From Deroplatys truncata (lineage: Eukaryota; Arthropoda; Insecta; Mantodea; Mantidae): a DNA stretch of 64,000 nucleotides. Each line of letters opens with the position of its first letter. Position 1 is the stretch's first letter. Below are positions 1 to 64,000 of this stretch, one piece after another. The position numbers were made by a program, and so were the translations under genes. The stretch spans positions 128,592,295 through 128,656,294 of the forward strand of contig CM060977.1 of assembly GCA_030765065.1 (NCBI GenBank). Reading direction: 5' to 3'. Below the pieces are notes generated by a model. It did no database searches. It was not told the origin of the DNA and saw only the letters and a program-made list of their open reading frames with translations.

Positions 1-504
1 ACTCATTGTCAACTGCATTATTGCGGGCTACTTTATAGCAGTAAAGCGAAAGAAGGGGGTTTTCGTCGAACACACAATTAGTTTCCATTGTTGCGGATGT
101 GCTTTCAATTCCCGCGCGGTGTTTACTGAAAGAGATAGGCTTACTATTCGCACGTACACAGCAAGCTGAGGAGACGTTAATTGAAAGTTAAGGTATAAAT
201 TGGAATGAAATTTAAAAGAAAAAAGTGGAGAAAAGGGGATTGTGGGTATGGTTGGGGTAAAATGAGAAAGGTGTCAAAAAGGGGTAAAGGTCCCAAAAAG
301 GGAAAAAGGTGCGAGAAAAAAATGCCTCTTTTCGCAACTAGAAATAAAATTTCACACTGTGATATCTTTCCGCACAGCTTTAACTTACACTAAGAAAAAA
401 GGTGCGCACCTAGAAAACCTAACCCTGGTTATAACATTGAATTACATTTATTAATTGTGCAGTAATAAAAGTATAATTAAGAGTTAGGCACCTAACAGAG
501 GAGA
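1..504. other. Unassigned DNA, purine-rich in part
   Basis: No gene or known repeat is recognised. Positions 205-330 are strongly purine-rich on the + strand and give a short lysine-rich open frame of 62 codons, which looks like a composition artefact rather than a gene. Confidence 0.4.
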
Positions 505-955
505 GGGACTTAGCACTTCGACCTCCAAGATCTTTTGTGCTTGAAGCCCCGGGAAGAGGATACAGATACATTCAATTTTACAGAGTAATACTTCCCGGAT
601 TGCAGCTGGTCCAACCGGCTCCCCTCACCCTTCGAGCTTTTTAGGGGGTTCGAGGCTCTGAGATCGCCCCCATTCCGGGGGATGGGGGCTTCCCTTGCGA
701 TACAATGCCGAGACTCCCGCCGACACTTACAATCCTGAATCAGACCAAACAGATGAAAGGCGAGGTTAAAGCAGAATTGATGTAAAATGGAGGGACATGA
801 GATTCCGGGATGTAATGAACCTTCCCAGCATTCACTTAGCGACCCGGGGAAACCCCGAAAAAAACATGGGTCAGGAAGGCCAGTCTCGTGAACCGAACGC
901 ATGACCTACAAAAATGCGAGCCACAGACGTAACGTCTGACCCGTTCCGCTGTGTG
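505..955 (-). repeat. GC-rich tRNA-derived SINE composite, copy 1
   Basis: On the minus strand a degenerate tRNA-like head (around 870-950) is followed by a body resembling TTTTCGTGGTTTCCC, then GTGAATGCTGGG and a region with ATCTGTTT and GGCGG. The same order is seen at 12960-13505, 29940-30145 and 50520-51075, and on the plus strand at the window end. The GC content contrasts with the AT-rich surroundings. The 130-codon open frame on the minus strand here is inside the repeat and shows no family resemblance. Confidence 0.6.
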
Positions 956-1131
956 TGTGCCTGCCTAAAGGGATTTATGGTTTATTTTACCCATGGCTGT
1001 TTCAGGGTTAAGTCCCTTCTCAGCGAATTAAGAATTTGTTGACTTATTAAATTTTGGAAGAGAATGCCGCCACATCTTTTTTGAGGGGATTTATTTGTTG
1101 ATTAAGATTCAATTTTTTAAATCTGAAATGT

Positions 1132-2383
1132 ACACTATGTGATCAAAAGTATCCGGACACCTGGATGAAAATGACGTACAAGTTCGTGGCGCCCTCCATC
1201 GGTAATGCTGAAAGTCAATATAGTGTTAGCCCACCCTTAACCTTGATTACAGTGTTCACTCTCGCAGGCATACTTTCAATCAGGTGCTGGAAGGTTTCTT
1301 GTGGAATGGCAGCCCATTCTTCACAGAGTGCGAAACTGAGGAGAGGTATCGATGTAGGTCGGTGAGGCCTGGCACGAAGTCGGCGTTCCAAAACATCCCA
1401 AAGGTATTCTATAGGATTCAACTCAGGACTCCGTGCAGGGCAGTATATTACAGGGATGTCATTGTCGTGTAACCACTCCGCCACAGCCCGTGCAATACGA
1501 ACAGTGCTCGATCGTGTTGAAAAATGCAATCGCCATCCTCGAATTGCTCTTCAACAGTGGGAAGCAAGAAGGTGCTTAAAATATCAATGTATGTCTGCAC
1601 TGTGATCGTGCCACGCAAAACAAGGGGTACAAGCCCCCTCCAGGAAAAACACGACCACACCATAACACCACCAGCTCCGAATTTCACTTTTGGCACTACA
1701 CACGCTGGCAGATGACGTTCACGGAGCATTCGCCATACCCACAACCTGCCATCGGATCGCCACATTGTGCACCGTGATTCGTCACTCCACAGAACGTTTT
1801 GCCACTGTTCAATCGTGTAATGCTTGACGCTCCTTACACCAAGGGAGGCGTCGTTTGGCATTTTCCTGCGTGATGTGTGGCTTATGAGCAGCCGCTCGGC
1901 CGTGGAATCTAAGGCTTCTCACTTCATGCCTAATTGTATAGTACTTGGAGTGGATCCTGATGCAGTTTGGAATTCCTGTGTGATGGTTTGGATAGATGTC
2001 TGCCTATTACCTACTCTTTACGACCCTCTTCAAATGTCGGCGGTCTCTGTCGGTCAACAGATGAGTTCGGCCTGTACGGTTTTGTGCTGTACATGTCCCT
2101 TCACGTTTCCACTTCACTATCACATCAGAAACAGTGGACCTAGGGATGTTTAGGAGTGTGGAAATCTCGCGTACAGACTTCTGACACAAGTGACACCCAA
2201 TCACCTGACCACGTTCGAAGTCCGTGAGTTCCACGGAGCGCCCCATTCTGCTGTTTCACGATGTCTATTGAATACTGAGGTCGCGGATAATGAGTACCAG
2301 GCAGTAGGTGGCAGCACAAAGCACCTAAGATGAAAAACGTATGCTTGTGGGGGCGTCCGGATACGTTTTATCACCTAGTGTAT
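1132..2383 (-). mobile_element. Tc1-like DNA transposon, copy 1
   Basis: The element is bounded by terminal inverted repeats, CACTATGTGATCAAAAGTAT on the left and its degenerate complement ending near 2383. It is about 1.25 kb, normal for a Tc1/mariner element with one transposase gene. The same termini bound copies at 19283-20524 and 44753-46003. The dinucleotide TA is present at both outer ends, as expected for this superfamily. Confidence 0.9.
1215..2246 (-). pseudogene. Tc1-like transposase, frameshifted
   Basis: A DDE transposase of the Tc1 family would bind the terminal repeats and cut and paste the element. The start MGRSVELTDFERGQVIG at 2246 opens a helix-turn-helix region (SVREISTLLNIPRSTVSDVI). 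The catalytic core follows: WSDESR at about 1780 (first Asp), FQHDRA at about 1535 (second Asp), and SPELNPIEYLWD at about 1400 (the Glu of the DD34E triad). The reading frame changes near 2007-1861 and again right after the second Asp, so the gene is broken. The C-terminal block EEWAAIPQETFQHLIES is well preserved. Confidence is high in the family and in the break. Confidence 0.9.
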
Positions 2384-2735
2384 ATGCTGTTATTTGCGAT
2401 TTTGAAGTTTTGGCGAGTGCTATTTTTCGTTCTTCTAGTCGGTGTAATTTTTTGTTCGCATTTCTGTTTAATGGTTAGTATGAAAAGAGTGCCTTGGGGT
2501 TGGAGGGATGACTATTGTCAGGGGAGCAGATGCGATTACAGTTATAAATTGCCCCAAACTGGGGACGAGAACGGGCCAGTTTTACCCATTTTGCTCTAAT
2601 ACGTGTGTAAAATCAGATTGCTACACTCATTATCCTTTTGTTATGTCCTCTTTATTCGCTATGAAGTTTTTATAATTTGACAACTCAAAAGAGTTAATGC
2701 TACAGTTACGACTCAACATTTAAAATAAAATATCT
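2384..2735. other. Unassigned AT-rich DNA
   Basis: This stretch lies between Tc1-like copy 1 and the first B repeat. A hydrophobic 89-codon open frame crosses it but resembles no family and overlaps the transposon end, so it is not called. Confidence 0.4.
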
Positions 2736-2949
2736 GATGTGTTACATTCACATGACCTTCCCTACTCTCTATCGCTTATTTTAAAGGGTACATACAAACC
2801 AATTTTACTAAAGCCTTTTATTTTAAGTTCCATTTGTACCTCGCCATTAACCTTATCGGTGGCCTTTACCTTTTTTAACATATCATTTGTTATAGGCAAT
2901 GGTGTTAACTCTCACTCGCTTGTCGTTGGATTTCTGGTGAACTTTGGAT

Positions 2950-3110
2950 TTTATTCATTACATCATATATCACATTCTGGGGAGGATGGGGAATAATCTT
3001 GAAAGATAAATTCCCACCGCAGCCAGGAATCGAACTCCGGACCCATCGTACAGCAGGCTCTGACTGAGATACGAGGTCAGATACTGAAGCTTGTTTTTCC
3101 GTCGACTTCA
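2950..3110 (-). repeat. tRNA-derived SINE fragment
   Basis: On the minus strand an A-box-like TATCTCAGTCAGAG (near 3075) and a B-box-like GGAGTTCGATTCC (near 3030) have tRNA spacing. It lies inside B repeat copy 1 and probably accounts for the interruption there. No clear target duplication was found. Confidence 0.5.
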
Positions 3111-3713
3111 TTTAATCCACATAAACGTTTGCAGAAATAGTTGCAATACACATTTCATTATCACACAAAGAAAACGATAGCCAAATGTTTAAGAACTGGA
3201 CGCTATATGCTGGCCTTTAAATTCCATACTGTTTCCATGCAATCGTGAGAAACAACTGAATGTTGAAAGGACTTTAATGACCAAGTAAAGAACAGTATAA
3301 GAAGCATTAATGACATCCAGGAAATAGCTTGACGCCACAAAAAATTAAATGAAACAAATGTTTCAAGGAGATTCATATTTCTTGTGCAGTACGTTTTCGC
3401 CTATCTCGCTCACAGGTTGTATAGGATTATATAGAACTCCTTCCGAATAAAGAGGACTTCAAGGGCTATTCCAAGAAAATTCAAGTCAAACACTTTATTT
3501 GTTATGGGAATACTAGTAGATACTTATAATATATCGTATTTTATTCAAAATAGTTATCTTTTAGAAAATAAACAGTTTCGAAAAATTCTACACGTAGAGG
3601 GTAGTTTGGGATGCAGGATTTTCTTGAAACTCTTCGTGTTTCATCTTTGGAAAGTACTGAACCCAAATACCAAGCTTGGTATTTATCCGTCTTTTCGTTT
3701 GTGAGCGACAGTG

Positions 3714-3714
<1 letters not shown>

Positions 3715-3755
<41 letters not shown>
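3715..3755. repeat. (AC)n microsatellite in B repeat
   Basis: About 20 AC units sit just after the GTGTTCAC motif that precedes CA tracts in all A and B repeats. Confidence 0.95.
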
Positions 3756-3760
<5 letters not shown>

Positions 3761-3787
3761 ACAGACGGACGGGACTTTTTATAAAAA

Positions 3788-4502
3788 TGTGATGTGTTAC
3801 AACCCCATGACTTTCTCTACTCTTGTACAAAATATTTTTACAACGCTTACTCTACATATGCTTCATGTTAATCGAGATATGGAGATATTAATCTTATTGC
3901 TATTTTTCTTGTAGATACTAGGGGAATTGGTAGGCTTTAAGCGATAGTCAAATATTTTAAGAGCTGGTTGCTATGTGGAGCATTCCACTTTCTTTGCATT
4001 ACCAGGACACAAAAAATGAATAACGAATTCCCATTTCAGAAAAAGTATAAGTTTTGGAAAATTTAAGGGAATAACAAGCAATATCTCGAAAATGGTTCAT
4101 TCAACATTACAAATGTATATGACATAAATTGTGTATTTTAACGCGATCCACATTTTTTGTGCAGTGCAATTTTGTCTATCTCTTATGGTTTACCAGTTAT
4201 GCAAACGTCGTTCACAATGATGAACACTTTTGGAGACATTCCCAGAAAATTCAAGATATGCATTTTATTTGTCATGAAAATGTCTTAAACATATGATATT
4301 TTAATCAAAATCGTTAGCGCCGTTATTGAGAAAATTAACATTTTCGAAAAATGTTCCATGTAAAGGGTAATCTGGGGTGGGGGAATTTTCTTGAAAACCT
4401 TTGTGTCGCATCGCTGGAATATACTTAACCTAAATACCAAGTTTGGTGTTTATCCGACTGTTCGTTTCTGAGTTATGCTGTTTACAGACAGTCAGACATA
4501 CA

Positions 4503-4561
<59 letters not shown>

Positions 4562-4696
4562 ACGCACACACGGACATGTTTACAAAAACACATTTTTTGG
4601 ATTATGAGAGCCTCAAAACATGTATTTCAGGTGAATATCGGTTTCGAGTTTTTGGTGGAACGCAATACCTAGTATGTACTTGGTAGAAAAAGTAAC
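3788..4696 (+). repeat. A repeat, copy 1
   Basis: Full-length copy. It shows, in order, TGATGTGTTAC, ACTTTCTCTACTCTTGTAC, AGCGATAGTCAAATATTTTA, GAGCTGGTTGCTATGTGGAG, ATGACATAAATTGTGTATTT, CCAAGTTTGGTGTTTATCCG, TGAGTTATGCTGTTTACAGA, a long CA tract and GGTAGAAAAAGT at the end. The left flank TAAAAAT and right AACAAT are compatible with a degraded target duplication. Confidence 0.85.
4505..4558. repeat. (CA)n microsatellite in A repeat copy 1
   Basis: About 27 uninterrupted CA units at the fixed microsatellite position of the A repeat. Confidence 0.97.
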
Positions 4697-5000
4697 AATG
4701 AAATTAACAAACAGTGATAATAGAATTTTATAATAGTACCATGCTCATTCTGCAATGAGTATACATATATGATAATCTTTCCATATGTGTCAGAGTCCGA
4801 AGCTTGAGAAATGAGTTACAGTCCAAAATAAACTTCATCTCTACCAGGAACAATACAAGCTACCTAGTCCATGCATATCGTATTCAGTTTTATAAATTGT
4901 CTAATTTATTTTTCTTCAAAATCCTGTTTGTAAGGAAAGGATTTTATTTATTTATGAATTCAAATGTAAAATATTCCTTTAATCGAACCAGATGTATCAC
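4697..5000. other. Unassigned AT-rich DNA
   Basis: Only AT-rich sequence without recognisable coding or repeat structure. Confidence 0.4.
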
Positions 5001-5165
5001 ACCGACGGAATGGCTCAAGCGGTAACTTCTGTAGCTCGCATTCGGGAGGTCCGGGGTTCAAATCCCGTGGGCCGACCAATCTGACTGAGTTTTTTTCGTG
5101 GTTTCCCTCAGCCGCTAAGGTAAATACTGGATTGGATATTTAATACCACACGCAAAGTTCTAGCT
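5001..5165 (+). repeat. tRNA-derived SINE
   Basis: A-box-like TGGCTCAAGCGG (about 5010) and B box GGGGTTCAAATCCC (about 5053) are spaced as in a tRNA. The tail is TTTTTCGTGGTTTCCCTCAG and AAATACTGGATTGG, the body found in other SINEs of this window. The acceptor ends do not pair and a tail is present, so this is a SINE rather than a tRNA gene. Box A and box B would form an internal Pol III promoter. Confidence 0.75.
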
Positions 5166-5257
5166 TATGTCTAAAACAATAGTAAAAATGAAAAATAGGC
5201 GGTAATAGCGAATGTTGTGCCATTTATCGACAGGCAATGAAAACAGGTACACTAGAC

Positions 5258-5670
5258 GGCACCCTAATACCATGTGCACGGCACGAAGCAGAAGATCCGT
5301 TTACTGCACTAAGGTCTCTGTGGAAACGTGACGAAACAAAATGGCATGGGTACAGGGATGAGAACAAGAATGCTAACTGTCCGCCTTTCTATATGAAAGC
5401 GTCACCCTAATGCCATCTGCACAGCACGAAGCAGAATATCCTAAGGTCTCTGTGGACACGTGACTAAGCAAGACGGCATGGTTACAAGGATGAGACCTAA
5501 AAGGCTAACTGTCCGCCTTTCTGTATGGAAGCAGCAGTTAGACTGGACGGTAAACTAATGCCAATTGCTCAGCACGAAGCAGAAGATCCAGTAGCTATGC
5601 ACTAGGGCCTCTATGGACACGACGAAGCGGATGATTACAGGGATGAGACTTAGAAGCCTAACTGTCCGCC
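5258..5670 (+). repeat. Three-unit tandem array, about 146 bp period
   Basis: Units start at 5258, 5401 and 5549. Each carries CAGCACGAAGCAGAA (CGGCACG in unit 1) near its start and ACTGTCCGCC near its end, with GGTCTCTGTGG (GGCCTCTATGG in unit 3) in between. Units are about 143, 148 and 122 bp and visibly diverged. This is a short satellite-like array of unknown origin. Confidence 0.85.
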
Positions 5671-6535
5671 AAACCTCGATCTAAGAATCATTCACTAACA
5701 AATCTGTCGCGATTTGGCCCTGTAGTTAAAGCGACGTAAAATAAATTAGAGTAATGAAAACATATGCATCCCCCTAACTATTTAATGGTTGTATGAATTT
5801 TCCTTATTCAACTTAAATGTTTTGTTATAGATCATAGATTATACACTTCATACCTTTATCAAAAGGGGCCTTGAAAACCATGGTCTATTAACCTAGAGTT
5901 TAGTCAGTGGTTTGAAATTAGTAAATTGCATTGTAGGTCGGTAGCACTGCAGTTTAGTGCGATGTCGGCCATTTTGAATTCTTGGTAACTGCCATTAAGC
6001 CGTTTCCTCTACAATATTGCATAAAATGTTGACGTTTTGAGTAGCTAAATAAAAGTACAATCATAGGGAAAATAAATATTAATAACAGAGGGAATAATAT
6101 TGAAAACGACGGGGAAGCGAATGCTACTAAATGTGAAGAAGGGTTAAACAGTGCCATCAGCGCAAGGAAACGGGTGGTTTTTCCTCTATTGTTAAGTATC
6201 CCGTTAGGTTGCCTGGACCGTAGATGTACAGAAAAGGGTCAATGTTCGAAAAGCAAGATAGCTTTAGGCATTCAATGTAAGAAGCTATAAATCAGGTGAT
6301 AGTGGAATGGGGAGATAGAAAATTTGAAATAGAGAAACAGGACAGTTTAGAAGAAAACGCTTGGTCGTGGTAGTTCAATGGAGATGGTTCTTAGAAAATG
6401 TGTCGGCGGATAGGTGCGATGATATGAAGGGTAGCAATAAGGAAATACGCGTGTGTGTGTCGACGCAATAGCAGGAATCAGATTTTAAAACGGTGACGGG
6501 AAATAAACGAGCAGAAAATACAAAAGTCGTATTCA
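5671..6535. other. Unassigned DNA
   Basis: No coding family or dispersed repeat is recognised here. Short open frames below 70 codons look random. Confidence 0.4.
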
Positions 6536-6539
6536 CCAT

Positions 6540-6655
6540 TAACCCGAGATCCAAGATCCATGCAAAATCCCTGATCTAGTACCGAACCCGGGACCCTTCC
6601 TGAATATCCCGTGTCGCCAAATAGCCACGTACCCCCGCAAAGAGGAGAAATACTG
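6540..6655 (-). repeat. Degenerate tRNA-like SINE relic
   Basis: On the minus strand TGGCTATTTGGCGACACGGG (A-box region) and CCCGGGTTCGGTACTAG (B-box region) have tRNA-like spacing. Confidence 0.45.
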
Positions 6656-7925
6656 CCGCAATTGGCCGCCCAGCGTGGGTCTAGAATAAAACCAAAGAAA
6701 TACTACCGCAAATGCCACCTAGTAAACATATATACAATTGTTGCAAGAATAGCTGCTTGAGCTTTCTTACTTGAGTTAGCAAAGGAAATAGAACAAAAAG
6801 AAGAAAAAAACGCAGCAATGCTAGTGAAATTTTGTTTTGCTTGCTGTAAAAGCAAAAAGCTGGATGATACATAACGCAAGACTTTAACTATTTGATGTAG
6901 ACTTTGTGCCGGATCTGTGCTTCCTTGCAAAGGCGGAGATAGAGAATTAATCATGAGTCGGGATGCAGAAGATGGTACTTGCGATACCACGGAAACAAAC
7001 AAAGATTAAACTTCCCTGCTTTCTGTTACAAGACGCGGAGTTGCCTCAGGCCACGCTACGCAACTGTTTTCTTCCAACGATTAACTTCCATCTAATATTT
7101 AAACGTCTGTGGCAGAAAGTGGCCTCGAGAGAAGGCATTCGTTGGCTTGTGTGTACCCAGGTAGCAGAGTCACATCAAAGGAAACTGTGTTGTTAGTCTT
7201 TGCGAATTGTTCCCGCCAATAATTCCATCAACTGGTACTCGTTTCGCTTTTAATTAACGAATAGTAATGAACTACAACACAAACATTAAATTAAATTAAC
7301 TTCTGTAGGATCTGACAATCATGATTTCCAAACTAGGTAAATAGTAGAAAATTGTTCCTCTCGCGTGGAAATAAAAAAGATTATACATAAAACTGTACAG
7401 TTTCATGTTCTACAAGTTTAGTTAAAGTTAAAAACGAATGTTGTTGAAGCGTTATTTCATTTATTTCTAAACTCATACGTTTGTTAGAATAATGTTCATC
7501 TAAAGTAAATCTTTTATTTGCCAGGAATACCAAAATGCCTAAATGAGATTAGAATGGGATACGCTAAGAGAAAATGTCCAATTTGTGAAGAAGTAGATTA
7601 GGCAAACTAACTAAATTCTAAAGAAATAACTTCCTTTGTAAAAGTCGATAAGCCTACCAAACGATAGGAGGTAAAAGAATTTTAAATTTAAGATCAGAAG
7701 AAAATTAAAAGAACTTGGAAGTTACATCGATAATGTAAGCCAAAAATGTTCGAGGGTCACCGAAAGTTTTGAGAATGGGCAACAATGAGTGGTGGTAAAC
7801 CAAAGCAGCTTTGGTAGAAGTTCAGATAGCAACATGTGCATGTCTCGGCGCGTTCCAACAATGTCATCGTCAGCACCGCGTGTGTATGTATAGCAGACGT
7901 TGCTACGCCATACACCAGGATGAAT
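6656..7925. other. Unassigned DNA with overlapping unrecognised frames
   Basis: A 99-codon minus-strand frame (6703-7002) and a 77-codon plus-strand frame (6963-7196) are open. Neither resembles a family I know, and no splice context or promoter can be argued, so no gene is called. Confidence 0.35.
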
Positions 7926-7929
7926 CTCA

Positions 7930-8935
7930 AGCGAGAGAATTTCCTGCTATGATTTTTTATGACTTTAAAGTCGGTTTAGGTGAGAGAGAGAATGGCTTGA
8001 AAGACTGCATCGTGCATTGGAGATCTTTGACCTTAGCAATCCACCATTTATCAATGGTAGAGGTTTAAAAGAGGAAGAGATTCCCACGAAGAGGAAGGAG
8101 CAGGACGGCCGGCTGCAGCAACAATGGATGAACATGTGGTGAGAGCGCAGCGAATGTTGCAGGAAGATCATTTTTGCATATATGGTGGGATTCATGAAGG
8201 CCTAAATATTGGATCGGCATCAGTGAAAACAGTCCTGAAAGAAAAACATGACGTCTGGAAGCTCTGTAGTCGCTGAATCCCCCACCACCTCACAAATGAA
8301 CAGAAACAAACACGCGTTCAATAGTGTCAGGAAGTTATTGAAAATTCAATGGAGGAAGATCTAACACTTTAGCAGCTGGATTGGCGAGTATGATCCAGAA
8401 ACTAAACGACAGTCATCGGTCTGGTTCTTCCCAGGTGAAGATCTCCCAACAAAATTGAAGCGAACGAGAACTGTTGGCAAGATGCTGATCTGTTCCTTCT
8501 TCTCAGCAAGTGGCCACATTGTGACGATTCCACTTGAGGGACAAAAGAGTGTAACTGCCAGATGGTAAACCACAAAATGTCTGCCACAAGTGTTCAGTGA
8601 ACTGAGGGAAAAATGTCCTAAGACTGGTCTGCATGGAATTCTGTTGCACCATTATAACGGCCCTGCCCTCACTAGAAACTACCCAATTTAAGCAGGATCC
8701 AGATATTTGTCCCATCCTCCCTACAGCCCAGAGCTGGCCCAAGCAACTTTTTTCTATTTCCCAAAATGAAAGAAAAATTCGAGGTCAACTATATGAGCCA
8801 GCTGAGGCCGCAGTAGCTGCTTACGAAGAATGTATTTGCACGCTCTCCAAAGAAGAATGGTATTAAATGGCTTGAAAGGATGAGACAGTATATAGAATGC
8901 AATGGAGAATATTCTGAAGAGATGCAATGATCAGA
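7930..8935 (+). pseudogene. Mariner-family transposase relic
   Basis: Fragments in shifting frames follow the mariner transposase order: FPAMIFYDFKVGLG (7940), the helix-turn-helix piece RAQRMLQEDHF (8145) and LNIGSASVKTVLKEKHDVW (8205), IPHHLTNEQKQTRVQ (8275), then DPETKRQSSVWFFPGE (8390) and GHIVTIPLEGQKSVTARWY (8515). The second catalytic block reads HHYNGPALT where the family has HHDNAPAHT, and the third reads YSPELAQATFF where CDFF is usual, so two catalytic Asp residues are gone. The C-terminal CIECNGEYSEEM-like block is near 8900. It carries several stops and frameshifts, so it is long dead. Terminal repeats were not identified. Confidence 0.85.
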
Positions 8936-9006
8936 TCTACATTTCAAATGCTTTCTTGCATCCATTCTCAAACCTTTTTGAGTGATCCTATGTGCACAAT
9001 AGAATT

Positions 9007-9780
9007 TGAGGCAGTATTTTTAACACTTAAATGATTTCAGTCAAATTATATAACATATAAATTCAATAACAGCCCACCTTAAAGGAATATGTGTATGTAA
9101 CAATACATAAAATGTGTATATTACAGTCATTGTAAATGTTTATATTATTGTATACATGTATAATAATGTTATGCGAATGTATTACGTAATTTAATAATGT
9201 AGGAGCTGTGAGAATAATAGCTTAAAAGTTTCTAACAGTGAGGTAACAATGAGGTAACCTTGAGGCAATAATGTAATTTTAGTGACAGTTTATTAAATAG
9301 CCAATCAACAACCAGAAAAAAAGCTTAAGTTAAATAAAAGTATTCTTTTGGAGTAGGATTAGCCAATCAGAAATTGAAATATAGCAAAACTTACAAATTT
9401 AGAGTTCAGTTACTTGTAGACAGTGCTCATAGCTGGACGCGTTGGTTGTAGACAGTGTTCCTAACCGGACGCGAGATGCGTCCTCGAGAAATTTAATACG
9501 TATTCAGTGTGAGACGAAAAATAGCCGCAATATTCAGCCGCCCCACCTCTTACAAAGAAATCCATGTCTCTAACAATAATACTGACGCAGCCGAGGCAAA
9601 CATAAATATATAATATTTAAAGAAACAGACAAATTACAAAGTTAATATTTTTTGGACGAAGGCTACCGGGTACCATACATGCGGTTGCAACTACTTCAAG
9701 TTCGGCTCCCCAACAGTTGAACTACAATACAACTCCTACTTCAAATTGGCTTTCCATACGTGAAGCAACAACCTACTTCA
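9007..9780 (+). mobile_element. LTR-like element 1, copy 1 (possible solo or 5' LTR)
   Basis: Begins TGAGGCAGTATTTTTAAC and ends ACAACCTACTTCA, giving TG...CA termini. AATT stands on both sides (9003-9006 and 9781-9784), compatible with a 4-bp target duplication. It matches 10663-11576 in inverted orientation and 26462-27345 in the same orientation. Relative to both it lacks about 140 bp (after GAGACGAAAAATAG). The sequence just downstream, TTGGCTCCCAAAACGTG, resembles a tRNA-Lys primer binding site, so this may be a 5' LTR with remnant internal DNA rather than a solo LTR. Confidence 0.7.
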
Positions 9781-9967
9781 AATTGGCTCCCAAAACGTGA
9801 GGCAAACAACGAAATAACAACTCCAAATTTGAACTTTAATAATATAGGATTCAACATGTTCCCATTTTTGTACTCTTAATACTGCATTACTTTACAGAAA
9901 AAATAATAACTCCTACTCTCTGTGGAGTACAGATAACAATTTTAGCTCATCTTTCCTTTGCTCTAAA
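9781..9967. other. Possible LTR-internal remnant with primer-binding-site-like motif
   Basis: Starts with TTGGCTCCCAAAACGTGAGG, similar to the tRNA-Lys type primer binding site (TGGCGCCCAACGTGGGGC) used by many LTR elements. The remainder is AT-rich and non-coding up to the start of the B repeat. Confidence 0.35.
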
Positions 9968-11710
9968 AGTCTGATGTTATGAATTCGTATTAAATTCTGT
10001 ACATTCTATCGTTTATTTGTGGATATAAAATTATTTCTACTCTATTTACTACATTTTAATTCAAATAAACCTTTGCAGAAATAGCTGCATTACACATTAC
10101 GTTATAGATACAGACGGAACAGCGATAGTTAAATGTTTAAGAATTGGGCGCTATATGCTGGTCTTAAAATTCCATACTGTTTCCATACAATCGCGAGAAA
10201 CAACTGAAAGTTGACAGAACTTCAAGGACTAATGAACAGGGGATAACTGTTATCTCAGAAAGGGCTTATGTCACAGAAAACGTATTTTAAATAAACTCTA
10301 TGTTTTAAAGTGGTGTTTTTATGTATAGTGTGTTTCTGTCTATCGCTTAACGTTTACAACATTCCTTCCGCATGAAAAGGACTTGATAGGTTATTCCCAG
10401 AAAACTTAAGATATATATTTTATGTTCCATTTAAATATCTTACATAAGAGGTTTAAATGAATATCTTTAAGAGACATTTTTAGAAAATATAAATTTTCGA
10501 AAAACGTTCCATATATGGTTTAGGGTAGTTTTGGGTGAGGGGATTTTGTTAAAAGAATTTTAGTCGTGTACTTGGAGGATTGTGAACTTCAGTATCAAGT
10601 TTGGTATTTATATTCAACTTTTGGTTTTTGAGTTATGAAGACACCCACACGGACCTGCTTCTTGAAGTAGGTTGTTGCTTTACGTATTGAAAGCCAATTT
10701 GAAGTAGGAGTTGTATTGTATTTCAACTGTTGGGGAGCCGAACTTGAAGTAGTTGCAAACGCACGTATGGTAAAAAGTTTCCCGTAGCCTTCGCCCCAAA
10801 TGTTTAAAAAAATATTAACTTTGTAATTTGACCGTTTCTTTAAATATTATATATTTATATTTGCCTCGGCTGCGTCAGTATTATCGTTAGAGACATGGAT
10901 TTCTTTGCAAGGCGTGGTGCGGCTGAAGAATGTAGGCTTACACAGATTATAATTTTTTAATTCACTCTTTTCTATTAATTCTTGACACGATTTAAATAAC
11001 ACTTCACTGATATAGAAAGCTGTAAGATTCTTTTATTAAATACTTGCACTTTTTAAACACGTAAACTATTTTCGTCTCACACTGAATACGTATTACATTT
11101 CTCGAGGACGCATCTCGCGTCCGGTTAGGAACACTGTCTACAACCAACTGACTTCTCTATTTGTAAATCTTGCTATATTTTAGTTTCTGATTGGCTAATC
11201 CTAGTCCAATAGAATACCTTCATTTAACTAAAGCTTTTTCTGGTTGTTGATTGGGTTTTATTAAACTGGCTCAAAAATTATATTATTGTTGCTCCAAGAA
11301 TTACCAGTAATATTAAACTTTCAAGTTCATTATTGCCTCAAGCCTACCTCATTGTTAGCAACTTTTAACCTATTATTTTCACAGCACCTACATTATTAAA
11401 TTACGTAATAAATTCAGATAGCATTGTTATACATGTATACAATAATATAAACATATATAATGACTGCAATATACAGTTTTTATGTCTTGTTACATACACA
11501 TTGCTTTAAGGCGGACGGTTATATTTTTTATTATATAATTTGACTGAAATCTTTTAAGTGTTAAAAATACTGCTCATTCTAAAAGGCTTTTTATACAGGA
11601 GACCTCAAAACATGCATTTCCGGTGAAATCTCGACAATGAAATTTTTATTGGAATAAAGCACCTCCTCTTACCTACTATACATAGGTAGCAGAGAAAGCA
11701 AAAGTGAGTT
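9968..11710 (+). repeat. B repeat, copy 2, split by an LTR-like element
   Basis: The left part (9968-10662) shows AACCTTTGCAGAAATAGCTG, GAATTGGGCGCTATATGCTG and ends in CACCCACACGGACCTGCTTCT. The right part resumes at 11577 with TTCTAAAAGGCTTTTT and GACCTCAAAACATGCATTTC, and ends in GTAGCAGAGAAAGCAAAA. Joining the parts over the duplicated TTCT gives a normal B repeat of about 0.82 kb. Confidence 0.8.
10663..11576 (-). mobile_element. LTR-like element 1, copy 2, probable solo LTR
   Basis: Plus-strand termini are TGAAGTAGGTTGTTGC and AAAATACTGCTCA, so TG...CA with a short inverted repeat. TTCT occurs at 10659-10662 and 11577-11580, a 4-bp target duplication within the B repeat, whose consensus has a single TTCT there. 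Length is 914 bp. There is no internal coding region and no second LTR in the same orientation, so it fits a solo LTR. The 4-bp duplication suits a Ty3/gypsy-type integrase, but that is only an inference. Confidence 0.75.
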
Positions 11711-12955
11711 CTATAATGAAAGAAAAGTTAGGAAGTTGCATGTTCTCCTCAAGTGAAAACTTCTCTCCGAAAAGGGCTTCATATGATAGCCCTGTTGAAC
11801 AGACATGCCGGTTTTGCCATATGGCGGGCACCGAAGCAAGGAGAGTCAATATTGTAGCCACCTTCTCGACTAACGTTACACACGGTGGCCATGTTTGTAC
11901 AGCGGGGCGACCTTACCACCGCAGCTGGAAATTATCCTGAGCAGGGTAGTGTCCGGTTACTGTATATGTGTACTTTCCTCGTGGAATATGTTTACTTGGT
12001 CTGCTACAGCTGGGAGACACGCCAACCTTAAAATATAGACCTACTGGAGCCTAAATTTTGTAAGCTCAGACCAAAATAAACTAACAGCAAAGTAAAATAG
12101 GACATTGCTCTTCTAAAGTCAATGAAAATGTACCTACTTAGTTTGAAAATGCACTCGGTATTACGCTAAGACTACTGTTAGCGGAATTCGCTCTTATTTA
12201 CACTAAACTTGCCCTTAATGTGAACTTTGTCTTGGAACTTGCACCAGATACTACCGGATTTTAATTGTTTCATAAATGTACTGTTTTAACTATTTAGTAT
12301 ATGACAGTACAAGTATGGTAAGTATACTGGCCTGCATAAAATATGGACCGTAATGGAACGGAGCTGAGAAATCTAGCCCCACTCCCTACCAGCGTGACTA
12401 TATCTGCTTTTCGAGCATAATTCCAGCTAATGGATTGGTGGGGTGCACAAAGTATAGTCGAACTGCGGGTAACATTGCAACTTAAACCTTGGGTTTTCAT
12501 GCTAAACTATCGTTTTTCTATTGCCGTTTAGTAGCAGCAATAACACTAACATTGGTCTCTATGTCGCCGTTGAAAGCTCTCATATACGTAAATGTCGTAG
12601 TTGTCATTCAGTTTAACCACACATACAATAATTCTTAACCCCTTCCTCTAGAAGGTCGAATTATTTAACTGTTTTAGCCTTTCCTTGTGTGCCAATCGTA
12701 GAGAAGGCCTTTCTTGGAGGCGATATCTACCACCCCTTCATTCCATATAGATTATAAACATCGCTCACTGGTTTGTGTGCCCCTGAATTGTTTTTCAAGC
12801 CGGTCACATATAAAACGCCTAGGTGGAGTTAAAACTTGGTTACCTGAAAGTAGAAACTTTATGGAGGGAAAACGCCATAGCAATCTAGGGGAATGGACCA
12901 CATTTTATGCACGACAGTGTACATCATTGGAAAATGAACAAGAGTTTTGAATACT
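11711..12955. other. Unassigned DNA
   Basis: No repeat shared with other parts of the window and no recognisable protein. Frames of 60-80 codons on both strands overlap each other and look random. Confidence 0.4.
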
Positions 12956-12959
12956 ACTA

Positions 12960-13505
12960 GGTAGGTAAAAGTATGCATCACAGAGAGTCCTCCGGAACCG
13001 GGGCAAAGCACGCACGCATGCCAGTCGGCCCATTGCTTTCAACGTGACCTCTGGGAGAGAGGGATAAGGGGAGAGACTCGAAGGTTGACCAGGTCCGAAT
13101 GCCAACGCAATGGACGAGACCCATAACGCTTCCAGATAAAACGCATCCGAGGCCGCACGGTCCCTGCCCACAAGCCACTAACCTCCAGGGTCTTCCGGAG
13201 CAGAGCCCCACGCTGAGGAGAGACCTAACCGAGCGGTACCGCAGCGATGCCAGGGAAGAAACTTTTACAGAACGCAGGGCCGCCGCCCAGCCGCAACCCG
13301 CCGAACACCGTCACCTGGTCCTACCACTGTAACAGATGACAAGGTACAGGAAACGAGAGGAAGAAGAGTCGTGATAGAAGATGAATTACCACAGCATTTG
13401 CCTGGCGACCCGGAGAAACCCCGAAAAATTCACGGACCAGAGTGGGCGATCACCGGGGATCGATCCCGGGACCTCTCAAATGCAGGCCACGAAAGTAACC
13501 GCCTG
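12960..13505 (-). repeat. GC-rich tRNA-derived SINE composite, copy 2
   Basis: Read on the minus strand: a tRNA-like head (13440-13505, B-box region GATCGATCCC in plus orientation), the body with GGGTTTCTCCGGGTCGCC and AATGCTGTGGT, ATCTGTTACAG, GGCGGGTTGCGGCTGGGCGG, and a long GC-rich extension. It aligns with 50520-51075 over its whole length, including CCGCCGAACACCGTC followed by AACAGATGACA. Confidence 0.7.
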
Positions 13506-13589
13506 AAATCCCGTTCGGTGTTTAAATACAAAGTCGAGTATGTTCTGCCTCCGAGTTTCTCCAATCCATATAATGCATATGTATAGGTA

Positions 13590-13828
13590 TCTGGTGTTTC
13601 TTCGACAATAGTGAATCATACGAATAATACTTACACAAAAATAAAATTAATTAATTAATTACAACTGTTGAACATGGTGGTTCCAGTAATAAGCTAACAT
13701 TAGCATCGTTGGCGAACTGGCATCGGTTATCCATGCCTGGCTGTTGTTTCTCAAAAACACCAATAACTTGTAGCTGCTACATGAATTAAATCGTAAGCAA
13801 GTATTAAAAAACAAAAATCTGATGTGTT
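13590..13828 (+). repeat. C repeat, left part
   Basis: Homologous to 36010-36235, for example TTCTTCGACAATAGTGA against TTTTTCGACGATAGTGA, and GAATTAAATCGTAA against GGATTAAATCGTAA. It is separated from its right part (14664-14900) by an A repeat. Confidence 0.75.
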
Positions 13829-14663
13829 TACACTCACATAACTTTCTCTGCCCTTGTACAAACTATTTTTATAAACCCTTATTTTCCATCTACTTCATGT
13901 TAGTCAAGATAAACATTTGCAGAAACTACATTATTGCTAATTTTCTTGTAGGTGCAAGGGAAATATGGTAGGCTTTATGTGATAGTCAAACCATTCAAGA
14001 GCTGGTTGCTATGTGGAGCATTCCATTCTCTTTGCATATCCAGCAAATTAAAAAAAAACCAATAATGAATTTCCATTCGAGAAAGAGTATAAGTATTGCA
14101 AAATACAAAAAAAATAACAAGGAATATATCGGAAATGGTTCATTCCACAAAAAATGTATATGACTTAAACTGTGTGTTTTAACGAGCTCTACATTTTTTG
14201 TATATCTCTAAAATGTTGTCTATCCCTTACGTTTACCAGCTATGCAAAAGTCATTCGGAAAGAAGAGAGCTTTTAGGGACATTCCCAGAAAATTTGATAT
14301 CTAATTTTATTTGTCATGTAAATATCTTGAATATATGATATTTTAATCCAAATCGTTACAGCCATTTTTGAGAAAATCACAATTTTCAAAAAGTGTTCCA
14401 TGCAAAGGGTAGTCTGCGGTAGGGGATTTTCTTGAAAATCTTTGTGTCACATCTTTGTAGTATACTAAACTCAAATACCAAGTTTGGTATTTATCCGACT
14501 TTTCGTTTTTAAATTATCGTTCCAGACACTAAGACACATACACGGATTTTTTTCTAAAAATGCTTTTTTTGGTCTGGGCACCTCAAAAGATATATTTTCG
14601 GTGAAATCTCGGTATTAAATTTTTTGGTGGAATGCAATACTTCCCCTACTTACTATAATAGTA
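13829..14663 (+). repeat. A repeat, copy 2, inserted in a C repeat
   Basis: Starts CTGATGTGTTTACACTCAC and ends TACTTACTATAATAGTAAA. AAAACAAAAAT stands at both borders as a direct repeat of about 11 bp. The uninterrupted C repeat at 36.2 kb has one ACGAAAAGG at this point, so it acts as an empty site and defines the ends. The CA tract is short in this copy. Confidence 0.85.
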
Positions 14664-14900
14664 AAAAAACAAAAATGAAGTAAACAGCCAGGTAAGATTT
14701 CAATGGTAAAATTCAGCTATCAAATATAATTGTATTCCAGGTCTGCTATAATAGATGTATCAAAGGTTAGAGGATTTAATATAGCTCTTGCGCATATGTG
14801 CAGTAAAATAGACAATATATGCAGGTAGGTTAGGTTACCAGTTCTGAATGCAGGAGACTCAATTTTCCACCTAACCAGCATGCACGGAATAAAAAAAACC
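14664..14900 (+). repeat. C repeat, right part
   Basis: Homologous to 36236-36425: AACAGCCAGGTAAG, CAGCTATCAAATATAATT, ATAGCTCTTGCGCATATG and GCAGGTAGGTTAG have clear counterparts there in the same order. Confidence 0.75.
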
Positions 14901-15240
14901 ACTATGGTAAGAAAAGGAAATAAGAAGATTTCAAAATTGTGACACTATTATTAAAATATCTAAGTGGAAGGTAACCAAGAACAATCCTCTGAAATTTTAT
15001 AAACCTAACACACTTCCTATTTTGCTCTTCGAATCCGAAACCTCGACACTAACAGGAGGAGACTATTAGTATGTCCAGTTAACAGAAATTAAATGTTTTA
15101 AGTTGTGGTAGGCGAGAAGCTAAACAATAATATATAAGAACGGAGTTTTACAATAAACGAAAAGTTATCTGAATACAGAATAAAATTGAAAGAACACTTA
15201 CACATTGAACTGAAGACAATAGGGCCAGACAAGTCTTAAT
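14901..15240. other. Unassigned AT-rich DNA
   Basis: Nothing recognised between the C repeat and the LTR-like element 2. Confidence 0.4.
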
Positions 15241-15242
15241 TA

Positions 15243-16031
15243 TTGTGGCGGTTCTCAGATGACTTGTTTTATCTTATTTTTTGGGCGCTTATTGTTTAAT
15301 TATTTTATTTAAATTGGGTTCTTTGTCCTCCGGCTAGCTATTATAACTCAGTCGAGCACGTGTGTCTAAACAGGGTGTGTAAACGGAAAGGAGTTGTTGC
15401 TAAAAGATAACACTGATAAAAAAAAATGTGAATCTAGATTTATTGCCGTCACGCTTAATTAATAATACACACATTTAATCTTTATACACGCCTAACTGAA
15501 ACTGTGATATTTCCGAATGTAACTACAGTCCTTTTAGTTGCCGCGCACCAACTACTTCGCGTACTTTACATTTTTGTAACTAACTCTGCGACGTGCACCT
15601 CGTGAGAGATTCTTCAGTACTGTGAGACACTCCCTTATGGCTCGAGAATATATACTCCTCCACCTCGAATTGCCTAAACATTATAATATAGTTGCTATTG
15701 GTTACCAAATTGCGCCAACTTTAGCGTCTGTTTTGATCAGCCAATCACTACTACTAACATGTATGCTCCAGGGAAGATATTCCCTCCATTTCCAAAATAG
15801 GCACGCTACCCTGACGTCAATTTCGGCTGTGTTTTCTTAGTGAACAACTTCTCACCCCCTCGGTTTATTGTTACCCACTTCTATTGGCAGTTTCAGTTAG
15901 ACCATGCAAACTTATTTCCTAACAATTCTTATGGCTAATAAATATCTAAAATCGTGTACATACAATAATATTAATTTACACTATAATCACTCTGGCATTC
16001 ATATCATGTTATGATATAAAATATTGCCTCA
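15243..16031. mobile_element. LTR-like element 2, copy 1
   Basis: A 789-bp unit with termini TGTGGCGGTTCTC and ATATTGCCTCA (TG...CA). It is homologous throughout to 24448-25337, sharing CCTCCGGCTAGCTATTAT, CACTGATAAAA, TTTATACACGCCT, AGGGAAGATATTCCCTCCAT and ACTCTGGCATTCA. A clean target duplication is not visible here. No coding capacity. A solo LTR is the best explanation; a non-autonomous DNA element is possible. Confidence 0.6.
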
Positions 16032-16164
16032 TTATACAGCCAGACACATGCCTAGAGCGCCCAAAATCTAATGGTCTTGAGTCAAAGAATTGAGAGTTTT
16101 CAGCCGTGTAATTCTTAAAAAGTTCGTTTTAAAAGTTTGTGGTCTGGCTCATAAATAAAATATG

Positions 16165-16475
16165 GATTAATAAAAGTAACTGATGAAGCTTACATACATC
16201 AGGCAAGCCTCTAAAACCTGAGATCATTGGTTCGATATCCGGCTGGAGGAATGAATTTGCCTGTGATTGCGATTATAGTTTATCTCCCTATAATGAGTGG
16301 TTCAGTGTGTAGAAACTAGGGCAACCAATTCAGCACGGAGCTAGATTGCTATAGCGGTAGTGCATGTGCGAGTATTAGTGAAGTTGAGGATTGAATTCCC
16401 GAACTGACTGTATATTTTTCGTGATTCCTCTCCGTTGACAGCCAATCTAATTGGATTTTTCAGAGCAATTCAAAT
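16165..16475 (+). repeat. Two adjacent tRNA-like SINE relics
   Basis: A first B-box-like ATTGGTTCGATATCC lies at about 16225. A second unit at 16330-16470 has an A-box-like ATTGCTATAGCGG, a B-box-like GAGGATTGAATTCCC, and the tail TTTTTCGTGATTCCTCTCC typical of the SINEs in this window. Confidence 0.55.
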
Positions 16476-16854
16476 TTATACGATTCCAGCACAGAATAAT
16501 AACAATACCAATAAAATTAATTAGATACAGGATATAAAATAAGATCATTTGGTTCACAATGACTAAAAATTGTACGTAGATAAGAAAGCAATCTCACCAT
16601 AACAATTAAGCCAATAGCCATATAATATATAGCTTAGAAAGATAATACTCTGAAGCGATTCAATAGCTCACTCAAGCTAATGAGCAGAGCCCAAATACGC
16701 AACTAAGACTTTATTTCAGACACACACGCGTTTAGATATACAAAAAAAGCTACAGATCTTCGATAAAGCAACTTTAAGGATACCCATCTTTGAAATGTTT
16801 AAAAATCCACCATTTCTGGTCAAAAAAGATGACTTCAATAAAACAATAACTTTT
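16476..16854. other. Unassigned AT-rich DNA
   Basis: Nothing recognised; a diverged A-repeat end may reach into the last 100 bp. Confidence 0.35.
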
Positions 16855-17605
16855 TTTGAGGCCCCCAGAATCAAAGAAAAGCATTTTTAGAAAAAAGTCC
16901 CTGTGGTGCCTGTGAACAGCATAAAACACAAACGAAAAGCTTCCGATACACAACAAACTTTCTATTTAGGTTCAGCATCTTTCAAAGATGCGACACGGAG
17001 ATTTTCAAGAAAATACCCCCACCACACCAGAATACCCCTTACACGGAACATTTTTAAAAAATTTTTGATTTTGTAATAAATGCCTCTAACAATTTTGATT
17101 AAAATATCATATGTTTAAGATATTCTCGTGGCAAATGAAATATACATCATGAATCCTCTTCATTGTGAATGACTTTTGCATAACTGGTAAACCCTAAGAC
17201 ATATGCAAAATTTTACTACGCAAATAATGTAGATCTCATTAAAACACACAATTTATGTCATACACATTTTCTTGTGAAGTTAACCACTTCCGAGATATTC
17301 CTTGTTATTTGTTTGAATTTTCCAATACTGATACCTTTTCTGAAATGGGAATTCATTATTCGTTTTCTTATGTCCTGGACATGCAAAGAGAATGGAATGC
17401 TCCACATAGCAACCAGCTCTTAAAAGATTTGACTATCGCTTAAAGCCTACCATATTCCCTTTGCAACTACAAGAAAATTAGCAATAAGCTTCTGTAAATG
17501 TTTATCTCGATTAACATGAAGCATATGGAGAATAACGTTTGTAAAAATAGTTTGTACAAGAGTAGAGTAAGTCATGTGAGTGTAACGCATCAGAGTATTT
17601 ATTAT
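16855..17605 (-). repeat. A repeat, copy 3 (3' end diverged)
   Basis: Minus-strand copy with GGCCCCCAGAATC, GATGCGACACGGAG, AGCAACCAGCTCTTAAAA and GACTATCGCTTAAAGCCTAC in plus orientation, ending GTGAGTGTAACGCATCAGA. The CA tract is reduced to GTGGTGCCTGTG. Confidence 0.8.
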
Positions 17606-17885
17606 TGTTTTACGCCTTTGAAATATACTCCACGTGTTGCAATTATTTTCTGGAAAAATTAATATCTTCTTTAAATTCCTTCGTAATATATTAATAAACT
17701 CTAGAGATGAATTTTTTATTACCTTATCAGTTTGGAAGAAAGTACGTTATATATGGAACTCAATGTTTTGGTTAAAAGTTTACACATGTGAATATTATTG
17801 TTTAATAACATCACAAGTAACCATGTTAACGAATTTATCACACCATATTAGTTTTTACAGTAACTTATAAAAATTACATTCATTT
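17606..17885 (-). repeat. D unit adjoining an A repeat
   Basis: Its reverse complement matches 22203-22462: TGGTTACTTGT, TTTTAACCAAAA, CCAAACTGATAAGG (against CCAAACTAGTAGG), AATTCATCT and TTTATTAATAT occur in the same order. In both places it lies directly upstream of the A-repeat 5' end. Confidence 0.7.
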
Positions 17886-18430
17886 GTATTCAAAAATATT
17901 TCGTGTAAAACAACTTGAAAGTGAGAATTTGCCCTCAAATGAAAACTAGGAAAAGAGTTTAAAAATTATAACGCTAAAATAACAGTATTTCTGACCTTGT
18001 GCTGTTTAAAAAGCATTTAGTGCACACAAGTAGTTTATTTTTTTCTACTACTCAACAGAAGATGTACAATCTGAAGATTTCTGAGGTCTCTCTTGAATGG
18101 TGCGTGGTTTTTAATTTTTTCCTACAATGTTATAGCAATATAGGAAACTACGCTTGGAGGCCAACACTTAAATCGCTATATGACAGTTTTAAAGGATCAT
18201 GCAGATAAAAACACTATGTAACGTAGAACTGAAGTAGGTTTGTAGGAGGTCCACCCACGGCGAAAGTCATGGTGCCGATTGCGCCATAAGGAACTTTTTC
18301 GGGGGCGCAAAGCTTTGAGGAATACAGAAATATTGAAGTACACTGACGCGGGTAAATACAATTGATTACAATTTTAATCCAGTACTGTAATTACTAATTC
18401 AGCTTGTATCTTTAAGTTTGTTAATCCACG
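17886..18430. other. Unassigned AT-rich DNA
   Basis: No recognised repeat or coding segment; one short GC-richer patch at 18240-18310. Confidence 0.4.
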
Positions 18431-18435
18431 AGAAC

Positions 18436-19160
18436 TCTCCTAAGAGTACCGGACCTAACAAAGAAAACAAAATTTTTGGGAAAAAATCTTTATTTCTCTA
18501 CATAGTCTCCTTTCAGCTCGATACAGTTTTCCTAGCGATAATCAATATCTTCGATACCCTTTACACTGAGAACCATCGAGTTCTGTTTCATCCATGGTTA
18601 TGAACCAACGCAAAAACTCGGCTTTATTGCAGCGAAACATCGCCAAACACTCAACTGAAACATCCCCACGACGCTGCTTTGTTCCATTCTGAGTAAACGC
18701 GGCACCCATCTTGCGCAAAGCTTTCTCATGTCTAAATCTTCAGTTAGTGTACGATGTCTGCTAGCTCGCGCACTTTCAGTCGATGGTCATCCGATACCAT
18801 TTTGTGGATTTTCTTCAGAATTTCTAGTGTGGTCACCTCATTTGGTGGACCACTGCGATGTTCGTATTGACAGCTCGTATGGCCTCGCTTAAACTCTGCC
18901 ACCAAATATTTTACTGTTGTAAACGAAGGAGCAGACTCCCCCAGAGTAGAATCTAGCTCAGCTTTAATATTAGATGTAACCTAATTATTCCATGTTTACA
19001 AATTCGCTGAGAGAGTTCACTATTAATGGTTGCCAAACAATCACTAAACAAAGTAGCATCATCAAACTTCAGCTTTATAAAGGTGGTACTTTCTACCATA
19101 GTCATTTTTATGAAACATCAACCGCTATATATACGTCAGGTCGGGCACTTCTGGGATAAC
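18436..19160 (-). mobile_element. Mariner element with internal deletion
   Basis: Terminal repeats CTAAGAGTACCGGACCTAA on the left and the complement of CCAGAAGTGCCCGACCTGA on the right pair well. On the minus strand the N-terminal transposase region is readable: KAELDSTLGESAPSFTTVKY, then YEHRSGPPNEVTTLEILKKI and HRLKVRELADIV. It passes through GDVSVECLAMFRCNKAEFLRW and FITMDET, then jumps to the C-terminal CIELKGDYVEK. The catalytic core between the first Asp region and the C terminus is missing, so the element is about 0.73 kb instead of 1.3 kb and could only have moved with transposase supplied in trans. Confidence 0.8.
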
Positions 19161-19282
19161 CTTAGTGCTGTATAACCCGCAAAAAGTAATGCCAAGTACA
19201 ATTCATACTGTATGGTATAATGTGGCATCTCAAATTAGAATGTTTGGAAATGTATAAAAGGAACTGTAACATTATAATTCAA

Positions 19283-20524
19283 TACACCATGTCATCAAAA
19301 GTATCCGAACACCCCACAAACATACATTTTTCATCTAAGGTGCATTGTGCTACTACCTACTGCCTGGTACTCATTGTCCGCGACCTCAGAAGTCATTAGA
19401 TATCGTGAAACAGCAGAATGAGACGCTCCGTGAAACACACGAACTTCGAACGTGGTCAGGTGATTGGGTGTCACGTGTGTCAGAAGTCTGTAAGCGAGAT
19501 TTCCACACTCCTAAATATCCCTAGGTCCACTGTTTCTGATGTGATAGTGAAGTGGAAACGTGAAGGGACATGTACAGAACAAAAGCGTACAGGCCGACCT
19601 CGTCTGTTGACTGACAGAGACCGCCGATATTTGAAGAGGGTCGTAAAGAGTAATAGGCAGAAATCTATCCAGACCATCACACAGGAATTTCAAACTGCAT
19701 CAGGATCCACTCCAAGTACTATGACAGACATGAGGTAAGAAACCTTCGATTCCATGGTCGAGCGGCTGCTCATAAGCCACACATCACGCAGGAAAATACC
19801 AAACGACGCCTCTTTTGGTGTAAGGAGCGTCAACATTACACGATTGAACAGTGGCAATACGTTGTGTGGAGTGACAAATCACGGTACACAATGTGGCGAT
19901 CCCATGGCAGGGTGTGGGTATGGCGTATGCCCTGTGAACGTCATCTGCCACTGTGTGTGGTGCCAACAGTGAAATTCGGAGGTGATGTTATGGTGTGGTC
20001 GTATTTTTCCTGGAAGGAGCTTGCACCCATTATTGGTTTGCGAGGCATGACCACAGCACAGACCTATATTGATATTTTAAGCTCCTTCTTGCTTCCCACT
20101 GTTGAAGAGCAATTCGGGGATGGCGATTGCATCTTTCAACACGATCGAGCACCTGTTCATACTGCACGGGCTGTGGCTGAGTGATTACACGACAATAACA
20201 TTCCTGTAATGGATTGACCTGCACTGAGTTTTGACTTAAATAATATAGAACACCTTTGGGATGTTTTGGAACGCCGACTTCGTGCCAGGCCTCACCGACC
20301 TACATCGATACCTCTCCTCAGTTCCGCACTCCGTGAAGAATGGGCTGCCATTCCCCAAGAAACCTTCCAGCACCTGATTGAAAGTGTGCGTGCGAGAGTG
20401 AACGCTGTCATCATGGCTAAGGGTGAGCCAACACCATATTGACTTCTAGCATTACCAATGGAGCGCCACGAACTTGTACGTCATTTTCAGCCAGGTGTCC
20501 GGATACTTTTGATTATGTAGTGTA
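19283..20524 (+). mobile_element. Tc1-like DNA transposon, copy 2
   Basis: Terminal repeats ACACCATGTCATCAAAAGTA and its complement GATTATGTAGTGTA enclose 1242 bp. The same family as copies 1 and 3. Confidence 0.92.
19418..20442 (+). pseudogene. Tc1-like transposase, near-complete but broken
   Basis: Starts MRRSVKHTNFERGQVIG with the helix-turn-helix SVSEISTLLNIPRSTVSDVI. The first 106 codons are open. A frame change follows near 19735, after which one frame runs through HYTIEQWQYVVWSDKSRYT, the core VWVWRMPCERHLP, FQHDRAPVHTARAVAE and a stop at about 20182. A second in-frame stop lies near 20215, then NNIEHLWDVLERRLRARPHR leads to the end. The first catalytic Asp is kept (WSDKSR, where the Glu of SDESR became Lys), the second is in QHDRAPVH, and the final Glu is in NIEHLWD. 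The length without breaks is about 341 codons, normal for Tc1. Confidence 0.92.
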
Positions 20525-20734
20525 TGTACTTGCTAGCATTATTAGAGGTACTATATTGGTTCTACTTAGATAGATACAATGAGACGCATTGAATCATTAA
20601 GTAATAAAATACTCCACCTGGCAAATATTTTTATTTTATATTTTTTATTGATTTTAATCTTCCAACTATTTATTTAATATTTTATTGTTCCTATATCATA
20701 ATGGTATCTACAAGACACCCTTTGAGTCGTCCTC

Positions 20735-20945
20735 CGAACTCTAGAGGTACCATGTTAGCCTCCGGTCTTGAGGTCGCGGATTCAAACCCGGCGCAGGGCG
20801 AAGGATTTCTTCGAGTGTAAAAATCATTAGCATGACTTCCTTCGGAACGGAAGTAAAGTTGGTGTTCCCGTGTGGTAGATTTACGGCACGTAAGAGAACC
20901 TTAAGCCTAATTAAGAAGCTTCTGAACAAAATTTCTGGTCTTTAA
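20735..20945 (+). repeat. tRNA-derived SINE, second type
   Basis: A-box-like TACCATGTTAGCC and B-box GCGGATTCAAACCC (about 20775) are followed by AAGGATTTCTTCGAGTGTAA, ATTAGCATGACTTCCTTCGG, AAAGTTGGTGTTCCCGTGTG and TTTACGGCACGTAAGAGAAC. The body differs from the other SINEs of the window. Confidence 0.7.
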
Positions 20946-22136
20946 AGCGGAATATAGAATGGGGCGCTAAGAACCACAACAATTAAAGAGCGTCCGTAAA
21001 TAGAATTCAGTTTGCTCCTTTGCGAAGCTTTCTAGTGGCATGAAAAAGGAACTAAATTGTTTAAGTTGAACTCTCAGAAAAATTAGGAGAGAGGAGAGAG
21101 GAAGACTGTTTTGTGGGGGGATGCGCCATAAACTTCTAGGAGGATGAGCACCCCTAGTTTGTAATGTATAATTTTTTATAGTTCGCAGTAACTAAATAAT
21201 ATCTAGGACTAATACTATCACTAAAACATGTGAACATTAATTGTTCAAAAGCTAATGAATTGATATGATATCAGGGGAGGTACAGAAAAAGATGTGCTAT
21301 AATTTGACAGCATCTGTAACTGAACATTTAAAAGCAAGAATGTAGCAAAGAACGTGATTTTGCACGCCCCTTGGTTACTAGTAAATCCACATGCTAAAAC
21401 CATTATTATAACAATGTGGTCCGATGTCGAAATGCCGCTTCAAAACCAATAAATCAGTCCCAAAAATACAAAGCCCAGGAAACATGCAAAGAACAATATT
21501 TTTGGAGCATTGTGGGAAAACAACACATGTTTAGCAGTTCTTGTTTACCGACTGAAGGCTGTTGTTAATTTGTTGGTAATCTAAAGCTTTGGATTCTTTT
21601 AATTCAGAAATCTAACAGCTATATTTTTCTAAATCTTATTATTCTAATATGAAATAGTTTACATAGTTTCCGTACCCAGTGATTAGCTCATTTATGTATA
21701 TTTTTTGTGATCAATGCGATATTAGGGCACATAGTTATAATTATGGCTCTTAGGTATCCAATGAATATACCTACAACTGGATTTGCAGCTAAGAGTATAA
21801 ATTCATGAAGTAGAAGAATTTAAAATAATTCTAATATGCGTATAATGTAAACAACTTTGCGCGTATATTTTAATTGAGCCTAAGATAGCCTTTGTAGTGT
21901 TCGTAAAGTACACTCCAGCTTCTGCGAAGTTGTGTTGCCTAACTAGCCCGTTGTTGGGGGCATAGTCGCTAGAGTGTTTAGCTTTGATCTCCATTGCGTG
22001 GAGGATCGCGGGTCCAACGGATTAGGCAATGAGTGTTTTTGTGCGTGTAAATTTGTGCGTGTGCGTGTGCGTGTGCGTGTGTTTGTGCGTGTAAAATTAA
22101 AAACAGACAAAGCAGGAAAAGCAGAGGCAAACAAAA
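20946..22136. other. Unassigned AT-rich DNA with a GT-rich minisatellite
   Basis: No gene or dispersed repeat is recognised. At 22042-22092 there is a run of GTGCGT hexamers. A B-box-like GGATCGCGGGTCCAACG near 22002 hints at a SINE head but is too weak to call. Confidence 0.4.
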
Positions 22137-22137
22137 G

Positions 22138-22202
22138 ATCCGATGTGTTGCACTCACATGACTTTCTCTATTCTTGTACAAACTATTTTTACAAACCCCA
22201 AA
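22138..22202 (+). repeat. A repeat 5' fragment
   Basis: CCGATGTGTTGCACTCACAT, ACTTTCTCTATTCTTGTAC and AACTATTTTTACAAAC match the first 65 bp of the A repeat, then switch into the D unit. Confidence 0.75.
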
Positions 22203-22462
22203 AATGAATGTAATTTTCATACAGCATTGCAAGGAACATAATATAATGTAATAAATACGTTAACGTGGTTACTTGTAATAAGTTTTAACCAAAAAAATTG
22301 AATTCTCATGTATAACATTTAGTTTCTCCCAAACTAGTAGGATAATTAAAAATTCATCTTTGGAATTTATTAATATACAAAGAAGAAATTTAAATAAAAT
22401 ATTAAGTTTTCCAGAAAACAATTGCATCATGTGGAGTAATCTTTTAAAGTAGCAAAACACTA
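22203..22462 (+). repeat. D unit
   Basis: Homologous to the reverse complement of 17606-17885. It lies between an A-repeat 5' fragment and a longer A-repeat piece, like a spacer in a head-to-tail arrangement. Confidence 0.7.
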
Positions 22463-22870
22463 ATAAAAAATCTGATATATTGTACTCACATTTATTTCTC
22501 TGCTCTTGTACAAACTATTTTTACAAACGCTTATTTTTATCTGTTTCATGCTAATCGAGATAAAAATTTTCAGAAATTCTCTTATTGCTAATTTTCTTGT
22601 AGATGCAAGGGGAATTGGTGGGCTTTAAGCGAAGGTCAAATGTTTTAAGAGCTGGTTGCTATGTGGAGTACTCCATTCTCTTTGCATGTCCCGGATATAA
22701 AAAAACGAATAACGAATTACTATTTGAGAAAAGTATAAGTATTCGAAAATTTAAACAAATAACAAGCAATATCTCGGAAATGGTTCACTACAAAATAATA
22801 TATATGACATAAATTGTGTGTTTTAGCGAGATCCACATGTTTGTGTAGTAAACTTTTGTCTATGCCTTAC
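22463..22870 (+). repeat. A repeat, copy 4, 3'-truncated
   Basis: Shows CTGATATATTGTACTCAC, TCTCTGCTCTTGTACAAAC, GAGCTGGTTGCTATGTGGAG and ends after TAGTAAACTTTTGTCTATGC. The 3' half is absent. Confidence 0.8.
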
Positions 22871-23451
22871 CTTCCACACAAACAGATATAAAATTGTTTA
22901 AACGTTGACACATTTAATCTTATGTAAGCTAATTTATACTTTCTCTACTGCGTAAAATAAGTAGGGGAAGTATTGTATTCCACCCAAAAATTCGATACCG
23001 AGATTTCACCGGAAATACATGTTTTGAGGTGCTGAATCCAAATAAAAAAATTTTAAAAACAAGTACGCATGTCTGAATGTGTCTACAGCATAACTCAAAA
23101 ATGAAAAGTCGGATAAATACCAAACTGGGTATTTGAGTTTAGTATCTTCCAGGTATGCGACACGAAAATTTTCAAGAAAATACCCCTACCCCAGACTACC
23201 CTTTACATGGTATATTTTTCGATTTTTTTTCTCAAAAATGGCGGTAACGGTTTTAATTAAAATGTCATACGTTTAAGAAACTTATATGTCAAATAAAATG
23301 TACATCTTGAATTTTCTGGAAATGTTCCCAAAATTCCTTTTCATTCTGGATGACTTTTGCATAGCTGGTAAACCTTTTTGCAAAGCTAGACAAAGACAAC
23401 ATTTTACTACATCAAAATGTATATCTCGTTAAAACAAACAATTTATGTCAT

Positions 23452-23731
23452 ATGGAATTAATTGACCTAATAGTGGTTGCAACTATAAAGCCCGGGACTT
23501 AAAGTACTTACAATGAATGTAAGTCGCCATTGGGGTATGACATCTCAATACAATTTGAGATCACCTTGTGGTTTCCCGGGAAAAATGCAAATCAGCTGGA
23601 GAATTTAATGTCGCGTCGGCATGTTGCCATGGTAGTTCAGTGGTTAGAGTAACCGGACGGAGACCGGGAGATCCGTGGTTCAAATCCCGTCTATTGCATT
23701 GACTTTTTCAGTCATCTGATTCTACCTTTCC
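23452..23731 (+). repeat. SINE composite with 12-bp target duplication
   Basis: A 280-bp unit flanked by perfect AATTTATGTCAT repeats (23440-23451 and 23732-23743). The tRNA-like part is in its second half: A box TGGTAGTTCAGTGG at 23630 and B box GTGGTTCAAATCCC at 23675, followed by CAGTCATCTGATTCTACC. The first half has AAGTACTTACAATG, TAAGTCGCCATTGGGG and AATTTGAGATCACC. The same composite is found at about 51285-51575. Confidence 0.85.
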
Positions 23732-23998
23732 AATTTATGTCATCCTTTTTTTTTTGCCGAGGGAACCACTTTCGAGATGTTCGTGGTTATTTGTTTGAAT
23801 TTTCCAATAATTATACTTTTTCTCAAATAGGCATTCGTTCTTATGTTTTTTTTACTTTCTCTACTACGAATAGTAAGTAGGGAAAGTATTGCATTCCACC
23901 CAAAAATTCGATACTGAGATTTCACCGGAAATACATGTTTTGAGGCCTCCTGAATCCAAAAAAAGTATTTTTGGAAACATGTCCGTGTGTATGTCGGT

Positions 23999-24003
<5 letters not shown>

Positions 24004-24042
<39 letters not shown>
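24004..24042. repeat. (GT)n microsatellite in A repeat copy 6
   Basis: About 19 GT units between GTCGGTGTGTCT and TCTGTCTGTCTGTGAACAG, at the fixed microsatellite position of the A repeat (minus orientation). Confidence 0.95.
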
Positions 24043-24043
<1 letters not shown>

Positions 24044-24447
24044 TGTCTGTCTGTGAACAGCATAACTCAGAAACGTACAGTCGGATAAATACCAAACTTG
24101 GTATTTAGGCTCAGTATCTTCCAGAGATGCGACATAAAGGTTTTCAAGAAGATCCCCCATCCCCCAGAGTACCCTCTACATGGAACATTTTTCGAAAATT
24201 TTAATTTTCTCAAAAGTTGCTCTACCGAGCTTGACTAAAATATAATATATTTAAGATACTTCCATGACAAATAAAATGTATATCTTGAATTTTCTCGGTA
24301 TGTCTCCAAAAGTGTTCTTCATTGTGAACGTCGTTTGCATAACCGGTAAACCATAAGAGATAGACAAAATTTTCCTGCACACAAAATGTAGATCGCATTA
24401 AAATACACAATTTATGTCATATACATTTCTTTTGTTGAGTAAACCAT

Positions 24448-25337
24448 TTTCGAGGTTGTCGCAGTAATCTGTTCGTGTTATCATTTTTACTTGGCGCCTG
24501 TTATTGTTTTACTGTTTTGAATTTTGGATTCTTTATCCTCCGGCTAGCTATTATTACTCAGTCGAGCAAATATCTCTGAGCAGGGCGTGTAAACGGAAAG
24601 AGCTGTTAATAAAAGATAACACTGATAAAATAATTTGTTTTCACACTTTTATTACCGTCACATTTACTTAATAGTTCACATCTGTAATCTTTATACACGC
24701 CTGTCTGAAACTGTTATATTTCCGAATGGAATTACTGCCGTAATAGTTGTCGCGTACTTCACATTTTGTAACTAACTTTACGACGCGAGAGATTCTGTAA
24801 AACTGCGTAATGTGTACCTCGCGAGAGATTGCTGAGAACTGCGTGATGTGTACCTCTTGAATGATTCTGTAGAACTGCGTAATGTGTACCTCGCGAAAGA
24901 TTGCTGAGAACTACGCGATGTGTACCTCGTGAATGATTCTGTAGAACTGCGCGATACTTGCTTTTGGCTCAAGAATTTATACTCCCTCACCCCGATATGC
25001 CTAAAAATTATAATAGAGCTACTATTGGTTACTAAATCGCGCCAACATTAGCGCCAATCATAATTGCTAATACATATGCTCTAGGGAAGATATTCCCTCC
25101 ATTTCTAAAGAAAGACACGCTACCCTGACGTCATTTGTTTGTCTCTTCTAAGTGATAAACAACTCATCCCATCGCTTCATTGTTACCCACTTCTATTGTC
25201 AGTTTCAGTGAGGACGTGTGAACTTATTTCCTAACAATGCTTATAGCTAACAAACATCTAAAATCATTGTCATACAATAATGTTAATTTACACTACAATC
25301 ACTCTGGCATTCACAGTGTTGTGATATAAAATAATTC
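24448..25337. mobile_element. LTR-like element 2, copy 2, with expanded minisatellite
   Basis: Homologous to 15243-16031 and inserted in A repeat copy 6. The target shows CGAG before and CTAG after, a possible 4-bp duplication with one change. It is about 100 bp longer than copy 1 because of a tandem array at 24803-24946. No protein-coding capacity; the 70-codon serine/arginine-rich frame across the array follows from its 36-bp period. Confidence 0.7.
24803..24946. repeat. 36-bp tandem array, four units
   Basis: Units start at 24803, 24839, 24875 and 24911. Odd units contain GATTGCTGAGAA and even units GATTCTGTAGAA, so the higher-order period is 72 bp. All carry ATGTGTACCTC. Copy 1 of the element has only a single related unit at about 15590-15640. 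Confidence 0.9.
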
Positions 25338-25959
25338 CTCTAGATATTGCTTGTTATTCCCTTAAATTTTCCAATAGTTGTACTTTTTCCCAAATTGGAA
25401 TTCGTTATTCATTTTTTTTTTGTCCTGGAAATTCAAAACGAACGCAATACTCCACATAGCAACCAGCTCTTAGAATATTTGACTATCAGCTAAAGACTAC
25501 AATTCCCCTTTTATCTACAAGAAAATTAGCAATAAGATTAAGATCTTGATATATCGTATAACATGAAGCATATGGAGAATAAGCGTTTGTAACAACAGTT
25601 TGTACAAGAGTAGAGAAAGTCATGTGAGTGTATCACATTAGATTTTTTTATGTCCTGTACATGCAAAGAGAATGAAATTCTCCACATAGCAACCAGCTGT
25701 TAAAATATTTGACTATCGCTTATAGCCTACCATATTCCCCCGTGCATCTGTAAGAAATTAGTCATAAGATAGTTTCTGTAAATTTTTATCTTATTAACAT
25801 GAAGCAGATAGAGAATAAGTGTTTGCACAAATAGTTTGTAGAAGAGTAGAGAAAGTAATGTGAGCGCAACACATCTTATTTTTAAAATAACAAGTGGGTG
25901 ACTCACTCACGGTGAGTCACTTTATTGATAAATTCATTTTTTAAATGCAATTTTCTGAA

Positions 25960-26461
25960 GAAGTGCTCAAACAAACTTGGAACAGTTCCTGTAGCTCCTA
26001 TCATGTGTCCAACAACTTACTAGACAAGTGGTCAGGAGATAACGACATGCACATAAACTGAAATAAAACCAAGAGTAGGAGGTTTCCCAAAAGAGGAAAA
26101 CTATCGTCAAAAGACATGTTCTTCTGCGGAAATCAAACTTTGAAATAGTCAACTCGCTCAGATACCTAAGGGTTACCGAACTTACAAAAGGTATATCGAG
26201 GACAAAACTATTGCTGTGATAAGGACCACAATGGGGATCCGCAATCTCAATGCCCTCTCACTCGGAACCGCAAGTCACTGTAAGTTAAAAGTTACCCCAG
26301 TGGCGGCATATGTTATTGAGATGATATGCCCATACCAAACCCACATGAAAACCGCAAATACAGCTAAGGTCAGATATGTAAAAAGAACCCTCTACATCTT
26401 GAAGTTCGCTTCAACTCGACTTGCTTACCAAATGGCAGAAACAACATCTTTCATTAAACAT
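25960..26461 (+). pseudogene. LINE reverse transcriptase C-terminal region, part 1
   Basis: The region after the reverse transcriptase palm is readable in changing frames: KRGKLSSKDMFFCGNQTLK (about 26095), then from 26210 AVIRTTMGIRNLNALSLGTA, KLKVTPVAAYVIEMICPY, NTAKVRYVKRTLYILKF and ASTRLAYQMAETTSFI. This order is typical of insect non-LTR retrotransposons, but I cannot name the clade. The frame is cut at 26461 by an LTR-like element and the C terminus continues at about 27351. Confidence 0.8.
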
Positions 26462-27345
26462 TGAGGCAGCATTTTTAAAACTTAAATGATTTCAGTCAAA
26501 TTATATAATATATAAATTCAATAACAGCCCGCTTAAAGCAATATGTGTATAAACCAATATATAAAACGTGTATATTACAGTCATTGCATATGCTTATATT
26601 ACTGTATACATGTTCAATAATGTTCTGTGATTGTATTACGTAATTTAATAACGTAGGAGCTGTGAGAAATAGGTCAAACGTTGCTAACAATGAGGTAACA
26701 ATGAGGTAACCTTGAGGCAATAATGAGTTTGAGAGTTTAAATGTTAATTTGATTCTTGGAAGCAATAATGTAATTTTTGTAACCGTTTATAAAATATCCA
26801 ATCAACAACCAGAAGAAGGTTTAGTTAAATGAAAGTATTCTATTGGATTAGCCAATCAAAAACTGAAATATAGCAAAATTTACAAATCTAGAAGTCAGTT
26901 GCTTGTAGACAGTGCTCATAACTGGACACTTTGGTTGTCCTCGAGATGCGTCCTCGAGAAATTTTATACGTATTCGTGTGAGACGAAAATAGTTTACGTG
27001 TTAAAAAGTGTAATTAATTAATATGAATAATCTCACATCTCTCTATATTAGTGAAGTGTTATTTAAATCGTATCAAGTATTAATAAAAGGAATGAAGTAA
27101 AATTATAATCTGTGTAAGCCTACATTCTTGCCGCATCACAACCCTGCTAAGAGAAACGTGTCTCTAACAATAATATTGACGCAGCCGAGGCAAAAATAAG
27201 TATTTAATACTTAAAGAAACAGTCAAATTACAAAGTTAATATTTTTTAAAAATTGGGGCAAAAGCTACCGGGTACTATACGTGCGGTTGCAACTCCTACA
27301 AGTTCGGTTCCCCAAAAGTTTAAATACGATACTACTCTACTAAAA
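26462..27345 (+). mobile_element. LTR-like element 1, copy 3, inserted in a LINE
   Basis: Begins TGAGGCAGCATTTTTAAAAC and can be followed to AGTTCGGTTCCCCAAAAG and CTACTCTACTAAAAT. It contains the 140 bp missing from copy 1 (AGTTTACGTGTTAAAAAGTG to CTGTGTAAGCCTACATTCTT). The right end is diverged and no target duplication could be fixed. Confidence 0.75.
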
Positions 27346-27745
27346 TAAACCGTCTCAACAAATAAAGGCCACCCACAGCCTGACACCAACGGGTCCTCCA
27401 CAACTTTTTCTGGAGCAACTCTAGATGACAGCAGAAATAAATCGGGAACTCAAATCAAATCCCAGCCATGAACAAGGAGGAATGGAAAGCAGTTAATTTA
27501 TAGTTACGTCAGATCTAAACGAGGGGTGCAATACACGTGTTTCACTATTGCATTTGTTATAGGAAAGGATTTCACGAAATACCCAGTGACTGTGCGTGTG
27601 AAAACTGTGGTCTACGTTGCCCATTGCATCACCTGTTTGACTGTACATTAAGAACACTGCCACTTTTTCCCTATGCAAAAGACAACAACTGGATAACTAT
27701 TCAGTCAGTACACACTGTGTGTAATAAAATTTATTAATTAACAAC
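27346..27745 (+). pseudogene. LINE C-terminal region with zinc knuckle, part 2
   Basis: A 66-codon frame from 27537 reads FHYCICYRKGFHEIPSDCAC then ENCGLRCPLHHLFDCTLRT. The pattern C-x2-C with a later H-x4-C matches the cysteine/histidine motif at the end of many LINE ORF2 proteins. It continues the LINE interrupted at 26461. Upstream DNA to 27346 is less clear. Confidence 0.7.
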
Positions 27746-27767
27746 TTGAATTGAGGTTAGTGGATAT

Positions 27768-28507
27768 TTTTACTTTCTCTGCCACGTGCATAATAATAGA
27801 AAAGGTGTGTACCGCCCCCTGAATAAAATTAAGCACTTTTAGAAAAAGGTCTGTGTTCTTATCTGTTGTCAGTGTCAGTGTGTCTGTGAACAGCATAACT
27901 AAAAAACTAAATCGAATAAATCCTACATTTGGTAAAATCCCCTACCGCAATTAACCTTTGCATGAAAATTTTTTCAAACATTTTTATTTTTTAAAAATGA
28001 CTAACGTTTTGATTAAAATATCATCTATTAAGGATATTTATATAACAAATAAAACGTATAGCTTGAATTTTCGGTGAATAGCCTGAGAAGTCCCTTTCAT
28101 TTGGACGGAATTTTATATAACCTTGTATAACTAGTAAACGTTAAGCGATAGGCGAAACGTACCATACAATAAACACACGATTTACTTAATATAAGTTTTT
28201 CTGTGGCATAAGCTGTTTCTGAGATATCCGTTATTAAAGGTTCGAATTGTTCAATACTTATTCTTTTAAAGTGTAGTCTGTTTCTCGCGATTACATGGAA
28301 GCAGAATGAAATTTTAAGGCCAGCGTATAGCGTCCAGTACTTAAACATTTGACTATCGCTGATCTCTTTGTATCTATAACGAAAAATGGTTGTAGTCATT
28401 TTTGCAAATGTTAATTTGAATTAAAATATTGTAGGCTGAAAGAATTGTTTGTATACCCACTAATGAAGATAGAGGGTAGAGAAAGCCATGTGAATGTATC
28501 ACATTTT
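27768..28507 (-). repeat. B repeat, copy 3
   Basis: In plus orientation: ACTTTCTCTGCCACG, CTGTGAACAGCATAACT, AACGTTAAGCGATAGGCGAA, GCCAGCGTATAGCGTCCAGT, AGGGTAGAGAAAGCCATGTG. ATTTTT lies directly outside both ends (before 27768 and after 28503), matching the AAAAAT-type flank of A repeats. Confidence 0.8.
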
Positions 28508-29190
28508 TTGCAATAGTTTGGCCTGGTCATTCATCTTCCATCTGAGTAGGGTCAATTATAGTATACAGAAAGTAAAGTATCACAAGGTAATGGCAGTACC
28601 CGCATTATTGCTTGGCTGTGAGTTTTGAGTTTTATCTAAAATGCTTAAAACATTATACCAAATAAAAATGATACAGTTTACCTTTTTGGTTTGGCGAAGC
28701 GCCATGCCTGACACACGTCTTGCTCTGTTCACTAGCAAGGCTCAAAGAGAAAGCGAGCTACATGCTACCTCAAGATAAAACTAGTTAACCCCTCCCCTTC
28801 TGCGTCACTACCTGTTTACATTGGCAACCTAAAAGTTAACCATACAGTGTTACCACACCACATATTCTTACAGTGTTACCTCTGCCACATGCCACAATAT
28901 ATAAACCTACACGTAACACATTATTGTTAAATGTTGTTAAATCATTTAATATTCCAAATAATAGCATTAATTCTAATAGCATTAAGTAATTATGATTGAT
29001 TATTTTTGAAAACATCTCATATTTTGAAATATTGTTTACGGTATAAAACGTTAGATGTACTTTTAGGTATGATTATAGTAATAACATTTTAATTTCAATT
29101 CTGCCTTGTTGAGGGCTCCCTCAATAGTATAGATATAGTGATTCAACGGAGAGGTACACCTTACTCGCTGAGATCTGCACAGATCTATTG
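28508..29190. other. Unassigned DNA
   Basis: No recognised repeat or protein. A short GC-richer patch lies at 28690-28800. Confidence 0.4.
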
Positions 29191-29194
29191 TTGC

Positions 29195-30145
29195 TAACGT
29201 TCCCCAGGAGGTAGGGATGAAGTGAAGTAACCACAGTAGGCTATAGGCCATAGACAGCTACACCACAAAGCGGGAGTTCCTAATATTTCTAAGCTGGCAA
29301 ATACGTCCCGTAGCCGCCGAGAGAGGGCTATGAACGGCCCACCAATCAAGCAGCCCTCTTGTGTACACGAGGAATACTCTTTCCATCGAGCATGCATCCG
29401 CGCCATCTTTCCGGCACCACCATATGCCACGAAACCTAGAAGCACATAACGCTAGGGAGACTATGCTCCCATGCGATTCTGGGAGAAGGTAGTAATCCGA
29501 GTGTCTCTCCCACCCCGAAGGCCTTTCCAGTAGGCCGACCCCCTCCATTACAGGGTGGAAGTGGATACGCCACTTACGCGCGTCAACCCTAAAAAGGGGA
29601 AGAACTCGGTGGGGACGACAGCAACCTAGCACACTGTCAGCCGGCTCTCCAAGGGGGTCCTGGAGGACCTTGAGGCGTTTCACAACCCCGTCTGGACGGA
29701 AAACCACACAGACGTACCAATTCTCTCATGTGTATCGGGAACCACTGCCCCGCCGAGTCCAACCTAATCCAAAGGACACTCTTACGGTTGGGGCTCGGAT
29801 GTTTGGCCCAGCGTACTTCTATTAACGTTAAAAGTACCACGAGTGTTCATAGTCCACAGTGTCCCCACCACGGCAAGATGAAGGATTCGCAAGCCCCTCT
29901 TACGGGGACCTACAGGCGCACCTGAAAGATCAATAGGAAAGGGGATGAAAGGGAAATTATGGAAAGGGAATCGTTATACAGGGGAAACCATTCCAGTATT
30001 CGCCTGCCGACCCCGTTGAAACCACGAAAAACCTATGGGTCAGAATGGGCAGTCGCCGGGGTCGAATGCGAGTCGCATACGTTATCGCGGCGCCACCTCG
30101 CGCACCTACCCTCCCCGATATGTCTTTTTTTCGTTCAGGCGCCTC
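29195..30145 (-). repeat. GC-rich region with SINE composite, copy 3
   Basis: The right part (29940-30145) is a minus-strand SINE: the body GGTTTCAACGGGGTCGGCAG and GGCGAATACTGGAATGG is preceded, in minus-strand order, by a tRNA-like head with CATTCGACCCCGGCG-type B-box remnants. The left part (29195-29935) is GC-rich like the extensions of copies 2 and 4, but I could not align it by eye. Frames of 149 and 107 codons on the minus strand lie in it and look like products of high GC content. Confidence 0.5.
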
Positions 30146-31564
30146 TAGGATTAGGCAATGAGTATACATCATAGAAATAATATGGATACTAATGTGGTAC
30201 GAGAAGCCGCACTGATTCCCCATTTTACGGATCAAAAGTGTTCGTTGAGGATTACAAATAAACAGCTCAAAGATACGCATTTTTAAAGACCATCACACTT
30301 TTCAAATCACTATAAATGAAACAACTTAGAAGCCAAGCGGAAGGACAACTGTTGAAAGCGTGCGATATTATAATCTCCCATTCCTAATATATCACAAAAT
30401 GGGAATAAAATGCCCAGCATATAGATTTTCCTTCATATACGCTATAATTAGGTAAAATGAGTTCCGTGTAACAGCGAGATATTTTCGTAGCATTGGAGTG
30501 TGAAACGTGTGATAAGTTTATGACAGCCGCGTTGCGTCACACATTTGTAGTAAGTGCTATGTTAACAATCGATTCGGTAATAAAGCTGCTATTTCCCTGA
30601 TGAGTGAAGGGACTGTGTTTTTATAGCGTGTAATAAACCACTAGGCAGCCACTCTGAGTGCAAATAAAAACAATCCACGCCCAATGCCCAAATGAATATG
30701 CTGCAGAATTGGTGGAATTACTCTCAAGTGGGAAAAGAGAAAAACAGGAATATATCCCTGTTTGTACAGGGGTTCAGCACTAGGGAACGTAATGGTTAAA
30801 AATGCGCAGTTATTCTATAATAGTATATTATGCAACAAGACCATAATGGCAGTAATTAAGACGCGTGTATGTTTATGAAACGAGCAGGGGCGTTTTTTTT
30901 CTTCTACACCATAGTTTTAAACCTTTGAATTTTTACAAAAAATCTTACCCCGTTAATTGTGTGTAATTAAATGATCAAATGGAGCATTTTTGCGAGTAGT
31001 GCAATAAATGGCAGAACTATTGAGTCCACGCTGTATTTATTGACCTTTTGACGTAACTTCAATATTATAATATTAAAATTAAAATGAACACAAATAATTT
31101 TATGTTAAATACACATATTTAGTTGTTTATCTCGGAAATGGATACCAGTGGACTGCTGCTTTGAAGGTTTGGGCGAGGTATGATTGACGCCGGGTAAGAT
31201 CATGAAGTATTGCTGAAATATTATGGATGTCATAACAGTTCAGTTACGTCATGTGTAATCAGCGCATTATAGTGTGGTCTATCAAAAGGATAATTATTAA
31301 ATTTATAAAGAATGTGCAGGGAAGTTTTTCCTTGTCCTACAAATTCCTATCAAAGATTTTCCCCAGATTTTAACACTATGAGAATGCGAATGTTATTTAT
31401 TTCATTAGTATTTAAGTCACTTGATTTTAATTAAAGTTAGTGCTACAGACGCACATACCTGCGTACTCCGAATATTTGCTTAGGAAATGCATCTTCAGAT
31501 GCAATTTGGTAGATACTTAAAACAAGTTATGCATCAATCATTAAACATGTCTACTCAATGCACT
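30146..31564. other. Unassigned AT-rich DNA
   Basis: About 1.4 kb with no recognised repeat, coding region or RNA. Confidence 0.45.
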
Positions 31565-31567
31565 TTA

Positions 31568-32390
31568 TTATTATTTTTACTTTCTCTACCACGTATAGTA
31601 AGTAGTGGGAAGTATTTTATTCCATTCAAAAATTCGATACCAAGACCCCCTGAATCCAAAAGAGCATTTTTGGAAAAACGTCCGTGCGTGTGTCTGTGAA
31701 CAGCATAACTCAGAACGAACAGTCGGATAAACACCAAACTTGGTATTTAGGCTCAGTATCTTCCAGAGATGCGACACGAAGGTTTTCAAGAAAATCCCGA
31801 CCCCAGATTACCCTTTACATGGAACATTTTTTGAAAATTTTTATTTTCTCAAAAATGGCTCTAACGATTTTGATTAAAATATCATGTGTTTAAGATATTT
31901 TCATGACAAATGAAGTGTATATCTCGAATTTTCTGGGAATGTCTACAAAGGTATTCTTCATTTTGAACCACTTTTGCATAACTGGTAAAGAGATAGACAA
32001 AATTTTACTGCACAAAAAATGTAGATCGCGTTCAAATACACAATTTATGTCATATATATTTTTTTATTGAGTGAACCATTTTCGAGATATTGCTTGTTAT
32101 TCCATTAAAGTTTCCAATACTTATACTTTTTCTCAAATGGGAATTCGTTGTTTATTAATTTTTGTCCTGATAATGCAAAGAGAATGGAATACTCGACATA
32201 GCAACCAGCTCTTAAAATATTTGACTATCGCTTAAAGCCTACCAATTCCCCTTGCACCTACAAGAAAATTAGCAATAAGATTAACATCTCGATATCTCGA
32301 TTAACATGAAACAGATGGGAATAAGCGTTTGTAAAAATAGTTTGTACAAGAGTAGAGAAAGTCGTGTGAGTGTAACACATCAGATTTTTT
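31568..32390 (-). repeat. A repeat, copy 7
   Basis: Full-length minus copy from ACTTTCTCTACCACGTATAG to GTGTAACACATCAG in plus orientation. ATTTTT is present directly outside both ends. The microsatellite position contains only GTGCGTGTGTCTGTG. Internal motifs include AACCAGCTCTTAAAATATTT and GACTATCGCTTAAAGCC. Confidence 0.88.
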
Positions 32391-32589
32391 GCAATTAAGT
32401 TTGGAATTTGTTGTGCCACAACCATAAAAGAAACTCTCGCCTAAGGATTCATCATTCGTGGAGCATTTCCTATGTAATTTTAAAAAATATAGCATTTTAT
32501 TTCTGATGACGTCATTCAGGCTAAAGAAGTATGTGGTGCTTTTAAAATTCATGTGCTAAGCTACAAAGGGTGATCAGAGACTAAGTTCA

Positions 32590-33590
32590 CAAAGACTGCA
32601 GTGAAACGTGTACATTTTATTTCATGCAACCAACACAACCAACTGATAGTACATATACAATAGGTTCTTTTCAACACAGATCCCATTTCGGTTTAGGCAC
32701 TTGTCTCTTCGTGGGATGAGTTTCAACATTCCCTCCTGTTCTTGCGCGTTCAGCCACGCTGTCGCGAAGTGTTTCACCTCCCCATTTGAAGCAAATCGTT
32801 GGCCTTCTAGATGCTCCTGTGATCCTTCAAGTGACGAAAACGGAGAAAGTCGCTAGGAGTGAGGTCCGGGCTATAGAGAGGGTGGGCTGTATGAGATCAC
32901 GCGTTGTCGTGAAGGCAGATGACGCCCTCGGTAAGACGTTCTGGCCGTGTCCTCCTGATTGTTTCGCAAAATTGTGTCAATGTCTCGCAGCGTCGGTCAG
33001 CGGTCACCGTGTGCCTTTTTTCCAAACGTTCCACGAGTATGACACGCGCGTTGTCCCAAAACACTGTGGCCATCACCTTCCCGAAAGGTGGCGTGACCTT
33101 AAACTTCTTTGTCCACTCCATTAACGACCGCTTGTTGCTGGGGCTGTAGCAGAAGATCCATGTTTCGTCATGAGTTACATTATGGTGAAGAAAACTGTTC
33201 CCTTCCATGGAGAACGGTTGCAAAATTTGCAGACTTTTCCCCATGCCCTTCTCGTGTTGGTTGAACATATTTTGTGGAACCCATCGGACACAACTTTCCG
33301 AATATCGTGAACAAAATGACGGGCGCTTCGGAACGACATTCCCAATTCTACCGTAACGTGATTCTCTTGCTGTCCTTAATCAGTCCCTCCACACGAGCTG
33401 CGTTCAGATCTGTTGCTGCCGTGCTGTGTCGGCCTCTGCAATCCTCGACGGTTACGTTTTCTCTACCGGTCTCAAACTTTTGACACCACTCTGCGATATG
33501 CTGACGAGACATTGCGGTCTCTCGGAACCTCTACCAGCTGCCGCTGAATTTCAGCCGCAGTTACATGTTTCGCGCTAAGAAATCAAATAA
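32590..33590 (-). pseudogene. Mariner-family transposase relic
   Basis: On the minus strand SRQHIAEWCQKFETGRENVT (about 33500) is the N-terminal helix-turn-helix part. An open stretch of 123 codons (33268-32897) carries HDETWIFCYSPSNKRSLMEW (first catalytic Asp), KVMATVFWDNARVILVE and VICLHDNA (second Asp). After a stop, LYSPDLTPSDFLRF gives the third Asp, and RRDKCLNRNGICVEK marks the C terminus near 32665. All three catalytic Asp residues remain, but stops and frameshifts in the N-terminal third and after the second Asp make it non-functional. Terminal repeats were not found. Confidence 0.85.
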
Positions 33591-33804
33591 CGGAGTGGAT
33601 TTAATCGTGAGACCAGTGTTTACCTACAACTAGCGCTGTAGGGAGCGGGTGCCTGAAACTTCGCTTCGAGCTCTCGTCGAGATGGGACGAAGAGGACTAA
33701 TCTCTCTCTCCGCCAACAGGGCTAAACGCCGGACTCAGCTACCGCCTCGTGGACGATCATTGGAGACCGCCGAACTCTCGGGACACTTCGATGCCTAAGA
33801 GTAC

Positions 33805-35097
33805 ATGTGGCGCTCGCAACTCAACGCATGGCTGCGGTCTCGCGGCCTGCCCACTACTTCGTCACCCGCCGCCAGCTACTCAACTGCAGCACCTCGACGG
33901 ATCTACGCCGACTTCGCAGCTCGAACTAGAGCTCTCGCTCCATATACCCGCACCGCGATTCTTTCAGCGCCCTATCGACGCAGCAGACTGTCTCACCCGA
34001 CAACGCAGATGCCTCTCCGGGACCACTCCTACCAAGAAGGCCGCTTCAGCGCCGTTGCGGTCGGGGTTCAGAGAAACCTAGCAACGCAGATTCTCCTGGA
34101 ACAGCTCCAGCAACGCTGGCCTTCAATGGTGAAGGCGACCAGAATTGTTTCAAGGAACGGACCGGCACCATTGGTGCGCCTTGCTTTCCTCAACAAGGCG
34201 CATTACGACGCTACTCTTCAGACGGATGTGGAGCTCCTCGGCACCACGATCCGCTTTGAAGCCAGTCGCACACAACGGACTCCACGGTGCCGTTGATGCT
34301 GCCAGTATGGGCACTCGGAGGAACAATGCAGCAACTCACTACGCTGCCACTACTGTGGCTCACCGGCCTTGACGCCCGCCTGCAAGCAGCATGATCTTTC
34401 TCGCCGTAGAAGGTTCTGCGCCACCTGCTGCAGGACGGATCACTTCACGGGTCAAGCTTGCTGCCCGCTTTACCCAAGACGAACAGTTTCACAACTGACG
34501 CAACAAGACGCACCATCTCAATCACCCCGCTCTCACCGGGACCGAAACAACGAAGACGTCACCAACACATACACACACACACCCACAGCTTCCACGCTGG
34601 CAGCAATAGAGGCCTCAATCACCGAGCTTCTAGCGGCCTCAGCAACCATACAGGCAGAGATCGCCAAACTTAACCAAAAAATGGAAACGCTTCGGCAAGC
34701 CGCCAACCGGCGGTTTGCAGGCATTGAAGCAAAGCAGTGCACATCAAACCGGAACTACGCCAGCGCCACTGGTAGCCTCAACAGACTCAAGGCGTCAATT
34801 GACGAATTATCCCACTACGACGACCCAGACCTGCTGCAGTCAATACAGCGAAAGTTGTACCGAATCGAAAACTACTTAGAAGAAGAACACGATACTGACA
34901 CAACCGAAGACCGGGCCGAGCGGTTGACGGCCATTGAGGCCTCAATTGCCGGTATCCGCGAAGAACAACTACGGACCAATGCAGACATCGCCACCAGCCT
35001 ACGCCAGCTACAGGACAGCCACCACAAGCTGGAAGAAGGATACCAACTGATACGAAACTTCATGGAGCAACACGTCCTACACCAACCCGCTCAATAG
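33805..35097 (+). pseudogene. Non-LTR retrotransposon ORF1 (gag-like), one in-frame stop
   Basis: A single reading frame of 431 codons has one stop (TGA at 34294). Residues about 100-160 (QQRWPSMVKATRIV, PLVRLAFLNKAHYDATLQTD, VELLGTTIRFEA) resemble the domain that precedes zinc knuckles in jockey-type ORF1 proteins. Then come CCHC-like knuckles: C-x2-C-QYG-H-SEEQ-C, where the stop lies within the first x2, CHYCGSPALTPAC, and CATCCRTDHFTGQAC. The C-terminal half is a coiled coil (ASITELLAASATIQAEIAKL, then further heptads to about residue 420). Such proteins bind their own RNA. The frame is GC-rich, unlike its surroundings. No endonuclease or reverse transcriptase frame follows. The frame is bounded upstream by TAA at 33796. 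Confidence 0.8.
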
Positions 35098-36005
35098 AAC
35101 AGACGCCGCAATAGATAGACGCCACATCTCCACCGACACAGCACAACATCCAACTGCCCGGAGGTAACAGGCCCGGGCACGGAACCAAATCACACACTTA
35201 CGACACCACTGTTCCTAGGTTACTGTTCAGGGCCTCGGCCATGACTCTTACCTATTCCCCACTGAAGAGTTTGTCCAACTTTGGAGTTCTCCGTCTTCAA
35301 GGAATCACCCACGAACCGCAGGTTTGCTACGGCGGTACCAGCCAACACGACACCAATTATGCCCCAAATATACAGTGACACCACAGTACAGCAACCTTTC
35401 TATACCTCTTCCTTTTTCCTCTCAAATACCCCTTTATATCTTGTTTTTTCCTAAATCCTCTATTCCTGTTCCCCCTCCCAAAAAAATTGTCAACCGCATG
35501 TATTAGAATTATCGCACACTACTAGTTTCTCTATAAAGCACAAAACTTCAGGTATATCGACCTTGTAACCTTAGTTTCTGATCATTCCTCGTATAATTCC
35601 ATGGTCGTTTACTCCCAGAAATACACATACACATTTACAAACTCAATTTATTTTATTTTCTATACTAGACGCAGGAATTACAAATACTTCTGAGTCACGT
35701 AGAACATGACAAAATATTAAGTGCTTTCTTTGTTCTGTTCTCAATCCTCTCACGCATATGGACACATACCCGAACATCCACACCTTCTCCGTACCACACT
35801 GAATCTTTCAATTAGGGCACTGATAATGTATATTTAAAGTAACACTGTTACGTGAAAGTATGTTGCATTTTTTGGACTTCAGGAGCAGTAAAGTAATAGT
35901 ATATTGCGATACAGGTTCCGTAAGTACATTACTGGAGAGCAAAGAATATTTTGAAAATATGAGACAAAATTCTTCACCGGACATAACGAATGTATATTAC
36001 ACACT
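35098..36005. other. 3' flank of ORF1 and unassigned DNA
   Basis: 35098-35490 keeps the GC-rich composition and turns pyrimidine-rich (TATACCTCTTCCTTTTTCCT, then CCCCCTCCCAAAAAAATTG), plausibly the 3' untranslated end of the retrotransposon. From about 35500 the DNA is AT-rich and unassigned. Confidence 0.45.
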
Positions 36006-36009
36006 AGTT

Positions 36010-36425
36010 TTTCGACGATAGTGAGTAACAGAAATAATAATTACACGAGAGTAAAATTAATAACTTAGTAATAGCTCTTGCACATGCTGGCTCCAGCAGC
36101 AAGGTCACCAACATCAACAATGGTGGGGAACTGTGATCGATTATCCCGCCTATTGTTGGCTTTAATAAAACCATAACTTGTATCACATATTTAAGTACCG
36201 TATGGATTAAATCGTAACTAAATATTAACAAACGAAAAGGAAGTAAAGACCCAGATAAGGTTTAAGTGGTAGAGTTCAACTATCAAATATGATTTTATTG
36301 CATGTCTGCAGTAATAAATGCATAAAAAGCTGGTTGACTTAATGTAGTTCATGCACATACGTACAGTAAAATAGCCAAAACACGCAGGTATGTTAGATTA
36401 TAAGCAGTGAACGCAGGACAAAAAA
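36010..36425 (+). repeat. C repeat, uninterrupted copy
   Basis: Corresponds to 13590-13828 joined to 14664-14900, and so represents the state without the A-repeat insertion. The join is around TTAACAAACGAAAAGGAAGT at 36225. Confidence 0.75.
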
Positions 36426-36449
36426 CAGGTAGTGGGTCAAAATATTTTA

Positions 36450-37330
36450 TGAACATTCACATGACATTCTCTACCCGCTATAATTTATTTGTGTGTATAT
36501 AAACTATTTTACAAAAGCTTGTTTTGCCATCTACTACATTTTAATCCAAATAAATCTTTGCAGAAATAGCTACATTACACATTTCGTTATAGTTTCAAAC
36601 AGAAATGCGACAGTCAAATATTTAAGAACTGGACGCTATATACTGGTCTTAAAATTCCATACTGTTCCCATGCAATAGCGAGAAACAATTGAATGTTGAT
36701 AGAACTTTAAGAGTGATCAAGAAATGAACAATTCGAACCTTTAATAACGTATACCTCGGTAATGGAATACGCCACAAAAAATTATTTGAAGTGAATTGTG
36801 TGTTTTAAAGAGATCTACATTTTTTGTGTAGTACGTTTTCGTCTTTCGCTTAACGTTTAGCAGCTGTACAGCATTATACAAAATTTCTTCGAGTTCAAGT
36901 GGACTTAACAGGTTATTCCCCAAAAAATTCAAGTTATACATTTTATTTATCGCGTAAATATCTAATCTACGGTATTCTAAACAAAATCATTATAGCCATT
37001 TTTTAGAAAATAAAAAATTTCAAAAAAAATTCCATGTAATGCGTAGTTTGTGGTGGGGAGACGATCTTAAAAATCTTCTGTAGCATCTCTTGGAAGAGAG
37101 TAAACCTAAATACCAGGTTTGGTATTCATCTGAAGTTTCGTTTTTGAGTAATGGTGTTCACAGACGGACACATAGACAGACAGACAGACACACACACACA
37201 CATACACACACAGAGGCGGAACCTTTTCTAAAATGTTTATTTTGTATTCAGGGTGCCTCAAAACATGTATTTACGGTAAAATCTCAGAATAGAATTCTTT
37301 GATGGAATACAATACTTCCCTTACCTACTT
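36450..37330 (+). repeat. B repeat, copy 4
   Basis: Contains ACATTCACATGACATTCTCT, AAATCTTTGCAGAAATAGCT, AACTGGACGCTATATACTGG and AATACCAGGTTTGGTATTCA, then a modest CA/GACA tract at 37170-37212 and GTGCCTCAAAACATGTATTT. Confidence 0.85.
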
Positions 37331-37486
37331 CCCAAGCGTAAGTACATTTGGAAGCTCCAAATACACTTTGTACGCAAAGTATTATACAGTAAACAATAAC
37401 AAGCTATGAACATTTTCGAAACGGTTTTCGAATAAAGAAATACGCATATAAAAATAACCGATATAAAATAATACCTGCCAATACTT

Positions 37487-38335
37487 TTTATCTTCTCTAC
37501 TACATATAGTGAGTAGGGGAATTGTTGGATTCCACAAAAAAATTATATACCGAGATTTGAAGGAAATACATGTTTTGAGGTGCCCTGAATCCAAATAAAG
37601 CATTTTAGAAACATGTACGTGTGTCCATCTTTCTATCTATGTGTCTGTCTATGAACAGCATAACTCAAAAACGAAAAGTCGGATAAACACCAAACTTGAT
37701 ATTAAGTCTAGATCCTCTAAGGATACGACAGAAGATTTTCAAGAAAATCCCCCCCTCCAAACTTTCCTTTATGTGGAACATTTTTAAAAAGGTTTTGATT
37801 TTCTTAAAAATGGATCTAACGATTTTGATTAAAATATAACATGTTTAAGATACTTTTATGGCAAATGAAATATATGTCTTGAATTTTCTGGGAATGTCCC
37901 CAAAAGTGTTCTTTATTCTGAATGACTTTCACATAATTGATAAACCGACAAAAGTTTACTACACAAAGAAGTACATCTCGTTAAAACTCACAATTTATTA
38001 AATACACATTTTGTTTGTGGAGTGAACCATTTCCGAGATATTCCTTGTGTGTTTGAATTTTCCAATATTTATACTTTTTTTCTAGCGGGAATTCACTATT
38101 CGTTTGTTTATGTCCTGGACATGCAAAGAGAATGGAATGCTCCACATAGGAACAGGTCTTAAAACATTTGACTATCACGTAAACCGTAACATAAGCCCTT
38201 TGCACCTACAGGAAAATTAGCACTAAGACAGTTTCTGAAGTGTCTATCTCGATTAACATGAAGTAGATGGAGAATAAGCGTTTGTAAAAATAGTTTGTAC
38301 CAGAATAGAGAAATCCATGTGAGTGGAACACTTCA
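37487..38335 (-). repeat. A repeat, copy 8
   Basis: Full-length minus copy: CTTCTCTACTACATATAGTG, CATGTTTTGAGGTGCCCTGA, TAACTCAAAAACGAAAAGTC, GGACATGCAAAGAGAATGGA, GTTTGTACCAGAATAGAGAA. The CA position is reduced to short GTGTGTCC and TATGTGTCTGTC remnants. Confidence 0.85.
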
Positions 38336-39734
38336 GATGTTTTCCATAACGGCTAATCCCAACGTTATTTCACCACGAAACCTCTTGTAAAAGAAAAGGG
38401 GGAAAAACTAGAATAAAGAATGCTCACTTTGGTGAGAGTGCAGCAACGCAGGAAACGTTGCAGTAAAGGTTGCGCCGTAGAGTAAAACACTAACAGCGTT
38501 ACCCGTCCAATAACAATACCCGAGCATGAAAGCCTTGCATTGTTTGAAACAATCCTTTTAGCAGATAAAAGCAGACACTTAGAAAGCAGGTAGGTGGAGA
38601 GAGGCAGTGTGGCTGCGACTTCCTCTAGGATAAAATAATCGCAGTTGACACTATGCTAGGACCTTCGCATCTTTTACCTTTGCCTATGATGCAACACATC
38701 ATTTATGCTCTAAAATAAATGTAACACTGTAAAATACTCCAAATAACATTTAATTACTACTTAGTAATGTAATAACCGTTGATGTAACTAAAAGATTTGG
38801 TTCACTATGATTTATTCATCTCAACGACATTTAATATTTGTATCTTATGACAATGCCGGTTGGAGTGTAGAGGAAAAATCCCTATATTGAACCACTTAAG
38901 CCTAAATAGTAAATAATAATTGTAATTTCAAATCAAAATTTTCAGAAACACAAGCGTTAAAGTGACAACTCCTTGCGCTATAAACATCCTCAACACAATT
39001 TAAAATTAATACAATTATGTATTAAACAACATTCAAAAAGTGAGATGGTGTAAAACGGTTCAAATTAGGAACGTGGTCCTTAAATTGAACCACACGTGTC
39101 TTAAAATGAACCACATACGTTTAAGTTTACAAGTATTTTTATTAATACAAAATACACATTTTTATTGTACGTTCAAAACAAATATGCTATCAACAAGAAA
39201 ACTAGTGTCCAAAATTGTGATAATTTCCTTGAAGATTTTGAATTTTTATATAATGACAATCACTTGGTTTTTGGAATAGGTATTATTTGCAAATATAGAG
39301 TTTTTACTAATTTTACTCTCATGCAAAAGAGTCCAATTATACACAGTGTTCACATTAAAACACATTATCCTTGGCACTAATTTTTGCACACTTTTGGTGA
39401 AGCCATATCCTACAACTCATACACTGGATCATGTCCACATTTTTAGACAACTCACAATTCACATATTCATGTCATCTACTGTTTTAACATGATTTTTTTT
39501 TAACTTAGCATATTATGTGGATATTTATTTACACGTTATACTATTCGCAGTTGAGCAATCCTAGAACTTCAATAGGTTTCCTAAATTGGACCAGTTCCAT
39601 ATAGGGTTCAAACAGTGCTTCAATTTACGAGCCACGCCATTTTGGAAGCTTTAGCCTCTATGTGACAAGGAGAGAGTTGCTTGAAAAAACGTATGCATGA
39701 ATATTGTTGCTAAATAAACACTTCATAACATGTA
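38336..39734. other. Unassigned AT-rich DNA with a hairpin
   Basis: No family recognised. A notable inverted repeat at 39057-39091 pairs GGTTCAAATTAGGA with TCCTTAAATTGAACC around a short loop. Related words (TTGAACCAC, AATTGGACC) recur at 38890, 39105, 39590 and 40010. Confidence 0.4.
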
Positions 39735-39760
39735 ATATATATATATATATATATATATAG
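39735..39760. repeat. (TA)n microsatellite
   Basis: About 12 TA units followed by GATCATCTC. Confidence 0.95.
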
Positions 39761-39802
39761 ATCATCTCAAACTTATCTAATTGGTCGTATAAGCTTAGCC
39801 AA

Positions 39803-40117
39803 ATGAGTCAAATATTACTTCTGAAGCACCAAAAACGCACAACACTTCATACAACTGAAACCACAGCTCAGAATGCAAAGTTAACAACTCCAAGCATTCA
39901 TAGCTGTACACGCTACGCTTCTGCTAGGATTATGGTGCCTCTGTCAAAGAATTTGGAAAATATCAAAATATTCAATTTAAGAGGCATTATTCAAATTAGG
40001 GACCATTCCACTATACCATTGTGGAGCGATTCTGTTGTTTTCAGCAGTGCACTCCATCTAATAAATGGATTCGGAAAACTGACCAGCTTACCATTAGTGA
40101 ATGGAAAACAGCATTAA
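39803..40117 (+). other. Unrecognised open frame, 104 codons
   Basis: An open frame starting MSQILLLKHQKRTTLHTTE and ending just before an A repeat. It has no family resemblance I can name, no signal peptide and no membrane segment. Its chance occurrence is quite possible, and the insertion of the A repeat right after its stop says nothing about function. Confidence 0.2.
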
Positions 40118-40126
40118 AAATCTGAT

Positions 40127-40967
40127 GTGTTACACTCACATGAATTTCTCTACTCTTGTAAAACTATTTTTACTAACGCTTATTCTCCATATGCTTCATG
40201 TTAATCGAGATGTTAATCTTATTGCTAATTTTCTTGTAGATGCAAGGGGAATTGCTAGGCTTTAAGCGATAGTCAAATATTTTAAGAGATGGTTCCTATG
40301 TGAAGTATTCCATTCTCTTTGCATTACCAAAAGAAAAAAAAATGAATAACGAATTTGAGAAAAAGTACAACTATTGGAAAATTTAAGGGAATACCAAGCA
40401 ATATCTCTAAAATGGTTCACCCAACAGAAAAAATGTATATGACATTAATTGTGTATTTTAACGCAATCTACATTTTTTGTGTAGTAAAATTTTGTCTATC
40501 TTTTATGGCTTACCAGTTATGCAAAAGTCGTTCACAATGAATACTTTTGGAGATATTCCCAGAAAATTCGAGATATACGTTTCATTTGTCATGAAAATAT
40601 CTTAAACACATGATATTTTAATCAAAATCGTTAGAGCCGTTTTTGAATAAAACTAAAATTTTTGAAAAATGTTCCATGTAAAGGGTAATCTGGGGTGGGG
40701 GTGTTTTCTTGAAAACCTTCGTGTCGCATCTCTGGAAGATACTGAACCTAAATACCAAGTTTGGTGTTTATCCAACTCTTCATTTCTGAGTTATGCTGTT
40801 CACAGTCACACATACAGACACACACAGACACACAAGGACATGTTTCCAAAAATGCTTTTTCTGGATTCAGGGGATCTCAAAACGTATATTTCCGGCAAAA
40901 TCTCGGTATCGAATTTTTGGGTGGAATACAATACTTCTACTTACTATACGTGGTAGAGAAAATAAAA
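40127..40967 (+). repeat. A repeat, copy 9
   Basis: Full-length, from CTGATGTGTTACACTCACAT to GTGGTAGAGAAAA. TAAAAAT is present at both borders (before 40127 and at 40968-40974), a 7-bp target duplication. A 95-codon open frame, 40669-40956, matches the frame seen in copy 6. Confidence 0.9.
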
Positions 40968-40992
40968 ATGACTGCCAAGGTTTGTCCGCTGC

Positions 40993-41532
40993 GTGCTATA
41001 CCAGAAAGGTCCAGACGATAACCGCTGTCACCACTGCGATAGCGAGATGGAAACCCTTGGTCACGTTTTGGGCGCTTGTCCTTTCGGAGCGACGACACTG
41101 CGGAATTGTCGGCATCATAAAATAAGATCCACTATTGCTGAAGCCTTAAAACTAAATGGTCTGGTATTTCAGGAAGTGCATGGACTCTCTCAAGACGAGC
41201 CGGACTGGCATACTAGCCCCCCAACATCATCCGGATATATCATCGATGCAACAGTGAGAATGGAGCAGAATGAACAACCACCAGCTGAAGTACACACTGA
41301 AAAATTTCTAATCTACGAGCCTACCATCCCCTACCACCTTGAGAAGTACAATTTATCATCCATTGAAGTTATTGGACTGATGGTTGGTGCAAGAGGAACC
41401 ATACCTAGGCACTTTGCTGAGTTTTGCAAAAAGTTCATGCCTCAAGGCCAATGTCATGTACAACATTGCAATTTTTGCTCTTATAGTTTCAATCAAAATT
41501 CTCCAAAATTTCATTCTGTAGCGTATGACTAA
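40993..41532 (+). pseudogene. R2-like retrotransposon C-terminal region (zinc knuckle and restriction-like endonuclease)
   Basis: A 179-codon open frame corresponds to the last part of a restriction-like-endonuclease type non-LTR retrotransposon. Residues 12-29 form the CCHC knuckle, CHHCDSEMETLGHVLGAC. RNCRHHKIRSTIAEALKL follows, then the endonuclease core with YIIDATVRME and, in HTEKFLIYEPTIPYH, the Lys after the Asp motif. The C-terminal block is SSIEVIGLMVGARGTIPRHF. The usual PD dipeptide before IDATVR appears displaced by a short deletion (DEPDWHTSP). The endonuclease nicks the target DNA for reverse transcription. The reverse transcriptase is absent: the frame starts abruptly 20 bp after an A repeat, so the copy is 5'-truncated. 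R2 itself sits in 28S rDNA; no rDNA is seen here. Confidence 0.85.
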
Positions 41533-42185
41533 CAGCAGAACAGCCGCACTTTTGGTAATTTCCCCTCTATAATAGAATGTTCCGCTGTTTTGTTTTACTC
41601 ATACTTGGAATTTGTTTCAGTGATAATAGTGTTTTGTCTTCTTGTGCTATTCTTGTTTTTATATAATAATTGCGTAAAAGTATTAAGCTTTGTGTGTTTG
41701 GCAGCCCCTAGTTTTGGGAAAGCGAAAGTTTCCTTTATGAATAAAATTAACTTCAACCTTAATATTGATACACGGTAGCTGTAGTTCTCAGTTCAGATAA
41801 GTTTTATTAATGAATAAAAGAATCCTTTTTTTAACTACCACATTAAAGTGCTTTCCATTTAGAGTAATACGTTTATGGAGCGTTTAACTTTCCCCATAAC
41901 GAATGTGACTGCTGATACGGCAGCATTTTCATCCTGAATTCTTTTCTTTTATTTTCCATAACATGTAAACCTATGAAAATTAAGCTTCAGATATGTCTAC
42001 ACACAAGAAAATATATCTGTGAAGTTGTTTTAAAATGTTTATTACACTCATAAATTTTACTTTCATGTTACACAATTGATACTTTTAATACTGGAAATTG
42101 CAAAATGCTCCTTGGACAACAGTTTATAACTTATTAGCTTGAAATGTACAGCAGAGCTTCAGGAATTACAGATTTAAAAATTTAA
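41533..42185. other. Possible 3' untranslated end of the R2-like element, then AT-rich DNA
   Basis: No coding sequence. The element end could not be fixed because there is no obvious tail or duplicated target. Confidence 0.35.
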
Positions 42186-42189
42186 AGTG

Positions 42190-43735
42190 GTACATTCACA
42201 TGACTTTCTCTACCCCTATGTTTATTAGTGAGTATACAAACTATTCATACTAAAGCTTATTTTTCTGTCTACTACATTTTAATCCACTTTCCACAGTATC
42301 TAACATCCATGAAACGCCAACCACTATAATGGATAATTAACAGCTATAAAAGCAGCGTAACAGATCATTTTATATAGACCATACATAAAACAAAAAACAA
42401 TCATCTTACCAGACTCAAAATGAGCCATAGATGGAATAGTAAATTACAATAATAAAACATCAAGAAATATTAAAGATACAAAAAGACTAATTAAAGCAGA
42501 TGAAACTAGAAAGCATGTCAGTCTACAATGGATCCCAGCCCATGTCGGACTTTTGGGCAATGAATATGGGCTCAATTAGCAAAGAAAGGTGCAATACAAC
42601 AAAACCTGTAGGACAAATATAAATAAAAAAACAAATAATTAAATAACATAAAACAACATTTCAAAAGACAGCAGAGACTTGACGGAGAAGATAAATTAAA
42701 AGATAGAGATTATAAGATTATTAAAAATAGAGTTTATATACAAAAAACGCCAAAGAAAACTGCAGTGGCCTTATTTAGGATGGCATCTGGTCACGATTAC
42801 CTCGCAGAACACCTCTACAAGATACGATGCGTCCCTACACCCAAAGTGAAGAAGATATCATCCTGAACAAACAGCATCTTGCCAAATTCAAAGGCCTTAA
42901 AAGTTACTTTATATTGGAAAACCAGAGGGAAAACGATACAGATCAATTAAACCCCATTGCCTTTGGTGAACAACATTTTGATCCAAATGAACATTTTCAA
43001 AAGTAGCTCATTACACATTTCGTTATAGATACAATGAGAATAGCGGCACTCAAACTGTTTAAAAACTGGACGCTATATGCTGGCCTTAGAATTCCATACT
43101 GTTTCCAAGCAATAGTGAGAATAAACTGAAAATCTACAAGACTAAAAGAGTAAATATTAACAATTCGAAACTTTAATAACAAGTATCTCAAAAACGACAA
43201 ATGCCACTGAAAAACTCATTTTACGTAACTTGTGTTTTAAAGAGATCTGCATTTTTGTATGGTACCTTTTCGTCTATCGTTGACGTTTGCCAATTACACA
43301 AAATTATTCAAAATTACTTCCAAATAAAGGGGACTTTATGGGCTATACCCTGAAAGTTCAAAATGCAAATTTTATTTATTATGTAAATATCTTTAATATA
43401 CGATATTTTAATCAAAACCGTTGGAGCCATTTTCAAAAAATGTTCCACGTGAAGGATAGTTGGGGGTGCGCGATTTTCTTGGAAATCCTCCTTGGAAGGT
43501 ATTGAACCTAAATACCAAGTATGGCGTTTATCCAAATTTTAATTTTTGAGTTATGTTGTTCACAGACAACACACACAGACACGCGCACGCATCTTTTTCT
43601 AAAAATGCTTTTGTTTGGATTCATGGGGTCTTAAAACATGTATTCCCAGCAAAATATCGATGTCGAATTTTTGGGTCGGAATGCAATGCCTTCTCTGCCC
43701 ACTATATACATGGCAAAGGAAGTAAAAACCGTTAT
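42190..43735 (+). repeat. B repeat, copy 5, split by a LINE
   Basis: Left part 42190-42286 (TACATTCACATGACTTTCTC up to ACATTTTAATCCA) and right part 42986-43735 (TAGCTCATTACACATTTCGT, AACTGGACGCTATATGCTGG, CTAAATACCAAGTATGGCGT, AAAGGAAGTAAAAA) add up to about 0.85 kb. Confidence 0.85.
42287..42972 (+). pseudogene. LINE fragment with RNase H-like C-terminal region
   Basis: Readable in broken frames: KDTKRLIKADETRKHVSLQW and IPAHVGLLGNEYG (42520), the His-containing motif near the end of retroelement RNase H domains (QWIPAHVGI.GNE). Then come KTAVALFRMASGHDYLAEHL and YKIRCVPTPK (42755-42845), as in LINE proteins with RNase H followed by a cysteine/histidine tail. It is bounded by ACATTTTAATCCA (42274-42286) and ACATTTTGATCCA (42973-42985), a 13-bp target duplication with one mismatch. 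The copy is 5'-truncated and inactive. Confidence 0.8.
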
Positions 43736-44752
43736 CCACTTAGTAATATATTACAGTTAGGTTGAAATTAATTATTTCCCATAATTCACATTGAAGAAGT
43801 TAAAAAATCCAATAACATGTATACAAAAATATTTGTTTCTATTAAACTAATTGAAATTAACAAATGTCTGCATATCAATTTCTTTAAATTAGCATAAGCT
43901 CAAATTAAAAATTTGGGAGCGACATAATAAAGCGCAAAGTCCAAGGAGTATTTTACATTACCATATTAAAAATGATTAATTAAATTATGAATAGAAACTT
44001 AATGCCTTAGCAACGGTTTCTCACATCGATGTGACAAACAGTTATTTTCGGATAAACATTACAGCTGGTGTAGTTACATTGCGTAAGCTATTACATGTAA
44101 TGGTTCCCATTAACGATTAAGTTATTTTTACATTCGCAGTTACGTTAAATTGATGGTTACCAATAACGATTAGTTATAACCACGTTTCTATATGAACGAC
44201 GTCGATACAGACAGTTGTTATTTAACGCAACCTGAAAAACAAGTTTCTCTAGTGTCTACACTAAATTAATAAGGTGGTTTATGATATCAAATGCATTCGT
44301 ACTTGCTTTTACATAGATATGTGCACATATACAGCTTTAACAGTGAATGCAGCTATATGGGATCCTAAGTATAACTAAAACGCGAGGCAGAAGGAACATT
44401 CCATTTCAAATCGTTCGAAATAGAAGAAAAATCGCATTTTTGAAACCAAACGAAAATTTTTGTATTTCTGACAAACCCGATACAATGCTTTACATAAACT
44501 CTTAAAATTCATATCATCATAATTTTTTAATTAAAATTGTTCAAATTTGTGGTATCTTCCTAAAATTTCCAGCTTCAAGCTCTTATAACCCTGGAAACTT
44601 TAAATTTAATTATTTAAATCGAGATTTATTTTCATTCCCTAAAGCTTAATTTCACACTGATAAGTGAACATCATGTTATTGTTTTTATTTAAGTAAAAAT
44701 TTATACTTTTTCAAATGTAGGTGATTAAGGGGTAAGAAAAATAATTTTATTA
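43736..44752. other. Unassigned AT-rich DNA
   Basis: No recognised element. The stretch 44030-44190 is rich in GTTA/TAAC words. Confidence 0.4.
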
Positions 44753-46003
44753 TACACTACGTGATCAAAAGTAATTCGGACACCTGGTTGAAAATGACGT
44801 ACAAGTTTGTGGCGCCCTCCATCGGTAATCTGGAAGTCAATATGGTTTTGGCCAACCCTTAGCTTTGATGACAACGTTCACTCTCGCAGGCACACTTTCA
44901 ATCAGCTAATGGAAGGTTTCTTGTGGAATGGCAGCCCATTCTTCACAGAGTGCGGAAATGAGGAGAGGTATCGATATAGTTCGGTGAGACCTGGCACGAA
45001 GTCGGTGTTCCAAAATATCCCAAAGGTGTTCTATAGGATTCTAGTCAGGACTCTGTGCAGGCCAGTCCATTACAGGGATGTTATTGTCGTGTAACCACTC
45101 CGCCACAGCCCGTGCAGTATGAACAGGTGCTCGATCGTGTTGAAAGATGCAATCACCATCCCCGAATTACTCTTCAATAGTTGGAAGCAAGAAGGTGCTT
45201 AAAATATCAATATAGGTCTGCGCTGTGATTGTGCTACGCAAAACAACAAGGGGTGCAAGACCCTCCAGGAAAAGCACGACCACATCATGACACCACCACC
45301 TCCGAATTTCACTTTTGGCTCTACATACGCTGGCAGATGACGTTCACCGGGCATTCGCCATACTCACACCCTGCCATCAGATTGCCACATTGTGTAACGT
45401 GATTCATCACTCCACACAACGTTTTGCCACTGTTCAATCGTGTAATGTTGACTATCCTTACACGAAGCGAGGCGTAGTTTGGCATTTTCCTGCGCGATGT
45501 GTGGCTTATGAGCAGCCGCTCGACCATGGAATTCAAGGTTTCTCACCTCATGCCTAACTGTCATAGTACTTGGAGCAGATCCTGATGCATTTTGAAATTC
45601 CTGTGTGATGGTCTGGATAGATGTCTGCGTATTACTCTTTACCACCCTCTTCAAACTTAGGCGGTCTCTGTCAGTCAAGAGAGGAGGTTGGCCTGTACGT
45701 TGTTGTACTGTACATGTCCCTTCACGTTTCCACTTCACTATCACATCAGAAACAGTGGGCCTAGGGATGTTTAGGAGTGTGGAAATCTCGCGTACGGACT
45801 TCTGACACAAGTGACACCCAATCACTTGACCACGTTCGAAGTCCATGAGTTCCACTGAGCGTCCCATTCTGCTGTTTCGTGACGTCTAATGACTACTGAG
45901 GTTGCGGACAGTGAGTACCAGACAGTAGGTGGCAGCACAAAGCACTTAAGATGAAAAACGTATGTTTGTTGTGTGTCCGGATACTTTTGATCACATAGTG
46001 TAT
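44753..46003 (-). mobile_element. Tc1-like DNA transposon, copy 3
   Basis: Terminal repeats TACACTACGTGATCAAAAGT at the left and the complement ATCACATAGTGTA at the right enclose 1251 bp. Closest in sequence to copy 1 and in the same orientation. Confidence 0.93.
44837..45867 (-). pseudogene. Tc1-like transposase, N-terminal half open
   Basis: From MGRSVELMDFERGQVIG the first 167 codons are uninterrupted. They include the helix-turn-helix SVREISTLLNIPRPTVSDVI, a linker with the GRP-like sequence RTGQPPLLTDRDR, and WSDESRYTMWQSDGR with the first catalytic Asp. Frame changes follow near 45360. Later pieces carry the second Asp (after FQHD, near 45130) and the Glu region before YLWD, then EEWAAIPQETFH-like residues. 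This is the best preserved N terminus of the three copies. The expected full length is about 342 codons. Confidence 0.9.
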
Positions 46004-46858
46004 ATGGCAAGATTCCGTAATTGAAACACTATCAAACATACGTTTTACTGTAATGGTTACTGATAATATTTCGCCTAAAATAATTAAAGAAGTAAATTAC
46101 TTTAGGCGCACATGGTCGCTCTCGCACGTTTGAAGATCAAGCAAGCTGCTGTGCATGGTTAAACGATGAGAACGCGTACTAAGTAGTATGCAGTTCTGAG
46201 TATTTCCTCACAGATTCACAGTTCGCTTGATGATCATCGTGCATCAACTACGTATATTGTTACGTTTATTCACTTTTTAATTATAACTAGGAACACCCAA
46301 GCATAACCGCTTTACCAACATTGCCGACTTCTCTTAATGACACTAATGATTATTCGCAATCTAATATTTTAGTTTTATAAAAATCCACAAATGCTTAAAA
46401 TAAGTAAAAACTATATATAGATTTTTGTGAATATTGTAAAAAAAATAATTAGTAGGTATACGCTGTAATGAAATGTGAAGCTGTATCTATAAAATAAGAT
46501 TTGGTAGAATATTGTGAAATAAAGGGTTCCGGAGCTATGCGCACTTAAAATGCGTCTAACTGAATTAATACGATACATTTATCGTTCAATAACGTGAAAA
46601 CCGATGTGTTTTAGATGATAATACTTGATAAATATCCTTTCCTCAGCACCCCTTTTTAATAGGAAAAACTACAACATAAACAAGAAATGTGAGCTTTTTT
46701 GCCACTCGATTTTACATGGAATGCCCCAGACATAGCAAAGGAAAATATCTGTATCACTTTGTCAGCATTAACGTGACCGAAATTAAGCATATAACACGTA
46801 GGACGTTAAGTAATAGTATATTATGCAATGAGACTTTAATGGTAGTAATTAAAATGAG

Positions 46859-46897
<39 letters not shown>

Positions 46898-48599
46898 AAT
46901 AATAATAATTATCATACGAGCGTTTTAATCACCATTATAGTCAAGTTTCTTACGACTGTTTATGCTCGACCATGTATCTAAATTAAAGGTTTCATAAGTA
47001 TTCGTTTCTGGTTTGATTGATGTGTTACAATCATTATTACTTTTATCTAAGATTACAATACAATGACCTTGTAGCACCTGTGTCAAACAAAGTTGCTAGC
47101 GTTGTGAGACGTACTACGCAGAATAATCGATACTTGCGCTTTCTCAATGTTACGTGGCCACTTCTGATTCGTCGAATACCCATACTTTAACGAACAGGTG
47201 TACTTTAATGAGGCCCATTAAAGTACTGCTACCAGTCGTGTAAATACTGCATTTTCGCATGGTCGAGCATAAAACAAGGCAATGATACTCTGAAAGGCGA
47301 ACTTGCTAGAGAATAGAAACGTTGAACGCCAAACATGCCTTATGGTCCAATATGACAAAAGTTGCAGACAATCTCAGTTGGTTACACAAATGTACAAAAG
47401 CGGATAATTATTAATTATTTTTCTCGCCAGTATATTAGATCCTCAATGCCATTCATTTCTTACGGAGGAAATTGATGCAGTTGAGATAACTGCTTTCGCA
47501 AAACCGTACCAAGCACATGCAGAAAATGAGATTATCCAGACTCCTTAACCGACTCCGTTACCTTAGTAACCGTTAACGGGATAACTAGTTGCTGTTGCTG
47601 ACTTTGTTACCCTGGTAAATGTTATTGGGTAACTAATTACTTTTGTAACCGTAAATGCATAACTAGTTACTGTCTGCCCCGATTACTTCCGCAACCACTA
47701 CATTAAGATAACCGCTAAATTGTAACCGCTTCTTTAATCTTTTCCATGTTTTAATGTAGCTCGTTAAAATGTGGCACTATGTTTTATATTCTGAATATAT
47801 ATGGTAAGTATTTAAAGCAATCAGAAGAAAAGAGTAGACTTTGGGATATTCACAAATACATTGCTATAAAATAATAATCGGATTGACGTTGAAACTGGAC
47901 ATCACGTACAAGGCAAAAGATTATGACGGATAATAATGTGTATTTTTTGATCAGTTAAATATAAATTTTAGGTGTGTATGTAAAAAAACAGTATCATCTT
48001 ACTTTTAGTTTCAATTATGGTTGTCACAGAAATCATTAATAAAACTGAATTACGTACTAACTGCTTTCTCTCCCTTGTACATTTTTAATAAAATGCACTT
48101 AACTTCTTGTTGGATTATTGCACTTAAGTCCTTCACTTATGCTGTTTACAAAAGAATAATTGCTATATTGGCCAAACTTACCTTAAATATGTAAAAGACG
48201 CTCCGTTTTTCCTGTAACAGAAAAGTCCACTTTAGTAAACATATTATAGTTGTCTAATTATGTATTTCCTAATGTAATGTGTTCCGACAAACTTAATAAT
48301 TCTCTATGCTACAGATGTACACATTACAGCTATAAAGTACCAAAAAGGCATTATATAATATTAATTCATGTTTAGTGAGACGTTTTATAGGGCTTCAATA
48401 GCAAGTCCTTGGTTAACTGTTATGCAACACTTCTGGTTTCGGCTTTAAAAATACTTTATGTTCTGTTGGTTCGTTATACAGTATGATTGAAATGGATATC
48501 TTCTAAAAGAGCAAAATTGGAAAGGCAGAACTAGGAACAATGTTATTTATTTGTGTTAAATAGTAACACAGAAATAATTTACCATCTAAATACGAGAGT

Positions 48600-48603
<4 letters not shown>
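46004..48603. other. Unassigned AT-rich DNA with a (TTA)n tract
   Basis: About 2.6 kb without a recognised element. (TTA)n and (AAT)n runs lie at 46859-46910. At 47540-47720 there are irregular repeats of GTTACC, AGTAAC and TAACTAGTTACT. Confidence 0.45.
46859..46910. repeat. (TTA)n/(AAT)n microsatellite
   Basis: A run of TTA units turning into AAT units, forming a potential hairpin around TATTAATAATA. Confidence 0.95.

Positions 48604-48643
<40 letters not shown>
48604..48643. repeat. (TA)n microsatellite
   Basis: About 20 TA units immediately before A repeat copy 10. Confidence 0.95.
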
Positions 48644-48644
<1 letters not shown>

Positions 48645-49410
48645 CATGTATTAGACTCACATGCATTTCTCTACTCCTGTGCAAACTAGTTTTATTGTTA
48701 TTTTCTTATTGCTATTTTCTTGTAGGTGCAAGAGGCTTTAAGCGACAGTCAAATCTTTTAAGAACTGGTTGCTTTGTAGAGATGCCATTCTCTTTGCATG
48801 TCTAGGACATAAAAAAACGAATAACGAATTCTCAATTGAAAAAACGTATAAGTATTGGAAAATTGGAACAAATAACATGGAATATCTCGAAAGGGTTCAC
48901 TCCAATAATTGTGTGTTTTAACGAGATCTACATTTTTTGTGTAATAAAATTTGGTCTCTCTTACGGTTTACCAGTTATGCGAAAGCCATTCAGAATGAAG
49001 AGGACTCTGGAAATTACCAAAAATTCATCATATACATTTAATTTGCAATGGAACTATCTTCTACATATATTTACATCAAAATCGTTAGAGCCATTTTTCA
49101 TAAAATTAAACTTTTCGAAAAATATTCCGTATAAAGGGTAGTCTGGGTAAGTGTTTTCTTGGAAATCTTCATGTCGCATCCTTAAAAGATACTAAACTCA
49201 AATACCAAGTTTGGTATTTATCCGACTTTTCGTTTTTGAGTTATGCTGTTGACAGACAGGCACACAGACATACGAACCTATTCCTAAAAGTGCTTTATTT
49301 GGATTCAGGGCACCTCAAAACATGCATTTCCAGTGAAATTTCAGTATGAAATTTTTAGGTTGAATACAATACTTGCCCTACTTAATGTACGTAGTAGAGA
49401 AAGTAAAAAC
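48645..49410 (+). repeat. A repeat, copy 10
   Basis: Starts with a diverged TGTATTAGACTCACATGCAT, then TCTCTACTCCTGTGCAAAC, AACTGGTTGCTTTGTAGAGA, CCAAGTTTGGTATTTATCCG, TTGAGTTATGCTGTTGACAG and the end GTAGTAGAGAAAGTAAAAA. About 90 bp after the 5' end are missing. The CA tract is only a few units. Confidence 0.85.
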
Positions 49411-50515
49411 ACATGTACATAATCGGTTTGAACTGTGCAGGAGTAGTGAACTAAAGTTCAATACGTTAATGCTACATTAAGCAATCCTGACCTTCACCAT
49501 CATAATACTTGGATCACCTAAGACTTGGGTTTTATGAAGATAAAATGCTTTTTTGCCGTTATGCAAACACTTCAATTCCCAAACAGGCATACTTATACAC
49601 TTTTACATTAATTTATTTCGGACTTAAAGGAAAATAGTAAAGGACACAATATGTACAGGAAACTGGCAAACCGAGAAAATCAATTAGCCAATGGAGTTTA
49701 ACAGGGTGGCTGGCAAAAAGCCTATTAAAGTATAAAACTAAGAAGTGACTGAAGAGCACAGGGGTTAGGATAATTACAAACTGGAGCGAGGAGCGAATAA
49801 GATAGGTAATGTTAAAATGAGACAGAGATAACTGGGAATTCCCAAACTAGTCAAATGTGGCATTACATCAGCAAGCAAACGTTATAGAGATGGAAACTAG
49901 CGAGATCAATGGCTGGTACTGATGAGTGACGGCGATCATGATCTTAAGATGAGTGTTCTTACTGATAGAGTGCGAATGTTGGCGGCATGTGTTGTTAATG
50001 ACTAAACACTTGACTGGTACACTTCTGTAGTGTAGGCAATGTGTCCGTGGTTTGTCGGGTGACACTTTCCCATCGTGTGCGACAGAGAACCTGTGCTAGT
50101 TCTTTTCACTCGACGTAAAGGGCTGTTCAACGCAAAATAAAACAACTTGAGATACAAACACTGCTCAAACCACTGGTGCAGCTGTTGTAATGTTTACCGT
50201 ACTCTGGTGAACTCGAGTGCCACAGAAGCAAACTCTGTTAACCACTTGTTGTTAGCGGCTGATTTTGAGCTTGAGCGATACAACGACGAGGTGTTCCATC
50301 TAGTAAAGTTCGATCATTGTTGATAAAATCTGCATCAGGTGATTTTTCGAATGCGGATTATCTCTAAAATCATTCTCACTGGCCCTGGTCCTCCATTTTC
50401 TTTTATGTTTTCAATTATCCTGCAGAATAAGATCGAATTATTGATTTGTATTGCAAGTTGACATATAAATTTGCATTTATTTCGCTCCTTGCGGACAAAA
50501 CTTCCCACTGTAAAG
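49411..50515. other. Unassigned DNA
   Basis: No recognised repeat, coding region or RNA gene. Confidence 0.45.
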
Positions 50516-50519
50516 GTAA

Positions 50520-51075
50520 AGGTGCTGACGAACGGAGGGACCCCGAAACCGGTGCAGAGCACTGCACGAAGGTCATCTGACACGTTGTGCTTCTATCGTG
50601 ACCCCTAAGAGTAAGGAATGAGGGAAAGGCTCGAACGGGAACCAAATGCGGATGAATACGGGCGCAAGCTCGGATGGGGTCCCTAATGTTTCTAGATTGA
50701 ACGCCTCCAACGACCCACTGAGCCCCCAGTATCCAGAGGTCCTCGAATGAGCGCCTGCTCGAAAGCACCCATACATCCATCCAGGGATATCCATCCCTGG
50801 ACGACTTATATAGAGCGCATAGCCACAGCCCAGCCACAAACCGCCGAACACCGTCGCCTGACTCTATAACCCTGAAACAGATGACAATGAAGACGATATA
50901 TACAGGAAATGAGGGAAAGGAGAGTAGTGGTAGAACTTGTACAACCCCAGCATTCACCTGCCGACCCGGGGAAGCCACGAAAAGCTCATAGTTCAGAGTG
51001 GGCACTCTCAGAGGATCGAATCCGCGACCTCCCGAATGCAGGTCGCACACTTTACCGTGGCGCCAACATCCTCGG
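50520..51075 (-). repeat. GC-rich tRNA-derived SINE composite, copy 4
   Basis: The clearest copy. On the minus strand: TGGCGCCACGGTAAAGTGTG (A-box region), GCGGATTCGATCC (B box), then TTTTCGTGGCTTCCCCGGGT, GTGAATGCTGGGGTTGT, CATCTGTTTCAGGGTTATAG and GACGGTGTTCGGCGGTTTGT, followed by GC-rich extension DNA. Frames of 242 and 92 codons run through it on the minus strand but have no family resemblance and coincide with the repeat. Confidence 0.75.
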
Positions 51076-51104
51076 TTCTTCCACTTTAAATACTCAATTG
51101 GATA

Positions 51105-51280
51105 GGTAGAATCAGACGATTGAAAAATCCAATGCCATCGCACTGATCTCCCAGCTTCCGTCCGGTTACTCTAACCCCTGCACCACCATGGCAACCATCC
51201 TGGGGATGGCATTGAATTCTTCAGTCGTCTGATTCTACCTTTCCAATCTTGCCCAACAGCACGGCTTGTGTGGAAGAGCA
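51105..51280. repeat. SINE fragments in inverted orientation
   Basis: A minus-strand SINE piece (GGTAGAATCAGACGATTG to CATGGCAACC in plus orientation, with the A/B-box part between) meets a plus-strand tail (CAGTCGTCTGATTCTACC) of the same SINE. The ends can pair over about 40 bp. Confidence 0.7.
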
Positions 51281-51575
51281 ATTAATTCCATTAACTGACT
51301 TAATAGTTGTCGAAACTATGAAGTAAAAGTACTTACAACATTGTAAGTCGCCATTGGGATATGTCATCTCAGTACAATTTGAGATCACTATGTGGTATAT
51401 CGGGAAACATGCGAATCAGTTGGGGAATTTAATGTCCTACTGGCATGTTGCCATGGTAGCTCAGTGGTTAGAGTAACCGACGGAAACCGGGAGATCCGTG
51501 GTTCAAATCCCGGCATGGTTCTGAATTTTTCAGTCGCCTGATTCTACATTTCCAACCTTGTCCAACACACGTGGA
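51281..51575 (+). repeat. SINE composite, second full copy
   Basis: Homologous to 23452-23731: AAGTACTTAC, TAAGTCGCCATTGGGATATG, AATTTGAGATCAC, then A box TGGTAGCTCAGTGG (51454) and B box GTGGTTCAAATCCC (51496), and CAGTCGCCTGATTCTACA. No clear target duplication. Confidence 0.8.
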
Positions 51576-53250
51576 AGAACAATTAATTACAGCACGTCTT
51601 ATTTATTTTCGCTGCCAAAGAGATGACTTTGAATTAATAAAATTATACAGCAGCAGAGTTTAACATGAATATGCGCACACACTTACACAACAAATTTGGT
51701 CAATATTTGAAAACAAAATGTTTTATTCAAATCAATTTGTCTACCTTATTCTCAACATAGCTATATATTTTACAACTTTATCTTAAGGGACTGATACTTA
51801 GGTCCTTAAAAGCCTTATCCCGCCATTATTGAACTTCCTAAATTCATGAACTTTTATATCATAAAATACTTTAGTTATCAAATATAGATGCACGCCTTCT
51901 TAGTTCACTGATCTACGTCCATACAATGATTTCATTTATTAAAGAAGATAGGGTGTTTCTTATTTGTACAACGTTTATTAAAATTCATCATTTATTTATT
52001 TTTTTAAATAATAAACAATCATATTTACACTATACTACATCCACAAGAGTATTGAGGCATTGTTTTATCATCCTAAAATTAAATTCAGTTATCTTCATTA
52101 GTTTCTCACTCTGGCGATTTATATAAGAAAAGGTCATTTACAGAAACATAGTGTGGCGCGTATGTATATGTATTGTCACGCCAGACACATTATTGCTTTG
52201 TTAGCGACAGTATTGTTGGTGTAATTCTTTAGGTTTGGGTTTTGAATTTCGTCAGGCGTGGCGAGGGTAGAGTAGGGGAAGTAAGCGTTACATGTTTTTG
52301 TTGTGGTGTTCTGTGGAGAGCGTCATCACTTCAAGTCGTGTGTCTGACATGGAAGGATGTGTGTGAATCGTGTGAATGTGACCTCGTGTGTGTAACATCT
52401 CCCTCCAATTTCTTTATCTTTTCTTTTGTGCATGATGTAGGCACACCGTGTTATATTCAATAAAGCACAGGTAATGTGTATTTTGTTATAACTATCCCAC
52501 GCCTGCTCTGGAATGTGTTTTTGAGATTCTGGTCCTCTCGCTACCTTTGATGTTATGCCTCCCAATGTATATGCCGGGGTAACTAAAATTGAATATGTTT
52601 TGGCCTCACCCCCGTATATAACAATAGTTCAAAGCAAATGTAAAGCAAACTACATACATACATACATACATACATACATACATACATACATACATACCGG
52701 GTGAGGTTTCTCAGCCTGCGGATTGAGAAGTTATGCAGTCCCGGAGTTGTATAGGCTATGCCGTACATACTGTCTACTACATCGCTCGTATCAATTTCAG
52801 CCCCGAAATGACTGCTTTGCACCGCGCAACATTGTGCACGTTGGCCTGCAGTTTAAATACGGCCACTTGAAGGTACTTTTTGTGTTTAGTAAATTTATCG
52901 ACACTTGATAGTTTGGCATGGAAGTGCCGTTACACTTAATTAGTTTAATTATGTGAACTTCATTAAAACACAAATTGTTACTTGTTAGAATTTGGTTTAA
53001 TGAACATCATAAATAAATGCATATAGCATTGTAATTATAATTTACACATATAGGCATCATTAAATGTTTTACTATTTAAAGCTATTCTTTCATACAAAAG
53101 AAAGCCAATAAATTTTCTGAGGGTTTACAAAATGCAATACGTACATACAAACTAGATAACGTTTGCAAGCCTATATTATGATCGTTATGAACCTCCCTAG
53201 TTTTCAAAGTAGTGCTCTTAATAGTAACTATGACATCATGCCGGACCATC
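51576..53250. other. Unassigned DNA with a (CATA)n tract
   Basis: No recognised coding region. The tract TGTGGCGCGTATG...TCACGCCAGACA at 52150-52190 is a weak dyad and AATAAAGCACA lies at 52460, which could suggest an LTR or a transcript end, but nothing else supports this. Confidence 0.4.
52651..52697. repeat. (TACA)n microsatellite
   Basis: About 11 tetranucleotide units ending in TACCGGG. Confidence 0.95.
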
Positions 53251-53254
53251 ACAC

Positions 53255-54305
53255 ATAAACCTTTACAATTCACCCGTTTTCTCCATGTGGTTGAAATAGG
53301 TGTTCGAATTGACCGCCATGCCGACGGATGCAAGATCTCAATCTAACCAGCATCGCCAGCCAACCTTGCGCAACTTGGCGGGTGTGATCTCACACATGCT
53401 AAGACGGTGCGTTCTCTGAGCTGTCGAGGATACATTGGCCGCTCCTGGTACACAATATCTTTAAGATAACCCCATAAGAAGAAATCCAATAAGGTTAGAT
53501 CTGGTGAGCGTGCTGGTCATCCTATTGGTCCATGCTGTTCGATCCATCCCTCAGGGTAGGTGGCATCTAGACAAGCCGTTACACGACGGTCCGAATGAGC
53601 TGGCGCCCCATGATGTTAGTAGCACATAGTTAGTCGGTTCTGCAACGACACTTCAGCTGGTGTGTAGAAAGTGGATATAGCGATTCCCAGTGAGTTGGCC
53701 GTCATAGAAATACGGGCCTATTAGATGATCACCGAACATACCAGCCCAAACGTCGAAACCCCATCAGATATGGGTTTACAGTGCTCCAGTAATGCATGTT
53801 GTGGCGATTTACATGGCGTGTGTTGTGGAACCCTGCTTCATCTGTAAATAACACAAATGCCAAAAAATGTGCATCCGTTTCAGTTTGTCGTATGATCCAC
53901 CTAGTGAACGCCACTCTCCGTCCATGGTCCGGCTGCAATAACTCCTGGTGTAGTTGAAGATAATAAGGGTGAAACTATGTATGACGTAGTATTCTCCACG
54001 CGGAAGACTGGCAAATATTGAAATGCCTGTGAATGTCCCTCGTACTACAATGCGGATGCTGAATGACATAATCAGTCACACGATCCTCGTTGCTTGGTCA
54101 CAGACAGGGTGATCTCTTCGCGGATGTGGTGTCCTGTGCACTGTTTTGATTCCAGAAGGCGGTCGCAACTTGCAAAAGCGTGTGATCTGTAGGAAGTGTT
54201 CTCTGCGGAAACTTCTGTTGGTATAGACGACGTGCCTCCGTTGCATTCTGCTGCTCTTCCCCGTATACTAACAGCATACCCAGATACCCTCTATTCGAAA
54301 ACATT
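53255..54305 (-). pseudogene. DUF4817-type DDE transposase, broken
   Basis: On the minus strand the N-terminal helix-turn-helix region reads YLGMLLVYGEEQQNATEAR and RLYQQKFPQRTLPTDHTLL (54290-54180), the DUF4817 type common in insect transposons. After frameshifts, ATTMDGEWRSLGGS-like sequence leads to AFVLFTDEAGFHNTRHVNRH (53850; catalytic Asp) and MHYW. Next come GDHLIGPYFYDGQLTGNRYI (53725), HHGAPAHSDRRV (53605; second catalytic region) and PARSPDLTLLDFFLWGYLKD (53510; third). The end RRHGGQFEHLF-like region is degraded near 53290. At least three frame changes and stops are present. The family is a relative of Tc1/mariner (IS630-like) elements. Confidence 0.85.
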
Positions 54306-54634
54306 GTTTCACAGTGAGCATGAACGGCAGGAACTTGGTATTTATAGGCAAATACACTTTGTAGTGCATTCAGAAAGAAATCATGATTTGTTAGAACGTT
54401 CTCGAAACATGAACAGAAATGAATAAAAAACTCATTTATACGCATGCGTGATTTGAACTTCCGACCTTCACCATAACTTTCAAGCATTTTAAGCATTTCA
54501 CTACCGGAGTACCACCGTAGCCCTAATCAACGGGGTGGTGAAAGCACCTGCATTTTGCATCGTCTGTAAAATGCTGGGTTGCCTAGTTTCCAATCCGCAG
54601 GATAAAAAGACTCAGCGGTATATATACATACATA
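54306..54634. other. Flank of the DUF4817 element
   Basis: No independent feature seen. The open frame running upstream of the transposase start has no known similarity. Confidence 0.35.
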
Positions 54635-55205
54635 TACAGGATGAACCATTTAATTTGAGATTGTACAATATATCCAAAACTAAGTGCTGTAGAAAGAAAT
54701 TTCTTGAATAAAACTTGCTCGATATTATGGGAGAAAGTTAATGTCTGTAATGTGTTTTATTTTGAGGACGTTGTGATGGTCATTTTAGGGTCAATTTAGC
54801 TTTTCTTAAATGGGAACCTACCCTTTTTAAGTTTTCTCACTTCTCATAAAAACCTAAAACACTTCGAAATTGTTCTTACACCAATGTAAATAACAACGAA
54901 AATTCTGAATTGCTGTATACGAAGAGCGCAATGAATGGTTTGACCATATAAAGCTATATTTCGTAATTGGAAAACAACACTTTTTTCCTTATTCCTCATC
55001 ACAAAATAAACAGCTTTTTATAAACCATTTTCTAATGAGAAAACAACATACATAATGGGGGTTTCCCTTTAAAAAAATTAAATTGACTCTAAAATGACCA
55101 TCATAACGTACTCCAATCAAAGCACAACTAATGCCATTTACTTTTTCCCATAATATCAAGCAACTTTTATTCAAGACAGCTCTTTCATGCTTAGTTTTAG
55201 CATGG
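54635..55205. mobile_element. Terminal-inverted-repeat element (MITE-like), right end truncated
   Basis: Left arm 54635-54825 (TACAGGATGAACCATTTAAT, TCTTGAATAAAACTTGCTCG, GATGGTCATTTTAGGGTCAA) is repeated inverted at 55045-55200 (TTGACTCTAAAATGACCATC, AAGCAACTTTTATTCAAGAC). The outermost bases of the right arm are missing. It is related to 57856-58855. Confidence 0.75.
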
Positions 55206-56012
55206 CTTGAACACATGCAAGCTATATTATGTAGCACTACTACCGATTTTATAGGGAAAATGTTCCCCTAAAAGATAAGCTAGAGTTTACCTCTCTACTC
55301 CAAAGACTAATTATCACTTTTCTGCGAAGTAATGCAGAATACAGGGTGTAAAATAGGAAATGCGGTACGAATTTTAAAACATTTTAAAACAAATAGTTTC
55401 ACTACAGCAGAAATATGCATATCACATATATAAGATGCACAAAAGCTAAAACCGTCATTTGGGGGGGGCAATTTTGGCCATGTAATCTCCCCTTAATGTA
55501 ACAACTTGCATTAAATTTTATTGAGCTTTATATCACTATCTAATACATTGATTTTAAATATTTTGCTAACATGTATATACGTATAAAATAGGATCCAAAA
55601 CGAGGAATTCGCTTTGTTATGTGCACTAAATAAATCGAGACTTTTACACACAAAAGTGTATAAAACAGCTCGTTATCATTTTGATTTCTAAGTGTGTGAG
55701 ATCTCATAATATAGGTGTCCTCATTGTACACTCTACATATTATACCTCATACCATAAATATTCAAAACTGAAAACGGTGATTCTAAAGTAATTTTCGATT
55801 TTAGATCAATAACTTGTATTAACGTGGTATACAGGTATAGCATGTAAATTTTCGAGCCGGTGTGCGAGTTTCAAATGGGTCGCAAAATTAAAAAAAAAAT
55901 CTAAGTATCTTATTCATTATACCTTTATCTAAATCATCATGTAGCAAAGGTTTATACGTATAATCTTCTTAGCAAGTGCATGAGTATTTATGCTACACAA
56001 TTACGTTTCAGT
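55206..56012. other. Unassigned AT-rich DNA
   Basis: No recognised repeat or coding segment. Confidence 0.4.
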
Positions 56013-56625
56013 TACGAAGGACATCCAGAAAGTAAAGAACGCTTTGGCATAACTAAATAACAATGAAAAATATTAACACACACCTTTATTTATGAATATA
56101 TGGTACTTCACACTATTTCTTGATGTAATCGCTATTGCTGTCAAGACATTTATTGTAACGTGGTACCAGCTTATCAATGCCAATTTTATACTTTTCTACC
56201 GACAAAGACTCTTTGAAGTCTTCAACGGTTGAAAACTCTTTTCCGCCAAAAAGTCCTTTAGTTTCGGAAACAAGTAAATATCCTGAATTCTTTAATCAAC
56301 ATTTGCTTTCAACTCATCCGTAATGAGTGCTGGCCTCCCACACTGGTCTTCGTCGTGCATACTGGTTCTTCCTTGGTGAAACATTATACATATTTTCGTC
56401 ACTGAAGATTATTTCATTGCATTATTACCATACACTTGTACTATTTACCTATAAATTTATGTTTGCCGAACATTTTCTACCTTCAAAAAATGAAGCACAC
56501 AATGCACTTCACATTTGGCGCTATTTTCAACTGGTGCCGCCATATGCAGAAGAACAGACAGATGTGACCTCACTGGCACCGAGCGTGATGTGCAATTGTG
56601 TTTTACTTTTTGGATATCCCTCCTA
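56013..56625 (-). mobile_element. Mariner element with internal deletion (MITE-like)
   Basis: Terminal repeats ACGAAGGACATCCAGAAAGT and the complement of AGGAGGGATATCCAAAAAGT enclose 613 bp. On the minus strand MAAPVENSAKCEVHCVLHFL (56550) is the mariner N terminus. FHQGRTSMHDEDQCGRPALI and TDELKANVD follow, and then directly YLFPKLKDFLA (56270), FSTVEDFKESLSVEKYKIGI and DKLVPRYNKCLDSNSDYIKK, the mariner C terminus. The catalytic core between TDELKANVD and LFPKLKDFL is gone, along with part of the N-terminal domain. Confidence 0.85.
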
Positions 56626-56767
56626 TTATTGTAGATACTCCTGTTACCACGAGAAAAAATACAGTGCCAATTGTAAGCATAAGCAGAAGGCATTTTATAT
56701 TTTACTATATTTTAATTGTTATTAGGACTCCAGATTGTAACAGTTTATTACGACTTTTTAAACCACT

Positions 56768-57265
56768 GGTTATTTAAAAAGAAGGAACAGAATTTAAATG
56801 TATATTTCTAATGAACGACAGTACTTAGCAATACATACAACACATAATTGAATAGAGGAAAATTCAAAGTTTTAAGCCCCTCACCAATTATTTCCAACAG
56901 TACCTACAGCGGCATTGGGTTTGTTTACGAGAAAATGGAAACGCCACAGAAAAATTCGTTTTGTGTGCTGCAATATGCAAAGAGTGAATCCATTGTTTCA
57001 TTGCAGCTTGCATTTCTTGTAAGTTCAACAAAGAGCTGCCTATACACAAAGAAATTTACAATTGATACAATAAATTCGTCGAATGGTTGCGTATGCAAAC
57101 GGAAAAGCACTGATCGTCCTCGCATAACGAGTGGTGCTCATTTTGAACACAGAAAATAAAATTCTGAACTTTCCTCTATTCAGTGATATATCGCATGTGT
57201 CGCCATCTGTTGTCGTTCATTAGAAATAAATATTTAAAACGTGTTCCTTCTTTTTGAATAAACCC
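56768..57265 (+). mobile_element. Non-autonomous DNA transposon derived from a DUF4817-type element
   Basis: Inverted termini are GGTTATTTAAAAAGAAGGAA at the left and, at the right, the complement of GGGTTTATTCAAAAAGAAGG. They match over about 55 bp, up to TTTCTAATGAACGACA. The element is 0.5 kb and keeps only a short transposase remnant (56935-57159). Confidence 0.85.
56935..57159 (+). pseudogene. Short transposase remnant, N-terminal part fused to C-terminal end
   Basis: A 74-codon frame starting METPQKNSFCVLQYAKSESI carries the start of the N-terminal helix-turn-helix of a DUF4817-related transposase. It then goes through CVCKRKSTDRPRI (the CxCKGKSTGRPR-like linker) to ITSGAHFEHRK and a stop. 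The last residues resemble the usual C-terminal end of such transposases (NGAHIEHL), so the whole catalytic part appears to be deleted in frame. It cannot catalyse transposition; whether it can bind terminal repeats is open. Confidence 0.7.
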
Positions 57266-57339
57266 GTATTATATTCTAATGTAAGATAGAAATATCTTAA
57301 ATTGTAGTAAGAATATTTTTATAAAAGTAATAAGTAACG
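57266..57339. other. Unassigned spacer
   Basis: Short AT-rich spacer. Confidence 0.4.
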
Positions 57340-57475
57340 AAAACTTTCACCATGTGAAGAGAAGTTTGATGTAGGGAAATTTCCTGAACATTTTCCTGTT
57401 GCATCCTGGGAGGATTCTGAACTTAAATACAATATTTGGTATTTATTCGAGTTTCAGCTTGGTATTATGCTGTTA

Positions 57476-57556
<81 letters not shown>

Positions 57557-57655
57557 TTCTCTTTCTGGTTTAGAGGATCGCATTTGTGATGAAGAATCGA
57601 GTAGATTTTTGAGTAGAGTGCAATACTTCCTTTACATTCTAAAAGTAGGTGCCTA
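57340..57655 (+). repeat. A/B repeat, 3' fragment
   Basis: Shows GGGAAATTTCCTGAACATTT, CTTAAATACAATATTTGGTA, GGTATTATGCTGTTAT, a long CA tract and AGAGTGCAATACTTCC. It is a diverged 3' half only. Confidence 0.7.
57487..57552. repeat. (CA)n microsatellite in A/B fragment
   Basis: About 33 CA units after TCTCTCTCT, the longest of the window. Confidence 0.97.
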
Positions 57656-57975
57656 GGAAAACACAAATTAACTAAAATAGCAGGCTCTCACATCCCCGTT
57701 GTTACTACTTACTTAAACGTTGAATATGCAAGATCTGTAAATGAAGCGGATGTCTCAAAGTTCAAGTTTCCAAGTATGAAACCTTCGTTAAGTATTCGGC
57801 GATGCTAATGCTTCTGCAGATAGAGAAAGCAGGACATTCAACAATTATTTCCTGTATATACAGGGTGGACCATTTAAGTTGAAACTGTACAACATCTCCA
57901 AAACTAAGAGTTGTGGAAAGAAATGTCTTGAATAAAAGTTGCTTAATTTTATAGGGGAAAGTAAATGTCATTAGT

Positions 57976-58388
57976 TACGCTATCAATATTCGACCTACAA
58001 AATGAAATAAAAACTAGGTGGGGTAACGAAACATGTACTTTGGAATTGGGTATAAAACAGAGGACGGGAATAGCATGGCTTAGGTTGGGAGGGTGGAAAG
58101 CTCGCAAGATTGCTGATGATGATGTCAGGATTTGCCCATTATGCAGGGAACAAGACGACTGGACGCATATTTTTACAGCATGCGTGTAGACGGAGGGTAT
58201 TAGGAAAAAATTATTACCGGAAGTATTTTTGGCTTCCAACAGACGGAGGACAGCATGCTGGGACTTGATTCTAAACAGCCAAAACTGGCCAAGCTTGGGC
58301 ACATACTTAATGGAAGTACGTGTACTAAGAGATAAGGTGTTTAGGTAAATTTTCTTTAAATATATGTGGTGCTTGAGCATCTGTGTGC

Positions 58389-58419
<31 letters not shown>

Positions 58420-58618
58420 CGATTCAGAGTATTTTTCAATTTTATATGCATATAACGTGGTGAGTATAAAATAGTTGTTTTCTAGTCGATTCTGCAAGTC
58501 ATGTATTAAGACAGACCAGGTATTTTTCTAGAGAGCATGTACGGTCTTATGCCCCATTGACTGTATTATGCAATTAATGTAATTCTAAGTACTTAATAAA
58601 TACCTCTACTACCACCAC
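57976..58618 (+). pseudogene. 5'-truncated LINE, C-terminal end of ORF2
   Basis: Open to 58189 with LELGIKQRTGIAWLRLGGWK and ARKIADDDVRICPLCREQDD, followed by WTHIFTACV. C-x2-C and H-x4-C match the cysteine/histidine motif after the LINE reverse transcriptase. After a frame change, DLILNSQNWPSLGTYLMEVR and VLRDKVFR end the protein near 58347. The tail AATAAATACCTCTACTACCA is a short TAC-rich repeat. TAGT is found at 57972-57975 and 58619-58622, a short target duplication within the MITE-like element. Confidence 0.8.
58393..58419. repeat. (GT)n microsatellite
   Basis: About 13 GT units within the 3' part of the inserted LINE. Confidence 0.95.
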
Positions 58619-58929
58619 TAGTATTTGATGGACGTTGTTATGGCCATTTAGGGTTAATTTAAATTGACCATAATTGTAGGTTCCCATTTAAAAAAAATTA
58701 AATGAACCCTAAAATGACCATCATAACGTCCTCCAAACAAAATACGACTAATGCCATTCGCCATAATATCAAGCAACTTTTATTTAAAAATGCCTTTCTC
58801 TAACGTTTAGCTTTGGAGATATTGTACAGTATCAACTTGAATGGTCCACGCTGTAAAATATTGTTATAATAAGATAAATTAGAATTACAGAATTACTACA
58901 GAAATGTTTGGATTAAAGAACAAAACATA

Positions 58930-60118
58930 TGCAATAAACAGAAGAAATAATATATCTCAATGTAGAAATTAGAAATGCAAGAATTACAAATATACTCAAA
59001 AGCATGCAGAAATAATAAAGCAACTGGTATAGATAATTTAAATGCTGAATTGTTGAATTACACTCCAGAAAATTTCCAAAGAAGACTATTACAATTCTAT
59101 AATAAATGTTGGAAACAGGACTAATCCTGAGAAGGGAAAGAGGAGTAGAATAATATATAAAGAAGTTATAGAACAAAACCCGAAATTTACAGAGGAATTG
59201 CATTATTTTCAGCAGGAAACAAAATATATGCAAGTATAATAAGCAACAGATTAATGAATGTAATATAAATATTATTATTTGAAGAACAAACAGGTGTTAA
59301 GAAGGGTAGATGCTGCACAGATAATGTTTTCCCCCTAAACAAGTAATTGAGAAACATAGGGAGCACAACTTAGAGAGACATATCTTGTTCATGGATTATA
59401 TAAAGGTATTTGATAAAGTGTCAATAACTAAATTGTGGGCCATTTTGAAAAAAGTATAATAAAACACAAATTAATACAATTAAATAATACAAGTAAAAAA
59501 AATGTGTAGTGGAACAGAAATAAAAATAAATCACCGAGAAACAGTGATTCATAGAGGGGTACGACAAGCTTGCATATCTCAATCACACATTTTAATATTT
59601 GTATAGACGATATGATAAGATTATGGAAACAAATGAATGTGAGATAACAGTTAACAGTGAAACAGATATCAATAATAAAATAAACAGATTTAATTACATA
59701 ACCGGAACAATAAAACAAATACTAAAAAGTAAAGCTAGAAAAGCATCAATAATGCAGCTATAAAAACAATGCCAATATCTGTTTTTTTCTATGGCTCAGA
59801 AATATGTACCATGAGCATTAATCATAAAGATAAAATTGTATCAACGGAAATGAAACTCTCCAGATCAATATCAGGATATAAAGAATGGACAAAAGAACGA
59901 AATAATTAAATAAAACAGCAGCTAAATTTTTAAGTTCTCAACTATAATAACAAGATACGGAGGAAACTAGAAACATGTAGAAATAATGCCAATGAGTGAA
60001 ATACCAAAAGCTACCTTTAATTATCAACTCCAAGGAAAAGAAACCCAGAAAGTCCCAAGAAGAGGTGGTTAAAACAGGAATTTGGAGCCGTAATAGGTTA
60101 AGATAACCCATAGCGTGC
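58930..60118 (+). pseudogene. LINE reverse transcriptase relic, copy 1
   Basis: Highly mutated ORF2: NNKATGIDNLNAELLNY (59012), YRGIALFSAGNKIYASIISN (59190), EEQTGVKKGRCCTDNV (59281), then RHILFMDYIKVFDKVSITKL (59375), which is reverse transcriptase motif A with an Asp. FNICIDDMIRLWKQMN follows at about 59593. The segment expected to contain the FADD catalytic motif is deleted: the text jumps to CEITVNSETDINNKINRFNY (59640). KTMPISVFFYGSEICTM and the C-terminal NPESPKKRWLKQ block end it near 60080, immediately before an (AGT)n tract that may be the element's tail. Many stops. Confidence 0.8.

Positions 60119-60207
<89 letters not shown>
60119..60207. repeat. (AGT)n microsatellite
   Basis: About 29 trinucleotide units with one slip near 60147. 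It starts directly after the end of LINE copy 1, so it probably grew from the LINE tail. Confidence 0.95.
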
Positions 60208-60360
60208 TTCTTATTGACAATCTCCCTAAATAAAACAAAAGTGATGGCGTTCAAAGGAAAAGGGAGTGGAAGATTAAAATTTGTTATACAAGATAAGATT
60301 GTTCAACTGCTGGTACAATTTAAATAACCTATGGACGAGATGGGTAAAGTAAAATAAAAA
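60208..60360 (+). pseudogene. LINE relic, copy 2, 5' part
   Basis: SLNKTKVMAFKGKGSGRLKF and VIQDKIVQLL correspond to the segment just after the FADD motif in the same LINE family (consensus-like NKTKVMAFKGKEP). It continues at 61866 after a Tc1-type insertion. Confidence 0.7.
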
Positions 60361-61863
60361 GGAACTACTTGGTAGAAGTAGATGAAGGTGCGGGAGCATG
60401 TTGCCAGAGTTCTCTCACACTTCCACAGAAACCTGGACGTCTCATGGCGTGAGTGTAGCGAGCCTATAGTGCCAAATGGGTCTGGTCCCGCAACACGGGG
60501 CAGTTGACGAAACAGGACAAGACGATGTGGGGTAATTATCGATCTGTTACGGTGCACTGTAGTGGTGTTCTTCATTCCAACATGGCCCGTAGACACCATT
60601 TGGATGACTTCACACGGTGAAGAATCATCGAAAAACTGAAAGAAGGTCGAAGTGTGACGAGTGTTGCTCAGGAGTTTGGAATTGTTCACAGCATTGTTTC
60701 ACGTACATGGGGAACCTTCCATACCACAGACACTGCTGTCCCAAGGAGAGGTGGTGGTCGATCACGCTCAACTACAGCAGCAGATGACCGCTATATTGTG
60801 CAACAGGCAAGAAGGGATCCACGATAAACAACGGGTGCAATTGCAACCACATTTAACAGGACAGCTAAGTACGCAATCTCACGATACACAGTGGCACGGC
60901 GACTACACAGAGGTGGTCTCTTTGGCCGATGTCCAGTACGTTGTGTTCCATTAACATCCGCACATCGGGGGCACCGTTTGCGATTGTCCCAAGGGCATAA
61001 AAATTGGACCAACGAAGATGGGGTCGCGTGCTCTTCTCGGATGAGAGCAGATTCAGTCCAAGTAGTGATTCTCGACGTACCCTCATCTGGCGAGAGGTGA
61101 GAACACATAATGAACCCAGGAACATCCTTGAACATGATCGTTTTGGTGGTCCGGGTGTTATGGTTTGGGGAGGCATAATGTTGCATGGGCGCACCGACCT
61201 CCAAATCTTTGAACGCGATACGCTCACTGTTTAACGTTACTGTGATATGGTACTCCTTCCCCGTGTGCGTCTTTTCAGGAGTACAGTTGGCCCTGACTTC
61301 ATTTTTATGGATGACAATGCGTGACCGCATCGAACACCGCAAGTGGAGGATTCTTGGAACGAGAGAATATTTGGCGAATGGACTGGCCTGCCCGTTCCCC
61401 CGATTTAAACCCCATCGAACACGCGAGGTATGCTTTGTGGAGACGCATTACAGCACATCCACATGCACCAACGACCATCCAAAAGTTGTCAACAGCGCTG
61501 GTGGAGGTATGGAACGCCCTACCACAAGAACTGCTTACCAACCTTGTGGCCAGCATGGGAGCACGATGCAGAGCATGCATTGCTGTCCATGGTGATCATA
61601 CACCCTTTTAAGTACCATGTATCTATCTGTTTCTGTAAATCTAGAGAGCCATCATATGTCGTATTGACTTTAGTGTAGCTTATGGTCTACGAATAAAAGT
61701 GTCATTTCTGTTCGTCTCATTGCATATTTCGTTTAGTTGCCTACTGTAGCATACCGTAGCAGTTCACTCTATGTATGATTCAAGTTTCATCGAGCTATGT
61801 TACTTGGTAGTGTCACAGCATGCGAAGATTACTTTCGTCCTTAGGTTTTGCACACCAGCGTAT
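60361..61863 (+). mobile_element. Tc1-type transposon, second family, left end missing or not identified
   Basis: The right terminal region is clear, ending CTTTCGTCCTTAGGTTTTGC and ACACCAGCGTA at 61863, followed by TTTAGGA. The complementary left end is not seen, so the element is probably truncated on that side. It splits LINE copy 2. Confidence 0.8.
60584..61611 (+). pseudogene. Tc1-type transposase, second family, broken
   Basis: MARRHHLDDFTR then a stop, followed by RIIEKLKEGRSVTSVAQEFG and IVHSIVSRTWGTFHTT (first helix-turn-helix), the GGGRSRSTTAADDRYIV linker and ISRYTVARRLHRGGLFGR (second). In the catalytic core RVLFSDESRFSPSSDSRRT (61025) holds the first Asp, GPGVMVWGGIMLHGRTDLQI follows (61150), and FIFMDDNA-like sequence (61305) carries the second Asp. 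Then WRMDWPARSPDLNPIEHARY (61375) has the final Glu, and the end is PQELLTNLVASMGARCRACI. Frameshifts lie near 61000, 61095, 61235 and 61325. The length without breaks is about 340 codons. It belongs to a different Tc1 subfamily from the three copies elsewhere in the window. Confidence 0.9.
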
Positions 61864-62345
61864 TTAGGATACAGTTTTTCATAAAAAAACAAACTAATCA
61901 ATTAAAAAATGGAATTCTTTAATTATTTTAATACTGCTATAAAGGAAATGTTTAAAAATAAATAAAAGTAAAGACAGGCTATTAATATGTTACAAAGTAA
62001 TGTCAGTGCCAAAGTTACTCTACGGAAATGAAATATGTATAATGGCAGAGAAAACAGAAAGAGACTCGAAGTAAATTAAATGCAGGATTTAAGAGAAGCG
62101 GGAGGATATAAGAGAGACTATTATAAATGGATTAAATATATAATAGAAGAGTTCGATTTATTATGTAATCTGATTGAAAAATAAGGAATATAAAAGTAAG
62201 TTTTTCATTTAAACAATGAACACGGAGAGACTACCTGTCCATTTTAAGAATTATAAACCAATAGGAAAAAGAAATATTGGAAGACCAAGTAAAAAGTGAC
62301 ACGAACAGGATATGTAGATTGCTACAGACAGAACTGCCTAGCGTA
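61864..62345 (+). pseudogene. LINE relic, copy 2, 3' part
   Basis: Fragments such as VMSVPKLLYGNEICIMAEKT (62000), GFKRSGRI and, near 62230-62330, RLPVHFKNYKPIGKRNIGRP and DVDCYRQNCLA correspond to the C-terminal end of the LINE family of copy 1. Stops and frameshifts are frequent. Confidence 0.7.
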
Positions 62346-63754
62346 ATAAGGATGAAAAATAAGAAGGTCCTTAACGATGTCAACAAAAAACTTCTTCCAT
62401 GTCAAAGGAATAGAAGGAAATAACTCACGTATGTTCTTCTATTTTGCGAAGCCAGGGTGATTGGACAGTCCTACAACCTTCTCAAATTTTCACGAAAATG
62501 AAAGAAAATAAAAATTGTCCAGTGTGGCGTTCGCCGTTTGTCTTCGCAACCCCTCATATCACCACCATCGTCATCAGAACGCAACTTTATCAAGGGCGTA
62601 CACCTTCATCGCATACGTGTATCCGATTCTCCAGTCTGCTCTTATGAGCTTCCAGAACCATTTGTCATAATACACGCTTCAGTGTTCTACGTTTTCAACT
62701 GCCCTTCATTCCTTTATCCGTTCCTTTTGTTGTTATCGTCAGCTCTGTATTACATACTTCTCGGAAACCAGTTTATCATGCTTTGATTCAATTCTTTAAA
62801 GACAACCAGTTACAGCCATAATCTCTCCTGCTCTACCTACCCTCTTCTTCATTCTTCTGTTCACTGTTATTATGATGTCTGATGACCAGGCAGAGGGGTT
62901 TTAGTAAGTAAACAGAACAATCTTGTTATCTCACGGAGTACAGGTGACGTTAGGTATTGTGAGACACTGTCCTCCCCAACCCAACAGGCGGTTTTGTTCT
63001 GATAGTTGCATTCAGAGATTTGTGGCAATATGTTTAAAGTACAGAAAGCTCATACATCAAAAACATCATGACAATAAGCATTGTTTGTAGTTGAATTGGC
63101 ATGGAAAACTTCAGTACATATGGGGAGGCCATCACATTATTACTGAACATTATAGCTCAAAGGATGTTTAAAACATGATAAATAACACTTTGATCCAGTG
63201 AAACACAAGGAGCATGTGCCATCATTACAAAGTTTACAAAGGAAAGTAAACTTTCAGCCTCTTCAGCTCCAAACGACGGATCAGAATTCTTCGAGAATCT
63301 GTATACGCGAATAAGAGCGGATATTGCTTTAAAAATCTCACAGCTGTCTATGTAAAAGAAGAAACTCACAGATTTCTGTGTGTTAATGCCTTAATTAAAT
63401 CATGAGGTAACTTTATTGCACTGTCAATAGCTAAACATATATTGTTTTGTGCTTTTCTTCTACACTTTTTAATTCTTGTCTACCTACTATCAAATAGCCT
63501 TCAAACTGTTTATCGTATTTGTTTACAAAGAACACTGAAAGTTCACAAACGCTTCCACCTTCTCTCGCCACCAACCCTCGATGCATTTCTAAATTGATGG
63601 TTTACTTACTAAAACCCTTCTGCCTGATGACTAATTATTGATCCTTGACAGAAGGCCCAAAAGAATAAAAGTTTTAGCTAGGATTTACTTATGTTAGGAG
63701 TAAGCAATTGGGATAAGTAGTTTGCTTATGAATATTGATAGTGTGGTAGTTATT
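62346..63754. other. Unassigned DNA bounded by an inverted repeat
   Basis: No recognised protein. An inverted repeat pairs about 62881-62912 with 63600-63630 (CAGAGGGGTTTTAGTAAGTAA against TTACTTACTAAAACCCTTCTG, shortened here to shared cores), with weaker pairing outward. It may mark an unknown element of about 0.8 kb. Confidence 0.4.
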
Positions 63755-64000
63755 CTTGGTCATGGCTTCGTAGTAACGCGAGTGCACACATTCGGAAGGT
63801 TCCGGGTTCGATCCCTGTTGGATCAGAAACTCTGACCGTGTGTTTTCGTCGTTTTCCCGGTTTGGTAGGCGAATGCTGGGGTTTCTCTTTTACTCTACCA
63901 CCCATTATTTCCTCTCATCCATTCCAGGGTTGTAGGACTAACCGACGGCAGTTGGTGTGTTGTGGCAGGACGGAAAGGCTTCTCCCTGGCGTTTGGTGTG
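63755..64000 (+). repeat. GC-rich tRNA-derived SINE composite, copy 5, cut by the window end
   Basis: A-box-like CATGGCTTCGTAGTAACGCG, B box GGGTTCGATCCC (63801), TTTTCGTCGTTTTCCCGGTT, GGCGAATGCTGGGG, CATTCCAGGGTTGTAGGACT and GACGGCAGTTGGTGTGTTG follow the order of the minus-strand copies. It runs off the right edge. Confidence 0.75.

Follow-up and report, generated by a model that had tools for sequence, protein, structure and literature searches.

The segment 22936-25885 of the window (the whole stretch of 64,000 nucleotides of Deroplatys truncata DNA that was analysed) contains four elements, and these are nested. Two copies of a repeat, which we call A, lie on the plus strand in the same orientation. 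Each copy comprises approximately 0.85-0.9 kb, and the inner copy lies within the outer copy. Both copies hold additional inserts: a SINE-like element in the outer A and an LTR-like element in the inner A. The initial annotation had described a four-element nest at this place. This description was borne out, and its boundaries, which were redrawn here (Table 1), were off by only 0-9 bp. The outer A had been placed at 22936-25885; the element is present and its limits are now 22938 and approximately 25878, with Ts continuing to 25883. The inner A as given earlier (23857-25634) lacked 3 bp on the left and 8 bp on the right. The SINE-like insert together with one copy of its 12-bp duplication occupies 23452-23743, exactly as claimed. 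The presence of the LTR-like insert, earlier given as 24448-25337, was confirmed, and its best placement is 24457-25340. No stop-to-stop open reading frame of at least 120 amino acids overlaps 22936-25885. Matches to the A repeat cover 12,432 bp (19.4%) of the window.

Table 1 Elements, boundaries and terminal motifs of the nest (positions in the window)
Feature	Positions	Strand	Remarks
Outer A (HINE-like)	22938-25878	+	Interrupted twice; subTIR start at 22938, then T-run to 25883
Outer A, own sequence	22938-23451, 23744-23853, 25650-25878	+	Basis: profile pieces in order
Outer 5′ subTIR, ACTTTCTCTACT	22938-22949	+	12/12 versus family word
Outer inverted repeat, AGTAGGGGAAGT, near-complementary	22960-22971	+	11/12 versus family word
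Left target duplication of SINE-like element, AATTTATGTCAT	23440-23451	+	
SINE-like element	23452-23731	+	Second copy in window; tRNA match inside
tRNA-related stretch	23626-23698	+	RF00005, 33.2 bits (gathering score 29); 3′ half of SINE-like element
Right target duplication of SINE-like element, AATTTATGTCAT	23732-23743	+	
T8 tract, 5′ boundary of inner A	23846-23853	+	Target T-run of outer A and/or terminal Ts of inner A
Inner A (HINE-like)	23854-25642	+	Interrupted once; Ts flank both ends
Inner 5′ subTIR	23854-23865	+	12/12
Inner inverted repeat	23876-23887	+	12/12 versus AGTAGGGAAAGT
GT-rich microsatellite (GT and GTCT units), inner A	23985-24055	+	Tandem Repeats Finder, period 4, 17.8 copies
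Possible left duplication of LTR-like element, GAGGT	24452-24456	+	A family sequence there is GAGAT
LTR-like element	24457-25340	− (tentative)	884 bp; within inner A
36-bp minisatellite	24784-24955		Within LTR-like element; differs between the two copies
Possible right duplication of LTR-like element, TAGAT	25341-25345	+	3/5 bases agree with GAGGT
Inner 3′ subTIR	25609-25620	+	12/12
Inner palindrome	25622-25638	+	
T7 tract, 3′ boundary of inner A	25643-25649	+	
Outer 3′ subTIR, AGTAGAGAAAGT	25845-25856	+	12/12
Outer palindrome, ATGTGAGCGCAACACAT	25858-25874	+	15/17

We inspected 12 5′ ends and 11 3′ ends of A copies in the window. Ten copies were aligned, and later 15, and the terminal motifs were scored in these 15 copies. 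The 15-copy alignment and the tree built from it leave out the profile fragments 2727-2816, 11577-11701, 22133-22198, 42176-42285 and 57288-57648. At the 5′ end of A, a T-run is followed by the 5′ subTIR (ACTTTCTCTACT), the inverted repeat (AGTAGGGAAAGT as family word) and a GT-rich microsatellite. The family word of the inverted repeat pairs with the 5′ subTIR and is its exact complement except for one mismatch. The 3′ end consists of the 3′ subTIR (AGTAGAGAAAGT), the palindrome ATGTGAGTGTAACACAT, AGA and a T-run. Of the two nest copies, the inner one has a long microsatellite, and that of the outer one is eroded. A match of at least 10/12 to the 5′ subTIR is present in 7 of the 15 copies and to the 3′ subTIR in 10 of the 15, with some of these copies truncated. 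In a control that covered the 5′ word alone, a score of 10 was reached by 69 of 5000 stretches taken at random from the window, A copies included. The inverted repeat reaches at least 10/12 in just five of the 15 copies, and 11 copies match the palindrome consensus at 12/17 or better. When the ends were folded as single-stranded DNA, the 5′ hairpins gave z = -3.94 (outer) and z = -2.09 (inner, without the first three bases). For the 3′ hairpins, z was -2.66 in the inner copy and -1.23 in the outer copy; the latter value is weak and not notable alone. These hallmarks fade with age: in the five oldest A copies, several of which are truncated there, the match to the 5′ subTIR is 8/12 or less.

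Ts accompany both ends of A. Counted by eye, six of the 12 inspected 5′ ends have at least four Ts immediately before the subTIR, and seven of the 11 inspected 3′ ends carry at least five Ts. The inner copy extends from ACTTTCTCTACT at 23854 through TCACATTAGA, which ends at 25642, and it is inserted in an internal T-run of the outer copy, with T8 on the left and T7 on the right. Nine other copies possess 6-10 Ts at the same T-run, interrupted in three of the nine (by eye). The insertion site of the inner copy, the T-run of the outer copy, is seen here in a sequence that is known without the interruption. At this junction, terminal Ts and duplicated Ts are indistinguishable.

The continuity of the A copies was examined with a profile HMM built from eight A copies elsewhere in the window, one of which is partial; both copies of the nest were left out. 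The outer A matches the profile in three pieces, 4-537 at 22937-23456, 520-632 at 23731-23843 and 634-870 at 25643-25883. These pieces are consecutive and abut in order. The overlap at the first junction holds the duplicated target of the SINE-like element, and the second junction lacks no more than one profile position (632 to 634). The inner A, likewise not a member of the HMM set, matches in three pieces (2-168, 132-584 and 528-871). In the last two pieces, profile positions 528-584 are covered twice, by the left arm reaching 24473 and by the right arm reaching back to 25306. We judged this overlap to be a chance extension. In our judgement by eye, the match beyond TTTTCGAG is approximately that expected of AT-rich sequence when compared with the younger copies and somewhat better when compared with the outer copy.

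The initial annotation had proposed that the insertions be spliced out computationally and that the spliced copies be checked for end-to-end alignment. We ran this check, and the outer copy was restored end to end once its inserts were removed: spliced with the earlier coordinates, it comprises 880 bp and gives a single match to positions 4-870 of the 873 in the profile. The inner copy spliced in the same manner (888 bp) was restored in two matches, 8-169 and 132-855, which overlap at the expanded microsatellite. At the refined coordinates, the outer splice scored 687 bits in one match (profile 6-862). With the SINE-like element alone removed, the best match was 485 bits (five matches), and with the inner A alone removed, it was 406 bits (two matches). 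The refined inner splice scored 695.5 bits over 131-865 and gave a second match, which is presumably the 5′ part, split off by the long microsatellite. As a control, stretches of 292 and 1796 bp were removed from the nest at random places 200 times. The mean best score of these random splices was 351 bits; 13 of the 200 reached at least 600 bits and five reached at least 650 bits. None of them beat the real outer splice, the top random score being 682.2 bits, and the five with at least 650 bits have breakpoints within approximately 35 bp of the real ones.

The target duplication of the SINE-like insert is identical in 12 of 12 bases, and it comprises 13 bp if the preceding C is counted. A second copy at 51290-51555 is 82.7% identical over 277 columns and is flanked by an 18-bp repeat of its own, GTGGAAGARCAATTAATT (17/18). 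ARAGORN reported no tRNA in the window, despite the Rfam tRNA match, and in Rfam no other RNA family matched the SINE-like element up to E = 5. A tRNA stretch, a target duplication and a dispersed copy are all present, and the insert is probably a tRNA-related retroposon. The tRNA stretch lies in the 3′ half, and an internal Pol III promoter at this place would not on its own account for transcription of the approximately 170 bp upstream; the SINE-like element may therefore be composite. Upstream of the second copy, in the region 51096-51590, lie fragments of its tRNA-like 3′ half, in inverted and in direct orientation.

Two separate copies of the LTR-like element were found in the window at E ≤ 1e-4, and they are 76-79% identical in two aligned pieces. 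The second copy (15244-16030) lies outside any A match; the conserved core of the copy in the nest is 24475-25333. In their best placement, both copies begin with TG and end with CTC, and thus differ from the TG...CA form. ATTAT stands on either side of the copy at 15244-16030 (5/5). On the minus strand of both copies, a TATA word lies 47 bp downstream of CCAAT, and AATAAA follows further on (the second copy was scanned at 15248-16012). We tentatively assigned the minus strand because of this order; the promoter-like words are short and more of them occur on both strands, so they lend the assignment little support. The designation LTR-like in the initial annotation is partly borne out: the second copy has a perfect flanking repeat, the ends are not those of the TG...CA form, and in the nest three of five flanking bases agree. 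The element may be a solo LTR, to which we give an even chance.

The ages of the A copies were compared in a tree of 15 copies (833 columns, microsatellite masked). The inner copy and the copies c4668m, c31578p and c40964m form a younger clade with support 100/100, and their distances to their own leave-one-out consensus are 0.065-0.097. The outer copy belongs with five others to an older set, whose distances to its own consensus are 0.113-0.158; this set is star-like and weakly resolved and does not form a clade. The two A copies of the nest fall into two age classes. The sets had been picked by eye from the 10-copy alignment before the tree was made, and the tree then recovered the younger set. 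The terminal branch of the outer copy is 0.112 and that of the inner copy is 0.077. Against leave-one-out consensus sequences of their own sets, made from five copies (outer) and three copies (inner), the outer copy has 109 mismatches in 816 positions and the inner copy 75 in 829 (Fisher p = 0.006). Because the outer copy has the longer terminal branch and more consensus mismatches, it is the older of the two. This age order had been predicted in the initial annotation, and it holds for branches, consensus mismatches and clade membership. A third group of five copies (support 100/100) differs by 30-40% among its members and by 38-59% (K2P) from copies of the other two sets. This third stratum is older still than the set of the outer copy. 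The long interval of A activity that had been proposed is supported by the three divergence strata, which point to at least three phases of activity. For a DINE-1-like family, the locus offers a well-resolved relative chronology at a single place, where a member of an older, star-like set is interrupted by a member of a derived subfamily with better support.

We compared the anatomy of A with published non-autonomous Helentrons. According to the descriptions in PMC4067079, mite HINEs possess 12-15 bp subTIRs and a 3′ palindrome. For DINE-1, the same source gives subTIRs of 13 bp, with an inverted repeat close to that at the 5′ end, together with a microsatellite and a stem loop at the 3′ end. 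Mite HINEs and DINE-1 use T-rich or TT targets, and the number of terminal Ts is variable in Helentrons (PMC4067079). A resembles these HINE/DINE-1 (INE-1) elements in that it is non-coding, has subTIRs in the range of approximately 12-15 bp and a 3′ palindrome, is inserted in T-rich sequence and varies in its end Ts; the inverted repeat by the 5′ subTIR and the microsatellite are shared with DINE-1 as described there. In contrast to the roughly 38-60 bp described for mite HINEs in PMC4067079, the 3′ subTIR of A is separated from 25642 by 22 bp, or by 29 bp if the Ts are counted, and unlike the HINE/DINE-1 elements of that account, A shows no central repeats. Cg_HINE of the Pacific oyster is described as having a subTIR, an inverted repeat, a microsatellite, a 3′ subTIR and a palindrome (PMC7492417). 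Like A, it has a 5′ subTIR of 11-12 bp, a complementary inverted repeat 1-12 bp away, a microsatellite (with GTCY-type units in several elements) and a 3′ subTIR followed by the palindrome; in the same description, however, Cg_HINEs have satellite-like central repeats, and none were seen in A (PMC7492417). Because its subTIRs, inverted repeat and palindrome match the HINE/DINE-1 anatomy published in PMC4067079 and PMC7492417, as far as it is described there, we filed A as HINE-like and assigned it, by structure, as a putative HINE/DINE-1-type non-autonomous Helentron. In this analysis, A was not matched to any named family, and no autonomous Helentron was seen. A literature search with the letters of the A subTIRs found no relevant paper in the collection searched, the matches being unrelated by title and abstract. 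Exact scans gave no match to a 43-base 5′ pattern of A in viral contigs and none to a 37-base 3′ pattern in the genome and viral contig collections.

The 12-bp inverted repeats near both ends of A would also suit a MITE of a cut-and-paste DNA transposon whose termini are inverted repeats and whose target duplication is poly-T, and the T8 and T7 flanks of the inner copy are readable as such a duplication. However, the repeats are asymmetric: one is at the 5′ terminus and the other is 22 bp inside the 3′ end, ahead of a separate palindrome. Moreover, the second inverted repeat and the GT-rich microsatellite that follow the 5′ one are HINE/DINE-1 features, and PMC4067079 reports that some DINE-1-like elements were formerly misannotated as MITEs. 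We consider it quite unlikely that A is a MITE. That A copies were exchanged unequally or duplicated in tandem, and not inserted, could be suspected from the shared orientation of the two copies and from a tandem array (230 bp, 1.9 copies) at 25413-25864. This array is, however, the 3′ part of the inner copy followed by the 3′ part of the outer copy, as insertion predicts. The inner copy has its full extent, 5′ subTIR and 3′ palindrome included, has the T-run at its start and stop, belongs to another subfamily, and can be removed at the cost of at most the one profile position mentioned above; such an exchange is highly improbable.

A different question is whether the inserts arrived at this locus one by one. 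The inner A, the SINE-like or the LTR-like element might already have been inside a carrier copy when the carrier transposed. A rolling-circle element may carry inserts along, and a single locus leaves room for this. In Fusarium oxysporum, self-insertion of Helitron2-type elements is described as giving nested, composite or chimeric Helitrons (PMC5148889). These resemble the A copies in that one family member is inserted in another, whereas the preferred site given for FoHeli1 and FoHeli2 is TNAT and that of A is a T-run, and the host in the nested example is a putative autonomous element, unlike the non-coding A (PMC5148889). Against a composite move, none of the other A copies in the window contains a SINE-like or LTR-like match (E ≤ 1e-4), and the set of the outer copy is older than that of the inner copy, which fits stepwise insertion. 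We therefore regard transposition of a ready-made composite as unlikely.

The arrangement is a stack in which transposable elements of known kinds are nested, and the HINE-like A family is its main player. That A is a HINE/DINE-1-like non-autonomous Helentron and that the inserts came stepwise into this stack is, in our estimation, very probable. We infer that A would be copied by the rolling-circle enzyme of a putative autonomous partner, which would recognise the subTIRs and the 3′ palindrome and would insert into TT in T-runs. An A copy of the older set would have landed first. Later, a tRNA-related retroposon would have entered this outer A with a 12-bp duplication, and an A copy of the younger subfamily would have entered its internal T-run in the same orientation. 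The LTR-like element lies inside the younger copy. The order of events in the initial annotation stands in so far as the LTR-like element is within the inner A and the SINE-like element and the inner A are within the outer A; the successive arrivals at this locus are deduced from that nesting, which leaves the SINE-like element and the inner A unordered. The locus is thus a record of several rounds of transposition, clear but ordinary. It is a tentative idea, and a rather doubtful one, that a high-copy HINE-like family lands in T-runs of its own older copies in successive bursts. If it is true, the insertions of a Helentron lineage in this genome could be put in chronological order from nests of dated subfamilies. 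The general interest is small, as PMC5148889 already describes both nesting and self-insertion for elements of the Helitron type.

Several other features were observed in the window. At 3081-4697, a minus-strand A copy of the younger clade (3′ end at 3782), ending with CACATTTTT, abuts an older, 5′-truncated A copy at T5, which makes a further T-run junction of two A copies. We considered a second nest there, but it could not be demonstrated, as approximately 300 bp upstream of the younger copy contain no A match; a mere truncation of the older copy may explain the arrangement. A 5′-truncated A copy on the minus strand (22462-22872) lies approximately 66 bp from the outer A, head-to-head. Head-to-head A copies are also present at 36437-38345, where those at 37346 (minus) and 37486 (plus) are approximately 140 bp apart. 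When 10 of the 21 open reading frames were scanned, domain matches were obtained in pieces at 32897-33379 (minus), 45364-45885 (minus), 19657-20184 (plus) and 54098-54526 (minus). The domains were Transposase_1 (mariner type), HTH_Tnp_Tc3_2 (in two reading frames, one below the curated cut-off) and DUF4817. The Tc1/mariner-type pieces and the DUF4817 match hint at an arthropod host. At 60119-60207, there is an AGT trinucleotide array of 30 copies with 97% matches.
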